64,000 nt of DNA from Candidatus Polarisedimenticolia bacterium (GTDB taxonomy: Bacteria; Acidobacteriota; Polarisedimenticolia; Gp22-AA2), in contig DASYUH010000056.1 in assembly GCA_036001465.1 (NCBI GenBank), forward strand, positions 1 to 64,000. Reading direction: 5' to 3'. A program made the translations under genes and the position numbers. Positions 1 through 64,000 of the stretch are shown piece after piece (position 1 is the first letter of the stretch; every line of letters starts with the position of its first letter). Below the pieces are notes generated by a model, which did no database searches, had not been told where the DNA came from, and saw only the letters and a program-made list of their open reading frames with translations.

Positions 1-859
1 ACGAGGTCACCGTGGCTTCGCGCCCCTCGACGCAGCGGTACAGGTCGACGACTTCGTCGAAGGCCGCCAGGAGCGGCGCCGGGACGAGGATGCGGACGAG
101 GGCGCGGTCGGAGAGATCGTCGAGGCCGTCATCGGGCGGGCCTTCGGTGTCCGCGGTCCGCTGCGTGTCGTCGCCGGCGCGAGCCTCGCCGTCGGCCGGC
201 GAGTCGGACCCGGCGGCGCGCGACGCCCGGACCGCATCGCGCAGCGCCCGGATCGGGACGCGCCGCGCCAGGGCCACCCAGGCGGCCAGGGAATCGGCGG
301 ACGCGACCCGGGCGACGAGAAGGGCCGCCACGCGACCGATGGGTCGGCCGCCGTCGTCTCCGGTCAGGGCGTCGGCCAGAAGCGGGAGAGACCCGAGCGC
401 ACGGCCCAGCGAAGCGCAGTCCTTCACCCACCGGCCGGAGCGTCCGAATCGCTCACGGGCGTGATCCTCCACTCGGGCGAACCCGAAATCGGACCAGGCC
501 TGCCTTTGCACGAATGCGGCCGCCGCACGGGCCAGGGGAATCGCGATGCGGTCGAGCCCGGCCCGCAGGGACAAAGCGAGGCCGTCTGCTTGGCGAAACG
601 ATGTCTCGACCGGGTAAGCGCTCGAGGCTGGCGCCGCCGGGATGTCAGCGGCCGGGTCGTTACCGGCCTGGGCGTGATAGATCGGGGCATCCTCCCTGCA
701 GACGAAGCGATTCGGGGCTGTAACTCTCGCCGGTTGGGCGCACAAGAGATCGGCCCGTGGGCTATCGGCGCTTAGGAGGTCTGCGCGATCGACGTGTCGA
801 CGATCGGCGGGCGAGTAGAAAGTAGGATGCGATGCGCGCAGAGCGGCGGCGGAACGCAT
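1..859 (-). CDS. DUF222/HNH endonuclease-family protein, N-terminal part (copy 1, truncated by window edge)
   Basis: An uninterrupted reading frame of about 286 codons runs leftward from an ATG at 859 off the window edge, so the C-terminal HNH domain is not visible. It closely resembles the frame at 42872-44227 on the other strand; for example both contain LDRIAIPLARAAAAF, RQAWSDFGFAR and ERFGRSGRW. That second copy carries a visible HNH motif, which is why this one is assigned to the same family (DUF222/13E12-repeat-like HNH proteins, usually present in many copies per genome). The first ~75 residues are poorly conserved and a D/G/A-rich linker sits at about 205-235. A promoter with its -10 box 6 nt before the ATG implies a leaderless mRNA. 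The family is sure only through the paralogue; function (nuclease, possibly element-borne) is inferred. Confidence 0.75.
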   Translation of the reverse strand, partial: MRSAAALRASHPTFYSPADRRHVDRADLLSADSPRADLLCAQPARVTAPNRFVCREDAPIYHAQAGNDPAADIPAAPASSAYPVETSFRQADGLALSLRAGLDRIAIPLARAAAAFVQRQAWSDFGFARVEDHARERFGRSGRWVKDCASLGRALGSLPLLADALTGDDGGRPIGRVAALLVARVASADSLAAWVALARRVPIRALRDAVRASRAAGSDSPADGEARAGDDTQRTADTEGPPDDGLDDLSDRALVRILVPAPLLAAFDEVVDLYRCVEGREATVTS

Positions 860-865
860 GGTGTA

Positions 866-893
866 AATATAGCGCATACAATTCATATTGCAA
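866..893 (-). promoter_or_regulatory. Promoter of HNH copy 1 (leaderless type)
   Basis: On the minus strand a -35 box TTGCAA (893-888), a 16 bp spacer and a -10 box TATATT (871-866) end 6 nt before the ATG at 859. The same arrangement, with TTGCAA and TATACT, precedes the second copy at 42838-42871. Conservation of both boxes and of the 6 nt gap, while spacer bases vary, supports a real promoter whose transcript starts at or near the start codon. Confidence 0.6.
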
Positions 894-1052
894 GCGAAAA
901 GTGAGAGATTTTTTGGAGCAACCGGAGACAGATGCGCGCGCCGAATGGGCGGCACGCGCGGCAGCGCGGAATGGGCCGAATGCGCCGTCGCAATCGTGTC
1001 GGGCGGGATCACGCCGAGCGCGATCACCCTGAAGACTTGTACGGGCCGAAGT

Positions 1053-1092
1053 GGCGGGAGGCTCCCGCCTTTACGGTGAGAAATCCGGGCTA
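1053..1092. repeat. Border repeat: hairpin plus GGTGAGAAATCCGGGCTA
   Basis: A perfect inverted repeat, GGCGGGAG-G-CTCCCGCC (1053-1069), is followed by GGTGAGAAATCCGGGCTA (1075-1092). The last three bases are the TAG stop of the PBP1A gene read on the minus strand. Related copies lie at 42766-42783 and 44059-44074, in each case just after the stop codon of a chromosomal gene and beside an HNH copy. It could be the end of a mobile element or a dispersed 3'-end repeat. Confidence 0.55.
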
Positions 1093-3816
1093 ATCGTACC
1101 GGATTGGAACGACCACGGCGGGACGACCGTCCACGCCGAAGTGCGTGGCGGCGCCATCGGGTGGGGGTGGAGTGCCCTTCGGGTCGGCGCCGCCGTTCTG
1201 GTCCAGGTTGTTCATCGCCTCCCGGCGCTCAGAGCGGGCGATGTCGAGGCGGACCTGCAGGTCTTTCCCGTCGTAGTGCACCATGATCTCCTTGCCGCCC
1301 GGCAGGACCTCGACCTCTCCCTGACCCTCGCTCGCCAGCTGCACCAGCGTGCTTCCGTCGAGGCCCAGCTCGAGGTTGGACGTGATGTCGAAGCGCTGCA
1401 GGAAGTAGGGGAGGGAGACGCGGAAGTGCTCGACCTCCGAGCAGGCCTTGGCGGGCTCCGTCCCCTCGACGAAGGCCTCGAGAAACGTCGCGGGGCAGGA
1501 CGACTCGACGCTGGCGCGCAGCCCCGTGCTCCGGTCGATCGGGACGTACACGACGTTGGCCGGCTTCGCGAACGTCTCCGCCGGCTTCCCCTGGAGGGCC
1601 CCCTTCATGAAGTCGATCCAGATCGGCAGGGCGGCCCGCGCCCCGGTCTCCCCTTCGCCCAGCGACTTCTTCTGATCGAACCCGACCCAGACTCCGGCCA
1701 CGAGCGACGGGCTGAAGCCGACGAACCAGGCGTCGGCCAGATCGTCGGTGGTGCCCGTCTTGCCGGCGACGGGCCGGTGCAGATCGCGCGCCGCCTGGGC
1801 GCCGGTGCCGCTCTCGGTGACTCCTTCGAGCAGGTAGGTCATCAGGTAGGCGATGTCGGCGCGCAGCACTTCGATCACCTTGGGCTTCGACTCCTCGCGC
1901 ATCTTGCCGTCGCGGTCGGCCACGTAGCGGATGAAGTGCGGCTCGACGCGCACCCCCTGGTTCGGGAAGATCGAATAGGCGGTGGTCAGGTCGATGAGGG
2001 ACACCTCCATCGTGCCGAGGGCCATCGAGGGGTAGGGGCGCAAGGGGCTCGTGATCCCCATCTTGCGCGCCGTCTCAATCGTCTTCGAATAGCCGATCTG
2101 ATTCAGCAGCTTGACAGCCACGATGTTGCGCGATTCCTCCATGGCCTCGCGCAGGGTCGTCACGCCGTAGTACTTGCGGTAGTAGTTGTCGGGCTGATAT
2201 TCATCCCCCGTTGCCGGGTCGACGAAGACCGTCGGCTCGTCGAAGATCGTCTCGGCGAGGGTGTGCCCGGCGTCGAGGGCGGTGGTGTAGACGAACGGTT
2301 TGAAGGCCGAGCCCGCCTGGCGGAAGGACTGCATCGATCGGTCGAACTGGCTGCGGTTGAAATCGTAGCCTCCGACCAGCGCCTTGATCTCGCCGGTTCC
2401 CGGGTCGAGGGCCAGGACGGCCCCTTCCGCCAGCGGTTCCTGGTCCAGCTTCACCTTCAGGGATTTCTTCGCCTCGTCGATCCCCAGGACCAGGAACGGG
2501 GCCACGTCACCGACCTTGATTACCTGGTTCGGGATCGTCTTCTTGGTCCAGTCGATCCCCTCCGGTCCGAAGCTCGCCGTGTAGGCGCCCAGCCGGACCG
2601 TCGCCGTCTTTCTGTTGACCTCGGTCACGACCCCGAAGCGCAACCGGCCTATGACGGGGGCCTTGCTCCACGATGCGTGCGTGAACGTCGCCAGGTCGCC
2701 GCCGTCCTTCAGGACGTTCTGCTTGATCGGCCGGAATCCCTGGCGCTTGTCGAGCTCGCGCAGCCCCTCGAAGACCGCCTGATTGGCGGCTTTCTGCATC
2801 GCGGGGTCGAGCGTCGTGTGCACTTCGAGCCCTTCCTCGTAGAGAGTCACCTCGCCGTATTTCGCGTCGAGATAGCGGCGCACCTCTTCGACGAAATAGG
2901 GGGCGATGTTCTCCTCCTCCGGCGCCTTGGCGACCTCGACGGGGGTGGCGATCGCCAGGTCGGCTTCCTCCTTCGGAATCTTCCCCTCCCGGGCCATCCG
3001 CCCGAGGACGTGGTCCCGGCGTGCCCGCGCCCGCTCGGGAGAGCGGAACGGCGAGTAGGCTTCCGGGCGCTGCACCAGGCCGGCCAGAAGGGCCGCTTCC
3101 GGCAGGTTCATCTCCTTGGCCGGCTTGCCGTAGTAATACTGCGAGGCCGCCTCGACGCCGTAGCGCCCGTGCCCCATGTACACCTGGTTGCAATAGAACG
3201 CGAGAATCTCCTGCTTGGTGAACGCCTTCTCGATCTGCAGCGCCAGGACCATCTCCTGGAGCTTGCGGCGCATCGTCTTTTCCGTCTTCAGAAAGAGCGA
3301 ACGCGCCAGCTGCTGCGTCAGCGTGCTCCCCCCCTGCGCCTTCTTGAAGCGGACGATGTCCGTTATGATCGCCCGGGCGATGCCCCAGGGGTCGACGCCG
3401 ACATGCTCGTAGAAGTTCGAGTCCTCGGTCGCCACCAGGGCGTCGATGAACGACTTGGAGATCTGGTCCAGGGGGACCACGATGCGCTTCTCGGCCCCGA
3501 ACTGGAACAGCACCTGCCCGTCCGCCCCGTAGATGGTGGTGACGACCGGCGGTTTCCAGTCCTGCAGGTGCTTCACCTCGGGAATGTCGAACGTCAGGGC
3601 GTAGCCGACGACCGATCCCAGACCGACCGCGAGGACGATGGCGCCCAGCGCCAGGAGGGCGAGGTTTCTCGGTTTCCGCCAGAACGGCCGGCGCGGGGGT
3701 GGGGGCTCGGAGGGGGAACCGAATGACGGGCCGCCCGGTGGCGGTGCCACAGGAGGCGGCGAAGCGGGTGGCCGCACGCGTCCGAACGATTGGGAGTTGG
3801 GGGTGTCGGTCGTCAA
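1090..3816 (-). CDS. Penicillin-binding protein 1A (bifunctional transglycosylase/transpeptidase)
   Basis: Class A PBP of about 908 residues that polymerises and crosslinks peptidoglycan at the inner membrane. The order is a Pro-rich cytoplasmic tail (1-45), one membrane helix (about 51-73), a GT51 transglycosylase domain with catalytic E131 in EDSNFYEH and the QGGSTLTQQ motif, an OB-like insert typical of PBP1A, then the transpeptidase domain with S503-x-x-K506 (GSAFKPF) and KTGTT. The C-terminal tail (DGAATHFG...) is poorly conserved. I chose a TTG start at 3816 (GAGGG upstream) because the longer frame would overlap the divergent glycosyltransferase. That gene starts only 31 bp away, so the promoters overlap. 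The stop codon lies inside a dispersed repeat. Confidence 0.95.
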   Translation of the reverse strand: MTTDTPNSQSFGRVRPPASPPPVAPPPGGPSFGSPSEPPPPRRPFWRKPRNLALLALGAIVLAVGLGSVVGYALTFDIPEVKHLQDWKPPVVTTIYGADGQVLFQFGAEKRIVVPLDQISKSFIDALVATEDSNFYEHVGVDPWGIARAIITDIVRFKKAQGGSTLTQQLARSLFLKTEKTMRRKLQEMVLALQIEKAFTKQEILAFYCNQVYMGHGRYGVEAASQYYYGKPAKEMNLPEAALLAGLVQRPEAYSPFRSPERARARRDHVLGRMAREGKIPKEEADLAIATPVEVAKAPEEENIAPYFVEEVRRYLDAKYGEVTLYEEGLEVHTTLDPAMQKAANQAVFEGLRELDKRQGFRPIKQNVLKDGGDLATFTHASWSKAPVIGRLRFGVVTEVNRKTATVRLGAYTASFGPEGIDWTKKTIPNQVIKVGDVAPFLVLGIDEAKKSLKVKLDQEPLAEGAVLALDPGTGEIKALVGGYDFNRSQFDRSMQSFRQAGSAFKPFVYTTALDAGHTLAETIFDEPTVFVDPATGDEYQPDNYYRKYYGVTTLREAMEESRNIVAVKLLNQIGYSKTIETARKMGITSPLRPYPSMALGTMEVSLIDLTTAYSIFPNQGVRVEPHFIRYVADRDGKMREESKPKVIEVLRADIAYLMTYLLEGVTESGTGAQAARDLHRPVAGKTGTTDDLADAWFVGFSPSLVAGVWVGFDQKKSLGEGETGARAALPIWIDFMKGALQGKPAETFAKPANVVYVPIDRSTGLRASVESSCPATFLEAFVEGTEPAKACSEVEHFRVSLPYFLQRFDITSNLELGLDGSTLVQLASEGQGEVEVLPGGKEIMVHYDGKDLQVRLDIARSERREAMNNLDQNGGADPKGTPPPPDGAATHFGVDGRPAVVVPIRYD

Positions 3817-3847
3817 GGGCCCTCGCGCCGCCGGAAGGGCGGCCCAA

Positions 3848-4591
3848 ATGATTATACACGCGCCGGTTCCGGTCGTCCGCCTGTCGATGGTCATCCCGGC
3901 ATTAAATGAGGCCGAAGCCCTGCCGGGCACGCTCCGGAGCCTCGAAAGGCAGGAGGCCGATCCGCCGTTTGAGGTCATCCTGGCGGACGGGGGGAGCCGG
4001 GACGGTACCATCCCCCTGTTCCAGGAGATGACCCGGGACTGGCCCCACGGCCAGCGGTCGGCGCAAGTCGTCGCCTGCCCGCGGCCGGGCCGGGGAGAGC
4101 AGATGAACGCCGGGGCAGGCGTGGCTAAAGGCGACGCGCTGGTCTTCCTGCACGCCGACACGCAGCTCGGTTCCGGCGCCACTCGGGCGATCCTCCGGGC
4201 GCTCTCCGACCCCGAAGTGATCGGGGGGGGCTTCAGGCATTCCTTTTCGGACGCGGGGCCCGTCCTGCGAGTCATCTCCCTGTACGCAACCGCCCGATCG
4301 CTTCTGCGGGGCATCCATTACGGCGACCAGGCGATCTTCGCGCGCCGATCTGTCTTCGAGGCGATCGGCGGGTTCACGCGCGAGCCGCTGTTCGAGGACC
4401 TCGAGCTTTCGCGGCGCCTGCGGAAGAGAGGCAGGGTGGTCACCCTGCCCATGGCGGTCTCGACCTCGGCGCGGCGCCTGCGCCAGGGGGGAATCGTGCG
4501 GACGGCCGCACGCTTTGCCTGGCTCAAGGTGCGTCACGCCTTCGGGGCCGACCCCTCTCGACTGAAGGCCCGCTATCCCGATGTCCGCTAG
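3848..4591 (+). CDS. Glycosyltransferase, TIGR04283 family (selenodomain-associated type)
   Basis: GT-A-fold family 2 glycosyltransferase of 247 residues. The N-terminus (RLSMVIPALNEAEAL) and ADGGSRDGT are the nucleotide-sugar binding start of GT2 enzymes. FLHADT is the metal-binding DxD-like motif, and YGDQAIFARRSVFEAIGGF followed by FEDLELSRRL matches the TIGR04283 subgroup, often found near radical SAM or selenium-related genes. The start is the ATG at 3848 with GGAAGG about 11 nt upstream. Its stop overlaps the ATG of the next gene (ATGTCCGCTAG), so the two are probably translated together. The acceptor is unknown. Confidence 0.88.
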   Translation: MIIHAPVPVVRLSMVIPALNEAEALPGTLRSLERQEADPPFEVILADGGSRDGTIPLFQEMTRDWPHGQRSAQVVACPRPGRGEQMNAGAGVAKGDALVFLHADTQLGSGATRAILRALSDPEVIGGGFRHSFSDAGPVLRVISLYATARSLLRGIHYGDQAIFARRSVFEAIGGFTREPLFEDLELSRRLRKRGRVVTLPMAVSTSARRLRQGGIVRTAARFAWLKVRHAFGADPSRLKARYPDVR

Positions 4592-5747
4592 CGGGATTCC
4601 TTCGCCGTGGGGCCAGGCCTGCCCGCGGGCGGTTCTTCTGGTCCCCGACGGACTTCTCGTCCCGTGCGGAACCTTGAATGTTCTCCTGAAGAAGAGCGGA
4701 CGCCTGGACCTGATCGTGAGAGGGTTTGCTCACGAGCCGTGGATCCGGGACGGCGCGCGCGTCACGATCGATGCCCGCCGCGCGCCGCGCGTCGGCGACC
4801 TGGCTCTCTGCGAGGTCGACCGATGGGGAGATATCCGCAGGCTCCTGGCGAGCGATCGGGAGGGCGGCTGGATCACCGGCCTGGACGCCGTTCCGGGAGC
4901 GCGGGGCCGGGTGGCGGCGGACCGTGTCCGGGGTGTCATCGCGGAAGGGTTCGGGGCGGGCAGGGGGTTGGGCCCGGCACTGGCGCTGGCCTATCCGCTC
5001 TGGTCGCGTGCTGCGGGGCTCCACTACTGGATTCGCAAGGCCCTCGAAGCGCCCGATTTCGGCACGGGAGCGGCGGCATCCGTCCAGGACAAGTACGCCT
5101 CCCAGGTCGACTCCTACTCGGACATGCTCCGATTCCCTCTGGGCGAGGAGCTGCAGGGGCTCCTCGAACGCACCTTTCCGGCCGGAGGCCTGGTTCTCGT
5201 GGCCGGGAGCGGGGCGGGCGGAGAGGTCATTCACCTGGCACGACTGGGATACCGCGTCAGCGGCTTTGATTTCCTTCCGGAAATGGTCCGCGCCTCGGTT
5301 CGCAACGTCCGTGACTCCGGCGTGAGCGCCGACCTCTTCGAAGCGGACATGGCCGAGCTGGATCGGAAGGGTGCGACGTTCGGGGGAATCTACGTGACCC
5401 CGCTGGTCTATTCGTTCGTGCGGGGCCGGGCGCGCCGGGTGCTGAGCCTCGAGCGCCTCGGTCGGCACCTCGACGAGGGAGGCTCGGTCGTCTTCAGCGC
5501 CCATCTCATGGCCTCCCCATCCCAGCTCCTGCAGGCCACGATGGCGTGGATCCGCCATGCAGGCCGACGCCGCAGCTACGAGTTCGGAGACTGGTTCACC
5601 TGGTTCCTGCGTCCGGACGGAACGATCGGCAAGTCTTACAGCCACATGTTCAGCCAGGCACGGGTCCACGCGGAGGTCCGGGAGGCCGGCTTCCGGTCCT
5701 GCCGGAAGGAGGGGGCGTGGTTCGTCGCCTCCGATTTTCGGCCATGA
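4581..5747 (+). CDS. Degenerate S24/S26 peptidase-like domain fused to a SAM-dependent methyltransferase
   Basis: 388 residues in two parts. Residues ~25-125 resemble the LexA/signal-peptidase fold (VRGFAHEPWIRDGARV...RVGDLALCEV), where active members have GxSMxP. Here the position is A50 in GFAHEP, and the usual lysine/histidine region is also changed, so this domain should be proteolytically dead. Residues ~170-388 form a class I methyltransferase with motif I VAGSGAGGEV (about 207-216), an acidic residue at D230 and RLGRHLDEGGSVVFS as a late strand. S26-like proteins occur in RiPP and exopolysaccharide loci, so a binding role for a peptide is conceivable. It is translationally coupled to the glycosyltransferase and converges on the PhyH-like gene. 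The substrate is unknown. Confidence 0.75.
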   Translation: MSASGIPSPWGQACPRAVLLVPDGLLVPCGTLNVLLKKSGRLDLIVRGFAHEPWIRDGARVTIDARRAPRVGDLALCEVDRWGDIRRLLASDREGGWITGLDAVPGARGRVAADRVRGVIAEGFGAGRGLGPALALAYPLWSRAAGLHYWIRKALEAPDFGTGAAASVQDKYASQVDSYSDMLRFPLGEELQGLLERTFPAGGLVLVAGSGAGGEVIHLARLGYRVSGFDFLPEMVRASVRNVRDSGVSADLFEADMAELDRKGATFGGIYVTPLVYSFVRGRARRVLSLERLGRHLDEGGSVVFSAHLMASPSQLLQATMAWIRHAGRRRSYEFGDWFTWFLRPDGTIGKSYSHMFSQARVHAEVREAGFRSCRKEGAWFVASDFRP

Positions 5748-5777
5748 AGGCCGCGATCTCCACCGCCACCCGCCGGA

Positions 5778-6455
5778 TCAGTCGTCGAGGGCGCGATAGG
5801 TCTGGTCCAGCAGGATGCGCGGCTCGTCGGCGAGATTCGGGGAGCCGCGGTGCAGGAGGTTCCCGTCCCGGAGCATCGCGTCCCCCCGGCGCATCAGGAT
5901 CTTGACGGAGTGGACGCGCGGCAGCCGGTAGATGTAGTCCTGGACGCCGAAGTGGTGCAGGCGATGGGAACCCGGAATGACCTCCATCGGTCCGTTCGAA
6001 TCGGTCACGTCCACGAGAGGCACGTTGAACGTCAGCCGGGTGGGCTTCACCGGCTCATGGCGATCGCCGGGACGATCGTTGGGAACGTCCGGGTGCCAGG
6101 CCATGGTGTCCGCGTCCTTGAACGGACATTCGGCCTTGGTGACGCCGTAGCGCCATTTTCCCAGCACCGCGTCCACCAGATCCTCGATGACCGGGTTGCG
6201 GCGGAACCGGTCGTCGTCGAGGGGCCCTTTCAGCTTCTCGACATACACCTTGATGTCGAAGCTCATCCGGTTTCGCCCGCGCAGCGACGAGGTGTCGCCG
6301 GCCTGGAGGCGGGCCAGCTCCCCCCGATAGATCGGCTGGAACTGCTCGTGCATGGACTCGATCAGGTCGATCGGCAGGAAGCCAGGAAAGATGACGAATC
6401 CGTTGAGGTGAAGCTCGTGGAGCCAGAGGTCCTTCTGTTCAGGGGGGGCGCTCAA
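5778..6455 (-). CDS. Phytanoyl-CoA dioxygenase (PhyH)-like Fe(II)/2-oxoglutarate oxygenase
   Basis: 225 residues, a typical PhyH length. Metal ligands are visible as H121-x-D123 in AWHPDVP and H202 in LLHRGSPN; R213 lies downstream where 2-oxoglutarate is normally held. GPMEVIPGSHRLHHF is a standard PhyH strand. Such enzymes hydroxylate small molecules or natural-product intermediates. The gene overlaps the preceding HPr-kinase-like gene by 4 bp, so the two form an operon and probably share a pathway. The substrate cannot be read from sequence. Confidence 0.85.
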   Translation of the reverse strand: MSAPPEQKDLWLHELHLNGFVIFPGFLPIDLIESMHEQFQPIYRGELARLQAGDTSSLRGRNRMSFDIKVYVEKLKGPLDDDRFRRNPVIEDLVDAVLGKWRYGVTKAECPFKDADTMAWHPDVPNDRPGDRHEPVKPTRLTFNVPLVDVTDSNGPMEVIPGSHRLHHFGVQDYIYRLPRVHSVKILMRRGDAMLRDGNLLHRGSPNLADEPRILLDQTYRALDD

Positions 6456-7372
6456 GGGACGCCTCTGATGTCGGAGTCCACCGCCGGCCAGAAATTCTCA
6501 TCCTTCCGGAAGTGCAGATAGCGCAGGCGGGCGCCGTCGACGCGGGAGCGCACGCGATCGATCAGATGGGAGTGCGAGGGAAGCTGGTCCACCACGAACG
6601 GCAGGTTGCCCAGCAGGTCCGCGAAGCAGCCGCCGTCGTCCGGCGCCAGGAACGTGCGCGCGTCCTTGCGCAGGCGGTAGAACCCGGCCACCGGAAAGGT
6701 GCCCACCAGCGGCGTCCCCCGGGTGTACGTTCCCCTGAACGGGCCGCCGGCCGCGACGATCCCCCCGGGACGCCCCAGGACCAGGGTCAGGTCGTCGCTG
6801 ATCACCTCCCCCTCGCTGTTCATGGCGGACAGGGTCGACTTGCCGGCCCCCGATGGGCCGTAGAACAGGTAGCAGCGTCCGCCGCGCACGATGCTCGCGC
6901 CGTGCAGGAAAAAGCCCCCGATGTCGATGGCGAGCCAGGCGACGGCGCTCCTGAGAAAGTTCTCCAGCGCGCGCGGCGCCGGGTCGAGGTCGCCGGAGGC
7001 GAGGGCGATCGCTCCCTGGCGGTGCTTCACGTCGATCCAGGATGCGAGGCGGTACGAGACCGTCCGGAAGACGCCGCCGTCGAGGGCGGTGTGCATCCGG
7101 TAGACCTCCCAGCCCCGGGCGAACCCCGGGGGAACGAAGTACTCGATCGGCGCCTGGAGCGCGCGCACCCGCAGGGGGCGTCCCGCGCCGGTCGGAGCGG
7201 TCAAATAAGGCGCGTAGGCCACCGCCATCCGGTCGGCCAGCGGATCCGGCAGCCCCTCGAACTCCACGGCGACATCGGCGATCTCGACGCGGGCCGCGCG
7301 CGACCCGGCGGCGCGCGGCCAGGCGTCGAACGCCTCGACGGGGGGAGGGGATACGGCATCGCGTCGGATCAC
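6452..7372 (-). CDS. HPr kinase/phosphorylase-like protein (copy 1)
   Basis: 306 residues from a GTG start. The C-terminal half has the HprK-type P-loop GPSGAGKST (172-180), an ISDDLTLVL segment (DD193-194) and the ending YLHFRKDENFW. The N-terminal half lacks the classical HprK N domain, and no PTS genes are in view, so this belongs to the HprK-like group seen in peptide-modification and lasso-type loci and not to carbon control. It is a clear paralogue of the protein at 12521-13450 (shared FLLHAA/FFLHGA, GPSG[AS]GK, LHFRKD..FW). It forms an operon with the PhyH-like gene and is divergent from uvrB. The phospho-acceptor is unknown. Confidence 0.85.
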   Translation of the reverse strand: MIRRDAVSPPPVEAFDAWPRAAGSRAARVEIADVAVEFEGLPDPLADRMAVAYAPYLTAPTGAGRPLRVRALQAPIEYFVPPGFARGWEVYRMHTALDGGVFRTVSYRLASWIDVKHRQGAIALASGDLDPAPRALENFLRSAVAWLAIDIGGFFLHGASIVRGGRCYLFYGPSGAGKSTLSAMNSEGEVISDDLTLVLGRPGGIVAAGGPFRGTYTRGTPLVGTFPVAGFYRLRKDARTFLAPDDGGCFADLLGNLPFVVDQLPSHSHLIDRVRSRVDGARLRYLHFRKDENFWPAVDSDIRGVP

Positions 7373-7475
7373 GTCGGTCTCCGGCAGGCGGATATCCTAT
7401 CATTATGGTCGCCCGCCCCCCTTCGTGCAGCGCCCGTGGGCTCGTCCCGGGACGTGGGGGCCGGCATGAGGCCCC

Positions 7476-9479
7476 ATGGCGACAGGACTCTTCAAGCTGG
7501 TCACGGAATTCCAGCCCAAGGGGGATCAGCCCGAGGCGATCCGGAAGCTGGTCGAGGGGCTGAGGGCCCCGCGCCAGCACCAGGTCCTGCTCGGAATCAC
7601 CGGCAGCGGCAAGACCTTCACGATGGCCAAGGTGATCGAGGCGGTCGAGCGGCCGACCCTCATCCTGTCGCACAACAAGACCCTGGCGGCGCAGCTCTAC
7701 CAGGAGTTCCGGCGCTTCTTTCCCGACAACGCCGTCGAGTACTTCGTGTCGTACTACGACTACTACCAGCCGGAGGCGTACGTCCCCCAGAGCGACACGT
7801 ACATCGAAAAAGAGGCGACGATCAACGACGAGATCGACCGGATGCGGCACTCGGCGACCCGGTCCCTGTTCGAGCGCCGCGACGTCGTCATCGTCGCCTC
7901 GGTGTCGTGCATCTACGGTCTCGGCTCGCCCGAGGCCTACCACGGCATGATGCTCCTGCTCGAGCCGGGGATGGAGATCGACCGGGACGCGATGCTCCGC
8001 AAGCTGGTCGAGATCCAGTACGAGCGGACGACGTTCGACCTCGAGCGCGGCACGTTCCGGGTACGCGGGGACGTCGTCGAGATCTTCCCGTCCTATGACG
8101 ACGTCGCCGTCCGGGTGGAGATGTTCGGCGACTCCATCGAGACGATCGCCGTGATCGACCCGTTCCGCGGCGCCGTCTTGAAGAAGCTGCAGCGCATCCC
8201 GATCTACCCGAACTCGCACTACGTCACGCCGCGCGATCGGCTGCTCCAGGCGGTGGACAGCATCAAGATCGAGTTGCAGGAGAGGCTGGCCGTTCTCGAG
8301 AAGGAGGGAAAGCTCCTCGAAGCGCAGCGCCTGCACCAGCGCACCATGTTCGACCTGGAGATGATCAAGGAGGTCGGCTACTGCACCGGCATCGAGAACT
8401 ACTCGCGCCACCTGACCGGGCGGAGGCCGGGGGAGGCGCCGCCGAACCTGCTCGACTACCTGCCCAAGGATCATCTGATGATCATCGACGAGAGCCACGT
8501 CAGCGTGCCGCAGCTGGGGGGGATGTACTGGGGGGACCGTTCGCGCAAGGAGACGCTGGTCGAGTACGGCTTCCGCCTGCCGTCGGCGCTCGACAACCGC
8601 CCGCTGCGCTTCGAGGAGTTCGAGGAGCGGGTCGGCCAGCGGGTCTACGTCTCGGCGACGCCGGGGCCGTACGAGCTGGAGAAGGCGAAGGGGGAGGTGG
8701 TCGAGCAGATCATCCGCCCGACCGGTCTGATCGATCCCGAGATCGAGGTGCGGCCGGTCGGCCGACAGGTCGACGACCTGCTGCATGAGGTGCGCCGGCG
8801 CGTCGCGGCGGGGGACCGGGTCCTGGTGACCACCCTCACCAAGCGCATGGCCGAGGAGCTGACGCGCTACTACGCCGACCTGGGGGTCCGCGTCGAGTAC
8901 CTGCACTCGGACATCGACACGCTGCAGCGTGTGCACATCCTGAGAAATTTGCGCAAGGGGGACTTCGACGTCCTGGTCGGCGTGAATCTGCTGCGCGAGG
9001 GGCTCGACCTGCCGGAGGTGTCGCTGGTCGCCATCCTGGACGCCGACAAGGAGGGGTTCCTGCGGTCGGCCGGCTCCCTCATCCAGACCTGCGGCCGCGC
9101 CGCCCGGAACGTGCGGGGGAAGGTCCTGATGTACGCCGACGTCATCACACAGTCGATGCGCGCCGCGATCGACGAGACCAACCGGCGCCGCGCCCTGCAG
9201 GAGGAGTACAACAGGAAAAACGGCATCACCCCCGAGTCAATCGTCAAGGCGATCGACGAGGTGCTCGGCAGCGTCTACGAGGCCGACTACTTCCGCGTGC
9301 CTCTCCAGGAGGAGAAGGGGGACGAGACGGCCCGTCGCCCCGAAGAGATCGAGACGGAGATCGCCCACCTGCAGGCCAAGATGCGCCTCGCCGCCGACAA
9401 GATGCGCTACGAGGAGGCGGCGGCCCTGCGCGACCGCGTCCGCTATCTCAAGAAGATCCTCGTCGTGGCGAACGCCTGA
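7476..9479 (+). CDS. uvrB: Excinuclease ABC subunit B
   Basis: 667 residues, the normal UvrB size. It is the helicase-fold damage-verifying subunit of nucleotide excision repair. Visible are the Walker A motif GITGSGKT (40-47), the beta-hairpin region [16 protein letters not shown] that clamps DNA, the [11 protein letters not shown] and [26 protein letters not shown] helicase motifs (all nearly invariant), and a C-terminal UVR motif ([18 protein letters not shown]) that contacts UvrC. It starts at ATG 7476, preceded by GAGG. uvrC follows 10 bp downstream. Confidence 0.98.
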
Positions 9480-9489
9480 GGCCGGGCGC

Positions 9490-11337
9490 ATGGACCCGCA
9501 GACGCCCGCACGCCAGAAACTGGACGACCTGCCGGATGCCCCGGGGGTCTACCTGTACCGCGACCGGCGGGGGAGGGTGGTCTACGTCGGCAAGGCCCTG
9601 TCGCTCAAGAGCCGCGTCCGTTCCTATTTCCAGGCCGCCTCGGCCGGGCAGGCGCCGAAGACCGACGCGCTCCTCGACGAGATCCACGATCTCGAGTACA
9701 TCGTCACGCGCACAGAGGTCGAGGCGCTCATCCTCGAGAACAACCTCATCAAGAAGGAGCGCCCGCGCTTCAACATCAGGCTGCGGGACGACAAGAATTT
9801 TCCCTATCTCAAGATGACCACCGCCGAGCGCTTCCCGCGCGTCGTCCTGGTGCGCCGGGCGCGGCTGGACGGCAACGCCTATTTCGGGCCGTACGTGCCG
9901 GCCTCGACGGCGCGGCGCTCGATCCAGATGGTCGCCCGCCACTTCAAGGTCGCCACCTGCTACCTGGAGGACATGGACGGGACCCGCCCCCGCCCCTGCC
10001 TGCTGTTCCAGCTGAACCAGTGCCTGGGACCGTGCGCCGGCCTGGTCCAAGACGACGACTACCGCCAGGCGGTGCAGGACGCGCGCCTGTTCCTGGAGGG
10101 CCGCAACAAAGATTTGCTCAGGAGCCTTAAGGAAAGAATGCTCGCGGCCTCGGGCGAGGAAAACTTCGAGGCCGCGGCGCACTACCGGGACCTGGCGAAG
10201 AGCCTCGAGACCTCCTCCGAGAAGCAGCGGATCGCCTCGGTCGGGCTCGAGGAGGAGGACTACGTCGCCTTCCACCGCGAGAACGACCTGGCGTCGGTGC
10301 AGATCTTCCAGATGCGGGAGGGACACGTGCAGGCGCGCCGCGAGTTCTCGTTCGAGGGGATCCGCGAGGACGACGCCGAGTTCCTGGCCACCTGCCTGGC
10401 CCGTTATTTCGAGAGCGTGGACTACATCCCGAAGACCATCTGCGTGCCGCTCGAGCCGGCCTCGAAGCCGGTGCTGGAGGAATGGCTCTCGGCGCGGAAG
10501 GGATCGAGGGTGGCCATCCTGGCGCCGCAGCGCGGCCCGCGACGGCACCTGCTCGAGACGGCGGCGCGCAACGCGAAGATCTCCTTCGAGGCGATGTTCC
10601 GCGCGCCGCACACGTACGGCGTCGAGATCCTCGAGGGGCTCCAGGAGGCGCTCGGCCTGGACGAGCCGCCGCACCGCATCGAGTGTTTCGACATCTCGCA
10701 CGTCCAGGGGACCGACCAGGTAGCGTCCCTGGTGGTCTGGGAGGCCGGGCGGCCGAAGCGCTCGGACTGCCGCCGCTTCAAGGTGAAGACCGTGGAGGGA
10801 AGCGACGACTTCGCCGCCATGGCCGAGGTCGTCGGCCGCCGCTACGCCCGCCTCCTGGCGGAAGGGAAGGACCTGCCCGACCTGGTCCTGATCGACGGCG
10901 GCAAGGGACAGCTCTCGTCGGCCGCGTCGGTCCTGGAGCGGCTGGGCGTCGGGCACCTTCCGGTCGCCGCGATCGCCAAGCGCGAAGAGGAAATCTTCCT
11001 CGACGGGCGGAGCGAGTCGGTGCGCTTGCCGCACGACTCCCCGATCCTGCACCTCGTTCAGCGGATCCGGGACGAGGCCCACCGCTTCGCCGTCACCTAT
11101 CATCGCCGGGTGCGCTCCAGGCGGACCCTGGCCACCGAGCTGACCGGCATCGACGGGGTCGGCCCGCGGCGCGCCCGGCTCCTCCTGCGACGCTTCGGAT
11201 CGGTGCAGGGCGTGCGGGAGGCGCCGCTCGAGTCGATCGCCGAGGCCGTGGGCAGAAGCCTCGCCGAGAGGATCAAGTCTCATCTGGACGGCGCCCCTGC
11301 GAAGTCTCCTGACGCCCGTGAGCGGCCTATGTTATAG
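9490..11337 (+). CDS. uvrC: Excinuclease ABC subunit C
   Basis: 615 residues. The dual-incision nuclease of excision repair. In order: GIY-YIG nuclease (PGVYLYRDRRGRVVYVGKA, near the N-terminus), a Cys-rich segment (PRPCLLFQLNQCLGPCAG), a UVR motif (EENFEAAAHYRDLA), the RNase H-like 5' nuclease (ECFDISHVQGTDQVAS) and a helix-hairpin-helix pair (LTGIDGVGPRRARLLLRRFG). It sits 10 bp after uvrB, so the two are co-transcribed. Its last codons contain a TATAGT box that may serve the next gene. Confidence 0.98.
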   Translation: MDPQTPARQKLDDLPDAPGVYLYRDRRGRVVYVGKALSLKSRVRSYFQAASAGQAPKTDALLDEIHDLEYIVTRTEVEALILENNLIKKERPRFNIRLRDDKNFPYLKMTTAERFPRVVLVRRARLDGNAYFGPYVPASTARRSIQMVARHFKVATCYLEDMDGTRPRPCLLFQLNQCLGPCAGLVQDDDYRQAVQDARLFLEGRNKDLLRSLKERMLAASGEENFEAAAHYRDLAKSLETSSEKQRIASVGLEEEDYVAFHRENDLASVQIFQMREGHVQARREFSFEGIREDDAEFLATCLARYFESVDYIPKTICVPLEPASKPVLEEWLSARKGSRVAILAPQRGPRRHLLETAARNAKISFEAMFRAPHTYGVEILEGLQEALGLDEPPHRIECFDISHVQGTDQVASLVVWEAGRPKRSDCRRFKVKTVEGSDDFAAMAEVVGRRYARLLAEGKDLPDLVLIDGGKGQLSSAASVLERLGVGHLPVAAIAKREEEIFLDGRSESVRLPHDSPILHLVQRIRDEAHRFAVTYHRRVRSRRTLATELTGIDGVGPRRARLLLRRFGSVQGVREAPLESIAEAVGRSLAERIKSHLDGAPAKSPDARERPML

Positions 11338-11347
11338 TCCCGCCCCG

Positions 11348-12319
11348 ATGGCGAAGAACGGCCCGTCGTTCTTGTCTTCGGCACCCGGCCAGATTCTCAT
11401 CCTGTTGTTCATCGTGGTCGCCGTCTGGGCCGGCGGGGCCGGGTTCTTTCTCTACAAAGTGACCCACCCCGCGCGCCAGACGACGCCGATCGACCCGGCC
11501 GATCTCCTGCTGCGGACGGAGGACGTCACCTTCCGCACCTCCGATGGCATCGTGCTGTCCGGCTGGCTGGTCAAGGGGGTGCCGAAGGCCCCGGTCATCA
11601 TCCTTTGTCACGACCTGGGAGGTTCGCGGTCGAGCCTGCTCGGCTCGGCGGTCTCCCTGAACCGGTCCGGATACCCGCTCCTGGTGTTCGATTTCCGCGG
11701 TCACGGCGCCTCGACCGGATCGGGCGCAACCCTGGGGATCGACGAGACCAGGGATATCCAGGCGGCTGTCGACTTCCTGAAGACACGCTCGGACATCGAC
11801 AGCAGCCGGATCGGGCTGTGGGGCATCGGCATGGGGGCGTATGCGGGGGCACGGGCGGCGCTCGACAACCCCGCGATCGTGGCCCTCGCGCTCGATTCGA
11901 TCTACCCGGACGTGGCCACCCAGGTCGACCGATTGGGGCGCGCCAGCGTCCCTCCGGCGCTCCATTTCGTGATGCCGGCGCTGAGGGCCGCCTGCAGGCC
12001 TCTTCTTTCCCTGCGCCCGTCCGGGGCGACGCTCGAGGGGGCGCTCAACCGGCTGGCGGATCGGGACATTCTCCTGATCGCCGCGGCCGATCCCCCCGAT
12101 CGCTTCAGCGAGCAGAAGACGCTCTACGAGGCGATACCGGAGGGGCCGCAGGGGGGCAAGAACTTCCTGCAGCTGAAGGCCTCCGTGGTGACGGGGCTGT
12201 ACGCCGAAGACAAGAAGACCTACGACGACGCCATCGTCCGATTCTTCTCGACCAACCTTCCGAAATCCTCCGGGGTGAAGGTCCCGGCGGGGAAGCCGAT
12301 CCAGGTCCTGGAGCGCTGA
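11348..12319 (+). CDS. Membrane-anchored alpha/beta-hydrolase-fold protein lacking the catalytic serine
   Basis: 323 residues. An N-terminal membrane helix (about 15-36) is followed by an alpha/beta-hydrolase fold: FRTSDGIVLSGWLVKG, the oxyanion-hole-like HDLGGS (88-93) and VFDFRGHGAST are typical of the BAAT/DLH-like group. The nucleophile elbow reads GIGMG (159-163) where active enzymes have GxSxG, so Ser is replaced by G161 and hydrolysis by the usual mechanism is unlikely. The start is ATG 11348; a TATAGT box ends 8 nt before it, suggesting its own promoter and a nearly leaderless mRNA. Role unknown, perhaps binding or structural. Confidence 0.8.
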   Translation: MAKNGPSFLSSAPGQILILLFIVVAVWAGGAGFFLYKVTHPARQTTPIDPADLLLRTEDVTFRTSDGIVLSGWLVKGVPKAPVIILCHDLGGSRSSLLGSAVSLNRSGYPLLVFDFRGHGASTGSGATLGIDETRDIQAAVDFLKTRSDIDSSRIGLWGIGMGAYAGARAALDNPAIVALALDSIYPDVATQVDRLGRASVPPALHFVMPALRAACRPLLSLRPSGATLEGALNRLADRDILLIAAADPPDRFSEQKTLYEAIPEGPQGGKNFLQLKASVVTGLYAEDKKTYDDAIVRFFSTNLPKSSGVKVPAGKPIQVLER

Positions 12320-12424
12320 TCCCCGGGGCCCTCCTCGGACACACTCCTGGCCGGACGATTACGGGATCGGCATGCCCAGGCGAGAGAAGTGCCACCCTGT
12401 GTGCCTTTTTACACGCAGAATGAT

Positions 12425-12454
12425 TTGGACAGGAGGGGGGGATCGGAGTATATT
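12425..12454 (+). promoter_or_regulatory. Predicted promoter for the HprK-PqqD-radical SAM operon
   Basis: TTGGAC (12425-12430), an 18 bp spacer and TATATT (12449-12454) lie about 66 bp before the ATG at 12521. The spacer contains AGGAGGGGGG, which looks like a ribosome-binding site but has no canonical start codon at the right distance. The stretch 12320-12520 otherwise holds only a 31-codon ORF (12372-12467) with no recognisable features. Confidence 0.45.
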
Positions 12455-12520
12455 TCGCCCGACCTAGAAGCCATCTGCATCGATCGGGTCGGCGCCAACC
12501 TGGGGGTTCGCGACCACGTG

Positions 12521-13450
12521 ATGTCATCTGGTGTGGAAATCAGCCCCGCACTCGTACGGGGCGAGTTCCGGCCGGACGAGGGGTACTTTACCTTGCCCGC
12601 GGAGACCTTCGGGCCCCGGTCCGTCAGCCTGTCCATCGGCCCGATCGTCATCGGGATCGAGGGCCTGTCCGGGCATCAGGCGGAGGCGCTCGGCTCCCGG
12701 TACCGTCCTTTCGTGGTCCTGGAGGCGGGGGACCCGGATGTCCGCGTCTCGCTGCGGAAGGCGGGAGTCGACCGGTTCCTGGAGTTCCGCGGAGGCCCCG
12801 GCGGAGAGACCTACCGGCTCGAGAGCCGCCTGAGCGGCCCGAGGCTGACGCTCTGGTCGTACGAGTTCGCCGGCTTCATCGAGGCGACCGCCCATCGTGC
12901 CGAGCTGGCGCTCACCCGCGACGACGGGGCGCTGTTCGACCGCGGACTGGAGAACTTCCTGCGGGTCGTGACGGCGTCGTTCATCCTCGAGCGGGACGGT
13001 TTCCTGCTGCACGCCGCCGGCGTCGTGCGCGGGGGAAAGGCCTATGTCTTCTTCGGGCCCTCGGGGAGCGGCAAGACCACGGTGACGGACCTGTCGCCGG
13101 ACGACGTGGTCCTGAGCGACGACCTGACGCTTCTGATCCGGACCGGCGGGGGATACGAAGCGGCCGGGATCCCGTTCGGCCTGGCGCACCATCGGATGCC
13201 GGAGACGCGCGCGTCGTTCCCGGTGGCGTCGTTGAACCGGCTGGTGCAGAGCGCCGAGGTGCGTCGCGAGATGCTGCCGGGCGCGCGGGCCGTCGCGGAG
13301 GTGGCCGGCAGCCTCCCCTTCGTCATGCAGGAGACGCGGCAGGCGGCGCGGGCGGTCGACGTGGTGGCACGGGCGCTCGAGGCGCTGCCTGTCTGGCGGC
13401 TGCACTTCCGCAAGGACGGCGATTTCTGGAACGTCGTCGAGGAGCCGTAG
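12521..13450 (+). CDS. HPr kinase/phosphorylase-like protein (copy 2)
   Basis: 309 residues from ATG 12521. The frame is open further upstream to a GTG at 12389, but the predicted promoter lies inside that extension, so I prefer the shorter form. It has a P-loop GPSGSGKTT (179-187), LSDDLTLLI (DD200-201) and the ending LHFRKDGDFW, all shared with the copy at 6452-7372. It lies 6 bp before a PqqD-like gene and in an operon with a radical SAM gene, a context typical of peptide natural-product loci. It probably phosphorylates a small molecule or peptide side chain; the acceptor is not known. Confidence 0.85.
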   Translation: MSSGVEISPALVRGEFRPDEGYFTLPAETFGPRSVSLSIGPIVIGIEGLSGHQAEALGSRYRPFVVLEAGDPDVRVSLRKAGVDRFLEFRGGPGGETYRLESRLSGPRLTLWSYEFAGFIEATAHRAELALTRDDGALFDRGLENFLRVVTASFILERDGFLLHAAGVVRGGKAYVFFGPSGSGKTTVTDLSPDDVVLSDDLTLLIRTGGGYEAAGIPFGLAHHRMPETRASFPVASLNRLVQSAEVRREMLPGARAVAEVAGSLPFVMQETRQAARAVDVVARALEALPVWRLHFRKDGDFWNVVEEP

Positions 13451-13456
13451 GGGACC

Positions 13457-13735
13457 ATGGATCAGGGGGCCGTTCTGACGAGGAACCCGAGCGCGGCGTA
13501 TCGCGTCTACGACGGCCAGGCGACCGTCGTCATGCCGGACCGGGCCGAGGTGAAGGTGATCAATGCGATCGGCAGCGTCATCTGGGATAAGATCGACGGC
13601 AGGCGGACGGTGGGCCAGATCGTCGAGTCGGCCCTGGAAACGGTCCTCGAAGGCTACGACGTGGCCCCGGACGTGGCGCGCCGGGACATCCTGACGTTTC
13701 TCGGCGATCTGCGGGAACACGGAATGGTGAGCTGA
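13457..13735 (+). CDS. PqqD-like peptide-recognition (RRE) protein
   Basis: 92 residues, the usual size of stand-alone PqqD proteins. Diagnostic features are LTRNPSAAYRVYDGQATVVMP near the start, AIGSVIWDKIDGRRTVGQIV (W43 and the DG turn) and DILTFLGDLREHGMV at the end. PqqD-type domains bind the leader of a precursor peptide and hand it to the modifying enzyme. It ends 1 bp before the radical SAM gene. Since pqqA, pqqB, pqqC and pqqE homologues are not seen here, it is unlikely to serve PQQ synthesis. Confidence 0.9.
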   Translation: MDQGAVLTRNPSAAYRVYDGQATVVMPDRAEVKVINAIGSVIWDKIDGRRTVGQIVESALETVLEGYDVAPDVARRDILTFLGDLREHGMVS

Positions 13736-13736
13736 G

Positions 13737-14843
13737 ATGGCGAACGCGCTGCAGGAGATCACGATCCGCAACTGGAATCGCGCCGTGCCGATGTCGGCGC
13801 TGTTCGAGCTGACCTTCGTGTGCAACCACGCCTGCTCCTTCTGCTACAACTGCCCGACCGGCCAGAAGGAGATGACCACCCGGGAGGTCTTCGACGCCCT
13901 GCAGAAACTGGCCGACTTCAACATCCTCTACCTGACGCTGACGGGGGGCGAGCCCCTGGTGCGCAAGGACTTCTTCGAGATCGCCGCGCGGGCGCGCGAG
14001 CTCGGCTTCGCGCTGCGCATCTACACCAACGCCTACCTGATCGACGAGGCGATGGCGAAGAGGATCAAGGACGTCGCCAACCCGATCGAGATGGAGATCA
14101 GCATCCACGGCGCGAAGCCCGAGACGCACGACAAGCTGACCTGCGTCCCCGGGTCGCTGCAGCGCGTGGTCAACGCGGTGAAGCACCTGCGCGCTCAGGG
14201 GATCAAGGTGAACCTCAAATGCCCGATCACCCGGGACAACCAGGCCGAGGTGCTCGACCTGCACCGGCTGGCCCGGGAGCTGGGGGTGGTCATCATCTTC
14301 GACCCGGTGATCACGCCGCGCGACGACGGCGACAAGGACCCGCTCTCCCTCATGGCCAGCGACGAGTTCCTGAAGTCCTACTGGTCGGATCCCGCCTACG
14401 CGGCGGCGCGCATGGAGCCGGTGCCGTCCCCGCGCTCGGATGCGCCGGGCGAGGCGGTGTGCGGCACGGGCCGATCGTCGTTCGCCATCGATCCGTACGG
14501 CAGCATCTATCCCTGCGTGCAGTGGCGCCGCAAGGTGGCCAACATAAAAGACGTCGCGTCCCTCAAGGAGATCTGGCACACGTCGCCGGTCCTGATGGAG
14601 GTGCGCCAGACCGCGGTGGAGATGGCCGACAAGCTCCGGGACATGCATCACGAAGGACAGTCCGGCGGCTTCTGCAATTTCTGCCTGGGAGTGGCGGATC
14701 TTCAAGCCGGCGACCCGAAGGCCTACTACCCGCAGGCCGCCAAGAACGCCGAATACAGGAAGCAGGCCTACGAAGCCTGGAAAGAGAAGACGGGAGAAAC
14801 GCTCGAGGATGCCGGGGGAATCCTCAGCAAGTGCAGCATGTGA
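13737..14843 (+). CDS. Radical SAM enzyme with SPASM-like C-terminus
   Basis: 368 residues. CNHACSFC (C29, C33, C36) binds the SAM-cleaving 4Fe-4S cluster; TLTGGEPLVR is the SAM-binding GGEP motif. C-terminal cysteines C242 and C260 (CGTG...GSIYPC), CNFC (C313, C316) and C366 near the end fit a SPASM or reduced-SPASM domain carrying an extra cluster, as in PqqE and peptide-modifying enzymes. It sits directly after the PqqD-like gene, as expected for a RiPP maturase with a separate recognition protein. The product is unknown; a peptide crosslink, epimerisation or related change is the usual outcome in this superfamily. Confidence 0.9.
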   Translation: MANALQEITIRNWNRAVPMSALFELTFVCNHACSFCYNCPTGQKEMTTREVFDALQKLADFNILYLTLTGGEPLVRKDFFEIAARARELGFALRIYTNAYLIDEAMAKRIKDVANPIEMEISIHGAKPETHDKLTCVPGSLQRVVNAVKHLRAQGIKVNLKCPITRDNQAEVLDLHRLARELGVVIIFDPVITPRDDGDKDPLSLMASDEFLKSYWSDPAYAAARMEPVPSPRSDAPGEAVCGTGRSSFAIDPYGSIYPCVQWRRKVANIKDVASLKEIWHTSPVLMEVRQTAVEMADKLRDMHHEGQSGGFCNFCLGVADLQAGDPKAYYPQAAKNAEYRKQAYEAWKEKTGETLEDAGGILSKCSM

Positions 14844-14906
14844 GAGGCTCCACATCACGCTGCGCCTCCCAGAAGAGGTGATCGCCGGGTCCCGACCCGG
14901 CGGGCC

Positions 14907-17900
14907 ATGCGCTCGTCACATATCCTCCGAATCCTCATCATCGGCGCCCTGAGCGCCCTCGTCATGGCTCCGGGCAGCGGCGCCCCATCGCTGCACCAGG
15001 GGAGCGCCCATCTGCGCCTGAAGGCGGGGCAACCGGTCCTGGAGCCGGCCGACCAGGGCCGCCGCGTCGTGCCGCGGCTGCCCGGATTCGGAACGGCGAG
15101 CCTCCCCGGTCAGCCGATGCTGCCGATCAAGGTCCTGATGGTGGCGATCCCCGAAGGGAGCGTCCCGGAGCTGAGGGTCCTGTCGGCCCCGTCGGAGCTG
15201 CTCGGCGCCCTGGACGTCGCCCCGGCGCCGCGCGTCCGGGTGCCGGAGCGGCTGGAGCGGCCGCGTGGCGTCGGCCGGAAGGACCGCGGCCAGGGACACG
15301 ACAGAAACGATGCGGCCCTGCAGGACTACGAGGACGACTTCACGGCCGACGCGGAGGTCGACGGGCGGGACGAGGACTTCCCCGCCGCGGTGGTCCGGCT
15401 GGGAAGCATCGGATACCTGCGGGAGCAGCGCTACGTGGAGGTCCTCTTCTCGCCGGTCCTCTACAACCCCGTGCGGGGCCAGGCCCGGCTGGTGCGCGAG
15501 TTGGAGGCGGACGTGGTCTTCGACCTGCCGGACGGTTCCGTCCCATCCGGCGGCGGGCCCTTCGAGCCCGATCCGCTGTTCGAGAACACCTACCGCGACA
15601 GCCTGGTGAACTACGAGCAGGGGAAGCTGTACCGCGTCCGGCGCGGTGAAGCGGCCCCGGACGCGACGGCAGCCCCGGACACCACGGCGGCGTCGACCGC
15701 CGGGACGATCGAATCGGCGCCGGCGGCGGCGACGGGGGCCGTGCGCTACAAATTGTCGGTGTCACGGCCGGGAATCTACCGGCTCAGCCAATCCTACTTG
15801 ATGCTCCACGCCCCGGAGATGGTCACGGCCAACCCGAAAGGGCTGATGCTGAGCGCCGAAGGGGTCGAGGTGCCGATCCTGATCCGCGACGCCTTCGGCA
15901 ATCCAGGTGAGGCGGACAACAGCTTCGACGCGGGAGACGTGCTCGAGTTCTACGGTCAGCCGAAGCGGGAGCTCGCCGCCCTCCCGAACCTCCCGACCAT
16001 CTTCCAGGCGAACGATTTCACCGACACCCAGGTCTACTGGCTGGAGGCGAAGGACCCCGCCGAACCCCGCAGGCGGATTCCCTCGGTGAGCGGCGCGCCG
16101 ACCACCCAGAGCCCTCCGATCGCGCCCCACTTCGAGGACCAGGCGGTGTGGGACGAGAACAACCTCTACCTGCCGCTCGAGGACAACGACCCGTTCTTCT
16201 CGGTGCCCTCCCTCCTCGCCGGAAGCACGCAGGCGACCCGCGACATCAGCATCCCGCTTCCCGGGATGGCGGCGGTCCCGGCGACCGCGACCCTGACGTT
16301 CCGGGTGCGTGGCGGATCCGACGTCTCCACCGTCAGTCTCGATCACCGCACGCGCGTCTGGGTGAACAACGACACGGGAGGAGGGAAGGACGACATCTGG
16401 GGGGACGGAGAGACCATCCTGTCGGACAGGTTAGACGAGGCGCAGTCGGTCCTGACCAACCCGACGACGGTCCACTTCAGCGCGCCCGGACAGGCCGGCG
16501 TCACACTCGACAAGCAGTACCTCGACAGCGTGACGATCCGCTACCGGCGCACCTTCGCGTCGACCGGGGACGTGCTCCCGTTCTCCTACCCGAACCAGGC
16601 GACGCGGTTCCAGGTGTCCGGATTCAGCGGTTCAACCGCGACGATTTTCGAGGTCTCGCGCACGCTCACGGGCAGCCTCGAGGCCGACCCCTCCCGGATC
16701 ACCGAGGCGCAGGCCGGCGGGGCGCCGACGACGCTGACCTTCGACGTGCCGCTCGACACGTCCTCCGGCGCCCCGGCGACGCGGTCCTTCATCGTGGCGG
16801 GTCCGGCGGGAGGACGGCTGCCCGACGGCATCGCGCGCGCCGCCGATCCGGTCCTCACGAACCCGGCGAACGCCGCCGACATCGTGGTGATCGCCGCGCG
16901 CAGCACCATCGACGATGCCCAGGGCGGCGCGCTCGACAACCTGCTCGCGTACAGGTTCCAGAGCCAGGGGCTCACCTCGAAGATCGTCTACGTCGACCAG
17001 ATCTACGACGAGTTCGCGTTCGGTCTCAGGAGCGTCACGAGCATCCGCGCCTTCCTGTCCTACGCCTTCGATAACTGGAGGGGGCCGGGCGGCACGGCGC
17101 GGCCGCCGTCGTTCGTTCTCATCGTGGGGGACGCCACCCCCGATTACAAGGACACGCTGCAGGACGCTGACTGGGTCGATCAGGTTCCGACGATGATGCT
17201 GTTCCAGAAGAACTCCATCCTGGGCTACTACAGCAGCGACAACTGGCTGGCCTCGTTCCGCGGCGCCGATCAGATCGCCGACATCTACCTCGGGCGGATC
17301 AGCACCAGGACGCCCCAGGCCGCGGCCGAGGTCTTCGACAAGATCAGGACGTACGAACAGTCGCCGCCGGCCGGTACGTGGAAAGGGCGCGCCGTGCTCC
17401 TGGCCGGGGACGGCAAGGACTCGCTCGAGACCGCGGATTTCGAAGCGGTGCAGGACAACCTGACGTCCGCCGATTTCTCGACCGCGCCGTACAGCGTTCC
17501 TTCCCCGCCGCTCTACCTCGCCCGTTCGCCCTGGAACCTGAACGCCGCGGCATTCAAGAACGCGCTCGTGAACGAGCTTCAGTCGGGGGCGGCGGTCCTG
17601 TCGTATGTCGGACACGGATCGTTCGAGACCTGGGGGGGAAAGCCGCAGACGACTTTCTTCACGACGCAGGATGCCCATGACCTGACCAATGGCGCGCCGA
17701 TCCCCTTCATGTTGAACATCAACTGCCTGGCCGGCGGCTTTCACTACCTGAGCGCGGTGGGGGCGATCGGGGAGGCGATGACCAACAACGCCAACGGCGG
17801 CGCCATCGCGACGCTCGCCCCCTCGGGCCTGTCGAACACGTTCGTGGGAGATGTCGCGACGCCGACCCTGTTCAGATCCCTGTTGGGAATCGGACGTGAC

Positions 17901-19220
17901 CGGCTGCTCTCGGCGGGGGCGATGGCGTTGAGGACATCCCTGTGGAGCCAGAATCTGATCGTCGACTCGCAGTCTTACACATTCCTCGGCGACCCGGCGA
18001 CTCTCATCGCCACCCCGGCGCCCACGGCGCCCTCTGGCCTGTCCGCCTCCGCGGGCAACGGAGAGGTGGCGCTGGACTGGACGGCTGCCCCGGGGCCGGT
18101 GGCAGGCTACCGCATCCTGCGGGCCACCGCGGCGGGCGGACCATACTCCACGGTCGCTTGTGATCCGGTGACGACGACCTCATGCGTTGATCGCACGGTG
18201 ATCAATGCCACGACCTACTACTACTACGCCGTCTCGCTCGACTCGGAAGGATTCTGGGGGGGAGCCTCCAACGACAACAGCGACTGCGACGCCGGTCCGG
18301 AATGCGTCCTGGCCCGGCCGATCAATCCAAACCCTCCCGCTGTCCCGACCGGCCTGGCGGCCGTTGATGCAGGCACGGGCGGAACACTCCTCTTGTCGTG
18401 GCGGGCGAACAGCGAGAGTGACCTCAAGAGTTATCGTATTTTCTATGGCACGACCGAGGGGCAGTACCCCACGCAACTGACGTTCGGGCCGGCGGTGACC
18501 TCCTCGCTGCTGGTCGGATTGCAGGACGGCATCCGCTACGTCTTTGTCATCAGCGCCACGAACACGTCGGGGCAGGAGAGTACACAGTCGACGCCGGTCT
18601 TCGGAGTTCCGCACACGATCCAGGGGATCGCCCCGCCCAGCTCCATCACCGACCTGAAGGTAACCCGTTCCGGCCAGGATCTGGTCTTGACCTGGAGCCA
18701 GCCGACCCTCGACATCTACGGCAGGGCCACGACCGTGGCGCGTTACGATATCTATGCTGCGCCCACTCCAAACGCTGTAAAATCGGCCATCAATCGGATC
18801 GGCACCCTTATGGGAGCGACGAGTACGACGTTCACGCACACGGGTGCGGCCATCTCGCCGGGCAACAAGTTCTATGTCGTGACGGCGACCGACACGAACG
18901 GGTTCGAGTCGGGGGCCGGACGCGAGCTGCCGAACGGCATCAACCCGCTCCAGATTTCGCTGGTCAGCGCCAGCCCGCTGGTCGTCCGGCTCACTTGGCC
19001 GGCCATCACGACCGACCTCCTCGGCAACCCGACCCTCATCCACCACTACCAGATCCACCGGTCCGCCACCCCTGCTGCAAGGGCCTCGCTCAATTCCTCG
19101 ACGATTTTCCGCGACAACGTCCAGGTTCTTTCGGTAGATTTGGATCTGACGGGATTGAGCGATCCGTCCTATTTTAGCGTGATCGCCGTGGACAACCAGG
19201 GAAACCTCAGTCCCTTCTAG
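14907..19220 (+). CDS. Secreted C25 (gingipain-like) cysteine protease with four FN3 domains
   Basis: 1437 residues. A Sec signal peptide (1-26) and a long pro-region (cleavage sites not assigned) precede a caspase-like C25 domain. The catalytic pair is visible as H903 in YVGHGSFETWGG and C940 in NINCLAGGF. From about 1036 four fibronectin type III repeats follow to the C-terminus, each starting like TAPSGLSA or VPTGLAA and carrying LDWTA/LLSW/LTWS/LTWP. There is no recognisable Por-type sorting tail. It probably acts outside the cell or at its surface. It begins 63 bp after the radical SAM gene on the same strand, so co-transcription is possible. That makes it a candidate leader protease as well as a general protease; the first is speculation. 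Confidence 0.88.
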   Translation: MRSSHILRILIIGALSALVMAPGSGAPSLHQGSAHLRLKAGQPVLEPADQGRRVVPRLPGFGTASLPGQPMLPIKVLMVAIPEGSVPELRVLSAPSELLGALDVAPAPRVRVPERLERPRGVGRKDRGQGHDRNDAALQDYEDDFTADAEVDGRDEDFPAAVVRLGSIGYLREQRYVEVLFSPVLYNPVRGQARLVRELEADVVFDLPDGSVPSGGGPFEPDPLFENTYRDSLVNYEQGKLYRVRRGEAAPDATAAPDTTAASTAGTIESAPAAATGAVRYKLSVSRPGIYRLSQSYLMLHAPEMVTANPKGLMLSAEGVEVPILIRDAFGNPGEADNSFDAGDVLEFYGQPKRELAALPNLPTIFQANDFTDTQVYWLEAKDPAEPRRRIPSVSGAPTTQSPPIAPHFEDQAVWDENNLYLPLEDNDPFFSVPSLLAGSTQATRDISIPLPGMAAVPATATLTFRVRGGSDVSTVSLDHRTRVWVNNDTGGGKDDIWGDGETILSDRLDEAQSVLTNPTTVHFSAPGQAGVTLDKQYLDSVTIRYRRTFASTGDVLPFSYPNQATRFQVSGFSGSTATIFEVSRTLTGSLEADPSRITEAQAGGAPTTLTFDVPLDTSSGAPATRSFIVAGPAGGRLPDGIARAADPVLTNPANAADIVVIAARSTIDDAQGGALDNLLAYRFQSQGLTSKIVYVDQIYDEFAFGLRSVTSIRAFLSYAFDNWRGPGGTARPPSFVLIVGDATPDYKDTLQDADWVDQVPTMMLFQKNSILGYYSSDNWLASFRGADQIADIYLGRISTRTPQAAAEVFDKIRTYEQSPPAGTWKGRAVLLAGDGKDSLETADFEAVQDNLTSADFSTAPYSVPSPPLYLARSPWNLNAAAFKNALVNELQSGAAVLSYVGHGSFETWGGKPQTTFFTTQDAHDLTNGAPIPFMLNINCLAGGFHYLSAVGAIGEAMTNNANGGAIATLAPSGLSNTFVGDVATPTLFRSLLGIGRDRLLSAGAMALRTSLWSQNLIVDSQSYTFLGDPATLIATPAPTAPSGLSASAGNGEVALDWTAAPGPVAGYRILRATAAGGPYSTVACDPVTTTSCVDRTVINATTYYYYAVSLDSEGFWGGASNDNSDCDAGPECVLARPINPNPPAVPTGLAAVDAGTGGTLLLSWRANSESDLKSYRIFYGTTEGQYPTQLTFGPAVTSSLLVGLQDGIRYVFVISATNTSGQESTQSTPVFGVPHTIQGIAPPSSITDLKVTRSGQDLVLTWSQPTLDIYGRATTVARYDIYAAPTPNAVKSAINRIGTLMGATSTTFTHTGAAISPGNKFYVVTATDTNGFESGAGRELPNGINPLQISLVSASPLVVRLTWPAITTDLLGNPTLIHHYQIHRSATPAARASLNSSTIFRDNVQVLSVDLDLTGLSDPSYFSVIAVDNQGNLSPF

Positions 19221-19235
19221 GAGTTCCGTTCCTTC

Positions 19236-19859
19236 ATGGACGTTACGAGGCCGCGCAGCATGAGCGAGGTAGGGGTCCCGTCCGGTTCGGCGCGGGGGGA
19301 GCCGGGCGAGGTCACCGCCCTGGTGGTGCGCGCCAAGGCGGGTGACGCCGACGCGTTCGCCGGACTGATGCATCTGTATGAGCGCCGGATCATCGGCATC
19401 GGGATCCAGATGGGACTGTCTCGCGAGGACGCACTCGACGCCTGTCAGGACTCCTTCGTCAAAGTCTTTCGCTACATCGGACGGTTTCGCTCCGGGGAGT
19501 CATTCTTTAAGTGGCTCTACCGCATCGCCATCAATACAATTTATGACCATTTGCGCATCAACCGGCCGGCGGAAATCGTCTCGCTCGAGGAGGTCGTGCG
19601 GGACGGAAGGCAGGAGATCGCCGATGGCGCCGAGCCGATGGCCACACGGCTGGAGAACGCGGACCTGGTGAACAAGCTTGTCGCCGAAATCGGATGCCTG
19701 ACGCGCCAGGAGAGGATCGTCTTTGTTCTCAGGGACCTGCATGCCATGCCGACAGATGAAATCGGCAGAGTGCTCAGCCTGTCCCAGGTTACGATCAGGC
19801 GCCACTGCATGTCGGCTCGCGGAAAACTGCGGGATCGCCTCTTTCCGCGAAAGCCTTGA
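19236..19859 (+). CDS. ECF-type RNA polymerase sigma factor
   Basis: 207 residues. Region 2 spans about 40-108 (ALDACQDSFVKVFRYIGRF, FFKWLYRIAINTIYDHLR) and region 4 about 152-202 (CLTRQERIVFVLRDLHAMP, DEIGRVLSLSQVTIRRH). It is a short sigma-70 family member without regions 1 and 3. A later ATG at 19260 is possible. It lies at the head of a block of secreted proteins. The zinc-finger anti-sigma-like gene at 26534 may be its partner although they are 6.7 kb apart. Target promoters are unknown. Confidence 0.92.
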   Translation: MDVTRPRSMSEVGVPSGSARGEPGEVTALVVRAKAGDADAFAGLMHLYERRIIGIGIQMGLSREDALDACQDSFVKVFRYIGRFRSGESFFKWLYRIAINTIYDHLRINRPAEIVSLEEVVRDGRQEIADGAEPMATRLENADLVNKLVAEIGCLTRQERIVFVLRDLHAMPTDEIGRVLSLSQVTIRRHCMSARGKLRDRLFPRKP

Positions 19860-19899
19860 TGAACCGGCCTCCAGGGGCAAGGTGAACGGGATTTTGGAC

Positions 19900-19927
19900 T
19901 TGACATCACGGGGATTCGAGGTATGTA
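19900..19927 (+). promoter_or_regulatory. Promoter of thrombospondin-type-3 gene A
   Basis: TTGACA (19900-19905), 16 bp spacer, TATGTA (19922-19927). The paralogous gene B has the same layout at 21959-21986, with matching bases around it (TTGACATC..GG.ATT.G.GGTAT.TAG), so the promoter was duplicated with the gene and has been kept. Confidence 0.65.
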
Positions 19928-20005
19928 GAGGCCAGGGGCGAGATCTCGGTTGATCTGTGCCCGTTGCCATCAATCAACGCTTCCATTTCGACATGGGGGA
20001 ATTCG

Positions 20006-21778
20006 GTGAAGACCCTTCTCAAATCCCTGGTGGGTGTTGGAGCGGTCGCGTTCCTTGTGCTGCTCACGCCGGCAGCCTACGCGCAGTGCACCTTCAGCCT
20101 TCCTGCGATCCACTACCTCGACACCACCTGGACGGGGCTGCCCGAGGCGAACATTTCCAGCCGGTTCTTTATTCTTACCAATCCGGCCATCAACAACGGC
20201 ACGTCGGCGTTCTTGTGCGCCTCCTCCGACCAATTCGTGTCCGGCGGGTTCTGCCAGAGCAGCGCCGGCCTTCCGGACGACGGCATCGTCACCGCCAACG
20301 GCAACTTCGCCGGAGAGGGCGTCGTTGGCTGTCCGAACGTGGCGATTGATGGCGACTCCCCGGTTGTGGCGTTCGTAACGGCGATCGCCTCGGAAGGGAC
20401 GCCCATGCACGAGGGTCGCTACGTGCTGGTCAGCGTCGGATTCAGCTTCAACTTCCAGGCCTATGTCTTCGATCTGGCGAATCCGATCGGTCCGAACGGC
20501 CTGCCGATTAACCTGGGCAGCTCGCGCATCCCGTCGCCGCGCATCCTCTCTTCGGTCCCGGGCTCCTCGACGGCGAGCGTCAACATTCAATGGGACAGGG
20601 CCAACACACGGGACGACTGCCTTCTCAACCTGGCCGGGACCTGTCCTTCGGGGGGAACCCGTTCCATCCTCGAGGGTTATGCCGTCTACTCCCAGGTGTC
20701 TTCCTGCAGTGCTCCGCCGACTTCGAGCGTCGTAACCAACGGCTGGACCGAGGTGGCCCGGTACGGAGCGTCGGCGACTTCCGCCACAGTCACGGTTCCC
20801 TTCGATCCCAGCGGCGCCAACTGCACCTACCTGGCGATGGGTCTCTTGGTCGGAGGAGCCCCGGGTAGGGCGGTCTCGACCCACACCACGCTCGGCATAC
20901 TCGACACGGACGGCGACGGCGTGGCGGACTCCTTCGATAACTGCCCGTTCGTCGTGAACGCGAACCAGGCCGACACCGACCTGGGAGGGCCGGACGGCGT
21001 CGGCGACGCCTGCGACAATTGTCCGGGGCTGCAGAATCCTTCCCAGATCGATGCCGACAACGACACCAAGGGGGATGTCTGCGACAATTGTCCGAGCACC
21101 GCCAACGCGAACCAGGCGAATGCGGACGGCGACAGCCGCGGCGACGTGTGCGACAACTGCATCGCGGTCCCCAACGATTCCCAGACGGACAACGACGCCG
21201 ACGGCCGCGGCAATGCCTGCGACAACTGTCCGGATGCCGCCAATCCCAGCCAGGCCGACGGTGACGCGGACCTGGTGGGGGACATCTGCGACAACTGTCC
21301 GGCCGCGCCGAACGCCAACCAGGCCGACACGGACGGTGACCGGCTCGGGAACCTGTGCGACAACTGCCCGACCGTTCCAAATCCGACGCAGGTGGACCAG
21401 GACTTCGACCGGGTGGGGGACGCGTGCGACAACTGCCCGACCATCCCGAACGCCGACCAGAACCCGGCGGTCTGCGAGCAGCGGGCTGAGCAGATCTTCA
21501 TCAGCTTCAGCAGCCCGCTGGGGAAGGGATCCGGCACGGTCTTCTGGGTGACCTCGACAGAGGTGGACATCATCGGATTCAACGTCGTGAAGATCGACTC
21601 CAAGGGGACGAGGACCCAGCAGAACGTGGGCCCGATCCGCTGCGAGGAGTGCGTCACGGGTGTCGGCCACTCGTACAGCTTCATCATCCCGAAGCACAAG
21701 AGCGGTACCAACATCTACATCGAGATGCTGCGGCTCAACGGGACCGTGCAGGTCTTCGGGCCGGCCGTCCGGCAATAG
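20006..21778 (+). CDS. Secreted thrombospondin type 3 repeat protein A
   Basis: 590 residues. I place the start at GTG 20006, not at the earlier ATG, because GGGGGAA lies 7 nt upstream and the resulting N-terminus ([17 protein letters not shown]) aligns with paralogue B. A signal peptide ends near AAYAQC. A conserved globular region follows, then from about residue 303 around eight Ca-binding thrombospondin type 3 repeats ([27 protein letters not shown] and so on). The C-terminal ~95 residues contain [18 protein letters not shown] and a CEEC pair, a module also present in B and partly in the protein at 28072. Probably a surface-attached, calcium-stiffened protein. Confidence 0.88.
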
Positions 21779-21803
21779 CAGACTCGAGAGTCAAGCGTTT
21801 TCG

Positions 21804-21841
21804 ACCCCGGCTCGGCCCCGAAAGGGCCGAGCCGGGGTTTC
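21804..21841 (+). terminator. Rho-independent terminator after gene A
   Basis: A 15 bp perfect stem (ACCCCGGCTCGGCCC, 21804-21818, with its complement at 21824-21838), loop CGAAA, followed by a short T-rich tail (TTTCTGTCGTT), 25 bp after the stop of thrombospondin-type-3 gene A. Confidence 0.85.
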
Positions 21842-21958
21842 TGTCGTTATCTCCCTGGTCGCGGTTAATGGTGGATTGGATATCCCCGAGACTCAGGAGT
21901 TGCGAAAGAACTGAACGGGATGGTCCCGTATGAGGTAGATAGGATTGGGAATTTGTCC

Positions 21959-21986
21959 TTGACATCGTGGTATTTCGGGGTATCTA
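21959..21986 (+). promoter_or_regulatory. Promoter of thrombospondin-type-3 gene B
   Basis: TTGACA (21959-21964), 16 bp spacer, TATCTA (21981-21986), matching the promoter of gene A at 19900-19927. The transcript would have a leader of about 120 nt before the start at 22113. The stretch 21842-22112 (271 bp) otherwise holds nothing I recognise except the AATCAACGCT and CCATGGGGGAA segments shared with gene A. Confidence 0.65.
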
Positions 21987-22112
21987 GGGAGGCAGGGTGA
22001 GGTCTCTATTTACTCTGCACCGCAGGCAGTCGGTCGACCGGGCTCGGTCTGTGAAAGTCATCGTACCTTATCAGGGAATCAACGCTCAATAATCTCCATG
22101 GGGGAAATCTCA

Positions 22113-23876
22113 ATGAAGACATTCCTCAAATCTCTGGTCGCCATCGGAGCGGTCGCAGTCGCGCTCCTGGTCGCCCCGGCAGCCCACGCGCAGTGCAACT
22201 TCTCCCTGCCCGCGGCGCATCTGCTCGACACGACCTGGACGGGGTTGCCCGAGGCGAGCCTTTCCGGTCGCTTTTTCGTCCTGACCGATCCGGCCGTCAC
22301 GAGCGGAAGCGCGGCGTTTCTGTGCCCCTCCGCCGCGGACGTCACGACTGGTGGCCCGTGCCAGACCAGCGCGCTCTTACCGGATGACGGCATTGTCACG
22401 GTCAACGGGAATTTTTCCGGCGAGGGCGTGATCGGCTGCCCCAACGTGTCCGTCGACGGCGACGCCCCGGTAGTGGCATTCGTCACGGCGAGCTCCGGGG
22501 AAGGTACGGCCATGCATGCGGGCCGCTATGTCCTGGAGGCTGTCGGATTCAGCTTCAACTTCCAGGCCTACGTCTTCGATCTGGCCAATCCGATTGGCCC
22601 GAACGGCCTGCCGATCAGCATCGGCGCTTCCCTCATCCCATCGCCCCGCATCGTTTCGTCTACCACGGGTACCGGCGACGCGACCGTGAACATCCGGTGG
22701 GACGAAGCGGCCACGCGTGACGACTGCGAGCTGAACCTCGCCGGGACCTGCCCGGGCGGTGGCCGCCGGTCGATCCTCGAAGGATACGCAGTCTATTATC
22801 AGGAGGGTGACTGCGCCGCGCCTCCGACCTCCGGTGCGGTCGGTGGCTGGACTGAAGTCGTCCCCCGGTACCCTGCGGCCGCGCGGTCGGCGACGCTGGT
22901 CGTCCCGTTCCACCCGGAGAGCGGCATGTGCACCTATCTGGCGATGGGTCTCGTCGTCGGCGGTGCCCCGGGACCCGTGGTTTCCGGCCACACGACCCTC
23001 GGTACGGCGGACACCGATGGCGACGGCGTGCCCGACTCGACCGACAACTGCAAGTTCACCCCGAACCACGGCCAGGAAGACATTGACAACGACACGATCG
23101 GCGACGTCTGCGACAACTGTCCTGGCGCCGCGAACCGAGGCCAGGAAGACCTCGACGGCGACGGCGACGGGGATGCGTGCGACAACTGCAAGACCATCCC
23201 GAACGCCGACCAGGCGAATGCGGACAGCGACAGCAACGGAGATGTGTGCGACAACTGCCGTGGCACCGCCAACGACAACCAGGCCGACGCCGACGCTGAC
23301 GGTGTGGGCGACGCGTGCGACAACTGCAGGGCCTCGAACAATGCCGACCAGGCCGACGGGGACGGAGACGGCGCCGGCGACGTCTGCGACAACTGCCCGA
23401 CCGATTCGAACCCGGGTCAGGCGGACGGCGACGGCGACATGATCGGCGACGCGTGTGACAATTGTCCGACGATTCCCAATCCGACGCAGGACGATGGTGA
23501 CTTTGATCGCGTCGGGAACGCGTGCGACAACTGCCCGACCATTCCGAACGCCGACCAGAACCCCGAGGCCTGTTTCCAGCGGGTGGAGAACCCGACGATC
23601 ACGTTCACCAGCACGGTGGGCAAGGGCTCCGGGACCGCTGCCTGGAGTACTTCGCACGAGGTGGATCTGATCGGGTTCAACGTGGTGGTCATCGACGCCA
23701 AGGGGGTCAGGATCCAGCAGAACATGGCCCTGATCCGCTGCGAGCCGTGCATCACGGGCGACTCGCACCAGTACAGCTTCATCGTCCCGAAGCACAAGAG
23801 CGGCCACAACATCTTCATTGAGATGCTGCGACTGAACGGGACCGTAGAGGTCTTCGGGCCGGCGGCCAGGCAGTAG
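22113..23876 (+). CDS. Secreted thrombospondin type 3 repeat protein B
   Basis: 587 residues, a tandem paralogue of gene A over its full length. The start is ATG 22113, with GGGGGAA upstream as in A. The signal peptide ends at AAHAQC. The N-terminal globular region shares [34 protein letters not shown] and [23 protein letters not shown] with A. Calcium-binding thrombospondin type 3 repeats follow, then the C-terminal module WSTSHEVDLIGFNVVVID with CEPC. It has its own promoter and terminator. The pair arose by duplication of the whole transcription unit; divergence is moderate and spread evenly, so both are likely functional. Confidence 0.88.
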   Translation: MKTFLKSLVAIGAVAVALLVAPAAHAQCNFSLPAAHLLDTTWTGLPEASLSGRFFVLTDPAVTSGSAAFLCPSAADVTTGGPCQTSALLPDDGIVTVNGNFSGEGVIGCPNVSVDGDAPVVAFVTASSGEGTAMHAGRYVLEAVGFSFNFQAYVFDLANPIGPNGLPISIGASLIPSPRIVSSTTGTGDATVNIRWDEAATRDDCELNLAGTCPGGGRRSILEGYAVYYQEGDCAAPPTSGAVGGWTEVVPRYPAAARSATLVVPFHPESGMCTYLAMGLVVGGAPGPVVSGHTTLGTADTDGDGVPDSTDNCKFTPNHGQEDIDNDTIGDVCDNCPGAANRGQEDLDGDGDGDACDNCKTIPNADQANADSDSNGDVCDNCRGTANDNQADADADGVGDACDNCRASNNADQADGDGDGAGDVCDNCPTDSNPGQADGDGDMIGDACDNCPTIPNPTQDDGDFDRVGNACDNCPTIPNADQNPEACFQRVENPTITFTSTVGKGSGTAAWSTSHEVDLIGFNVVVIDAKGVRIQQNMALIRCEPCITGDSHQYSFIVPKHKSGHNIFIEMLRLNGTVEVFGPAARQ

Positions 23877-23894
23877 TATTCTGGTATAAGATGG

Positions 23895-23939
23895 ACCCCG
23901 GTCCCGCGCCGAAGATGGGCGGGACCGGGGTTTGCTTTC
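23895..23939 (+). terminator. Rho-independent terminator after gene B
   Basis: Stem ACCCCGGTCCCGC (23895-23907) pairs with GCGGGACCGGGGT (23919-23931) around an 11 nt loop, followed by TTGCTTTCT. It resembles the terminator after gene A (same ACCCCGG base) and lies within the leader of the FG-GAP gene. Confidence 0.8.
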
Positions 23940-23950
23940 TGAGGCGCCGC

Positions 23951-26479
23951 ATGAGATGCAGATCGGCTCTACTGTCCTGCCTTCTGGTCCTGTTCATCAC
24001 TTCCCCCCTCCTGGCGCAATCCTCCTTGAAGACACGCCAGGACTATGTCGTCGGGGATCATCCTGTGGGGGTGGTCGCCACCGACTATGACGCCGACGGG
24101 TTCCTCGACCTGATCACGGTGAATCAGCAGACGGACGGGAACGGGGACATCGCTCTTCTGAAGGGGTTCGGCGACGGCAGGCTTCGCAAGGTCAGCTCCA
24201 TCGTTTCGGGGTCCCTGCCGTCGGCGCTCGTCTACACGGACGTCAACAGCGACGGCAAGCCGGACCTGGTGGTTGCCGACCTGCGCAGCCAGGAGATCAC
24301 CGTCCACCTCGGCAATGGGACGGGCGGGTTCGGGGCCAAGCTGTCCACCTTGATCGTCGGGACGCCGGCCAGCCTGGCGGTGGGGGACTTCAACGGCGAC
24401 GCCAAGCCCGACGTGGCCATCCTGAATTCGGCGCAGAACAACGTGCAGATCCTCCTCGGGGACGGCCTCGGCCGGTTCCCGACCAGCCGGCAGACTTTCG
24501 CGATCGCCGCCTCGTCGAAGCAGATCCTCACGATCGATCTCAATGCCGATGCGAAGCGCGACCTGCTGGTAGTCAGCAACACCACGAACACCCTCCGCAT
24601 CCTCCGCGGGGACGGCACGGGCCTGTTCACCCTGAACACCACGCTGACGACGGGGACCGGACCGGTCGCCATGGTCACCGCCGACTTCAACAACGACACC
24701 CGGCCCGACATCGCCGTCGCCAACCAGGCCGGGGACAATGTGTCGGTCTTCTTGCAGTCGACCAGCGGCTCCTTCGGGTCGCCTTCGACACTGTCTCCGG
24801 GCTTCGGGCCGAGAGGCATCGCGGTCGCCGATCTCAACAAGGACGGTCGGATCGATCTGATCGTGACCCTCGGCAAGGTATCGCAGGAGGGTCAGGTGGC
24901 CCTGATGACCGGCAACGGCGCCGGCGGGTTCACCCTGCTGAATACGCTCTTCGTCGGGCCGGCGCCGAACTGGGCGGCGACGGGAGACTTCAACCGGGAC
25001 GGCAATCTCGACCTGGTCACCGCGAACAATACGGGGAACACCGTGTCGCTCGTGCCGAGCATCGGCACGGCGACCTTCCTGATTCCGGGACGCATCCCTC
25101 TGCCGTTCGGCTCGTTCCCGGCGTCGGTGGTCGTCGGTGATTTCAACAATGACAGCAAGGTGGACGTCATCTCGGCCAACGAGCAGACCAACAACATCAG
25201 CGTGGTGAACGGCGACGGCCTGTGCGGCTTCACGTCCGTCACCTCCGCGAACAACACCGGCATCACGCCAATCAACATCGTGGCCACCCATTTCAACGCG
25301 GACAGCTGCCCCGACCTCCTGACCGTCAATAACGGGGACGGGTCGTTTTCCATCATGCTGGGCAACTGCGCGGGCAATTTCGCGGTCACCAACGGCAACG
25401 CGGTCGGATGCCCCGACCCGATATCGGTCTCGGTGGGGGACGTGAACGGCGACGGCCGCCGAGACATCGGCATGATCTGCGAGACCGCCGGCGAGCTGTG
25501 CACCCGGCTCGGAACGGGAGTCTCGTCTCCGGTGTTCGGCTTGCTCTCCCTCTGCACGCCGTCGGTGACTGCCACTCCCCAGGGGGTGGCGATGGGCGCC
25601 TACAACCTGGACGCCGACGAGGACTACGCGATCACCTCCAGCCCGGTCCCGAGCGGCGACCCGACCGACATCATCGCCATCGCCAAGTCGGACGGTCTCG
25701 GCGGCGTGCTGGACATCCCCGCGACCTTCCCGGTCGGACTGTCGCCGCGGGGCGTCGTCAACGCCGATCTGAACGGCGACGGGTTTCTCGACCTGCTGGT
25801 CGCCAACAGCGGCTCGAACAGCATCAGCGCCCTTCTCGGCGACGGTGGCGGCGTCTTCAGCTTCCCCTCCATCGACAGCCCGGCAGGGCAGGCCCCGACG
25901 TCGATTGCCGTGGCCGATTTCAACCTGGACGGCAAGCTCGACGCCGCGACCACCAACACGAACGCCAACAACGTGTCGCTCCTGCTGGGCGACGGGTTCG
26001 GCCATTTCACCAAGGCAGGGGACTACGGCACGCGCGACCTGCCGATTTCAATCGGGGCAGGGGACTGCAACGGCGACGGCAAGCCGGACCTGCTGGTGGC
26101 CGACAACTTCAACGATACGATCACCGTCCTGGTGAACCAGACGGCGGCGGGGGACCCGCTTCAGGTCACGGATCTTTTCGGCCAGACACAAACGGTCTAC
26201 TCCTGGGGAATTGTGGCCGGCGCAAAGTACGACGTCATCCGCGGGCAGCTGCGCCTGGCCAGTCAGGGGCCGACCACCAATAGCCTGGGGCCCGTGACCT
26301 GTCTGGCCAACGACCTCACCGAGACCGACACGGCCAATCTTCCTGACACCACATACCCTCCATCGGGGGACGCCTATTTCTACCTGGTCCGGGCGACCGT
26401 CGGCGGTCTGGCCGGCAATTACACGGTCTCCGTGCCGGGCGGGAAACCGGGCGTCCCGTCCTCTGGCGGGTGCCCTTGA
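23951..26479 (+). CDS. Secreted FG-GAP/VCBS repeat protein (beta-propeller type)
   Basis: 842 residues from ATG 23951, with a signal peptide ending near PLLAQS. Almost the whole protein is FG-GAP repeats with calcium-binding loops, about 14 in all: DYDADGFLDLITVN, DVNSDGKPDLVVAD, DFNNDTRPDIAVAN, DFNRDGNLDLVTAN, DLNGDGFLDLLVAN, DCNGDGKPDLLVAD and others. This predicts two integrin-alpha-like beta-propellers. The last ~100 residues are different, with a Tyr-rich YLVRATVGGLAGNYTVSVPG-like end. Typical roles are adhesion or binding at the cell surface; the ligand is not known. Confidence 0.88.
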   Translation: MRCRSALLSCLLVLFITSPLLAQSSLKTRQDYVVGDHPVGVVATDYDADGFLDLITVNQQTDGNGDIALLKGFGDGRLRKVSSIVSGSLPSALVYTDVNSDGKPDLVVADLRSQEITVHLGNGTGGFGAKLSTLIVGTPASLAVGDFNGDAKPDVAILNSAQNNVQILLGDGLGRFPTSRQTFAIAASSKQILTIDLNADAKRDLLVVSNTTNTLRILRGDGTGLFTLNTTLTTGTGPVAMVTADFNNDTRPDIAVANQAGDNVSVFLQSTSGSFGSPSTLSPGFGPRGIAVADLNKDGRIDLIVTLGKVSQEGQVALMTGNGAGGFTLLNTLFVGPAPNWAATGDFNRDGNLDLVTANNTGNTVSLVPSIGTATFLIPGRIPLPFGSFPASVVVGDFNNDSKVDVISANEQTNNISVVNGDGLCGFTSVTSANNTGITPINIVATHFNADSCPDLLTVNNGDGSFSIMLGNCAGNFAVTNGNAVGCPDPISVSVGDVNGDGRRDIGMICETAGELCTRLGTGVSSPVFGLLSLCTPSVTATPQGVAMGAYNLDADEDYAITSSPVPSGDPTDIIAIAKSDGLGGVLDIPATFPVGLSPRGVVNADLNGDGFLDLLVANSGSNSISALLGDGGGVFSFPSIDSPAGQAPTSIAVADFNLDGKLDAATTNTNANNVSLLLGDGFGHFTKAGDYGTRDLPISIGAGDCNGDGKPDLLVADNFNDTITVLVNQTAAGDPLQVTDLFGQTQTVYSWGIVAGAKYDVIRGQLRLASQGPTTNSLGPVTCLANDLTETDTANLPDTTYPPSGDAYFYLVRATVGGLAGNYTVSVPGGKPGVPSSGGCP

Positions 26480-26533
26480 GGAAATTGCGGACCATTCTTG
26501 AACGGTATTCCTCATGAGACGGTATATACGGTC

Positions 26534-27109
26534 ATGAAGAGATGCAGAGATTTCAACGCGCTCTTGCCCCTTTACTCCGGCGGCGAGCTCAGCGAGGCGG
26601 AGAACCTGGAGGTGAAAGGTCACTTGGCTCGGTGTGCGGCCTGCCGTGAGGAAGAGGAGCAATTCACGCAGGTTATCGGGATCGCCCGGCAAGCAGGCTC
26701 TGGGGAGTATCGAATTCCAGAGATGGTTGCCAACAGGATTGCGCTCGAGGCGTCATCACGCCCCTCGCGCAGGCCATGGGGCTTTCCTGTTCCATCCTTT
26801 TCGCTGTCCGCCCACCCTGGTCTTCTGGCGGGCGCCGTAGCGTTCGTTTTCATTTTGGCGGCGCTGCCGATTGCCATGCGTGACGTTAACCGTCCGATTC
26901 GCCAGACCGGAGTCTCGGTCCTTGACATCACGGCCGATGGCGGCGTCGTCAGGCTGGCGTGGAGCGACGGAAGTCGTGATTTGTACAGGGTTTACAAGAG
27001 CACCGATCCACGGGACATGGGGCAATCCGAGGTTCATGTCGTCAGGGGTAACGTCTGGACCGACAAGCGCTCCGAATCGTCTCCGATTGTGTATTACAGG
27101 ATCGAGTGA
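26534..27109 (+). CDS. Zinc-finger anti-sigma-like membrane protein with FN3-like periplasmic tail
   Basis: 191 residues. The cytoplasmic N-terminus has the zf-HC2/ZAS motif H30-LAR-C34-AA-C37 of anti-sigma factors. One membrane helix lies at about 95-114. The periplasmic remainder (VVRLAWSDGSRDLYRVYKS ... YYRIE) reads like a single fibronectin type III domain, which is unusual for this family. I start at ATG 26534; a TATATA box (26523-26528) lies 5 nt upstream, suggesting a leaderless transcript. It is the obvious candidate partner of the ECF sigma factor at 19236, despite the genes between. The FN3-like part might sense secreted surface proteins; that is speculation. Confidence 0.8.
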   Translation: MKRCRDFNALLPLYSGGELSEAENLEVKGHLARCAACREEEEQFTQVIGIARQAGSGEYRIPEMVANRIALEASSRPSRRPWGFPVPSFSLSAHPGLLAGAVAFVFILAALPIAMRDVNRPIRQTGVSVLDITADGGVVRLAWSDGSRDLYRVYKSTDPRDMGQSEVHVVRGNVWTDKRSESSPIVYYRIE

Positions 27110-27133
27110 GAAGGGTCCGGTTTCAAGTTCCTG

Positions 27134-27161
27134 TTGACAAACTTGCATTTGAGCGTAAATA
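27134..27161 (+). promoter_or_regulatory. Promoter of the 27193-29359 operon
   Basis: TTGACA (27134-27139), 16 bp spacer, TAAATA (27156-27161). The segment TTTGAGCGTAAATA closely matches AATGAGCGTAAGTA in the promoter on the other strand at 40937-40910, suggesting common control. An AAGGAGG ribosome-binding site follows just before the first gene. Confidence 0.65.
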
Positions 27162-27192
27162 GAAGTGGCCTAATTTCAAGGAGGCAATAGAC

Positions 27193-28029
27193 ATGATCAG
27201 ACTCAAATCAATGCGCCCGTCTCTGGCGATTCTCGTCGCGGCTGTCCTGATTGTGGCGGCCGGGGGAGCCGTCATCGCGTCGAACATGGGGTTCAAGATG
27301 AACAAGCCCCTGGTGAGGGTCCCGACCGGAGCCGCCACCCTGACGGGCAACAACTGGACGTCGATCCCGTTTCACAACCCGTACGGGACGATTCAGGGCT
27401 TCTGCAATCAGACCGGCCTGACATCCACCGGTTTCTCGGTGACCGGAATCTCCACGCTGAACTACAACGAGCCGCCGTTCTCCCCGGCACTCTCTGGAAA
27501 GTGCAGCAACCAGGCTTCACTTCCCTGTCCCGCTACCGCATCGACAAACTCGTTCTGCTCTTGCACCACCGACGCCGACTGCCCCGCCGTCGGGACGGGC
27601 AGCCCCTTCTTCTGCGCCGAGGGCCCCAAGAATTTCAACTGCGGTTCCGCCGGGGCGTCGGCCCAGTCCCTTATCAGTGGCAAGGGGTTCCAGATCCGCC
27701 AGCCGGCAGCCGGAGTTTCCAGCATCATCATCGTCGGCTCCCATAATTCGGGTCAACAGATTCAAATCAAGAAGAACGTAAACTATTGGTACAGCGTGCC
27801 GTACCATACGACCGCGGTCAATACAAACGACCTGTGCACCCAGCTGGGGCTGACCGCCACGGGCTTCGGCCCGGCGGGGATCACCCGCCTGATTCCCGGC
27901 CCGCCGGCCGCCCCCCAGTCGACGACCTGCGGCTCGACGACCACGGTCTTCAATCTGGTCCTCGGTGAAATGATCCAGGTCCGCGAGCCGACCAAGACCT
28001 CGGTTACCTTCACACCGGCGCACTATTAA
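27193..28029 (+). CDS. Secreted protein of unknown function with internal duplication
   Basis: 278 residues from ATG 27193 (AAGGAGG 9 nt upstream). The N-terminal hydrophobic segment (about 10-29) is a signal peptide or anchor followed by ASNMGFKMNK. Two halves look alike: NNWTSIPFHNPYGT...CNQTGLTSTGFSVTGIS (about 54-94) and NYWYSVPYHTTAVNT...CTQLGLTATGFGPAGIT (about 197-235). A Cys-rich loop lies between them (CSCTTDADCP). I do not recognise the family. It is first in an operon with another secreted protein and the small Cys peptide. Confidence 0.7.
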   Translation: MIRLKSMRPSLAILVAAVLIVAAGGAVIASNMGFKMNKPLVRVPTGAATLTGNNWTSIPFHNPYGTIQGFCNQTGLTSTGFSVTGISTLNYNEPPFSPALSGKCSNQASLPCPATASTNSFCSCTTDADCPAVGTGSPFFCAEGPKNFNCGSAGASAQSLISGKGFQIRQPAAGVSSIIIVGSHNSGQQIQIKKNVNYWYSVPYHTTAVNTNDLCTQLGLTATGFGPAGITRLIPGPPAAPQSTTCGSTTTVFNLVLGEMIQVREPTKTSVTFTPAHY

Positions 28030-28071
28030 TCGGCAGTGAACCTCATCATCGGGGAACGGAGGAATCAAGAC

Positions 28072-29223
28072 ATGAAGAGAGTGATTCTAGTACTGGCGGT
28101 TCTTGGCGTGATGGCGCTCGCGGCCCCATCGGCATACGCGGCGTGTGGCGCCTCGGTGCCGCTGCTCCACGGTTTCGACTCGTATTTCGCGTGCGATAAC
28201 TCCAGGGGGCCGGTGACCGCCTTTGCCTACCTGGTCAGCGCTCCGAGCGCGACCAATACCGGTCCGGTCGGGATCATTCGCGACCTCGGCGCCGGCAAGG
28301 TCGATATTCAGACCGACTGGTCCACCCCGGGTGTCATCGGCTGCCCGCAGGACGCGCTGGGGAACCACCGAATCATGATCGTCGTCCAGGCCAACGATGG
28401 CACGGGTCTCATGACCTCGATCAGCGGCGCCTCAGCCACGCTCGCTTTCGGCTACACCGTCGAGACGTCCCAGCAATTCCTGGGGTTCGACGATACGGGG
28501 AAGGTGCTGGCAGCTCCGCTGCCGTGCGGGACTTCGAATGGCAGGCCGAGGATCGTCAGCGTTTCCCCCTCCTCGGTGCAAATCCACGTCGATCCGCCGC
28601 ACATCTTCTCCGACTGCGACTCAGGCACCGTAGGAGAGGCATTGGGGGACGCTTGTGTGGACGGCTTTGGCGGCACCGTGCTGCCCGTCGGCCGCATCTT
28701 TACCAGTAACCAGCCCTGCGGCACGAGGCCGGACGTGCGCAGCTCGCTCTGGACGGTGAGCACGGCCGTCCTGGATGCCGCGGGCAATGCCAACGTTCCG
28801 TACACCAAGCCTGACAACGGCACCAAGCAATGCGCCACCGATCCGACCTGCCTGTGCGCCTACATCGGGACCACGACGGGCACCGGCACCGGGGAGAGCA
28901 GCTCGATCAACGGCTTCATCTCCGTGGCTGGCACGCTTGCCGCTCAGCCGACCGCCGAGAACGTTCGTGCGACGACAGACAGCGGCAAGGTGAAGCTCTC
29001 CTGGAGCACGTCGAACGAGGTCGGCCTGGCCGGGTTCAGGCTCATCGCCGTATCCAAAACCAAGGGCCAGTTCGAAATCGGTTCGCTCATCGCCGCGAAT
29101 GGAGCGGCCTCGTCCTACACCGCCGAAGCGCGCATGGGTGACCTAAAAGGCTCGCGTTCGATCATCATCCGCTCGGTGCTGACGAACGGAACCACGGTCG
29201 ATGCGGCCCCGGTCAACTTTTAA
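28072..29223 (+). CDS. Secreted protein with C-terminal EVGLAGF-type module
   Basis: 383 residues. I take ATG 28072, which gives a clean signal peptide ending SAYAAC; the frame is open 12 codons further. The N-terminal region (PLLHGFDSYFACDN...GPVTAFAYLVS) is not recognised but recalls the globular part of the thrombospondin-type-3 proteins in tone (secreted, Cys-poor). The C-terminal ~80 residues contain KLSWSTSNEVGLAGFRLIAV, a beta-sandwich module matching the WSTSHEVDLIGFNVVVID module of gene B. Co-transcribed with the gene upstream and the peptide downstream (19 bp gap). Confidence 0.75.
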   Translation: MKRVILVLAVLGVMALAAPSAYAACGASVPLLHGFDSYFACDNSRGPVTAFAYLVSAPSATNTGPVGIIRDLGAGKVDIQTDWSTPGVIGCPQDALGNHRIMIVVQANDGTGLMTSISGASATLAFGYTVETSQQFLGFDDTGKVLAAPLPCGTSNGRPRIVSVSPSSVQIHVDPPHIFSDCDSGTVGEALGDACVDGFGGTVLPVGRIFTSNQPCGTRPDVRSSLWTVSTAVLDAAGNANVPYTKPDNGTKQCATDPTCLCAYIGTTTGTGTGESSSINGFISVAGTLAAQPTAENVRATTDSGKVKLSWSTSNEVGLAGFRLIAVSKTKGQFEIGSLIAANGAASSYTAEARMGDLKGSRSIIIRSVLTNGTTVDAAPVNF

Positions 29224-29242
29224 GGGAGAGGGAGAAGGACTC

Positions 29243-29359
29243 ATGAAAAAAGCCTACGAAAAGCCCGCGATCATCCACACGGAGAAGATCGAGGCACGCG
29301 CCGTCGCCTGCTCCAAGTCGGATGACGCGTGTGTCACGCGGGGTCCCATCACGAGCTAG
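29243..29359 (+). CDS. 38-residue Cys-containing peptide, candidate RiPP precursor
   Basis: A small gene with strong support: AGAAGGA ribosome-binding site about 6 nt before ATG 29243, operon position after a secreted protein, and a strong terminator 24 bp after the stop. The peptide starts MKKAYEKPAII, continues TEKIEARAVACSK and ends CVTRGPITS, with cysteines at 23 and 30. It has no hydrophobic signal. YEKPAI fits the YxxPx(L/I) motif that PqqD-type recognition proteins bind in lasso-type leaders (known from that family). The Cys-rich tail would then be the core. No modification enzyme is adjacent; the nearest PqqD/radical SAM pair ends at 14843. It could instead be a regulatory or structural micro-protein. 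Confidence 0.7.
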   Translation: MKKAYEKPAIIHTEKIEARAVACSKSDDACVTRGPITS

Positions 29360-29382
29360 GATTGGTCCTGAGGCGAGTCGTG

Positions 29383-29422
29383 GAGCCACCGGGTCTCGCG
29401 ACCCGGTGGCTCTTTGTTTTTT
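29383..29422 (+). terminator. Strong Rho-independent terminator
   Basis: GAGCCACCGGGTC (29383-29395) pairs perfectly with GACCCGGTGGCTC (29400-29412) around a TCGC loop, followed by TTTGTTTTTT. It ends the 27193-29359 operon; the converging membrane-protein gene stops at 29459. Confidence 0.93.
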
Positions 29423-29458
29423 CTGCGTGAACGCCTTCAGGGGAAGAGGCGACCCGAT

Positions 29459-31441
29459 TCAACGCGGGCCGGACCTTGACAGGACCGATTGGAATTCCCG
29501 GGTCCCGGCATAGACGTCGAACTCGTCCACTTTCTCGAGCCACTCCTTGACCTTGGGGTCTCTGGCGAGAGCGGTCTCCAGTAGCACCAGGGCCTCCCCC
29601 TTTCGTCCGGCCTGCGCTTCGACTCGTGCGAGACAGAAGTCGAACCATGCCAGACGGGGGAACGCGCTGCGGGCGGCATCCGTCGCGGCGCGCGCCCGGT
29701 CCGTCTGCCCCGAGCGGATCAGGGCGACCACGTAGTTCGATCGGGCATCCACGTCATCGGGGTCGAGGCTCACCAGATCGCCGTAGGCGTCGGCCGCCTC
29801 GGCATATCGCGCCTGCCCGTAGAGGGCATCCGCAAGGTCGAGGAGGGCCGGCGTGAACCCGGGCGCCAGGTGCAGCGCCGCCCTGGCTTCCGCCTCGGCT
29901 TCCACCGGGCGGTCGAGAAGCAGGAGCGCCTTGGCGGCGTCGACGTGCGCCGGCGCGAAGAAGGGGGCCAGCTCCGATGCGCGGCGCAGGTGGGTGAGCG
30001 CATCCTCCCGTGTCGCCTTGTCCTGCCTGGTGAGCATGAGCGCCACGCCGAGGTTGTAGTGGGCCTCGGCATTGCGCTCGGTGATCGCGAGCGCGCGCCG
30101 GAATGAGGGGACGGCTTCCCCGGCAACTCCCCGGCCGATGAGCATCACCCCCAGGCTGCTGTGCGCCATGGAGTAATTGGGGAAACGTTCCGTCCAGGCG
30201 GTGAACAGGGAGACGCCGTCGCGCCAGAGGCCGGTTTCTGTGTAGGACACCATGGCCAGGACCGCGAGAATCGGCGTGGCCACCAGCAGCGGCGCCGCCC
30301 GCAGCACGGAAGTCCTCCGAGCCGCCAATCTCCCCAGGAGGTCGCCCAGGGCCAGACACAGGCCGAGGAGCGGCATGTAGAGGAAGTTCTGCGCATAGAG
30401 CGAGCTGATCGGCATGAGGATGTTCGAGGCCGGCAGGAAGCTGGCCAGGGAGAATGCCAGGGGCAGGGCGATCCGATCCCGTCTCAGCCAGAGAATGAGA
30501 ATCCCGGCCCCCCACGCCGAAAGGGCCCCGAGGCTCAAGAGGACACTGGGCGCCCAAGGGGACGGCAGGGTGGAGGGATCGACGTAGTTCCGCGGATCGC
30601 TGAAGCGGACGGGGACGACGAGATACAGGATGTACCGTCCTGCGAGCGCCAGGGCTGCCCAGAGACGCGAGGGCATGGTCAGCTGCCCCAGGGGGTTGGT
30701 CAGGGGGTCGACCAGCTTCTGGGCGATCAGGACACCCACGCCGGACCAAAGGCGCAAGGCCAGCCAGGCGACCACGGACCCCCCGAGCGCGAGCAGGGCC
30801 GGCCAGGTCCTGTCCCGCCTGTCAGGCGTGCGGACCTCCTGAAGGGGCTCGGGGTCCCGCAATCGCCTTAACCCGAGTATCGGCACGGCGAGGAAGGCTG
30901 CCGCCGACTCTTTCGAGAGAAGCGCCATGAGAAAGAGAAGCCCGACGAGAACCGGCCGACGCCCGTCATGAAGCGCCAGCCAGGCGAGCAGGACGAAAAA
31001 TGCCGGCAGGAGATCGACGCGCGCCACGATGGAGCCCACCGGCCAGGCGGCGACGGGATGAACTGCAAAGAGCGCGGCGGCGCAGGTGGCGGCCCAGACC
31101 GGGGCCCCGATCCGCCGGATGAGCTCGAGGAGGAGCGCGGCATTCGCCGCGTGCAGCAGAAGGTTGACCAGGTGGAACCCGGCCGGACCCCAGCCGAAGA
31201 GCCGGCCGTTGAGCGCCAGGCTCGAGGTCGCGATCGGGCGATAGTAGGCGGCCCCGAACGGGGTCCCGTGCCAGAAGTGGTGCGCGAAGGCGGTCAGCGG
31301 GCTCCAGGGCTCGTGCAGGAAGGAATTGTTCACGATCAGGTGCAGATCGTCGAAGACGAACTCGAATCCCAGCGTGCGCAGATGAAGAGCCACCACCGTG
31401 AGTGCCACGGCGGCGGCAGGAATCCACGAACTTCGCTTCAT
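29459..31441 (-). CDS. TMTC-like membrane glycosyltransferase-fold protein with C-terminal TPRs
   Basis: 660 residues. About 11-12 membrane helices in residues 1-410, with the first luminal loop FVFDDLHLIVNNSFLHEP carrying the acidic pair typical of GT-C enzymes, and DUF1736-like segments (FAVHPVAAWPVGSIVARVDLL, LLSKESAAAFLAVPI). Residues ~420-650 are tetratricopeptide repeats (AEAHYNLGVALMLTRQD, PALLDLADALYGQARYAEAADAY). This is the layout of TMTC-type O-mannosyltransferase relatives, so protein glycosylation is a reasonable guess, unproven. It converges with the peptide operon and shares the -10-like TAGAAT just upstream with the repeat at 31446. Confidence 0.8.
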   Translation of the reverse strand: MKRSSWIPAAAVALTVVALHLRTLGFEFVFDDLHLIVNNSFLHEPWSPLTAFAHHFWHGTPFGAAYYRPIATSSLALNGRLFGWGPAGFHLVNLLLHAANAALLLELIRRIGAPVWAATCAAALFAVHPVAAWPVGSIVARVDLLPAFFVLLAWLALHDGRRPVLVGLLFLMALLSKESAAAFLAVPILGLRRLRDPEPLQEVRTPDRRDRTWPALLALGGSVVAWLALRLWSGVGVLIAQKLVDPLTNPLGQLTMPSRLWAALALAGRYILYLVVPVRFSDPRNYVDPSTLPSPWAPSVLLSLGALSAWGAGILILWLRRDRIALPLAFSLASFLPASNILMPISSLYAQNFLYMPLLGLCLALGDLLGRLAARRTSVLRAAPLLVATPILAVLAMVSYTETGLWRDGVSLFTAWTERFPNYSMAHSSLGVMLIGRGVAGEAVPSFRRALAITERNAEAHYNLGVALMLTRQDKATREDALTHLRRASELAPFFAPAHVDAAKALLLLDRPVEAEAEARAALHLAPGFTPALLDLADALYGQARYAEAADAYGDLVSLDPDDVDARSNYVVALIRSGQTDRARAATDAARSAFPRLAWFDFCLARVEAQAGRKGEALVLLETALARDPKVKEWLEKVDEFDVYAGTREFQSVLSRSGPR

Positions 31442-31445
31442 GGCA

Positions 31446-31464
31446 CGCTAGAATAGCACGCCAT
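31446..31464. repeat. 19 bp direct repeat, left copy
   Basis: CGCTAGAATAGCACGCCAT occurs at 31446-31464 and again at 31982-32000, in the same orientation. The repeats flank a 517 bp segment that holds a truncated paralogue of the beta-helix protein at 39238. The repeats each include a TAGAAT that could act as a -10 box. A duplication of an upstream region with the inserted fragment would explain this. Confidence 0.7.
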
Positions 31465-31559
31465 ATCGCGGGAAGCGTTCGGAGACCCGGCGCACAAGCT
31501 CGTACGAGAACCCCCGGCTGCCCCCAGGGCGCAGCCGGAGACTTGGTGGGTGGCAGGGT

Positions 31560-31931
31560 TTAGCAGCATTCGACGCTATCAAAGGGAAGCTGGCTGTTCA
31601 TGTACCAGTTGGCGGATGCCCGGATGACGGAGACGCCGATACCGCGTCCTACAAAATTGATGTAGCTCTTGCCGTTCGTCGTGATCGACGTGTCGGTCGA
31701 GAGGACTCCGCTGTCGACACAGACCGTATACACATTCCCGGGACCACTGTGCCTCCCGAATCGTGGAGCGGAATCGGCGTCATTCCTCACCCCTGAGAGG
31801 GCACCCCGGATTAGAGGGTCACGCGCATCGGACCGTTGTCTGCACCTCCCCGCGCAGTGACAGCACATGGCACTGCCCCAGCACACGCATGGGGCCAGGA
31901 TGGAGAGCGAGAACGCCACCAATAAAATCAT
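31560..31931 (-). pseudogene. Truncated paralogue of the secreted beta-helix protein
   Basis: About 123 codons from ATG 31931 (a GTG 8 codons earlier is possible). A signal-like N-terminus (ILLVAFSLSILAPCVC) leads into a low-complexity, Arg/Cys-rich middle, then YTVCVDSGVLSTDTSITT and NGKSYINFVGRGIGVSVI. The latter two match YTIFVDSGVLPSNTSISL and QGKSYINITGRGMGVSVV in the protein at 39238-40716, where they lie at about residues 61-96. The match ends soon after and the frame stops, so only ~15-20% of the parent is present. It is flanked by a 19 bp direct repeat. Probably a relic of duplication, expression unknown. Confidence 0.65.
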
Positions 31932-31981
31932 AGTTTGGAGCGCATCCTTGCACACTCGATCAATGCTGGCAAGTCATAGCG

Positions 31982-32000
31982 CGCTAGAATAGCACGCCAT
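31982..32000. repeat. 19 bp direct repeat, right copy
   Basis: Second copy of CGCTAGAATAGCACGCCAT. It lies 15 bp before the GTG start of the glycosyltransferase at 32016, so its TAGAAT may be that gene's -10 box; the left copy lies just before the membrane-protein gene read the other way. Confidence 0.7.
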
Positions 32001-32015
32001 TTTCGGGGGTGAGGG

Positions 32016-32798
32016 GTGGTCGAGCGGCAACGGGTGGTCGTGGTCCTGCCGGCCTACAATGCCGAGCGGACCCTGGAGCGGACCTGCTCCGAGATCCCGC
32101 GCGAGGTGGTGGACGAGGTCATCCTGGTGGACGACGCCAGCCACGACCGGACCGTGGAGGTGGCCCGCCTGCTCGGGATTCCGACCATCGTCCACCCGCA
32201 GAACCGCGGCTACGGAGCCAACCAGAAGACCTGCTACCAGGCGGCCCTGGAGCGCGGCGCCGACATCGTCGTCATGCTGCACCCCGACTACCAGTACCCG
32301 CCGCGCATCATCCCGTCGATGGTGGCGCTTCTCAAGTCCGGATTGTTCGACGTGGTCATCGGCTCGCGCATCCTGGTGAGAAGCGCGCTCAAGGGGGGCA
32401 TGCCAATCTACAAGTACGCGGGGAACCGCTGCCTGACGCTCGTCGAGAATGCCCTTCTGGGCCGCAAGCTCTCGGAGTATCACAGCGGGTTCCGCGCCTT
32501 CACGCGCGCCGTTCTGCTGAAGCTGCCGATCCTCGAGAATTCCGACGGGTTCGTGTTCGACAACGAGATGCTCTGTCAGGCGATCTACTTCGGGTTCTCG
32601 GTCGGCGAGGTGAGCAGTCCGTGCAAGTATTTTCCAGAGGCCTCGTCGATCGGATTCGGCTCGAGCCTGCGGTACGGGCTCGGGGTCCTGCGCACGGGGG
32701 CGCTCTACCGCCTGAACCGCTGGGGCCTGCTGAGATCGCGGATCTTCAACCCGCGAGGCCGGGGGCTGCGGCCGGTGATAGAATCCCCGACTCTATGA
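32016..32798 (+). CDS. Family 2 glycosyltransferase (dolichol-phosphate-mannose-synthase-like)
   Basis: 260 residues from a GTG start with GGGGGTGAGG upstream. VVVLPAYNAERTLERT, ILVDDASHDRT and PQNRGYGANQKTCYQAAL are the GT2 nucleotide-sugar site; MLHPDYQYPP holds the metal-binding DxD equivalent; SEYHSGFRAFTRAVL is the acceptor-side motif of the DPM1/UDP-glucose type. No membrane helices are seen. It overlaps the next gene by 4 bp (ATGA), so both are translated together. The donor and acceptor are not known; lipid-linked sugar transfer is most likely. Confidence 0.9.
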   Translation: MVERQRVVVVLPAYNAERTLERTCSEIPREVVDEVILVDDASHDRTVEVARLLGIPTIVHPQNRGYGANQKTCYQAALERGADIVVMLHPDYQYPPRIIPSMVALLKSGLFDVVIGSRILVRSALKGGMPIYKYAGNRCLTLVENALLGRKLSEYHSGFRAFTRAVLLKLPILENSDGFVFDNEMLCQAIYFGFSVGEVSSPCKYFPEASSIGFGSSLRYGLGVLRTGALYRLNRWGLLRSRIFNPRGRGLRPVIESPTL

Positions 32799-35700
32799 GC
32801 GAATCCGGAGTCCCGGGAGCGGCGAGCCCGGCAGGGGCGAGGCTGTCCGTCGGCAGTCTCGTCGTGCCGACGGCCGCGTTCACCCTGTACCTGGCGCATG
32901 CGGCCGCGGCGGCGATCCTCCTGATCGTCGGCCACCGGGTCTTCTCCCTGACCGCCGGATTCACCACCCAGGCGGCGAGCGCCTTCGTCGCGGTCGTCGC
33001 GATCGCCTGTGCCGCCGGGGCGGTGTTCGCGGGCCGGAGGGCCAGGTGGGCGTCCAGCCCGATGGCGCTGCTCGCCCTCCTGATGGCGGGCCTCGGGCTG
33101 GCGAGCGCGTTGTCGGCGGGGCTCTACGGCGTGGTGCGGGCGGGATACCTCGTCCTGTGGCCCGTCCTGGGCGGGTCGGAGGCCGGGTTGTTTCTGATGC
33201 GCTTCATCCTCGCCCTGGCCCTGGTCGCGCTGCCGGCGGCGCTCTTCTGCGCCAGCCCGCCGGTCCTGGCGCGCCTCATCGCCACGCGGCCCGAGGGGGC
33301 CGGCCTCAGCCTCGGTTTCGCCTTCGGCCTCGCCCTGGCGGGGAGCGCGCTCGGCCTGGCCGTCGCCGGGAGTTTCGTCCTCCCCGGCCTCGGAATCCAC
33401 GGAAGTCTCCTGCTGGGGCTCTCCCTGTCGGGGATCGCCGCGGCGGGGACCGTCCTGCTGCGCCAGAAGGGGCTGGAAGGGCAGGGGTCGATCGGCGCCG
33501 CCCTGGCGGGGGACGCGGTTCGCGCCGGGGAGCCCCGGCTGGAGGAGCATCCGGCGGCCACCACCACCGGGACGGCCGCCGCCCTGGGGGCGATGATGAC
33601 CCTGTTCGCCTTCACCGCCTGGGGGTTCCTGCTCCTGTGGGACCGGGGCCTGTCGTTCGTCCTGGGGCGCACGCTGGTGGCGCGCACGACGACCGGCGCC
33701 GTCTTTCTTCTGACCCTGGCGCTCGGAGTGTTCCTGGCCGCGGCGCTCACCGACCTGCTCGCCGCGCCGTTCACAGCACTCGCGGCGACCCTGACCGCAT
33801 CGGCCGTCGCCGCCTACGCCTCGATGTACGTCATGCCCCAGGTGTCCCTGCTGTACCTGAAGCTCTCTCCGTACCTCGGCCGGTCCGGGTTGTCCCAGAT
33901 TCCCGCGGCCGCGGCCACGGCGGCCCTGCTGCTGCCCGCGACCCTGCTGCTGGGAGCGTCGCTGCCGCTCCTGGCGCAGGCGGCGCGCCAGAGGCGCCGC
34001 TCGGCGGTCGGCGTGCTGGTCTTCATCGCCATCGGCGTCATCGCGGCCGACCTGGGGGTAGGCCTCATGGCGATCCCGCTCTTCGGGCTCCGGCGGGCCC
34101 TCTCACTGGTGGCGGCCGTCGGCATCATGCCGGCCATCCTGGCGCTGATGCTGGCGCCGTTCCGCCGGCCGGCGCTGCGGACGACGTTCGTGCTCGCGCT
34201 GCTCGGCCTGATGGTGATCCTGGGAGGCTTCGCGGCCGCCTGGGACCCGCGCATCGTGGCCTCTGGCCTGTACCGATACGGCACGAGGGCCCTGACGCGC
34301 TTCGGATCGGTCGAGGAGTACCTCGCGGCGCGCCAGAGCATCAATGTCCTGTTCTACCGCGAAGGGGTCAACTCCTCGGTCATGGTCGAGGAGACGCTCC
34401 TGCCCACGCCCGGGCTGCCGCCGGTCGAGGCGCTGTCTCTGACAGTCGACGGCAAGGTGGAGGCGACGACCGGCGACGACACCCGCACGCAGGTCCTGCA
34501 GGGACATATCCCGATCCTGGTGCACGGGCCGACCGAAAGCGTTCTCCTGATCGATTTCCTGAACGGCGTCACGGCCGGATCGATCCTGCGCCACCCGGTG
34601 AAGACGCTGACCGTCATCGAGCGCGAGCCGGCCCTGTTCGAGGCTTCCAGATTCTTCGCGTCGTACAACAACTCGCCGCACGCCGATCAACGGCTCGTCC
34701 GCCTGGCCGACAGCGCGCGCTCGAGGCTTCTGGCCGACCCGGCGGCCTACGACGTGATCATCGTCCCGGGGATGGAGCCGTGGCTCCCGGCGAGCGCGGC
34801 CCTGGTGACCCGGGAAGGGATCGACCTCCTCAAGTCGAGGCTGAACCAGGGCGGCCTCCTGGCGCTGCGGGTCCCCCTGGCATCGACCGGCGAGGCGGCC
34901 CTGCGCGCGGTCATGCGGACCTTCGCGGGCGCCTTCGACTCCGTCCTGGTGTTCCAGATCTCGCAGGAGGACCTCCTGCTCCTCGGATCGGCCGAGCCGC
35001 TCGGGCTCGACGTCGGCTGGTTCCGGAACGTCATCTCCTCCACCGGCGATGTGTCACGCGACCTGCGGCGCATCATGGTCCTCGGCCCGAACGAGATCCT
35101 CTACACCTTCCGCCTGGCGGGAGAGGAGCTGCGCGGGGTCCTCGGCGACGGCCCCGGCAACGACGACGATCGCGCGCCGGTCGAGTTCGCCTCGGTGCGC
35201 GAGCTGACCATCCACAGCAACTCCGCGCTGATGGCGGCCGTCGATTCCGCCGGGACCTCGATCGTGCCGCAGCTTAGAAACTACGGCGTCTCGCCGGAGG
35301 AGAAGGCCGAGTTCCTGTACAACCTGGCCAAGTCGTACCTGGGCATCGCCGGCGACCCGGCGCGCGCCCGGGACATCGCCCGGGAGCTGTCGTCACTGGG
35401 CCAGACGGCGAAGGCCCGCTGGGTGACGGGGGAGTGCCTCATGCAGCAGTCCGACCTGGACGGCGCTCTCGGCGAGTGGAACGGGGTGCTCGATCTCGAT
35501 CCCGGCAACCTGGATGCCCTGTTCAGCCTCGGGACCGTGTACATGGACAGCCGCGACTACTGGAAATCGGAGCCCTTCCTCGAGGAGGCGGCACGCCTCC
35601 ACCCGGACATCTCCATCGTGCGCTACAACCACGGGCGGATCCTCTACTACCTCGGAAAGAACGATGCGGCGATCGGCGAGCTCAAGGAGGCCCGGCGCAT

Positions 35701-36064
35701 CGCGGTCGACAAGGAGAAGGGGGACGGCTACCCTCTGGTCGACTACCTGGTCGGCATCGCCGCACACAGGATGAAGAAGGACAAGCAGGCGGCGGACTCG
35801 CTCGAGACCTACCTGAAGTGGGCCTACACCCAGCCGCTCACTCGCGTGGAGGTCGACGCCCACCTGAAGCTGGCGGAGGCCTACGAAGGGATCGGCAAGC
35901 GGTTCGAGGCCCTGAAGGAGCGCCAGAAGGGGGATGACCTGCTCCGCCGCCTCCAGGGCCAGACGCCCCAGAATCCGACTCCGTCCGGCGCCGCCCCCTC
36001 CGGTCCTGCCACTGCGCCGACACCGGCCGGGGTCCCGGGCACGCCCGCGGCCGCGCCGGGATAG
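32795..36064 (+). CDS. Polytopic spermidine-synthase-like protein with C-terminal TPRs
   Basis: 1089 residues from ATG 32795. About 12-14 membrane helices occupy 1-480, followed by a spermidine-synthase-type Rossmann region (LLIDFLNGVTAGSILRHP, TVIEREPALFEASRFFAS, YDVIIVPGMEPWLP, LLKSRLNQGGLLALRVPL) at about 575-700. The Gly-rich SAM/dcSAM loop (GGGxG in active enzymes) is replaced by DFLNGVTAG and the catalytic acids are not evident, so it may not make polyamines. TPR repeats follow from ~825 (GDPARARDIARELSSLGQ, GNLDALFSLGTVYMDSRDY), ending in a Pro/Ala-rich tail. Membrane-fused members of this family are common in Gram-negatives; function is unknown. Confidence 0.8.
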   Translation: MSESGVPGAASPAGARLSVGSLVVPTAAFTLYLAHAAAAAILLIVGHRVFSLTAGFTTQAASAFVAVVAIACAAGAVFAGRRARWASSPMALLALLMAGLGLASALSAGLYGVVRAGYLVLWPVLGGSEAGLFLMRFILALALVALPAALFCASPPVLARLIATRPEGAGLSLGFAFGLALAGSALGLAVAGSFVLPGLGIHGSLLLGLSLSGIAAAGTVLLRQKGLEGQGSIGAALAGDAVRAGEPRLEEHPAATTTGTAAALGAMMTLFAFTAWGFLLLWDRGLSFVLGRTLVARTTTGAVFLLTLALGVFLAAALTDLLAAPFTALAATLTASAVAAYASMYVMPQVSLLYLKLSPYLGRSGLSQIPAAAATAALLLPATLLLGASLPLLAQAARQRRRSAVGVLVFIAIGVIAADLGVGLMAIPLFGLRRALSLVAAVGIMPAILALMLAPFRRPALRTTFVLALLGLMVILGGFAAAWDPRIVASGLYRYGTRALTRFGSVEEYLAARQSINVLFYREGVNSSVMVEETLLPTPGLPPVEALSLTVDGKVEATTGDDTRTQVLQGHIPILVHGPTESVLLIDFLNGVTAGSILRHPVKTLTVIEREPALFEASRFFASYNNSPHADQRLVRLADSARSRLLADPAAYDVIIVPGMEPWLPASAALVTREGIDLLKSRLNQGGLLALRVPLASTGEAALRAVMRTFAGAFDSVLVFQISQEDLLLLGSAEPLGLDVGWFRNVISSTGDVSRDLRRIMVLGPNEILYTFRLAGEELRGVLGDGPGNDDDRAPVEFASVRELTIHSNSALMAAVDSAGTSIVPQLRNYGVSPEEKAEFLYNLAKSYLGIAGDPARARDIARELSSLGQTAKARWVTGECLMQQSDLDGALGEWNGVLDLDPGNLDALFSLGTVYMDSRDYWKSEPFLEEAARLHPDISIVRYNHGRILYYLGKNDAAIGELKEARRIAVDKEKGDGYPLVDYLVGIAAHRMKKDKQAADSLETYLKWAYTQPLTRVEVDAHLKLAEAYEGIGKRFEALKERQKGDDLLRRLQGQTPQNPTPSGAAPSGPATAPTPAGVPGTPAAAPG

Positions 36065-36069
36065 CCCGC

Positions 36070-36810
36070 ATGCGATCCCCGTCGTCCGACGCGCCGCGTC
36101 CCCGTGCGGGCAGCGCGCCCGGCCTGCCGCGCCTCGAGGAGAGGCTCGGGCACGTCTTCGAGAACAGGGACCTCTTGACCCGCGCCCTGACCCATTCCTC
36201 CTTCGCGCACGAGGGGGGAAGCGGCCCGGACAACGAGGCCCTCGAGTTCCTCGGGGATGCGGCGCTCGGCTTCCTGGTCGCGCAGGCAGTCATGAAGCGC
36301 TTTCCCGAGATGGACGAAGGGGGGCTCTCCAAGTTCAAGGGATTCCTGGTCAGCCGGCCCAACCTGGCGCAGGTGGCGCGTCGCCTCGGCCTGGGAGTCC
36401 ACCTGAGGCTCGGCAAGACGGCCGAGCAGGGGCTGGCCAGGACGAAGGAGTCCCTCCTGGCCGACACGCTCGAGGCGGTGATCGCCGCAGTCTTCCTGGA
36501 CGGCGGCGATCAGCCGGCGCGGGCCGTGGTGAACCGGCTGTTCGGCGGGCAGATCCAGAGGCTGAGCCGGGAGGAGATCGAGGAGAAGGACTACAAGACC
36601 GCCTTCCAGGAGCTGATGCAGGCCGGTGGCCGGCCCGCGCCGCGCTACAAGGTCGTCAGGACGGAGGGGCCGGCGCACAGCCCGACCTTTCACGTCGGGC
36701 TGGTCGTGGACGGCAAGGAGGTGGCGGTCGGCAAGGGCCTGACGAAGAAGGAGGCCGAGCAGCGGGCCGCCCGCGCCGCTCTGCGTTTCCTGAAACGCTC
36801 GACGTCTTAG
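36070..36810 (+). CDS. rnc: Ribonuclease III
   Basis: 246 residues. Cleaves double-stranded RNA in rRNA and mRNA processing. The RNase III signature reads NEALEFLGDAAL (55-66; usually NERLEFLGDAVL), with metal ligands E59 and D63, and the second site D132-x-x-E135 in DTLEAVIAAVFLDGG. The C-terminal dsRNA-binding domain runs from about 170 (DYKTAFQELMQAGG ... GKGLTKKEAEQRAARAAL). It starts 5 bp after the preceding gene, with no obvious promoter of its own. Confidence 0.97.
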   Translation: MRSPSSDAPRPRAGSAPGLPRLEERLGHVFENRDLLTRALTHSSFAHEGGSGPDNEALEFLGDAALGFLVAQAVMKRFPEMDEGGLSKFKGFLVSRPNLAQVARRLGLGVHLRLGKTAEQGLARTKESLLADTLEAVIAAVFLDGGDQPARAVVNRLFGGQIQRLSREEIEEKDYKTAFQELMQAGGRPAPRYKVVRTEGPAHSPTFHVGLVVDGKEVAVGKGLTKKEAEQRAARAALRFLKRSTS

Positions 36811-36827
36811 GAGCGTGTCCGAGGCGG

Positions 36828-39125
36828 CTACTTGCCGTCCGGCTCGTCGGCCAGAGGTTGCACGCCGCGCGCCCGCAGGTACGTCACCGTGGCCTGGATC
36901 TCGCCGGCCTGGGAGTACTGCGGATCGAGCTCGAGCGCCCGCTGGAAGTTGTACAGCGCCTTCCCCGGCTCGTTCAGCCCCTGCTGCAGGATCAGGCCGC
37001 GATGGAAGTAGATTCTCGCCAGCTCTTGAGGGGAAAGGTCCTTGTGCATCGCCCGCCCCTGGTCGATCTGCCGGAGCGCCTCCTTGAACTCGCCGGTCTT
37101 GAAGAGCGCCTCGGCCAGCTCGGCGCGCGTCTGGAGATCGTCGGGCCATAGATCGACCCCCTTGCGCAGCCACTCGATCGCCGCCGGCTGGTCCCCCTTC
37201 AAGGTGAAGGCACGCGCCATCTTCCGGATCGACAGCAGGTAAGCCGGGGCCTGCTTCAGCGCCTCCTGGAACTGCGCCGTGGCCTGGTCGAGGAGCAGCA
37301 TGGCCTTCTGCCGCTCGCCCCGCCCGAGCAGCTCCTCGGCCTGCTGCACCAGGGTGATGCCGATCCCGTGGTGGATCCCGATGTGAATCCCCTTGAACTG
37401 CGGGCCGCGGGCGATCGATTCGACCTCGAGCTCCTTCATGAGGGCCTCGCGGGTCGCGCCCGTGCCGAAGCGCGCCTGGAGCTCCGCCTCGCCGCGCTCT
37501 CCCGGCGGGCCCTCACCGAGCAGCAGGAGCCCGGTGAGGTAGGCCTGCAGGGCCTCGTCGTACCGCGACTCGGCGTAGTAGGCGTTGCCGCTGATCAGCG
37601 CCTGCTCGATGGCCGTCACGACACCACGCGGCAGCTCGACGTTGATCCCGGCGAGACACACCGGGAACAGGAGCCCGGCGACCGCCTGCTCCCGTCCCGG
37701 GAGCAGGGCCAGCGTCCGCGCCGGCATGTCGCCCGAGCGGGCGGCGAAGGCCACGGCGAGCCCCCCGAGACGACGCAGGAGCCTCCCGAGCGCGAACAGG
37801 GCCGGCGCCGCGAACAGCGCCAGGATCGGCACGATCGGAACCCGGAACCGCGAGAAATTGAAGAACAGCAGGACCGTCCCCATGTAGCCGAAGACCAGGA
37901 TGTAGAGCGGCAGATACCTGCGCCAGCGGCGCCAGGTCAGCAGCATGCCGAACAGTCCGAGGGGCGCGACCGTTCCGAAGGTCGAATACAGATGAAGGCG
38001 GACCGGCGCCCACGATCCCCCCGCCGGCACGGCGAGGGTCCGCCATCCCGGGGGCGGGAACGTCGCGTTCAGCGCGCTCAGGAGTGTGGAGAAGCGCTGC
38101 AGGATGACGTAGTCGAGGTTGTCCGGCAGCTCGTAGAAATTCCAGAAGTGGACGAGCTTGCGCCCCAGCAGGCGGAGCCAGGAGAGCGGCTCCTCGGCGA
38201 TGAACTTCGTCCCTTCGCGGAACCAGAACCAGGACGACTGCATCGGTGTCATCGCGTGCCCGGTGATCTCCGCGGCGCGGGCGATGAAGTCGGCGTGCTC
38301 GTACCGTGGATCGGGGCGCACGAAGGCGGGCGGCACGTACAGCCCGTTCGCGTCCGCGTTGTTGCCGATGAAGAAGACCTCGCCTCCCCCGGTCGTCAGG
38401 AGCACGAACTCGTGCGACACGATCCAATTGCGCAGCGTCACCGGGGCGATCATCAGGACGGTCCCGAGCGTGAACGCCCCCGCCGCGCGCAGCCCGCGGC
38501 GGTTCGCCCCCCCGCCCAGGACGAGCGCCAGCCCCGCCAGGACCGGCGCCAGCAGGATGAAGTTGTCCCGGTCGAGCGCGGTCAGGCCGTACACGACCCC
38601 CGCGACGGCGAACAGGCGCGCCGCCCGCGGCCCCTCGGCGCCCCACGCCTTGTCGAGCAGCAGCAGGAGCGCCAGCGTCAGGAAGGGGGAGAGGAAGGTC
38701 TTCATGACCATCCCCTCCTCGAAGAGGAACGGGCCGTACAGCGCGATCAGGACGGCCGCAGCCACGCCGTGCCCGTGTCCGAACAGGCGCCGTCCGGCAC
38801 GATACGTCAGCAGGACCGTGCCGGTGCCGATGAGCGACTGCACCACCAGGATCGGCCCGACGCCGGTCCCGACGATCTTCATCAGGACGCCGAGCAGGTA
38901 GGCGTAGAGCGGGCTCTGGACGAACGGCTCCTTCCCGAGCCAGTTCCCGGCGGCGATCTCCTGTCCCCAGCGGTGATAGAACCCTGGGTCCAGGTCCTCC
39001 GGCTGGACCAGCGTCGAGTCCTTGATCTGGAAGACATAGATCAGCCGCAGAGCGAGCGCCAGGGCGCACACCCCCGCGACCCACATCCAGTCTGGAACCG
39101 CCCGTCTGTTCGAGACCTCCGGCAC
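36828..39125 (-). CDS. PMT/GT83-like membrane glycosyltransferase with C-terminal TPRs
   Basis: 765 residues. About 11 membrane helices in 1-480. The first extracytoplasmic loop (QPEDLDPGFYHRWGQEIAAGNW) carries the acidic residues expected of GT-C mannosyl/arabinosyltransferases. LYAYLLGVLMKIVG and LYGPFLFEEGMVMKTFLSP are typical of the PMT_2 group. TPR-like repeats fill ~510-750 (ISGNAYYAESRYDEALQAY, QTRAELAEALFKTGEFKEAL, ALYNFQRALELDPQYSQA). A perfect TATAAT (39158-39153) lies 27 nt before the start. It converges with rnc. Probably transfers a lipid-linked sugar to protein or lipid; the target is unknown. Confidence 0.82.
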   Translation of the reverse strand: MPEVSNRRAVPDWMWVAGVCALALALRLIYVFQIKDSTLVQPEDLDPGFYHRWGQEIAAGNWLGKEPFVQSPLYAYLLGVLMKIVGTGVGPILVVQSLIGTGTVLLTYRAGRRLFGHGHGVAAAVLIALYGPFLFEEGMVMKTFLSPFLTLALLLLLDKAWGAEGPRAARLFAVAGVVYGLTALDRDNFILLAPVLAGLALVLGGGANRRGLRAAGAFTLGTVLMIAPVTLRNWIVSHEFVLLTTGGGEVFFIGNNADANGLYVPPAFVRPDPRYEHADFIARAAEITGHAMTPMQSSWFWFREGTKFIAEEPLSWLRLLGRKLVHFWNFYELPDNLDYVILQRFSTLLSALNATFPPPGWRTLAVPAGGSWAPVRLHLYSTFGTVAPLGLFGMLLTWRRWRRYLPLYILVFGYMGTVLLFFNFSRFRVPIVPILALFAAPALFALGRLLRRLGGLAVAFAARSGDMPARTLALLPGREQAVAGLLFPVCLAGINVELPRGVVTAIEQALISGNAYYAESRYDEALQAYLTGLLLLGEGPPGERGEAELQARFGTGATREALMKELEVESIARGPQFKGIHIGIHHGIGITLVQQAEELLGRGERQKAMLLLDQATAQFQEALKQAPAYLLSIRKMARAFTLKGDQPAAIEWLRKGVDLWPDDLQTRAELAEALFKTGEFKEALRQIDQGRAMHKDLSPQELARIYFHRGLILQQGLNEPGKALYNFQRALELDPQYSQAGEIQATVTYLRARGVQPLADEPDGK

Positions 39126-39237
39126 GCGCCCCCCGCCGCAAATGGCGCCGGATTATAGCAGAGGGGGGAAGTGACGCCCCAGCCACCTCGGACAATGGCC
39201 GGGGCGTCGCATGAAAAATTGGACCTTCAAGCGCCCG

Positions 39238-40716
39238 TCAGCGAGTCACTGTCCAATCCACGGACGCGACTGAGCTGGCGTTCGACGACTTGAGGGTGAA
39301 TCCCGTGGTGGTCTTGCTCATCACATAGACGGTTTCCTGAGCATTGGCAGACAAGCCCACCCGGTAATTGGCGTCTGGCATTGGCGTTGGCAGGGTTACG
39401 GCCACGGTGTTCGACGTAGGGAAGGTGGCCACCCCACTTTCGACGTTGATTGTTTTGTACAGCGCCGCATTTGAGGTCTGGAGAGCATTCGCGTTCGTGG
39501 TCAGGGCCGAAACGATCTTCGAGCCGACGTTGAGAATCGTGGGTTCGTATCTGAAGCCACCGAGGACGTAGGGTCCGCCCACGATGTCGCCCCTGAAGCT
39601 CCCCCCGCTCCCGCCGTTGTCGACGAAGGTATCTCCAACCAGACTGACTTCTGTCGTTCCGCTTCGATTCAAGCCGGTATACGGGAAGCCGATCCCTGCC
39701 AGCTGGCCCTGGCTCAGCGAGGTGGGGCTCTCATAGAGGAGCTCCGAGCCGGTGAGATCGATCCTGATCCGGTCACTGGCGGTGGTTGGATTTGCGAGTC
39801 TCAGAGCCGCCATGCTCCGAGTTGCGCTTCCAATGTTGGCGGTGCTCATCTTGACATGGAGAGTGCTCCCCAGGACTTTGACGAACCCACTCGAGAATTG
39901 GGTAGCCAGCCCGGCCACATTATAGGTCGCTCCTGGCTCACCGCTTTCGCCGTGCAGGTGTGACGCCCAAACCGTCGTCTTGATGTTTGGAGTAGTGGTT
40001 CCGACAGCAAGCCCGAAACACGCGGCAGTCGTGCCACTGTTTCCTCCATTGCACACTGCACGCAGATCGCTGGAAAAGATATGCCAGACGGTTGAACGCA
40101 CCAGAATGGCGTAGTCTGCGGATCGAATCTTCGAATTGAATACTTGAATCAGGCCAGATGGATTTCCGGCCCCTTCCCATAGACCGTAAATGACCCCTTG
40201 CAGGTCCGCGCTATCAAACACAATCTTGTCAGGAACATCGCCGAGATACACCGCGCCGAAGTCAAGGCCGGCCCCCAAACCCCCCGGGTCCAGGGTTCTG
40301 GCATCGATCGTAAGATTGCTCACTGTGATGTTCGTCGAATTCGAAAGGTCGAAGAATTTGGGCGATGTGAATCCATTCGCGACATTCTGAAACCACCCCA
40401 GAGGAACTGAGGCAGACGAGGTCGCTTGAACGACAGACACCCCCATTCCACGTCCCGTGATGTTGATGTAGCTCTTGCCTTGCAGGCTGATGGATGTGTT
40501 ACTCGGCAGGACCCCGCTGTCCACAAAAATGGTATAAATGTTGCTCGCGCTGCTGTCCGTGATGCTGTTGATGGCCGTCTGGAGGTCAGTGTACGTGCAG
40601 CCCGAAGCGCAGACGTCTTTGAACTTCGCGGACGCACCAAACGAGGGCACAGCGGACATCACGAAAAACTCCGCACATGCGACCAGAAAGATCACAAGAT
40701 GCCGAATGCAATTCAT
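39238..40716 (-). CDS. Secreted right-handed beta-helix (pectin-lyase-like) protein with tail-spike-like C-terminus
   Basis: 492 residues. Signal peptide (MNCIRHLVIFLVACAEFFVM ... SFGAS); GGAGGATGCT ribosome-binding site 6 nt before the ATG. DLQTAINSI and IYTIFVDSGVLPSNTSI look like the start of a parallel beta-helix; many short N/S/T/V-rich strands follow (NSTNITVSNLTIDARTL). The C-terminal ~50 residues (DANYRVGLSANAQET..VMSKTTTGFTLKSSN..DWTVTR) resemble the trimerising tip of phage tail-fibre proteins. The gene and its upstream region are visibly lower in GC than neighbours, suggesting transfer. A truncated relative is at 31560-31931. Likely a surface polysaccharide-binding or -cleaving protein; no catalytic residues identified. 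Confidence 0.75.
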   Translation of the reverse strand: MNCIRHLVIFLVACAEFFVMSAVPSFGASAKFKDVCASGCTYTDLQTAINSITDSSASNIYTIFVDSGVLPSNTSISLQGKSYINITGRGMGVSVVQATSSASVPLGWFQNVANGFTSPKFFDLSNSTNITVSNLTIDARTLDPGGLGAGLDFGAVYLGDVPDKIVFDSADLQGVIYGLWEGAGNPSGLIQVFNSKIRSADYAILVRSTVWHIFSSDLRAVCNGGNSGTTAACFGLAVGTTTPNIKTTVWASHLHGESGEPGATYNVAGLATQFSSGFVKVLGSTLHVKMSTANIGSATRSMAALRLANPTTASDRIRIDLTGSELLYESPTSLSQGQLAGIGFPYTGLNRSGTTEVSLVGDTFVDNGGSGGSFRGDIVGGPYVLGGFRYEPTILNVGSKIVSALTTNANALQTSNAALYKTINVESGVATFPTSNTVAVTLPTPMPDANYRVGLSANAQETVYVMSKTTTGFTLKSSNASSVASVDWTVTR

Positions 40717-41089
40717 AGCATCCTCCGAGTGGAGAAAGTGTGCGGCGACCCTTCACCCTCGCGAGGATTGCCTCATGTGAATAGCGGGAACACTTCAGCG
40801 GGAACTTCTTCACCTCCTTTCCGATCATCCAAGGGTGCCCCAGCAGATGCACACCGCGGAATGGGGACTGCTCCTTGTATGACACTGGAAGCTGAGAGCG
40901 AACATTTGTTACTTACGCTCATTTGGTCTTTTGTCAACACAAATCCGCAGCAAGCAAGAATGAGTCACTGCCAGTTGTGATCGGCTCGCAAGAATTGCTT
41001 CGTTCCTGGGAGCCCCGGATGATTGACTCTCCCATCGGTTTACAAGACAATCTACCGGACGCTCACTTGGTGCAGCATTCGGAGGGTCG
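40717..41089. other. Divergent intergenic region (373 bp, lower GC)
   Basis: No protein gene seen. It holds the promoter of the beta-helix gene (40937-40910, minus) and probably that of the acetyltransferase (TTGACT at 41023-41028 with a weak GACAAT at 41046). The leader of the beta-helix mRNA is about 190 nt and contains a perfect AAAGGAGGTG (40820-40811, minus) with no canonical start codon at a suitable distance, so it may be chance or part of an RNA structure. Confidence 0.5.
40910..40937 (-). promoter_or_regulatory. Promoter of the beta-helix gene
   Basis: On the minus strand: TTGACA (40937-40932), 16 bp spacer, TAAGTA (40915-40910). The sequence ATGAGCGTAAGTA matches the promoter at 27134-27161 (TTGAGCGTAAATA), 13.8 kb away, at the same spacing. 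Confidence 0.65.
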
Positions 41090-41929
41090 TTGGCCTCGCG
41101 ACCGGTTTCTCTCGCCAGACAGGACATCGCCCATCTGTACGATCGCTTCCTCGACAACCTGAAGGTCCGTCTGCAGAACCCGCAAATCGATCGCGACATC
41201 CTGTGCCGCGACGTGCTGACGGAGATGCATTACGGGGAAGGGGCGCGCTACACCGACCTGATCGAGGACGGCTCCCGCCCGGTCTCCGAGCGGGTGATGA
41301 TCGCCCAGTTCGATCCGCGCAACGTCACCCTGGAAGCGGAGTACTACGCCGAGTGCGATCCGGTGCGCTACAACCGGGTCAAGCCGCTCCTGTGGCTCTG
41401 GATCCAGTTCGACCACTCCCCCCTGGGGCAGAACGTGCACCTCGGGGTCCAGGTCAGACGGCTCCTCGCGAAGCATGTCCTCAAGCACTGCGGTGAGAAC
41501 GTCCGGATCTTCCGCGACGTCGAGGTCTCGTTCGGCTACAACCTCTCGATCGGGGACAACACGACGGTCCATCGCTATGTCCTGCTCGACGACCGGGGGG
41601 AGATCGTCATCGGCAACAACGTGTCGATTTCCGACTACGCCAACGTCTATTCGCACGCGCACGACATCGAGGACATCGAGCGCGTCACCTGCGGCCGCAC
41701 GGTGATCGGGGACGGCGCCCGCATCACCTACCACGGAGTGATCCTGTCCGGGATGACCGTCGGCCGGAACGCCATGGTCGGAACCATGGGGGTGGTGACC
41801 CGGCAGGTCCCCGATCATCACATCTCGGTCGGGATTCCCGCCAAGAGCGTGCGCGTGAAGCGCGAGGGGCTGCGGGGAAAACAACCGGACGCGCCCCCCG
41901 CAGCCACCCCGCGCGTGGTGATGGAATAG
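41090..41929 (+). CDS. Hexapeptide-repeat acyltransferase (LbH superfamily)
   Basis: 279 residues from a TTG start with GGAGGG just upstream. The C-terminal half is a left-handed beta-helix: ENVRIFRDVEVSFGYNLSIG, NTTVHRYVLLDDRGEIVIGNNV, TVIGDGARITYHGVILSGMTVG and a typical end PDHHISVGIPAKSVRV. ANVYSHAHDIED supplies the catalytic-type histidine region. The N-terminal 120 residues are helical and unassigned. Such enzymes acetylate or otherwise acylate sugars of cell-surface glycans. Its own promoter is not clear. Confidence 0.88.
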   Translation: MASRPVSLARQDIAHLYDRFLDNLKVRLQNPQIDRDILCRDVLTEMHYGEGARYTDLIEDGSRPVSERVMIAQFDPRNVTLEAEYYAECDPVRYNRVKPLLWLWIQFDHSPLGQNVHLGVQVRRLLAKHVLKHCGENVRIFRDVEVSFGYNLSIGDNTTVHRYVLLDDRGEIVIGNNVSISDYANVYSHAHDIEDIERVTCGRTVIGDGARITYHGVILSGMTVGRNAMVGTMGVVTRQVPDHHISVGIPAKSVRVKREGLRGKQPDAPPAATPRVVME

Positions 41930-41955
41930 ACGCGCCCGCCCGGCTCGTTCCTGGG

Positions 41956-42768
41956 GTGGCCGCCCTGGCCCTCGCGGTCGCGGCCTCGATCGCCGCCCGC
42001 CCTGTCGAAGCGGCCGATCTGGCCCCCGCCGCGGACCACGTTCCATCCGATCTGCAGTTCATTCTCTCCGAGGCCCAGAGGGTGCAGGAGGCCGACGTGG
42101 CGGCCTGGGCGAGCTACCGGTTCAGGCGCAGGGCGGAGCATCAGGATATCGGCGATGCGGGGGAGATCGAAGAGCAGGAGGTCTTCGAGTTCCTGGTCAC
42201 GCCGCAGCCGGGCGGTTTCGACGAGGAGCTCCTGCGCCTGGATGACCGCGAGCCCCTGGCGGACGAGAGGGATCGGCATCGCAAGCTGGGATCGTTCGGG
42301 AAGCACTACCGGACCCTGATGACAGGCGTGGGGAACGACGAGATCGAAGGGGGCTACTCGCTCGGGCTCCTGCTCCACCTGGCATCCTACCGCTATGCCG
42401 GCCTGGAAGACCACGACGGGGTCGCCTGCTACCGTCTCGATTTCTTCCCGGACGAGGCGGCAGGGCCGAAGGAGAAGGGGCTGGCCTGGAAGGTCGCGCG
42501 CGTCATGAAGGGAAGCCTGTGGATCGCGCGCGAGGGGTTCCATGTCGCGGCGGCTCGGGCCGAGACGGTCAGGCCGATCTCGCTGGCGCTGTCGCTTGCC
42601 AAGGTCAGCGAAGTCGAGGTCAGCGTCGTGTGCGCGCCGGTCGGGGAGGGGATCTGGCTGCCCCGGCGCATCGAGATGCGCACGCGGGCGAGGGTGCTGC
42701 TCAAGTCCATGCACCGACGCAACCTTTACGCCTATTCGGACTTCCTGCGCCAGCCGCCGCCCGGCTAG
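41956..42768 (+). CDS. Outer-membrane lipoprotein-sorting-like protein
   Basis: 270 residues from a GTG at 41956; a signal peptide (AALALAVAASIAARPVEA) follows. The body (VAAWASYRFRRRAEHQDIGD, GLEDHDGVACYRLDFFPDE, MKGSLWIAREGFHVAAARAE, GIWLPRRIEMRTRARVLLK) has the twisted beta-sheet pattern of LolA/outer-membrane-lipoprotein-sorting-like domains that bind lipids. I cannot name the exact family. The TAG stop is part of the repeat TAGCCCGGATTTCTTACA. Confidence 0.65.
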   Translation: MAALALAVAASIAARPVEAADLAPAADHVPSDLQFILSEAQRVQEADVAAWASYRFRRRAEHQDIGDAGEIEEQEVFEFLVTPQPGGFDEELLRLDDREPLADERDRHRKLGSFGKHYRTLMTGVGNDEIEGGYSLGLLLHLASYRYAGLEDHDGVACYRLDFFPDEAAGPKEKGLAWKVARVMKGSLWIAREGFHVAAARAETVRPISLALSLAKVSEVEVSVVCAPVGEGIWLPRRIEMRTRARVLLKSMHRRNLYAYSDFLRQPPPG

Positions 42769-42799
42769 CCCGGATTTCTTACAGGGGAGGCGGCAGCCT
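42766..42799. repeat. Border repeat at left side of HNH copy 2, with hairpin
   Basis: TAGCCCGGATTTCTTACA (42766-42783) begins with the stop codon of the preceding gene and is followed by a small hairpin, GAGGC-GGCA-GCCTC (42786-42799). Read as a reverse complement this matches 1053-1092 (GGAGGC..., then GTGAGAAATCCGGGCTA). The same order stop codon, repeat, hairpin is seen at both sites. Confidence 0.6.
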
Positions 42800-42837
42800 C
42801 AGTCCTCGGCTGCGCCAAAAAATCTCTCACCTTTCGC

Positions 42838-42865
42838 TTGCAATCTGAATTGCATACTCTATACT
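42838..42865 (+). promoter_or_regulatory. Promoter of HNH copy 2 (leaderless type)
   Basis: TTGCAA (42838-42843), 16 bp spacer, TATACT (42860-42865), 6 nt before ATG 42872. It parallels the promoter of copy 1. Between 42811 and 42872 the two copies are about 85% identical by eye, including the run of six A residues and CTCTCAC. Confidence 0.6.
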
Positions 42866-42871
42866 TACACT

Positions 42872-44227
42872 ATGGGTTCCGCCGCCGCTCTGCGCGCATC
42901 GCGTCATTCTTTGTATCCGCTCGCCGCTCGTCCATGCGTCGATCACCCGCCCGTCGATTCCCCCCTCGCCGATCTCACGTCCGCCGATCTCACGCACACC
43001 CGGCCGGCATGAGCCGCGGCCCTGCGCCGATTCGTCTGCAGGGAGGATACGCCGGCCTATCACGCTCCGTCCGCGCCCGCCTCGAGCGCCTACCCGGTCG
43101 AGAGCTCTCTTCGTCAGGCGGACGCCCTGGCCCTGTCGCTGCGGACCGGGCTCGACCGCATCGCGATCCCCCTGGCCCGTGCGGCGGCCGCCTTCGAGCA
43201 GCGGCAGGCCTGGTCCGATTTTGGATTCGCCCGACTGGAAGATCACGCCCGCGAGCGGTTCGGACGCTCGGGCCGGTGGGTGGATGAGGCCCGGGCACTC
43301 GGGCGCACCCGCTCGCTTCGCGCCGCCGGGCTCGCGGCGTCGGCCCACGCGGCACATCTCGACGACGCCGCGTGGCACGACTCGCTGCGCCGCGAGCCGG
43401 GCACCGCGCGCGAGCGGGTCCAGCGCTTCGGGACCGACGCCGCCGAGCGACCCAGCCCGGACGTTTTCCTCCGCCTCCGCCTGCCGCACGAACTCGCCGG
43501 CGACTTCCTCGGCGTCATTGAAGCCTTCCGGGTGCGCCTGTCGAAGGCGGCGGACTCGGTCCCCCGCGACGAACCGTGGCCGGATCCGCACGCCGCGCCG
43601 TCCATGCTGGCAGCCCGGACGTTTTCCGTCCGCTCCCGCCGCGTGCCGGCCTGGGTCGGCCTCCTGGCGCTCCTGGAAGACTTCGTCCTCACCTGGGACC
43701 CGCCGCACCGCGGCGCCCCGAAGCGCCCCGGCGACCCGGTCTATTCCCGCGCCGGATGGCGCTGCACCGCTCCCGGCTGCACCTCGCGGAAGAACCTGGA
43801 CGACCATCACGTCGTCTACCGCTCCCGGCGTGGCGGCGACGGGCTCGACAATCGCACCTGCCTGTGCCGCTTCCATCACAAGCGGGGAGAGCACGGCGAG
43901 CTGGCGTCCTGCCGCGGCAAGGCGCCGCTCGGCATCCTGTGGAGGCTCGGGAAGAAGGACCTCGCGGTCTGGTACCGCAACGAGCGGCGCGTTGTCGCGC
44001 CGACACTCGGAACTACGGCCGGATCGCACTCGCGCGACATGCGATCCGAATGGACACCGGTGAGAAATCCCGGCGAGTCGGCCGGTCAGGTCTGCTCCTC
44101 CCGCATCTGGTTCATCCGCTCGAGGAACTCCGGCTCGACCAGGACCTCGCGCGGCTTGCTGCCGTCGGCCGGGCCGACGATGCCGTTCTGCTCCATCATG
44201 TCAACCAGACGGGCGGCCCGCGCGTAA
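42872..44227 (+). pseudogene. DUF222/HNH endonuclease-family gene, copy 2, decayed
   Basis: The frame starts at ATG 42872 (MGSAAALRASRHSLY, like copy 1), is broken by a TGA at 43010, then continues in the same frame. It contains EDTPAYHAPSAPASSAYPVE, LDRIAIPLARAAAAFEQRQ and, at 43740-43900, an HNH motif: CTAPGCTSRKNLDDHHVVY, then NRTCLCRFHHKRGEH with CxxC-type metal ligands. Relative to copy 1 about 30-40 residues after ERFGRSGRW are missing. The natural end seems lost: the frame runs to 44227, 142 bp into the 3' end of ftsK. A shorter protein could begin at GTG 43280. In-frame stop, deletion and run-on mark it as a pseudogene, though the HNH part is intact. Confidence 0.7.
44059..44074. repeat. 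Border repeat at right side of HNH copy 2
   Basis: GGTGAGAAATCCCGGC lies 11 bp after the ftsK stop (ftsK is on the minus strand). Its reverse complement GCCGGGATTTCTCACC matches the left-side repeat CCCGGATTTCTTACA, so HNH copy 2 is bracketed by inverted copies about 1.3 kb apart. Confidence 0.55.
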
Positions 44228-46572
44228 CCGAGCTTCAGCCGGCGCTGAATGTGCGACACCGAGATCTGGCCCATCTGGATGGCCAGCCGGACCGCCTGGT
44301 CGTAGGCCGGATCGACCTCCTCGTCGCGCCCTCCGGCCCCGCCCGCGGCCGTCCCCTGCGGCTCGTCGCGGGTCACGGATTCGTCGTACTGCGGCTTGGC
44401 CTGCTTCTTCAGGAAGGTGACGATCCGGGTGGCCTCGATCTCGGTCACCAGCGGGCCGTGCAGCCGGATCAGGCGGGCGGACCCGGGCGGGATGAACAGC
44501 ATGTCGCCGTGCCCCAGGAGTTGCTCGGCGCCGTTGCTGTCCAGGATGGTGCGCGAGTCGACCTTGGACGAGACCCGCATGGCGATGCGGCACGGGAAGT
44601 TCGCCTTGATGACGCCGGTGATGATGTCCACCGACGGGCGCTGCGTGGACAGGATCAGGTGGATGCCGACCGCGCGCGCCATCTGCGCCAGGCGGGTGAT
44701 CGCCTCCTCCACCTCCGCGCCGGTGGTCATCATGAGGTCGGCCAGCTCGTCGATCAGGATGACGACGTAGGGGAGCGGCTTGAGCGGCTCGCCGGCTGTG
44801 GTCGGGAGGCGGGCCGAGGCCGGCGGGGCCTCCGCTGCCGGGAAGGCGTCCGCCGTCTCCGCGGGGGCCGCCGCTCCCGCAGGAGTCTCGGCCTTGGCGC
44901 CGCCGCGGCCCGCCGCGCTGCGCTCCTGGATCTCGCGCCTCACGATGAGGTTGTATTGATCGATGCCGCGCACCCCCGCCTCGGCCAGCTGCTTGTAGCG
45001 CCGCTCCATCTCCAGGACGGCCCAGCGCAGGGCGTTGGCGGCCTTCTTGGTGTCGGTGACCAGAGGAGTCAGGAGATGCGGGATGTTCTCGTAGACCCCG
45101 AGCTCCAGGCGCTTCGGATCGATCATGATGAACTTCACTTCCTCCGGGCTCGACTTGTACAGGATGGACGTCAGGATCGAGTTCATGCAGACGCTCTTTC
45201 CCGATCCCGTCGAGCCGGCGACCAGGAGGTGGGGCATGCGGGCCAGGTCGGCGTAGTAGGGCTCGCCGCTGATCTCCTTGCCCAGGGCGAGGGTGAGGGC
45301 GGCCGGCGCCTTCTGGAACCGCTCGGAGGCCAGAAGCTCGCGCAGGGAGATGATCTCGCGCTTCTTGTTCGGGACCTCGATGCCGACGGTCGACTTGCCG
45401 GCGATGCGGTCGATGCGGATCGACTCCGCCTCGATCGCCAGGCAGAGATCGTCCGCCAGGGTGACGATCTTGCTGTATTTCACGCCGGGGTCCGGCTTGA
45501 ACTCGAAGACCGTCACCACCGGCCCCGGCTGGATGGCGATCACCTGGCCGGTGACGTCGAACTCGCGGCACTTCTCGGTGATGATGCGGGCGGTCTCCAC
45601 CAGGTCCTTCTCGTCCACCTGCACATCGTGCTGCGGCAGGTTGAGAAGGGACAGGGGAGGCGAAGTGTAGCTCGCCAGGCTCTCGACGAAGTCGAACTGC
45701 GGCTGTCCTTCGGGGGGCGCGGCCTTGCCGCGGGCGGCGGCGCGGGCCGCCTTGCGGGCGGCCGTCGCGGCGGCGGCGCGGCCGTCGGGCGGAGGGACCT
45801 GGTCGTCGTCGCTGGCCGCGAGCGGAATCGCCGCCGCGGCGTGCGGCTCGGGCAGGGTCTCCTCTCCGGCGGAGGCCAGGGCGGCGGCGCTGGCCCGGCG
45901 TTCCTTCTGCCGCCGGGCGACCTCCAGGCGCAGCTTCTCCTTGCGGCGCGCCTCGCGGCGGCGGATCGAGGCCAGCCAGAGGTTGCGCATCAAGGCCGCC
46001 GCCCGCGTCCAGACGGCCCGGGCCGCCTCGAACATCGAGGCGCGCGTCACGATCAACAGGCTGGCCATGAGGCAGGCCAGGGCGGCGACCAGGGCGCCCC
46101 AGCGATTGAGCGGCCGCGCCAGAATGTGGGCGAAGGCGTAGCCGAGCCAGCCGCCCGCGCGGCGCACTCCCGGACCGGCCCTTTCGTCCAGGACCAGGTG
46201 CAGGGTGGCAGCGGCCGAGAGGACCAGGAGCGCGCAGCCCAGGGTGCGCGACAGGGCCCTGGCGCTTCGCCTCCGGAAGACCTCCCAGCCCAGCAGGAGC
46301 AGGAGCAGGGGGATCGCCCAGCCGGCGTAGCCGAAGAGCTGCAGGAGGAGCTCGGCGCAGAGGGCTCCCGCGATGCCGGCGACGTTGCTCACCGGCTCGC
46401 TCGTCCATTGACCGAGCGGCCAGGGGACCGGATCGTCGGCGTGGTACGAGGCGAGGCTCAGCACCAGGAGCACGGCGATCGCCATCAGGGCGATCGCCAG
46501 GGACTCCGACAGAAATCCCCGGGCCGCGGGGGTTTCGCGGCGGGGAGACACCGATCTCCGCCGGTCGCGCAT
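44086..46572 (-). CDS. ftsK: DNA translocase FtsK/SpoIIIE
   Basis: 828 residues from ATG 46572 (an ATG at 46590 is in frame, but a TAGAAT -10-like box at 46586-46581 lies between). Four or five membrane helices anchor it at the septum (20-180), a charged/Ala-rich linker follows, then the motor: VAGSTGSGKSVCMN (Walker A), IMIDPKRLELGVYENIPHLL, VVILIDELADLM (Walker B) and LSTQRPSVDIITGVIKANFP. The gamma DNA-reading domain ends the protein (DPAYDQAVRLAIQMGQISVS ... RLVDMMEQNGIVG). An Ala/Pro-rich insert of about 45 residues sits just before Walker B. Role: chromosome dimer resolution and segregation at division. Confidence 0.95.
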   Translation of the reverse strand: MRDRRRSVSPRRETPAARGFLSESLAIALMAIAVLLVLSLASYHADDPVPWPLGQWTSEPVSNVAGIAGALCAELLLQLFGYAGWAIPLLLLLLGWEVFRRRSARALSRTLGCALLVLSAAATLHLVLDERAGPGVRRAGGWLGYAFAHILARPLNRWGALVAALACLMASLLIVTRASMFEAARAVWTRAAALMRNLWLASIRRREARRKEKLRLEVARRQKERRASAAALASAGEETLPEPHAAAAIPLAASDDDQVPPPDGRAAAATAARKAARAAARGKAAPPEGQPQFDFVESLASYTSPPLSLLNLPQHDVQVDEKDLVETARIITEKCREFDVTGQVIAIQPGPVVTVFEFKPDPGVKYSKIVTLADDLCLAIEAESIRIDRIAGKSTVGIEVPNKKREIISLRELLASERFQKAPAALTLALGKEISGEPYYADLARMPHLLVAGSTGSGKSVCMNSILTSILYKSSPEEVKFIMIDPKRLELGVYENIPHLLTPLVTDTKKAANALRWAVLEMERRYKQLAEAGVRGIDQYNLIVRREIQERSAAGRGGAKAETPAGAAAPAETADAFPAAEAPPASARLPTTAGEPLKPLPYVVILIDELADLMMTTGAEVEEAITRLAQMARAVGIHLILSTQRPSVDIITGVIKANFPCRIAMRVSSKVDSRTILDSNGAEQLLGHGDMLFIPPGSARLIRLHGPLVTEIEATRIVTFLKKQAKPQYDESVTRDEPQGTAAGGAGGRDEEVDPAYDQAVRLAIQMGQISVSHIQRRLKLGYARAARLVDMMEQNGIVGPADGSKPREVLVEPEFLERMNQMREEQT

Positions 46573-46627
46573 AGGCCTGGATTCTACCATCTGGGCACCC
46601 GGGCGCCCGTCCGAATGCTCGGATCGT

Positions 46628-48316
46628 CTAAGTTTCGATGATGGCGGAGATGATGATGGGCCGCCGGTCGAGGGACTTGCGGAAGAAGCGCTTCAGGTCG
46701 CGCTGGATCAACGTCTTCATCACGCCCCGGTCGGCGCGCTCCTCGGGGGTGGCCGCCTCGACGCTCCGGCGCACGACCCCGGCGGCCTCGCCGAGCACGC
46801 CGCCGCGTTCCGGGCCCACCGGGAAGCCCCGGCTGACGATCTCGGGCTCCCCTTCGAGGTGTCCGGTGTGGCTGTCGATGGCCACGACCGCGAGGATGAT
46901 CCCCCCCTCGGAGAGGTGGCGGCGGTCGCGCACGATGATCTCCTCGACCTCCTCGCGCGTCCCGTCGACGAACACGCGGCCGACCTGGACCCGGCCGGTC
47001 ACCTTCGCCTCGCGGGTGGACATCTCGATGACGTCCCCCGTCTCGACCAGCAGGATGCGATCGCGCGGCAGGCCGGTCTGCTCGGCCAGAAGGGCGTGGT
47101 TGTGAATCTGGCGCAGCTCGCCGTGAATCGGCACGAAGTAGCGCGGGCGGGTGAGGGTGAGCAGGATGCGCAGCTCCTCCTGGCTGGCGTGCCCCGAGAC
47201 GTGCAGGGGGGGCCGGCCCCCGACGATGACTTCCGCCCCCCGCCGGTACAGGTGGTTCACGACGCGGTTGATCGATTTCTCGTTGCCCGGGATGCTCCGG
47301 GCCGACAGCACCACCGTGTCGCCCGCCTCGATCGTCACCTCGCGGTGATCGTCGAGCGCGATGCGCGACAGGGCCGACATCGGCTCGCCCTGGCTGCCGG
47401 CCGCGATCACGACCACCCGGTCGGCCGCCAGGCGCTTCACCTCCGACGCCTCGATCAGCGTGCCGGCGGGGGCCTTGAGATATCCCAGGCGGTCGGCCAC
47501 CTCGGAGGTGGAGATCATGCTCGAGCCGACCAGAGCCACCTTCCTGCGATGCGTGACCGCCAGGTCGACCACCTGCTGGATGCGGTGGACGTTGCTGGCG
47601 AAGGTGCTGATGACGATGCGCCCGCGGGCCTTGCGGAACAGCCCGTCGAGCGCCTCGCCGACCATGCGCTCCGAGCCGCTGAACCCCGGGACCTCGGCGT
47701 TGGTGCTGTCCGACAGGAGCGCCAGCACTCCCTGGTCGCCGTAGAAGGAAAACGTCTGGAAGTCGAAGGTGCGCCCATCGGCCGGGGTCTGATCCATCTT
47801 GAAGTCGCCGCTGTGCAGGACGACGCCGGCCGGCGTCTTGATCGCGAGGCCGAACGATCCGGGGATGCTGTGCGTCACCTGGATGAACTCGACGCCGAAC
47901 GGGCCCAGGGTGATCTCGTCCCGGGCCTTGACCTTCTTCAGAAAACGATCCGCCGGGAGGTCGTGCTCCTGAAGCTTGCGCGCCACCAGCCCCAGGGTGA
48001 AATCGCTCCCGTAGATCGGGACGCGCACCTTGTCGAACAGGTACGGGAGCGCCCCGATGTGGTCCTCGTGCCCGTGCGTCAGGATGACGCCCCGCACGTC
48101 GTCGACACGCTCCATGACGTACGTCAAGTCCGGGATGACGAAGTTGATCCCGAGGGCCTGCTCTTCCGGGAACATCAACCCGGCGTCGACGATGATCAGA
48201 TCGGATCCGTATTTCAGGACGGTGCAGTTGTTGCCGAACTCGCCGATGCCGCCGAGAGGCACGATCTGCAGGGGAGTCTGCGGTTTGGGGCCCTCGACTC
48301 GGGCGCGGGTGGTCAC
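46628..48316 (-). CDS. rnj: Ribonuclease J
   Basis: 562 residues from GTG 48316. A beta-CASP metallo-beta-lactamase nuclease for 5'-3' decay and processing of RNA. Zinc ligands are visible in THGHEDHIGA (H81, H83, D85, H86), HSIPGSFG, HSGDFKMD and SGHASQEEL (the H of GH). The C-terminal domain includes IIVRDRRHLSEGGIIL. A perfect TATAAT (48328-48323) lies 6 nt before the GTG, overlapping the TAA stop of rsmA, which suggests a leaderless mRNA in addition to read-through from rsmA. Confidence 0.95.
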   Translation of the reverse strand: MTTRARVEGPKPQTPLQIVPLGGIGEFGNNCTVLKYGSDLIIVDAGLMFPEEQALGINFVIPDLTYVMERVDDVRGVILTHGHEDHIGALPYLFDKVRVPIYGSDFTLGLVARKLQEHDLPADRFLKKVKARDEITLGPFGVEFIQVTHSIPGSFGLAIKTPAGVVLHSGDFKMDQTPADGRTFDFQTFSFYGDQGVLALLSDSTNAEVPGFSGSERMVGEALDGLFRKARGRIVISTFASNVHRIQQVVDLAVTHRRKVALVGSSMISTSEVADRLGYLKAPAGTLIEASEVKRLAADRVVVIAAGSQGEPMSALSRIALDDHREVTIEAGDTVVLSARSIPGNEKSINRVVNHLYRRGAEVIVGGRPPLHVSGHASQEELRILLTLTRPRYFVPIHGELRQIHNHALLAEQTGLPRDRILLVETGDVIEMSTREAKVTGRVQVGRVFVDGTREEVEEIIVRDRRHLSEGGIILAVVAIDSHTGHLEGEPEIVSRGFPVGPERGGVLGEAAGVVRRSVEAATPEERADRGVMKTLIQRDLKRFFRKSLDRRPIIISAIIET

Positions 48317-48323
48317 GACGGGA

Positions 48324-49184
48324 TTATAGAGCGTTTCGCAGGCGGGCCAGGGCGACAAACCCTTCGACCGGAACCTGTTCCGGCCGGGCGCCGGGATCGA
48401 GTCCGGCCGCGACGATGAGCCGCGCCGCCGCGTCGCTCCCGAGAGGAACGCCGGCCGGCCCAGGGAGGGACGCGAGGTTGTTCAGGAGAGTCTTCCGCCG
48501 GCGCCCGAAGGCCGCGCGGAGCATCGCCTCGAGCGCTCCGGCGGGCAAGCCTTCGCCGGGGCGCTCCGTCTCGTTCGATGTCGAGCGCAGGGTGAGACGG
48601 ACGAGCGCCGAGTCGACCTTGGGGACGGGCCGGAAGGATCCCGGCCGCAGGCGCAGGAGGCTCTCGACCCGCGCGTGAGCCTGGCAGAGGACGGACAGCC
48701 CGCCGTAGCTCCGCCGTCCGGGCGGCGAGGCGATTCGCTCCGCCACCTCGCGCTGCACCAGGACAAGGAGGTCGCTCAGCAGGGAGCGCTCTCCGAGGAG
48801 CTTCAGGATCACCGCGGTGGCGATGTTGTACGGCAGGTTGGCGATGACGCGGGCCCGCCTGCCGGGTGAGGCCCCGAGGCCCGTGAGCAGGGAGCGCAGG
48901 TCCGCCTGCAGGACGTCCGTCTGCACGATCCGGAGGTCCGGAGGATCGCCGGTCTCGGCGCGCAGCAGGGCGGCCAGGTCGGGGTCGATCTCGATCGCGA
49001 GCAGGGTCCGCACCCGTCCGAGGAGGCGGCGCGTGAGCACCCCTTTCCCCGGGCCGATCTCGAGGACGAGATCGTCCGGGCCGGGGCGGAAGGCGGCCAC
49101 GATGGCGTCGGCCGCCCCCTGGTTGACCAGGAAGTTCTGCCCCCAGCGCCTCCGGGCCTGCAACCGAAGCGGGCTTCCACGCAT
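48324..49184 (-). CDS. rsmA: 16S rRNA dimethyladenosine transferase
   Basis: 286 residues. KsgA/Dim1 family enzyme that dimethylates two adjacent adenosines near the 3' end of 16S rRNA. GQNFL near the start, LEIGPGKGVLT (41-51) as the SAM site, E65/D67 region IEIDPDL, and catalytic NLPYNIA (116-122) are all present. The C-terminal part has RPVPKVDSALVRL and the late helix AFGRRRKTLLNNL. Its TAA stop forms part of the TATAAT box before the RNase J gene. It is divergent from trxA with a 59 bp gap. Confidence 0.96.
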   Translation of the reverse strand: MRGSPLRLQARRRWGQNFLVNQGAADAIVAAFRPGPDDLVLEIGPGKGVLTRRLLGRVRTLLAIEIDPDLAALLRAETGDPPDLRIVQTDVLQADLRSLLTGLGASPGRRARVIANLPYNIATAVILKLLGERSLLSDLLVLVQREVAERIASPPGRRSYGGLSVLCQAHARVESLLRLRPGSFRPVPKVDSALVRLTLRSTSNETERPGEGLPAGALEAMLRAAFGRRRKTLLNNLASLPGPAGVPLGSDAAARLIVAAGLDPGARPEQVPVEGFVALARLRNAL

Positions 49185-49243
49185 CCTATCGGTATGGTAT
49201 AAGAACGGCTCCTGGAGTGCTGACCGAGGGCCCCGGAGAGCCG

Positions 49244-49573
49244 ATGAGCCAAAACATCCTGACGCTGACGAACAGCAACTTCGAATCCGAGGTCAAGAAA
49301 CCGGGGTCGCCGATCCTGGTCGATTTCTGGGCGGAATGGTGCGGCCCGTGCCGCATGGTGGCTCCCCTCCTGGAGAAGCTGGCCGAGGAATACGTCGGGA
49401 AGGTGCGCATCGGCAAGGTGAACGTCGACGACGAGAGCGGCCTGGCCGGCCGCTACGGCATCCAGAGCATCCCGACGCTGCTGCTGTTCAAGGACGGCAA
49501 GGTCGTCGACCAGTACATCGGGGCGACCTCGCGCGACGTCCTGGTGAAGATGTTCGACAAGCACACCCGCTGA
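49244..49573 (+). CDS. trxA: Thioredoxin
   Basis: 109 residues, standard thioredoxin. The WCGPC active site has C33 and C36; the cis-Pro lies in GIQSIPTLLLF, and DFWAEWCGPCRM is canonical. ATG 49244 is preceded by GGAGAG. Upstream TATAAG (49198-49203) may be the -10 box. Cytoplasmic disulfide reductant; the single gene is not in an operon. Confidence 0.97.
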   Translation: MSQNILTLTNSNFESEVKKPGSPILVDFWAEWCGPCRMVAPLLEKLAEEYVGKVRIGKVNVDDESGLAGRYGIQSIPTLLLFKDGKVVDQYIGATSRDVLVKMFDKHTR

Positions 49574-49577
49574 ATCC

Positions 49578-50060
49578 TCAGACCACCCTGGGCCCGCCCC
49601 GGACCGTCGTGATCGTCAGGGACCCGTCCGATAGATCGGCCACCACGGTGCGTCCATGCTCTCCCCCCACGTCTCGCGCGACCACGGCGACCCGGGCCTC
49701 CTCGAGCGCCCGGAGCGCGGCCTCGATGTTCTTGTCCCCCACGGTCGCGCGCGGCATGCCGGGATCGACCGAGAACATCCTCGAGCCTCCGGTGACCTTC
49801 GCACAGAGCGCCTCGCGCCGCGCACCGAGCCGGATCGATTCCTCCACGATGGCGGCGACCGCGGTGCTCGCGTAGCGTCCGAGGTGCCCGCTCTCCCTCC
49901 CGGGCGGGCCGGGCAGGAGGATGTGGGCCATCCCCCCGACCCGCGTGCCGGCGTCGTAGACGAACACCGCGACGCACGATCCGAGCCCGTGGATGACCAG
50001 CTTCGCCGGCGCCGGAAGGACGCGCAGCTCGCCGGCGCGGAGCGACCGGGGGCGGCTCAC
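49578..50060 (-). CDS. cheD: Chemoreceptor glutamine deamidase CheD
   Basis: 160 residues from GTG 50060, which overlaps the preceding stop (GTGA). Catalytic residues C29 (GLGSCVAVFVYD) and H46 (GGMAHILLP) are the CheD signature. CheD deamidates receptor glutamines and binds CheC, linking receptor methylation to adaptation. Last gene of the operon. Confidence 0.93.
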   Translation of the reverse strand: MSRPRSLRAGELRVLPAPAKLVIHGLGSCVAVFVYDAGTRVGGMAHILLPGPPGRESGHLGRYASTAVAAIVEESIRLGARREALCAKVTGGSRMFSVDPGMPRATVGDKNIEAALRALEEARVAVVARDVGGEHGRTVVADLSDGSLTITTVRGGPRVV

Positions 50061-50809
50061 CGCGCCCTCGATTTCGTCGCGGCCCGTTCCCCGGTCTCCC
50101 GCTCGTGCGCCCGCCCGAGCACGCCGAGCGAATCGGGATGGGGGAGAAAGAAGATCTCGCCGCGCAGCCCGCTGGCCGGCTCGTGGACCTCGCTGGCCAG
50201 GACGACCGCGGTGTCGGAGACCGATGCGAGGTCGATGAGCAGGTGATCGGTCACCGCCCCGACCATGTCGAGGGCCAGTCCGGGAATCGAGGGGAGCAGG
50301 CTGACCCCGAGCAGGCGGCTGAGGGCGTTGAGGTAGGCGCAGCCCAGGATGTTGCCGATCTCCAGCAGCGCCGAGCGCTCCATCTCGTCCATGCCCTGGA
50401 GGCCGTGGGCGCGGGGCGGTCCCTTTCCCGGCCGGGGCAGGACCAGGTCGAGGAGGAGCGGGAGCTGATCGCGGCTGAAGAGGAGCAGAAGATGGCCGCG
50501 CAGATCGCCGTAGATCTTGAGGGACAACGCGCACACCACGCGCGACGCCCCGCCGGCCAGGTCGGCCACGTCCTCCAGGGGAAGGGTCCTGGCCCAGGGG
50601 ACGTCCAGACGCAGGGGGCGGCCGATGATCTGGCCCATGGCGATCGCGGCGTTGTGGGCCCCCGCTTCGCTCAGCACGTGAAAGCGGCTCAGGTCGGCCC
50701 GGGGCACACGCAGGATGCGCGGGCGCGCTCCCCGGGCGGAGCCCCTTCTCCGGAAGGCGGGGGGTGCCTTCCTCGGGGGGCGCCGGCGCGGGCGCGCGCG
50801 GACCTTCAC
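50057..50809 (-). CDS. cheC: CheC-type CheY-P phosphatase
   Basis: 250 residues. The GTG at 50809 overlaps the cheA stop and the gene's stop overlaps cheD. Two active-site helices of CheC/CheX proteins are present: LSEAGAHNAAIAMGQ and LLEIGNILGCAYLNAL, each with the E..N pair. SLKIYGDLRGHLLLLFSRD is a characteristic strand. The first ~35 residues are Arg-rich and not part of the family fold, so translation might start later, but the GTGA overlap supports the long form. It should dephosphorylate CheY-P together with CheD. Confidence 0.85.
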   Translation of the reverse strand: MKVRARPRRRPPRKAPPAFRRRGSARGARPRILRVPRADLSRFHVLSEAGAHNAAIAMGQIIGRPLRLDVPWARTLPLEDVADLAGGASRVVCALSLKIYGDLRGHLLLLFSRDQLPLLLDLVLPRPGKGPPRAHGLQGMDEMERSALLEIGNILGCAYLNALSRLLGVSLLPSIPGLALDMVGAVTDHLLIDLASVSDTAVVLASEVHEPASGLRGEIFFLPHPDSLGVLGRAHERETGERAATKSRAR

Positions 50810-52776
50810 GCCGGCCTCGAGGTGCGCGTCAGGTTCGCCGGGTCGAGGATGAGCGCGATCTGGCCGTCGTTCAGGACCGCCGCGCCGGCGTACTGCGGCA
50901 GCAGCTCGAGAGGGTGGCGCAGCGGCTTGACCACGATCTGCTCCTCGCCGAGGATTTCGTCCACGCCGAGCGCGTAGGAGCGCTGGCCGACGTGATACAT
51001 CAGGGCGGGAAAGGCGTCGGGAAACGGTGCGGCGGTGTCCCCCGACAGGACCCCTCCCAGGGGGAGCACCGTGACCAGATCCTCCCCGTGCTGAAGCATC
51101 CGCTCTCCCTGGCTGGTCTGAAGGCTGGAGCCGCGAATCTCCAGGGTGCCGTGGACCGCCGACACCGGCACGGCGAAGACGTGGTCCAGCGCACGGCACA
51201 GGAAGGCCCGCGTCACCGTCACCGTGGGGGGGAGGTCCAGCTCGATGAGGGTCCCGACACCGACGTGCGAGCGGATGATCAGGTTGCCGCCGAGCTTCTG
51301 CACGCGCATGCGCACGACGTCCATGCCGACGCCGCGCCCGGAAATCTCGGTCGTGCGGGTGGCGGTCGAGAAGCCGGGCAGGGTGACCAGCATGAGCGCC
51401 TCCTCGTCGGACAGGCGCACCGCGACCTCGCGCGACAGGAGGCGGCGCTCGACCGCCACGCGGCGCAGCGTCTGCGGGTCGATCCCGCGCCCGTCGTCCG
51501 AGACCACCAGGCTGACGCGGTCATCGCGACGTGACAGCACGATCTCGATCCGCCCCTCCGCCGGCTTGCCGGCGGCACGGCGCGCCCCGGCGTCCTCGAT
51601 CCCGTGGTCGATGCTGTTGCGCAGGATGTGCTGCAGCGGGTCGATCATGTCCTCCAGGGTGGATCGGTCCAGTGACACGTCCGTGCCGCGCACCTGGAGC
51701 TCGACCGACCGGCCGAGGCGGCCGGCCACGTCCCGCACGATCCTCTCGAGGCGCGGCACGATGGAGGCGAAGGGCAGCAGGCGCATCGCCATCACCTCGT
51801 CGCGGAGCGCATCCACCGTGCGTCCGAGACTCTCGAGGATCTCCCCCGAGTCCGAGCCGGGAGCGGGGGCGACCGCGCGCAGCAACCGTTCGCGCTCGAG
51901 GATCAGCTCGCCGATGCCGTCGAGCAGGTGGTCCATGCGCTCGGTCGCCACGCGGATGGTGCTGATCGCTTCGGTCTTCGGCGCGGCCGCATCCCCGGAA
52001 GGCTCCGCCGTCGCCGCCGCGGCGGGAGGCGGGTCGGTCTCCGGGAGGCGCGGCGACGCATGGCAGGATTCGACGTCGGGGAGGCCCTCGATGAGCGCTC
52101 CCAGACGCTTGGCCGCGACGTTGGTGGCCAGGACGATGCGCAGCCTCCCGGTGAACGCAGGGGTCGTCAGGACCGCCGGGGGGGGCGTCAGGTCCAGGAT
52201 CCGTCCATGCTCTTCGAGCCGCTTCAGGATGACCATCGCCCGGGCCCCGCGCAGCGGCGCTCCATGACGGATCACCACGTCGATCGCCAGGTGCGGCCGG
52301 GGGCCGAGCGGGGGTGCCGCCTCGCCGGACGGGGAGTCCGCCGACGCACCGCCGGGCACGGATGCGCCCCGCGCGGCGCTCCCCGTCGTCCCCTCGCCCG
52401 CGGGAGAGGCGAGGGCCCGCAGCGCGTCCCGGAACGGATCTCCGGAGGGCATGTCGACTCCCGCAACCGCCGCATCGAGCTGGGCCGACAGCCGGTCGTT
52501 GGCCCGCATCAGGAGGTCGACCGATTCGGGTGTCGGAGCGAGGGCGCCGTCCCGCCAGAGGTGCAGCAGGTCTTCCATGGCGTGGGCCAGCGAGGCCATC
52601 GGCGCGAATCCCATGGCCGCCGCCATCCCCTTGATGGAGTGGGCATGGCGGAACAGATCGTGGATCTCGCCGGTCTCGAGGAGGGCGGACCGCGCCCGCC
52701 GCAGGAGGGCCCCCTGGCCGTCGATGTGCTCACGCGCTTCGGAGACGAAGAGCTCGAGGAAGTCGGGGGATTCCAC
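50806..52776 (-). CDS. cheA: Chemotaxis histidine kinase CheA
   Basis: 656 residues. P1 phosphotransfer domain with H46 in FRHAHSIKGMAAAMGF; a Pro/Ala-rich linker and a P2-like region follow (P2 poorly conserved). The dimer domain and HATPase (LQHILRNSIDHGIEDAG, VSDDGRGIDPQTLRR, SGRGVGMDVVRMRVQKLGG) and a C-terminal CheW-like domain (LCRALDHVFAVPVSAV ... LRHPLELLPQYAGAAVL) complete it. It autophosphorylates under receptor control and passes the phosphate to CheY. It lies 15 bp after cheY and overlaps cheC. Confidence 0.96.
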   Translation of the reverse strand: MESPDFLELFVSEAREHIDGQGALLRRARSALLETGEIHDLFRHAHSIKGMAAAMGFAPMASLAHAMEDLLHLWRDGALAPTPESVDLLMRANDRLSAQLDAAVAGVDMPSGDPFRDALRALASPAGEGTTGSAARGASVPGGASADSPSGEAAPPLGPRPHLAIDVVIRHGAPLRGARAMVILKRLEEHGRILDLTPPPAVLTTPAFTGRLRIVLATNVAAKRLGALIEGLPDVESCHASPRLPETDPPPAAAATAEPSGDAAAPKTEAISTIRVATERMDHLLDGIGELILERERLLRAVAPAPGSDSGEILESLGRTVDALRDEVMAMRLLPFASIVPRLERIVRDVAGRLGRSVELQVRGTDVSLDRSTLEDMIDPLQHILRNSIDHGIEDAGARRAAGKPAEGRIEIVLSRRDDRVSLVVSDDGRGIDPQTLRRVAVERRLLSREVAVRLSDEEALMLVTLPGFSTATRTTEISGRGVGMDVVRMRVQKLGGNLIIRSHVGVGTLIELDLPPTVTVTRAFLCRALDHVFAVPVSAVHGTLEIRGSSLQTSQGERMLQHGEDLVTVLPLGGVLSGDTAAPFPDAFPALMYHVGQRSYALGVDEILGEEQIVVKPLRHPLELLPQYAGAAVLNDGQIALILDPANLTRTSRPA

Positions 52777-52791
52777 CGCGCACCTCCTTTC

Positions 52792-53187
52792 TCAGGAGGA
52801 GGCGGCCCCGCCGCTGCCGGCCGGGAGGACCTTCGACAGGACCTGCAGGACCCTCTCGGACGTGAACGGCTTGACGATGAAGTCCTTGGCGCCGGCGGAG
52901 ATCGATTCGACCACGAGGGCCTCCTGTCCCATGGCGCTGCACATGACGATGACGGCCGTGGGATTCACCTTGAGGATCTCGCGCGTGGCCTCGATGCCGT
53001 CGAGCTGCGGCATGACGATGTCCATGGTGACCAGGTTCGGGCTGAGCTCGCGGAATCGCGCGATCGCTTCGCGGCCGTTGGAGGCCTCGCCGACGATCTC
53101 GTAGCGGCCGCCCGCGTTCACCAGGATGTCCTTGATCATCGAGCGCATGAACATGGCGTCATCGACCACCAGGACGCGAATCGCCAT
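52792..53187 (-). CDS. cheY: Chemotaxis response regulator CheY
   Basis: 131 residues, a single receiver domain. Acidic pocket D9-D10 (VLVVDDAMFMRSM), phospho-acceptor D56 (TMDIVMPQLDG), S84 and K106 (IVKPF). No output domain, so it acts by protein contact, normally on a flagellar switch or a pilus/motility target; none is encoded nearby. It starts at the cheW stop. Confidence 0.95.
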   Translation of the reverse strand: MAIRVLVVDDAMFMRSMIKDILVNAGGRYEIVGEASNGREAIARFRELSPNLVTMDIVMPQLDGIEATREILKVNPTAVIVMCSAMGQEALVVESISAGAKDFIVKPFTSERVLQVLSKVLPAGSGGAASS

Positions 53188-53678
53188 CAGGATGCCTCGT
53201 CCGGGGCGGCCGGCTCGGGGCCGAACCCCCTGCGGATGGTGTCCTCGACGCGCGCCACGAGCGCCGAGAGGGACAGGAGATTCAAGAGGCGGTCTCCCAC
53301 CGGCAGCCTCGCCTGAAGCCAGCCCGAGGGGTCACCGGGAGGGGGCACGGCATCCTCGGTGGAGGCGGAGGCCACGTCCACGCTGCTGCGCACGAGAATG
53401 CCCAGATGATCGCAGGGAGGCGCGAGCACGACGCCGTACGCTTCCCGGGAGGGCGGAGGCGCGGAGCCGCCTCCCGCGGGCCCGTCGCCGGGAGACATCA
53501 GCCGATCGAGGTCGATGAGCGTGACGATCCGGCCGTGGACCTCCGCCAGTCCCGCGATCACGCCGGGCGCGCACGGCACCGGCCGCACGCCGCGCAGTCG
53601 CGCGACCTCCTGAACGTCCCTGGCCGCCAGTCCGAACCATTCGGATCGCGCCTCGAAGGTGATGATCGGATCCTGCAC
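53187..53678 (-). CDS. cheW: CheW-like coupling protein
   Basis: 163 residues. The CheW beta-barrel pattern is clear: FGLAARDVQEVARLRGVRPVP, GVIAGLAEVHGRIVTLIDLDRL, and AYGVVLAPPCDHLGILVRSS. An insert near residues 65-75 (GPAGGGSAPPP) enlarges a loop. It bridges the receptor and CheA. The gap to the MCP gene is 13 bp. Confidence 0.9.
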   Translation of the reverse strand: MQDPIITFEARSEWFGLAARDVQEVARLRGVRPVPCAPGVIAGLAEVHGRIVTLIDLDRLMSPGDGPAGGGSAPPPSREAYGVVLAPPCDHLGILVRSSVDVASASTEDAVPPPGDPSGWLQARLPVGDRLLNLLSLSALVARVEDTIRRGFGPEPAAPDEAS

Positions 53679-53691
53679 GTCCGGCCCCTTT

Positions 53692-54930
53692 CTACCCGAC
53701 CTTGAACACCGCGATCAAGTCCTTCAGCGTGTCGGAGGCCTTCGCCAGCTCCTGCGCCGACGCGGACATCTCCTGCATCGACGCGGTCTGCTCCTCGGTC
53801 GCGGCGGACGCCTCCTCGGTGCCGGCGGCGTTGTCCTCGGCGATCTTCGAGATCTCCTCGATGGCGCGCACCAGGCCGTCGGCCCCCTTGGCCTGCGCCG
53901 CGGTCAGGGCGGAGATCGCCTCGATCCGTTCCATGCTGGTGAGGACCGACTGGACCATGGCGTCGATGGAGGTCCTGGCCTCGAGGATGACCGCCTTGCC
54001 CTCGCGCGCCGCCTGGGTGCTGTCGTTCATGCTGCCGATCACGTCGGTCGACTGCGAATTGATCTCCTTGGCGAGCTTCGAGATCTGATCGGCGAAGCGG
54101 CGCGACGAGTCGGCCAGCTTGCGGATCTCCTCGGCGACGACCGAGAAGCCGCGCCCGTGCTCTCCGGCCCGGGCCGCCTCGATCGTCGCGTTCAGGGCCA
54201 GGAGGTGGGTCTGCTGCGCGATGTGGGTGATGAACTCGACCGACTCGTTGATGCGCAGGGCGCGGTCCTTGAAGCCCTCGACGGTCGCGGTCGACCGATC
54301 GATGCGGGAGACCAGCTCGGCGACCGTGCGCGAGGACCCCTCCATCATCTCGCCGGCCTGCCGGGCCCGTTCCCCCGCGTCCTTCGAGGCGCGCGCGGCG
54401 AAGCGGGCCTTCTCGGAGATCTCCTCGATGGACGTCGCCATCTCGCGGGTGATCGACGAGGTCTTGTTGACCATATCCGCCGTCCCCTCGGCTCCCTTCG
54501 CGATGTTCTGCATGGTCGAGGAGATTTCCTCCGTGGTCGCGTTCATCTCCTGGGCCGTCGCCGACAGGCTCTGGGCCGATTCGAAGATCTGCCCGCTGAC
54601 GGCGCGCACCTCGGTGACGATGGTCAGGAGGTTCTGCAGCATGGCGTTGAACGAGCGGGCGACATCGCCGACCTCGTCGTCGCTGTGCACGTCGACCTTG
54701 CGGGTCAGGTCGCCCTGGCTGATCACGGCGCTGGCGCCGGCCAGGTCGAGCAGGTTCTTGGTGAAGTACTTTGACAGCACCACCGCGGCGGCGAGTCCGA
54801 TCAGCACCTGCGAGCTGACGTAGCCGACGAGGTCCCAGAAGCCGTAGACGCTCGGCGGCGTGAAGATGAATCCGGTCACCATGAACAGGAAGGTGGTGAT
54901 CAGGAAGGCCAGTCCCAGCTTCAGGCGCAT
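53692..54930 (-). CDS. Methyl-accepting chemotaxis protein without a large sensor domain
   Basis: 412 residues. Two membrane helices (about 5-24 and 39-56) are separated by only about 14 residues, so there is no periplasmic ligand domain. A HAMP-like segment follows ([20 protein letters not shown]), then a long coiled-coil signalling domain with the conserved hairpin tip [20 protein letters not shown]. The methylation helices are Ala/Glu-rich at each end. It may sense membrane state or an attached partner. It overlaps cheR by 10 bp. Confidence 0.93.
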
Positions 54931-55811
54931 GCCAGCATCTCCTCGGGCCCGCCGCCGGGCGACACCCTGCCTGCCGCCGTGCAGGACGGCAGCCGGCGGT
55001 ACACGCGGTCGCGCGCGCTCACGACGTCGAACCGGGAGCGGGCCTCGCCGAACAGCCGCTCCACGCGCCCGAGGACGAGGTACCCCCCGTCGGACAGCGC
55101 CTCCGCGAAGCGGGACAGGATGCGCTCCTGGTGCTCCAGGGAGAAATAGATGAGGACGTTCCGGCAGACGATGAGGTCGAGGTCCCGGCGCCCGATCGGA
55201 TCGAGGAGACTCTCGCGCTCGAAGCGGACCATGCCCTTCAGCCGGGGGGAAGGGGAGGCGGTCCCGTCGGAGCGCACGACGAAATGGGTGGCCGATCCGC
55301 TCGGGGCCGAGTCGAGCAGGGGACGCGCGGGAAAGATCGCCCGCGCGGCCGCCTGGAGCGCGCTCTCGTCGAGATCGGTGCCGGTGATCCGGACCTGGAC
55401 GCGGCGCGCGGGCCCGTCCCGTCGCGTCGCCGTGGCGAACAGGGCCGCGAGCGAGTAGGGTTCCTCACCGGTGGCGCAGCCGGCGCTCCACACCGTGACC
55501 CGCTGGCGCCGCGACGCCGACCGACGCAGGAGATCCGGCACGATCCTCTCCTCGAGGAACTCGAAGCACGATCGGTTCCGAAAAAAGCTCGTGACCTTGA
55601 TCGACAGCGCCCGCTGGAGCCGCCCCAGCTCCTCCGGGTGCCGGCGCAGGTAGCGGGCGTACGCCTCGATCCCCGCCAGCCGCAGCGCCCGCACCCGCAC
55701 CAGCAGGCGGCGCTGCAGGTAGCTCTCCTTGTAGCGCGACAGGTCGAGCCCCTGCCGCTCGATCAGGTGGCGGTGGATCGCTTCCCAGGCAGGATCGCCG
55801 TCTTTTTGCAT
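54921..55811 (-). CDS. cheR: Chemoreceptor methyltransferase CheR
   Basis: 296 residues from ATG 55811 (a GTG two codons earlier is possible). The N-terminal helical domain ([20 protein letters not shown]) and the SAM-binding domain with [30 protein letters not shown] and [20 protein letters not shown] are typical CheR features. It methylates receptor glutamates. First gene of the chemotaxis operon; a good promoter lies about 29 bp upstream. No cheB (the matching methylesterase) is in the window. Confidence 0.95.
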
Positions 55812-55839
55812 GCTCACGATCGCGCGCGCACCGCCGGGA

Positions 55840-55868
55840 AGTATAGGTTCCGGTTACAGAAGGGTCAA
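55840..55868 (-). promoter_or_regulatory. Promoter of the chemotaxis operon
   Basis: Minus strand TTGACC (55868-55863), 17 bp spacer, TATACT (55845-55840), about 29 bp before the cheR start. Good match to the vegetative consensus. The 56 kb intergenic region (55818-56083) contains only this and the divergent moxR promoter. Confidence 0.7.
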
Positions 55869-56013
55869 ATGGGGCGGGCGGGCCTCGCGGGGCACGACCG
55901 GCGCCCCGGGCCTGGCTGCAATGGTCTGGAAATCAAGGGCTTACGGCGACTCCCGGCCGGCGCGCGGGGCGTTCCTGCCGGCGCGCGACCGCCGTGCGGC
56001 CGCCGCGCCAAAA

Positions 56014-56042
56014 TTGACTCCCCTGGAGCGGTGGTCTAGAAT
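56014..56042 (+). promoter_or_regulatory. Promoter of the moxR-bat operon
   Basis: TTGACT (56014-56019), 17 bp spacer, TAGAAT (56037-56042), 41 bp before ATG 56084, with CCGGAGG as ribosome-binding site. Confidence 0.7.
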
Positions 56043-56083
56043 TTCGCGCTCCTCACGCGCGCGATCCGGAGGTTTCCGAGGCC

Positions 56084-57070
<987 letters not shown>

Positions 57071-57104
57071 CGCCCTCCGGCTTCGACAAGGGGTGGCGTG
57101 ACCG

Positions 57105-57986
57105 ATGCTCCCCGCTGAGATCCTGAGGAAAGTGCGGCGGATTGAAATCCGCACGAACCGCCTGGTGAACGAATCGCTGGCGGGCGAGTACCACTCCGTC
57201 TTCAAGGGGCGGGGCATGGAGTTCTCGGAGGTGCGGGAGTATCAGTTCGGGGACGACATCCGGAACATCGACTGGAACGTCACGTCGCGCATGGGGCACC
57301 CCTACGTCAAGAAGCACGTGGAGGAGCGCGAGCTGACCGTCATGCTCCTGGTCGACTTTTCGGGCTCGGGGGAGTTCGGCACGCGCCGCCAGTTCAAGCG
57401 GGAGATCGCGGCCGAGATCTGCGCCCTGCTCGCCTTCTCCGCCATCAAGAACAGCGATCGGGTGGGGCTCGTCGCCTTCACCGATCGCATCGAGAAGTTT
57501 CTCAGGCCGCGCAAGGGGAAGGACCATGTCCTGCGCGTCATCCGCGAGGTACTGTACTTCCGGCCCGAGGGCCGGGCGACCGACCTGGCCCAGGCGCTGC
57601 AGTTCCTGTACCGGACGATCACCAAGCGGGCCGTGGTTTTCGTGGTCTCCGACTTCCTGGCCGAAGGGTACGAGCAGCCCCTGCGCGTCGCCGCCCGCAA
57701 GCACGACGTGATCGCGGTCACCATCACCGATCCGCGCGAGGAGGACCTGCCTCCCATCGGGCTCATCGATCTGGAGGACGCGGAGACCGGCGAACGCGTC
57801 CTGGTCAACGCATCGGATCGGCAGACGCGCGAGCGCTTCCGGACCTGGGCGGCCGGGAGGCGGGCGGCGCGCGCCGCCCTGTTCCGCGCCAACGCCATCG
57901 ACGCGCTGGAGCTGTTCACCGACCGCTCCTACGACGCGCCCCTGGTCCGCTTCTTCCACAGGCGGGCGCGACGGATGAGCCGGTGA
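57105..57986 (+). CDS. DUF58 protein (VWA-like)
   Basis: 293 residues. The DUF58 signature RGMEFSEVREYQFGDDIRNIDW (about 36-57) is present, then a VWA-like fold with a MIDAS start LLVDFSGSGEFG and IKNSDRVGLVAFTDRIEKFL. Soluble protein, standard partner of MoxR. It overlaps the next gene (GTGA). Likely part of an envelope-stress or protein-complex assembly machine. Confidence 0.9.
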   Translation: MLPAEILRKVRRIEIRTNRLVNESLAGEYHSVFKGRGMEFSEVREYQFGDDIRNIDWNVTSRMGHPYVKKHVEERELTVMLLVDFSGSGEFGTRRQFKREIAAEICALLAFSAIKNSDRVGLVAFTDRIEKFLRPRKGKDHVLRVIREVLYFRPEGRATDLAQALQFLYRTITKRAVVFVVSDFLAEGYEQPLRVAARKHDVIAVTITDPREEDLPPIGLIDLEDAETGERVLVNASDRQTRERFRTWAAGRRAARAALFRANAIDALELFTDRSYDAPLVRFFHRRARRMSR

Positions 57987-58984
57987 GCCGCGGGCGGGTG
58001 GCCGCGATCGCCTGCGCCTGCGCCCTGTGGGCGGGCGCCGAGGGGGTGGTCGCCGAGGAGCCGGGTCCGCCGCAGGAAGCCGGCCAGGTCCGAATCGACG
58101 TGGCGGTCGATCGGACCGAGGTGACGATCGGCGATCCCATCGCCGTGACCGTCCGTCTGACGCACCCCGAAAACGTCCGGATCACGACATTCGATCCGGA
58201 GCGCTCGCTCGGAGAGCTGGCGCTCCTCGATCGCGGAGAAGGGAAGCCGGAGAAGCTCCCCGACGGACGGATCCGGGAGACGCGGATCCTGCGCGTGGCG
58301 CGCTACGAGACGGGCCCCGCGGAGATCCCGTCGTTCGGGGCCGAGTTCGTCGGTGCGGACGGCAAGCAGGGCCGGGTCGCAAGCCGACCCATGGCCTTCA
58401 CGGTCTCCTCCGTCCTGGCGGAAGGTGACAAGGGGCCGGCGGACATCAAGAAGCCGGCCACCATGCAGGAGCGCGCCCTCTGGCCCTTCGCGGTGGCCGC
58501 CGCGGTGCTTGCGGTGGCGCTGGCCCTCTGGCTGCGGCGAAGGTGGCGGGCGCGCCGGGCGCAGGTCGTGGCCCCCCCGGAGCCGGCGGCGCCGCCGCGG
58601 CCGCCGCACGAGATCGCCTACGCCGAGCTGGAGCGACTGCTGTCCTCCGGTCTTCTGGAGAAGGGCCGGCTCAAGGAGTTCTACATCGAGCTGGCGGAGA
58701 TCATGAAGCGCTACCTGGAGGTCCGTTTCGGCGTCGACACGTTCGAGCGGACCACCTCCGAGATTCTGGAGGCGCTCCGCCTGGCGCGCCTCCCGGTGCG
58801 AGGCATGGCGTCCACGGCGGAGTTCTTCGGCGCGTGCGACATGGTGAAGTTCGCCCGTCACGCGCCCCCATCCGAGGAGACCCGCGCCACGGTCGAGCGG
58901 GCCTATCGACTGATCGACGAGACGCGCGCGCCGAAGCAGTCGGCGGAGGCCCCCGCCGCAGCCGCCGCGGGAGGGGGAGGATGA
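57983..58984 (+). CDS. BatD/DUF4381-like membrane protein
   Basis: 333 residues. Signal peptide, then a beta-sandwich (VDRTEVTIGDPIAVTVRLTH), one membrane helix (about 168-188, ALWPFAVAAAVLAVALALWL), and a cytoplasmic helical domain (LKEFYIELAEIMKRYLEVRF, TSEILEALRLARLP). The last part matches the C-terminal end of the large BatD at 61690, so the operon has a short and a long version. The end is Ala/Gly-rich. Confidence 0.8.
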   Translation: MSRGRVAAIACACALWAGAEGVVAEEPGPPQEAGQVRIDVAVDRTEVTIGDPIAVTVRLTHPENVRITTFDPERSLGELALLDRGEGKPEKLPDGRIRETRILRVARYETGPAEIPSFGAEFVGADGKQGRVASRPMAFTVSSVLAEGDKGPADIKKPATMQERALWPFAVAAAVLAVALALWLRRRWRARRAQVVAPPEPAAPPRPPHEIAYAELERLLSSGLLEKGRLKEFYIELAEIMKRYLEVRFGVDTFERTTSEILEALRLARLPVRGMASTAEFFGACDMVKFARHAPPSEETRATVERAYRLIDETRAPKQSAEAPAAAAAGGGG

Positions 58985-59979
58985 TCCTTCGCTTCGCCGC
59001 CCCGTACGCGGGGGGCATCATGGCGTTGGGGCTGGCGCTCCTCGTCTGGCACCTGGTGCGCGGCCGGCGGAGGCGGGCGAGCCTGATCTATTCCCTGACC
59101 TCGCCCTTCAGGGCCATGCCGCGCGGCTGGCAGGTCCGCCTGCGCCACCTCCCCCTCGCCCTCCGCGTGCTCGGCCTCGCGCTCCTGGTCGTCGCCTTCG
59201 CGCGGCCTCAGACGGCGCACCGCGAGGAGGAGGTCCTGACCGAGGGGATCGACATCGTGCTGACGGTGGACATCTCCGGCAGCATGCGCACCGAAGACTT
59301 CAAGCCGAAGAACCGCCTGGTCGTCGCCAAGAACGTGGTGGGACAGTTCGTCAAGGGCCGGCGGAACGACCTGATCGGCCTGGTGGTGTTCGCCGCCAAC
59401 GCCTACACGCGCTGCCCCCTGACGCTCGATTACGCCGTGCTCGTCGATCTCCTGGATGGGGTGGACTTCGCGACGCGCGAGGAGGACGGCACCGCCATCG
59501 GCATGGGCCTGGCCACCGCGGTCGGCCGTCTGAAGGACGCGAAGGGGAAGAGCAAGGTGATCGTCCTGCTCACGGACGGGCGGAACAACCGCGGGCAGAT
59601 CGACCCGCTGAGCGGCGCCCGCCTGGCGCAGGCGCTCGGGATCAAGGTGCACACGATCGGCGTGGGGACGGAGGGGGAGGCCCCCTACCCGGTCGACGAC
59701 CCGATCCTCGGACGGCGCTACATCAACGTGCAGGCGGACATCGACGAGGAGACGCTGCAGCAGATTTCCGACGCGACGGGAGGCCGGTACTTTCGCGCCA
59801 CCGACGCGCAGGCCCTGCAGCAGATCTTCGCCACCATCGACCGGATGGAGAGGACGGAGATCAAGGTGCGGGGGTACACGCGCCACACGGAGCAGTTCGC
59901 CTGGTTCCTCTATCCGGGCGCCCTGCTGATTCTTCTGGAGCTGGCGCTGTCCGGCACCGTCTTGAGGACGATACCCTGA
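58981..59979 (+). CDS. BatA-type VWA membrane protein
   Basis: 332 residues. Two N-terminal membrane helices flank ASLIYSLTSPF, a VWA domain with perfect MIDAS (DISGSM, then T and D in TREEDGTAIGMGL and LLTDGRNNRG) follows, and a C-terminal helix (WFLYPGALLILLELALSG). In Bat operons the two VWA proteins form membrane complexes with TPR partners. The start is ATG 58981 (overlapping the gene before). Confidence 0.93.
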   Translation: MILRFAAPYAGGIMALGLALLVWHLVRGRRRRASLIYSLTSPFRAMPRGWQVRLRHLPLALRVLGLALLVVAFARPQTAHREEEVLTEGIDIVLTVDISGSMRTEDFKPKNRLVVAKNVVGQFVKGRRNDLIGLVVFAANAYTRCPLTLDYAVLVDLLDGVDFATREEDGTAIGMGLATAVGRLKDAKGKSKVIVLLTDGRNNRGQIDPLSGARLAQALGIKVHTIGVGTEGEAPYPVDDPILGRRYINVQADIDEETLQQISDATGGRYFRATDAQALQQIFATIDRMERTEIKVRGYTRHTEQFAWFLYPGALLILLELALSGTVLRTIP

Positions 59980-61022
59980 TGCGCTTCGCGGCCCCCGAGT
60001 ACCTGTGGCTCCTCTTCGGACTGCCGGTCCTGGCCCTGGCCTTCGTCCTGTCGTTCCGGCGCCGCCGGCGCGCCCTCGAGGCGCTGGGCGAGCTGCGTCT
60101 GGTGCGCCGCCTCACCGCCAGCGCCAGCACCGAGCGGCGGATCATCAAGGCGGTGCTCGTGGGGGGGGCGGTCCTGTTCCTCGTCCTGGCGCTGGCGCGG
60201 CCGCAGTGGGGGGCCAAGCTCGAGACCGTGACCCGGCGCGGGGTCGACGTGATCATCGCCGTGGACACGTCGACGAGCATGCTGGCGGAAGACGTCAAGC
60301 CGAGCCGCATGGCGCAGGCGCGGGCCGCGGTCGCTTCGTTCGTCGACCTGCTGCGCGGCGATCGCATCGGGCTGGTCGCCTTCGCGGGCACGGCCTACGT
60401 GGCCTGCCCGCTGACGCTCGACTACACGGCCGCGGCGATGTTCGTCGAGGTCCTCGACACCGACCTGATCCCGATCCAGGGGACGGCCATCGCCGCGGCG
60501 ATCCGGGCCGCCACCTCGGCGTTCCGGCAGGGGGAGAGGCGCCACAAGGTGCTCGTCCTCCTGACCGACGGCGAGGATCATGAGGGGGACGTCATGGCCG
60601 CCGCCCGCGACGCCGGCGCGGAGGGGATCACGATCTTCACGATCGGCGTCGGCAGCTCGCGTGGCGAGCCCATCCCCCTGCGCAACGAACGGGGCGATAT
60701 CATAGGGTATAAAGAGGACCGGAAGCACCGCAAGGTGACCAGCCGGCTCGGCGAGAGCGACCTCGAGGCGATCGCCCTTCAGACCGGCGGGAAGTACTTC
60801 CGCTCGACGCCGGACGGAATCGAGCTGCAGCGCGTCTACGAGGAGATCTCCCGGATGGACCAGAGGACGATGTCGGGCCGGATGATGAGCGTGTACGAGG
60901 AGCGCTACCAGATTCCGCTCCTGGCCGCGCTCATCCTGCTGGCGATCGAGGCGGCGCTGCTCGACCGGCGCCGGAACGCGGCCGCCCCGGAGCAGCGCGC
61001 GCCCGAGAAGGAGGCGGCCTGA
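59979..61022 (+). CDS. BatB-type VWA membrane protein
   Basis: 347 residues, paralogous to the gene before. MIDAS DTSTSM (AVDTSTSMLAEDVKPSRMAQA), GTAIAAAIRAATSAF and LLTDGEDHEGD are intact. N-terminal helices (LWLLFGLPVLALAFVLSF and a second one) and a C-terminal helix (IPLLAALILLAIEAALLD) anchor it. It overlaps both neighbours by 1 bp. Confidence 0.93.
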   Translation: MRFAAPEYLWLLFGLPVLALAFVLSFRRRRRALEALGELRLVRRLTASASTERRIIKAVLVGGAVLFLVLALARPQWGAKLETVTRRGVDVIIAVDTSTSMLAEDVKPSRMAQARAAVASFVDLLRGDRIGLVAFAGTAYVACPLTLDYTAAAMFVEVLDTDLIPIQGTAIAAAIRAATSAFRQGERRHKVLVLLTDGEDHEGDVMAAARDAGAEGITIFTIGVGSSRGEPIPLRNERGDIIGYKEDRKHRKVTSRLGESDLEAIALQTGGKYFRSTPDGIELQRVYEEISRMDQRTMSGRMMSVYEERYQIPLLAALILLAIEAALLDRRRNAAAPEQRAPEKEAA

Positions 61023-61693
61023 TGAAAGGGTTCGGCTGCGCCTGCGTCCTGCTCCTGGCGCTGTTCCGGCCGGCGTTCGCCGATCCGGCGGCCTCCCGGA
61101 ACAACGAGGGGAACCGGCTCTACAACCAGAAGCTCTTCGACGAGGCGCTCAAGATGTACACCGACGCGCAGACGTCCCGCCCCGACGCACCGGAATTGCA
61201 CTACAACATCGGCAACGTCCTGTTCCGGAAGAAGGAGTATGACAAGGCGGTGGAGGAGTACCTGCGGGCCCAGGCGGCGCCGGACCGTGCCCTGTCGCAG
61301 GCGGCGACCTTCAATCGCGGCAACGCGCTCCTGATGCAGGGCCGGCCGGAAGAGGCGATCCAGGCGTACGTGCAGTCGCTGCGCGCCCGGCCGGACGACG
61401 CCGACGCCAAGCGCAACCTCGAGCTGGCGCTCCGGCTCCTGCAGGAGAAGAAGAAGCAGCAACAGAAGCCGCAGCAGGACAAGGACCAGAAGCCGAACCA
61501 GCCTCCTCCGCAGCAGACGCCGCAGCAGGAGGGTTCCGGCGACAAGAAGCCTCCGCAGAAGCGTCCCGGGGAGATGTCGGAGCAGGAGGCCCGGCAGGTC
61601 CTGCAGGCGCTGCAGCAGGAGGAGAAGGAAGGCATCAAGAAGCACGCCCGGGCGGCGGCCGGCGACCGGCCCGAGCCGGAAGAGGACTGGTGA
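61022..61693 (+). CDS. BatC-like TPR protein
   Basis: 223 residues. Signal peptide (FGCACVLLLALFRPAFA), three TPR units (RNNEGNRLYNQKLFDEALKM, LHYNIGNVLFRKKEYDKAVE, FNRGNALLMQGRPEEAIQAY), then a Lys/Gln/Pro-rich low-complexity tail (KKKQQQKPQQDKDQKPNQPP). It stands after the two VWA genes as in other Bat operons; likely a periplasmic scaffold for them. Confidence 0.88.
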   Translation: MKGFGCACVLLLALFRPAFADPAASRNNEGNRLYNQKLFDEALKMYTDAQTSRPDAPELHYNIGNVLFRKKEYDKAVEEYLRAQAAPDRALSQAATFNRGNALLMQGRPEEAIQAYVQSLRARPDDADAKRNLELALRLLQEKKKQQQKPQQDKDQKPNQPPPQQTPQQEGSGDKKPPQKRPGEMSEQEARQVLQALQQEEKEGIKKHARAAAGDRPEPEEDW

Positions 61694-63561
61694 GGAGCAT
61701 GAAGCGGCTTGCCGCGTGGGCGGCGGTGGCCGGCGCGTGGCTCGCCATCGCGACCCCGGCCGCCCTGGCGCAGGACATCAGCGTCCGCGCGCGCGTCGAC
61801 CGGGCGCGCGTGGGGGAGGGCGGCCAGGTCATCCTCACGGTCGATATCGCGGGCCCGACCCTGGGCGAAGTCGCTGCGCCCGATGTGTCGGGCCTGGTCG
61901 ATTTCGACATCGTCGGCGGCCCGATGCCCTCGTCGCGGTTCCAGTGGATCAACGGCAGGACCTCCGCGACCAAGTCGTTCGCCTACGCCCTCCGCCCGCG
62001 CTCGACCGGGACCCGGACGATCCCCGCCCTGGGGCTTCTGGTGGGCGGCCGGACCTATCGCACCCAGCCGATCGACATCGAGGTGGTTCCGGGAGGCGCC
62101 GGCCCCTCGCCTCCGCAGGGCGGCTCCCCTCCGGGACCCGGCGTGGGGGGGCGGCCTGGGCGGCCCGGCGGCACGCAGCGGCCGCCGACGGAGCCCGAGG
62201 CCGCCCCGCGCGTGTGGGTGGCCGCCGAGGTGGACACGCGGACCGCGTACGTCGGACAGCAGGTGACGCTGCGCGTCCTGCTCGACACCCAGACGGAAAT
62301 CCTCAACCTGGGGACCAAGGATGCGCCGACCTTCCCCGGCTTCTGGGCGGAGGAGATCAAGCTGCCCGAGAACCTCGAGCTGCGGCGCATCCAGCGCGAC
62401 GCGGAGGCCTACAACGAGTACACCCTGATGAAGCGGGCGCTCTTTCCGACCGGGAGCGGCCCCCTCGTGATCCCGCCGATGACCTATCAGGTGCAGGTGC
62501 GGCGGCGCAGCCAGGACCCGATCGAATCGTTCTTCTTCACCCCGACCGAGACCCTGACCCGCCGCACCGAGCCGATCACCCTTCACGTGCAGCCGCTCCC
62601 GGCCACGTCCCGGCCGGACGACTTCACCGGCGCGGTCGGGGCCTTTTCGTTGAGCGTGATCGCCGATCGCAACGAGTCGCGGGTCAACGACGCCATCGGG
62701 TTGAAGGTCAAGATAGCCGGTGAGGGGAACCTGAACGCGGTGAACGCCCTGCCGCTCCCCGAGCTGAGCGACTTCAAGCAGTTCGCCCCGAAGGTCTCGA
62801 TGTCGACGGCGGTCGTGGGCGACCGGCTGCGCAGCGAGAAGGTCTGGGATTACGTCCTGATCCCGCTGGCGCCGGGGACCCAGACCATCCCGCCGGTGCG
62901 CTTTTCGTTTTTCGATCCGAGGGCCGGCGCCTATCGCGCCGTCGCGAGCGCGGCCGTCCCGATCCAGGTGGCCCGTGGGGGAGAGGGGACCGGCGGCGGC
63001 CCGGGCACGGCGGTGGCTCAGAGCGACGTGCGCCAGCTGCGGAGGGACATCCATTTCATCAAGCAGGCGCCGGACGGGCTCAAGGACCGGTCCCGGCCGT
63101 TCTACCGCACCCCCCTGTTCGCCGTGCTCCTGCTCCTGCCGGTGGCCGCGGACCTGGGTGTCTTCGTGGTGGCGCGGACGCGCGACGCCCAGCGGGCCAG
63201 CGTGGGCCAGAGGCGCCGCCGGCGCGCCCGCTCCCTGGCCCTGAGGCGGTTGAAGGAGGCCAGACGGAGGGGAAGCCACTCGAGCGCGAGGGCGTTCTAC
63301 GCCGAAGTCGCCAGCGCCCTCAGCGAGTACGTGGCCGCCAAGTTCGACATCCCTGCCGCCGGACTGACCCACGACCGGATCGAGGAGCTCCTCGCCGGAC
63401 GGGGAGTGCCGGAAGACGCCCGCAGGGCATTCCACCGCTGCCTGGAGGCCTGTGACTACGCGCGCTTCGCTCCCGCCTCCTCGGGCGCCGAGGAGATGCG
63501 GCGCACGGTCGCCGACGCCGAGGAGATCGTGGCGCGGCTCGAGCGGACGCTCGGCGCATGA
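61690..63561 (+). CDS. BatD, large membrane-anchored protein
   Basis: 623 residues from GTG 61690 (GTGA overlap with the previous stop; GGAAGAGG upstream). Signal peptide ending AALAQD, beta-sandwich repeats (RARVDRARVGEGGQVILTVD; YVGQQVTLRVLL; SRVNDAIGLKVKIAGEGNL), a Gly/Pro-rich linker at about 137-170, a membrane helix near 475 (PLFAVLLLLPVAADLGVFVV) and a basic cytoplasmic domain. It belongs to the Bat oxygen/stress-related machine; the exact role is not known. Confidence 0.9.
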   Translation: MRSMKRLAAWAAVAGAWLAIATPAALAQDISVRARVDRARVGEGGQVILTVDIAGPTLGEVAAPDVSGLVDFDIVGGPMPSSRFQWINGRTSATKSFAYALRPRSTGTRTIPALGLLVGGRTYRTQPIDIEVVPGGAGPSPPQGGSPPGPGVGGRPGRPGGTQRPPTEPEAAPRVWVAAEVDTRTAYVGQQVTLRVLLDTQTEILNLGTKDAPTFPGFWAEEIKLPENLELRRIQRDAEAYNEYTLMKRALFPTGSGPLVIPPMTYQVQVRRRSQDPIESFFFTPTETLTRRTEPITLHVQPLPATSRPDDFTGAVGAFSLSVIADRNESRVNDAIGLKVKIAGEGNLNAVNALPLPELSDFKQFAPKVSMSTAVVGDRLRSEKVWDYVLIPLAPGTQTIPPVRFSFFDPRAGAYRAVASAAVPIQVARGGEGTGGGPGTAVAQSDVRQLRRDIHFIKQAPDGLKDRSRPFYRTPLFAVLLLLPVAADLGVFVVARTRDAQRASVGQRRRRRARSLALRRLKEARRRGSHSSARAFYAEVASALSEYVAAKFDIPAAGLTHDRIEELLAGRGVPEDARRAFHRCLEACDYARFAPASSGAEEMRRTVADAEEIVARLERTLGA

Positions 63562-64000
63562 GGCCCCCCGCTCTTGCCATCACGCTCCTGATCCTCGCCT
63601 GCGGCGTGACCACGGCGCATGCCTCGACGGCGCGGGAGCTGTTCGAGAAGGGCAATGGAGCCTACGAGCAGGGCCGCTATGAGGAGGCGGCGGCGGCCTA
63701 CGAGAAGATCCTGGGATACGGAGTGATCGATCCGCGCGTGTTGTACAACCTGGGCAATGCCCATTTCAAGATGGGGCGACTCGGGGCGGCCATCCTCAAC
63801 TACGAACGCGCCCTGCGTCTCGACCCCGCCGACCGGGACGTGCGCGACAACCTCGAGTACGCCCGCGGCCTCATCAGGGACCGGGTCGCGGAAGCGGAGA
63901 TCCCGTACCCGGTGCAGGTGGTGAGGAGCTTCATCGATGGCCTTCCGGCCGATCTGCTGACCGTGCTGTTCCTGATCGTCCTCTACGCCGCGGCGGGGCT
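63558..64000 (+). CDS. BatE-like TPR protein, N-terminal part (truncated by window edge)
   Basis: 147 codons visible, running off the right edge. Signal peptide (MRPPALAITLLILACGVTTA), TPR units (ARELFEKGNGAYEQGRYEEA, LYNLGNAHFKMGRLGAAILN, ALRLDPADRDVRDNLEYA), then the beginning of a membrane helix (LLTVLFLIVLYAAAG). Overlaps the batD stop by 4 bp. In this family a second TPR/SH3-like protein ends Bat operons. Confidence 0.85.
   Translation, partial: MRPPALAITLLILACGVTTAHASTARELFEKGNGAYEQGRYEEAAAAYEKILGYGVIDPRVLYNLGNAHFKMGRLGAAILNYERALRLDPADRDVRDNLEYARGLIRDRVAEAEIPYPVQVVRSFIDGLPADLLTVLFLIVLYAAAG

Follow-up and report, generated by a model that had tools for sequence, protein, structure and literature searches.

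Does the 38-residue open reading frame (ORF) that closes a row of genes in the 64,000-nucleotide stretch of DNA analysed here (the window) encode a modified peptide, and if so, which enzymes act on it? A preliminary description had taken it for a RiPP precursor, and had named as possible partners a PqqD-like protein, a radical SAM (rSAM) enzyme and two HprK-like proteins encoded in the window; these genes were all found (Table 1). Acidobacteriota are common in soils and sediments, and few of their peptide products have been characterised. Our reading is that the ORF very probably encodes the RiPP precursor of an Acidobacteriota family, modified by the RiPP recognition element (RRE), the rSAM enzyme and the kinase of the same operon. 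A lone 38-residue ORF is thus turned into a testable enzyme-substrate set made of precursor, recognition protein, radical SAM enzyme and kinase.

Table 1. Features of the peptide operon and its surroundings (positions in the window).
Feature	Position	Strand	Remarks
Second HprK-like protein	6452..7372	-	Role in the peptide system uncertain
HprK-like kinase	12389..13450	+	P-loop; every residue of the lasso-peptide-kinase motif
PqqD-like RiPP recognition element	13457..13735	+	Predicted fold like lasso B1 proteins
Radical SAM / SPASM-type maturase	13737..14843	+	CX3CX2C; invariant C242, C260, C316
C25 (gingipain-family) peptidase	14907..19220	+	With propeptide and fn3 domain; conserved H903 and C940 of catalytic type
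ECF sigma factor	19236..19859	+	After the C25 gene in most relatives
Operon genes between sigma gene and peptide	19964..29223	+	This lineage
Shine-Dalgarno-like ribosome-binding site	29231..29239 (about)	+	Purine-rich, read from sequence
Precursor peptide gene	29243..29359	+	38 aa, MKKAYEKPAIIHTEKIEARAVACSKSDDACVTRGPITS; core with C23, C30 and C-terminal S38
Intrinsic terminator closing the operon	29382..29413	+	14-bp stem, then T tract

The peptide gene and its family

The reading frame and its two cysteines were as previously described, and so were the ribosome-binding site upstream and the strong terminator on the 3′ side, whose 81-nt fold (-40.2 kcal/mol, z -3.9) was the strongest among 13 terminator hits. 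The "Glu-rich middle" that had also been mentioned proved weak, as it consists of E14 and E17 only. The peptide gene starts 19 nt after the end of the upstream gene, which encodes a protein of 395 aa. From position 12389 to the terminator, genes are arranged head-to-tail on one strand, with most intergenic distances below ~110 nt and a single one of ~320 nt, so that the peptide gene is probably the last of a ~17 kb operon, in agreement with the position first proposed. The segment following the sigma factor gene encodes two TSP3-repeat proteins, an FG-GAP protein, a zf-HC2 (anti-sigma-like) protein and two unknown proteins, of 278 aa and the 395 aa already given. The scan of the operon genes revealed no dedicated exporter.

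Homologues of the peptide were searched by tblastn with the 38-residue query in 120 related genomes. Matches at E<=1 were found in 51 of the 120, and at E<1e-5 in 32 genomes besides the window's own (best, 9.5e-16). With the window gene as reference, pooled pS was 0.70 and pN 0.20 (pN/pS about 0.29), indicating purifying selection. Because homologues exist in related genomes and synonymous change is far above nonsynonymous change, a chance ORF is ruled out: this is a real gene, and its product a short encoded peptide under selection as a protein, as is a RiPP precursor. A generic pattern (basic residue, [YW]xxP, C...C, C-terminal S/T) was run over 20,824 start-stop readings of the fetched loci and matched 58 distinct ORFs, against 0 after shuffling; since these loci were picked partly for holding the peptide, independent evidence is limited to the shuffle contrast and to those loci selected through their rSAM gene.

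The family has the motif MKKxYEKPxIxxTEKxEARAVxCxKxDxxxCxxGPIxS. Residues Y5, P8, E14, A20 and C23 are invariant across 26 diverse members, and the YxxPx[I/V] leader motif noticed earlier, which YEKPAI fits, is thereby conserved. The leader would cover residues ~1-19 or 1-22. Exactly two cysteines are present in 51 of 57 family peptides, the C-terminal residue is Ser in 50 of the 57 (Thr in 2), and an Asp stands at +4 or +5 after a Cys in 36 of 45 members. Core conservation is very high inside the class (mean column identity, 75%); outside it the core diverges strongly, with the two Cys and the terminal Ser retained. None of the peptides scores above the cut-off of a curated Pfam or NCBIfam model, the sub-threshold similarities being to PF19397 (leader) and NF050043; a plasmid search gave no match.

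Some loci depart from this picture (genomes and loci are designated below by G and L numbers). Tandem pairs of diverged peptide genes occur in L060, L064 and L072 (G008, G018, G040). The G009 copy (L081:338-514) has its start and end in different frames and is probably a frameshifted remnant. Two Chloroflexota peptides (L091:6001-6114 and L093:1110-1229) have the same leader (YEKPAIVHELELETRAG) and a Cys-free core (SPLG...), which suggests, as far as sequence comparison goes, that one leader can serve different cores. Extra or stand-alone copies away from any rSAM gene were seen in L035, L037, L045 and L063; those of L035 and L037 adjoin what we take to be MnmE/MnmG/RsmG- and ParB-type housekeeping genes.

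Association with the radical SAM, recognition and kinase genes

In the window, 14.4 kb separate the peptide gene from the rSAM gene. As the preliminary description had remarked, no precursor adjoins the latter: 63 nt only lie between the rSAM and C25 genes. The arrangement found in relatives is informative. At about 23 loci, the rSAM match is followed on its own strand, after 90-250 nt, by a small ORF, and this ORF belongs to the same family as ours; an unlike precursor at this place would have counted against the initial proposal. The common layout is HprK-PqqD-rSAM-peptide-C25-ECF sigma, with C25 often right after the peptide. The peptide thus co-clusters with an RRE and a modifying enzyme, adjacently in relatives and within one operon in the window.

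Presence of the peptide also tracks that of the enzyme, a correlation that the preliminary description had proposed to check: a close rSAM orthologue was found in 29 of 33 peptide-positive genomes, versus 10 of 87 others (Fisher p 3e-15, uncorrected for kinship). A 30th peptide genome, G023, has its rSAM gene truncated at a contig edge (L036). The counter-example that had been named beforehand, peptide without rSAM, is limited to 3 of the 33 (G005, G022 and G038), whose assemblies are estimated 81-91% complete. Conversely, in most of the ten genomes with rSAM only, a diverged peptide was seen next to the rSAM or the C25 gene. Both peptide and rSAM were missing from G002, G003, G004 and G007, which are of the same genus or family (63-92% complete).

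In the window and the nearest families (L054-L057 and L060, with L126, L127 and L125), C25 follows rSAM directly with no peptide between, and the peptide stands at the far end of the operon, after the two TSP3, FG-GAP, zf-HC2 and two unknown proteins. In the rSAM tree, these lineages are placed among others whose members have an adjacent peptide, so the simplest reading is a relocation of the peptide gene along the operon. Given conserved synteny, co-occurrence and tree position, we have little doubt that the peptide is the substrate partner of the RRE, rSAM and kinase set; the assignment originally suggested is strongly supported by the adjacent loci and the co-occurrence.

The genome contains a second PqqD/rSAM cluster, outside the window (C56:110152-111368). 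It has its own precursor, MTNHNDSRRGHAARRPYETPRLSRVRLVPDEAVLASCKSNVTAGPGGPINKCSANPALCSHNAS, about 290 nt downstream (G000:C56:109679-109873), a 64-aa peptide with a YETPRL leader, three Cys and a terminal Ser, and orthologues in G001 and G006; cluster and precursor together span L078:9679-11105 (G000:C56:109679-111368). As this other rSAM has a precursor of its own, the 38-aa peptide was rejected as its substrate. Further precursor types, ALxCGK and FAASC, were found in other rSAM clades of the phylum. In the rSAM tree, enzymes with an ARAVxC peptide occupy one part, and those with AVLxxC, ALxC and FAASC types the other; for many rows the pattern picked up no peptide, so that the contrast between ARAVxC and other types is clear but incomplete. 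Distinct precursors with the same layout ([Y/W]xxP, 2-3 Cys, terminal Ser) were recorded in L099-L102, L104-L105, L112, L115-L117 and L121. Paralogous systems, each with a precursor of its own, hence occur in the phylum, and one of them in this very genome.

Proposed maturation and rival explanations

The PqqD-like protein was modelled with a pLDDT of 94.6; among solved structures, the closest in fold are TbiB1 and 6jx3, lasso B1 proteins with bound leader peptides. B1-like RREs bind [Y/W]xxPx[L/V/I/F/A] leaders (PMC13381572), a motif that YEKPAI also fits. From the predicted fold and the invariant motif, it is highly likely that the RRE would bind the leader through Y5-E-K-P8-A-I10.

The rSAM enzyme has the CX3CX2C motif, and SkfB and PqqE are its closest solved relatives by sequence. 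As only C242, C260 and C316 are invariant in its SPASM region, the auxiliary-cluster region looks reduced. The enzyme would act on and around the C23-x-K-x-D...C30 segment, where the most plausible product is a bond between the sulfur of a Cys and a residue close by, for instance D27 or D28. Considering the invariant C23, the prevalence of two Cys and the Cys-Asp spacing, we give such a Cys-based link about an even chance; Cys-Asp links have a precedent in freyrasin (PMC8326336).

In the HprK-like protein encoded from 12389, H208, G223, G226, G228, K229, T230, D244 and D245 are kept, with 15 residues from H to G. The RiPP kinase motif H-G-G-G-K-[S/T]-D-D, compared with that of BsfK, is thus complete, and the same motif is reported for lasso-peptide kinases (PMC10368454). 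The fold matches PEPCK and HprK, with low TM scores. The kinase would act on a serine, the likeliest being S38, which ends the peptide and is nearly invariant, by analogy with paeninodin-type lasso precursors. In lasso peptides, every phosphorylation known earlier had fallen on the C-terminal Ser (PMC10368454), and the terminal Ser is kept even where the core differs, so that this site is somewhat favoured; it need not be the right one, since BsfK and LppK, which represent the nearest kinase family in two studied systems, act on Ser3 (PMC10368454, PMC13381572). The first ~56 residues of this ORF (12389-12556) are modelled with a pLDDT of around 30, and most relatives, with ~300 aa, are shorter; translation thus probably begins further downstream and leaves these residues out. 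The second HprK-like protein is 34% identical to the first, and is also encoded near the operon in G001 and G006.

The linked C25 peptidase, which accompanies the peptide in distant lineages as well, is a candidate for leader removal, a role that we propose tentatively. Neither this linkage nor that of the terminal Ser with the kinase figured in the preliminary description. The idea that C25 would generally cut after R19, with Arg specificity, was dropped: the peptides linked to C25 in L052, L053, L074 and L077 have no such Arg. A review of RiPP leader proteases makes no mention of clan CD, caspase-type or C11 proteases, and no description of a C25 leader peptidase was found in the literature searched, subscription journals being mostly outside the search. 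Combining all steps, a phylum-wide class of Acidobacteriota phospho-radical-SAM RiPPs may be imagined, in which one B1-like RRE would serve both an rSAM enzyme making a Cys-based core link and an HprK-like kinase of the C-terminal Ser, with C25 as leader protease; taken as a whole, this is possible rather than probable.

Three other explanations were weighed. The peptide might primarily be a small partner, inhibitor or chaperone of C25, or of another secreted protein of the operon, rather than a modification substrate. In diverged lineages it does lie directly upstream of C25, and in L053 no rSAM was detected in 5 kb of upstream sequence. Nevertheless, G105 and G115 have rSAM clusters elsewhere in their genomes, in L034, L040, L072 and L073 the peptide comes after rSAM and no C25 match was found in the vicinity, and a YxxP leader, a pair of Cys and a terminal Ser are what one would expect of an RRE, rSAM and kinase substrate; we judge this explanation improbable. 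About as improbable, if anything a little more so, is a peptide-derived cofactor, where the peptide would still be a substrate and its core would be cut to a small redox or electron-carrier molecule, as for PQQ or mycofactocin. The pairing of PqqD with a SPASM-type rSAM, the high conservation of the core within the class and the best NCBIfam similarity of the rSAM, to mycofactocin MftC, all speak for it. The MftC and PqqE cut-offs are nevertheless missed, the core diverges strongly outside the class while the two Cys and terminal Ser stay, and no dedicated dehydrogenase was seen among the operon genes scanned.

A lasso peptide, matured by the lasso pathway, would account for the YxxPxI leader, the B1-like RRE fold, the HprK-like kinase and the weak leader-only similarity to PF19397, which is below cut-off. 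It was rejected as largely refuted, and we grant it almost no probability: PF13471 (lasso B2) has no match in the genome, nor in 11 of 13 peptide-bearing genomes, no asparagine-synthetase-like macrolactam synthetase gene is present among the operon genes scanned, and the conserved partner is a radical SAM enzyme. Our preferred reading is unchanged: a RiPP precursor served by the RRE, rSAM and kinase of its operon. The spread of the family across Acidobacteriota raises the possibility that its product may have a general cellular role.

Comparison with known systems

In the literature searched (subscription journals mostly outside the search), we found no description of the peptide family, nor any case of a single peptide acted on by an RRE, an rSAM enzyme and an HprK-like kinase, which points to a so far undescribed family of modified-peptide precursors in Acidobacteriota. 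With PQQ (PqqA/D/E) and mycofactocin (MftA/B/C), the system shares a PqqD-type RRE, a SPASM-type radical SAM and a short conserved precursor; it differs by the HprK-like kinase and by a precursor that is neither PqqA nor MftA, and the operon enzymes do not reach the cut-offs of the PqqD, PqqE and MftC NCBIfam models. Of the named models, those that come closest, or nearly so, are the SynChlorMet (Scm) proteins (HprK-like ScmC, PqqD-like ScmD and rSAM ScmE/F), with scores far below curated cut-offs for ScmC, ScmD and ScmE (29.9/125, 40/100 and 91/400 bits). Ranthipeptides and sactipeptides such as freyrasin also have a radical SAM maturase, and the +4 or +5 Cys-Asp spacing of the present family may recall them, a likeness of spacing alone; unlike them, the present system has two Cys rather than many, a separate RRE and a kinase.

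The Bacillota LPP RiPPs (LppA/LppB/LppK/LppS; PMC13381572) resemble it by a discrete RRE, a YxxP leader and an HprK-like kinase, and are not lasso peptides either. They have a signal-peptidase-like leader peptidase, an NTP transferase and variable C termini, whereas the Acidobacteriota system has a radical SAM enzyme, a conserved two-Cys core, a terminal Ser and a linkage to C25. Finally, paeninodin-type phosphorylated lasso peptides and BsfA/BsfK have in common with it a discrete RRE of B1 fold (predicted here), a YxxPx[I/L] leader, an HprK-like kinase with the same motif and H-to-G spacing, and the terminal Ser. In contrast to these, no B2 peptidase gene was found, a radical SAM enzyme is present instead, and the core has two conserved Cys. 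The system would work like a hybrid of phosphorylated lasso peptides and radical SAM RiPPs, being by test a member of neither.
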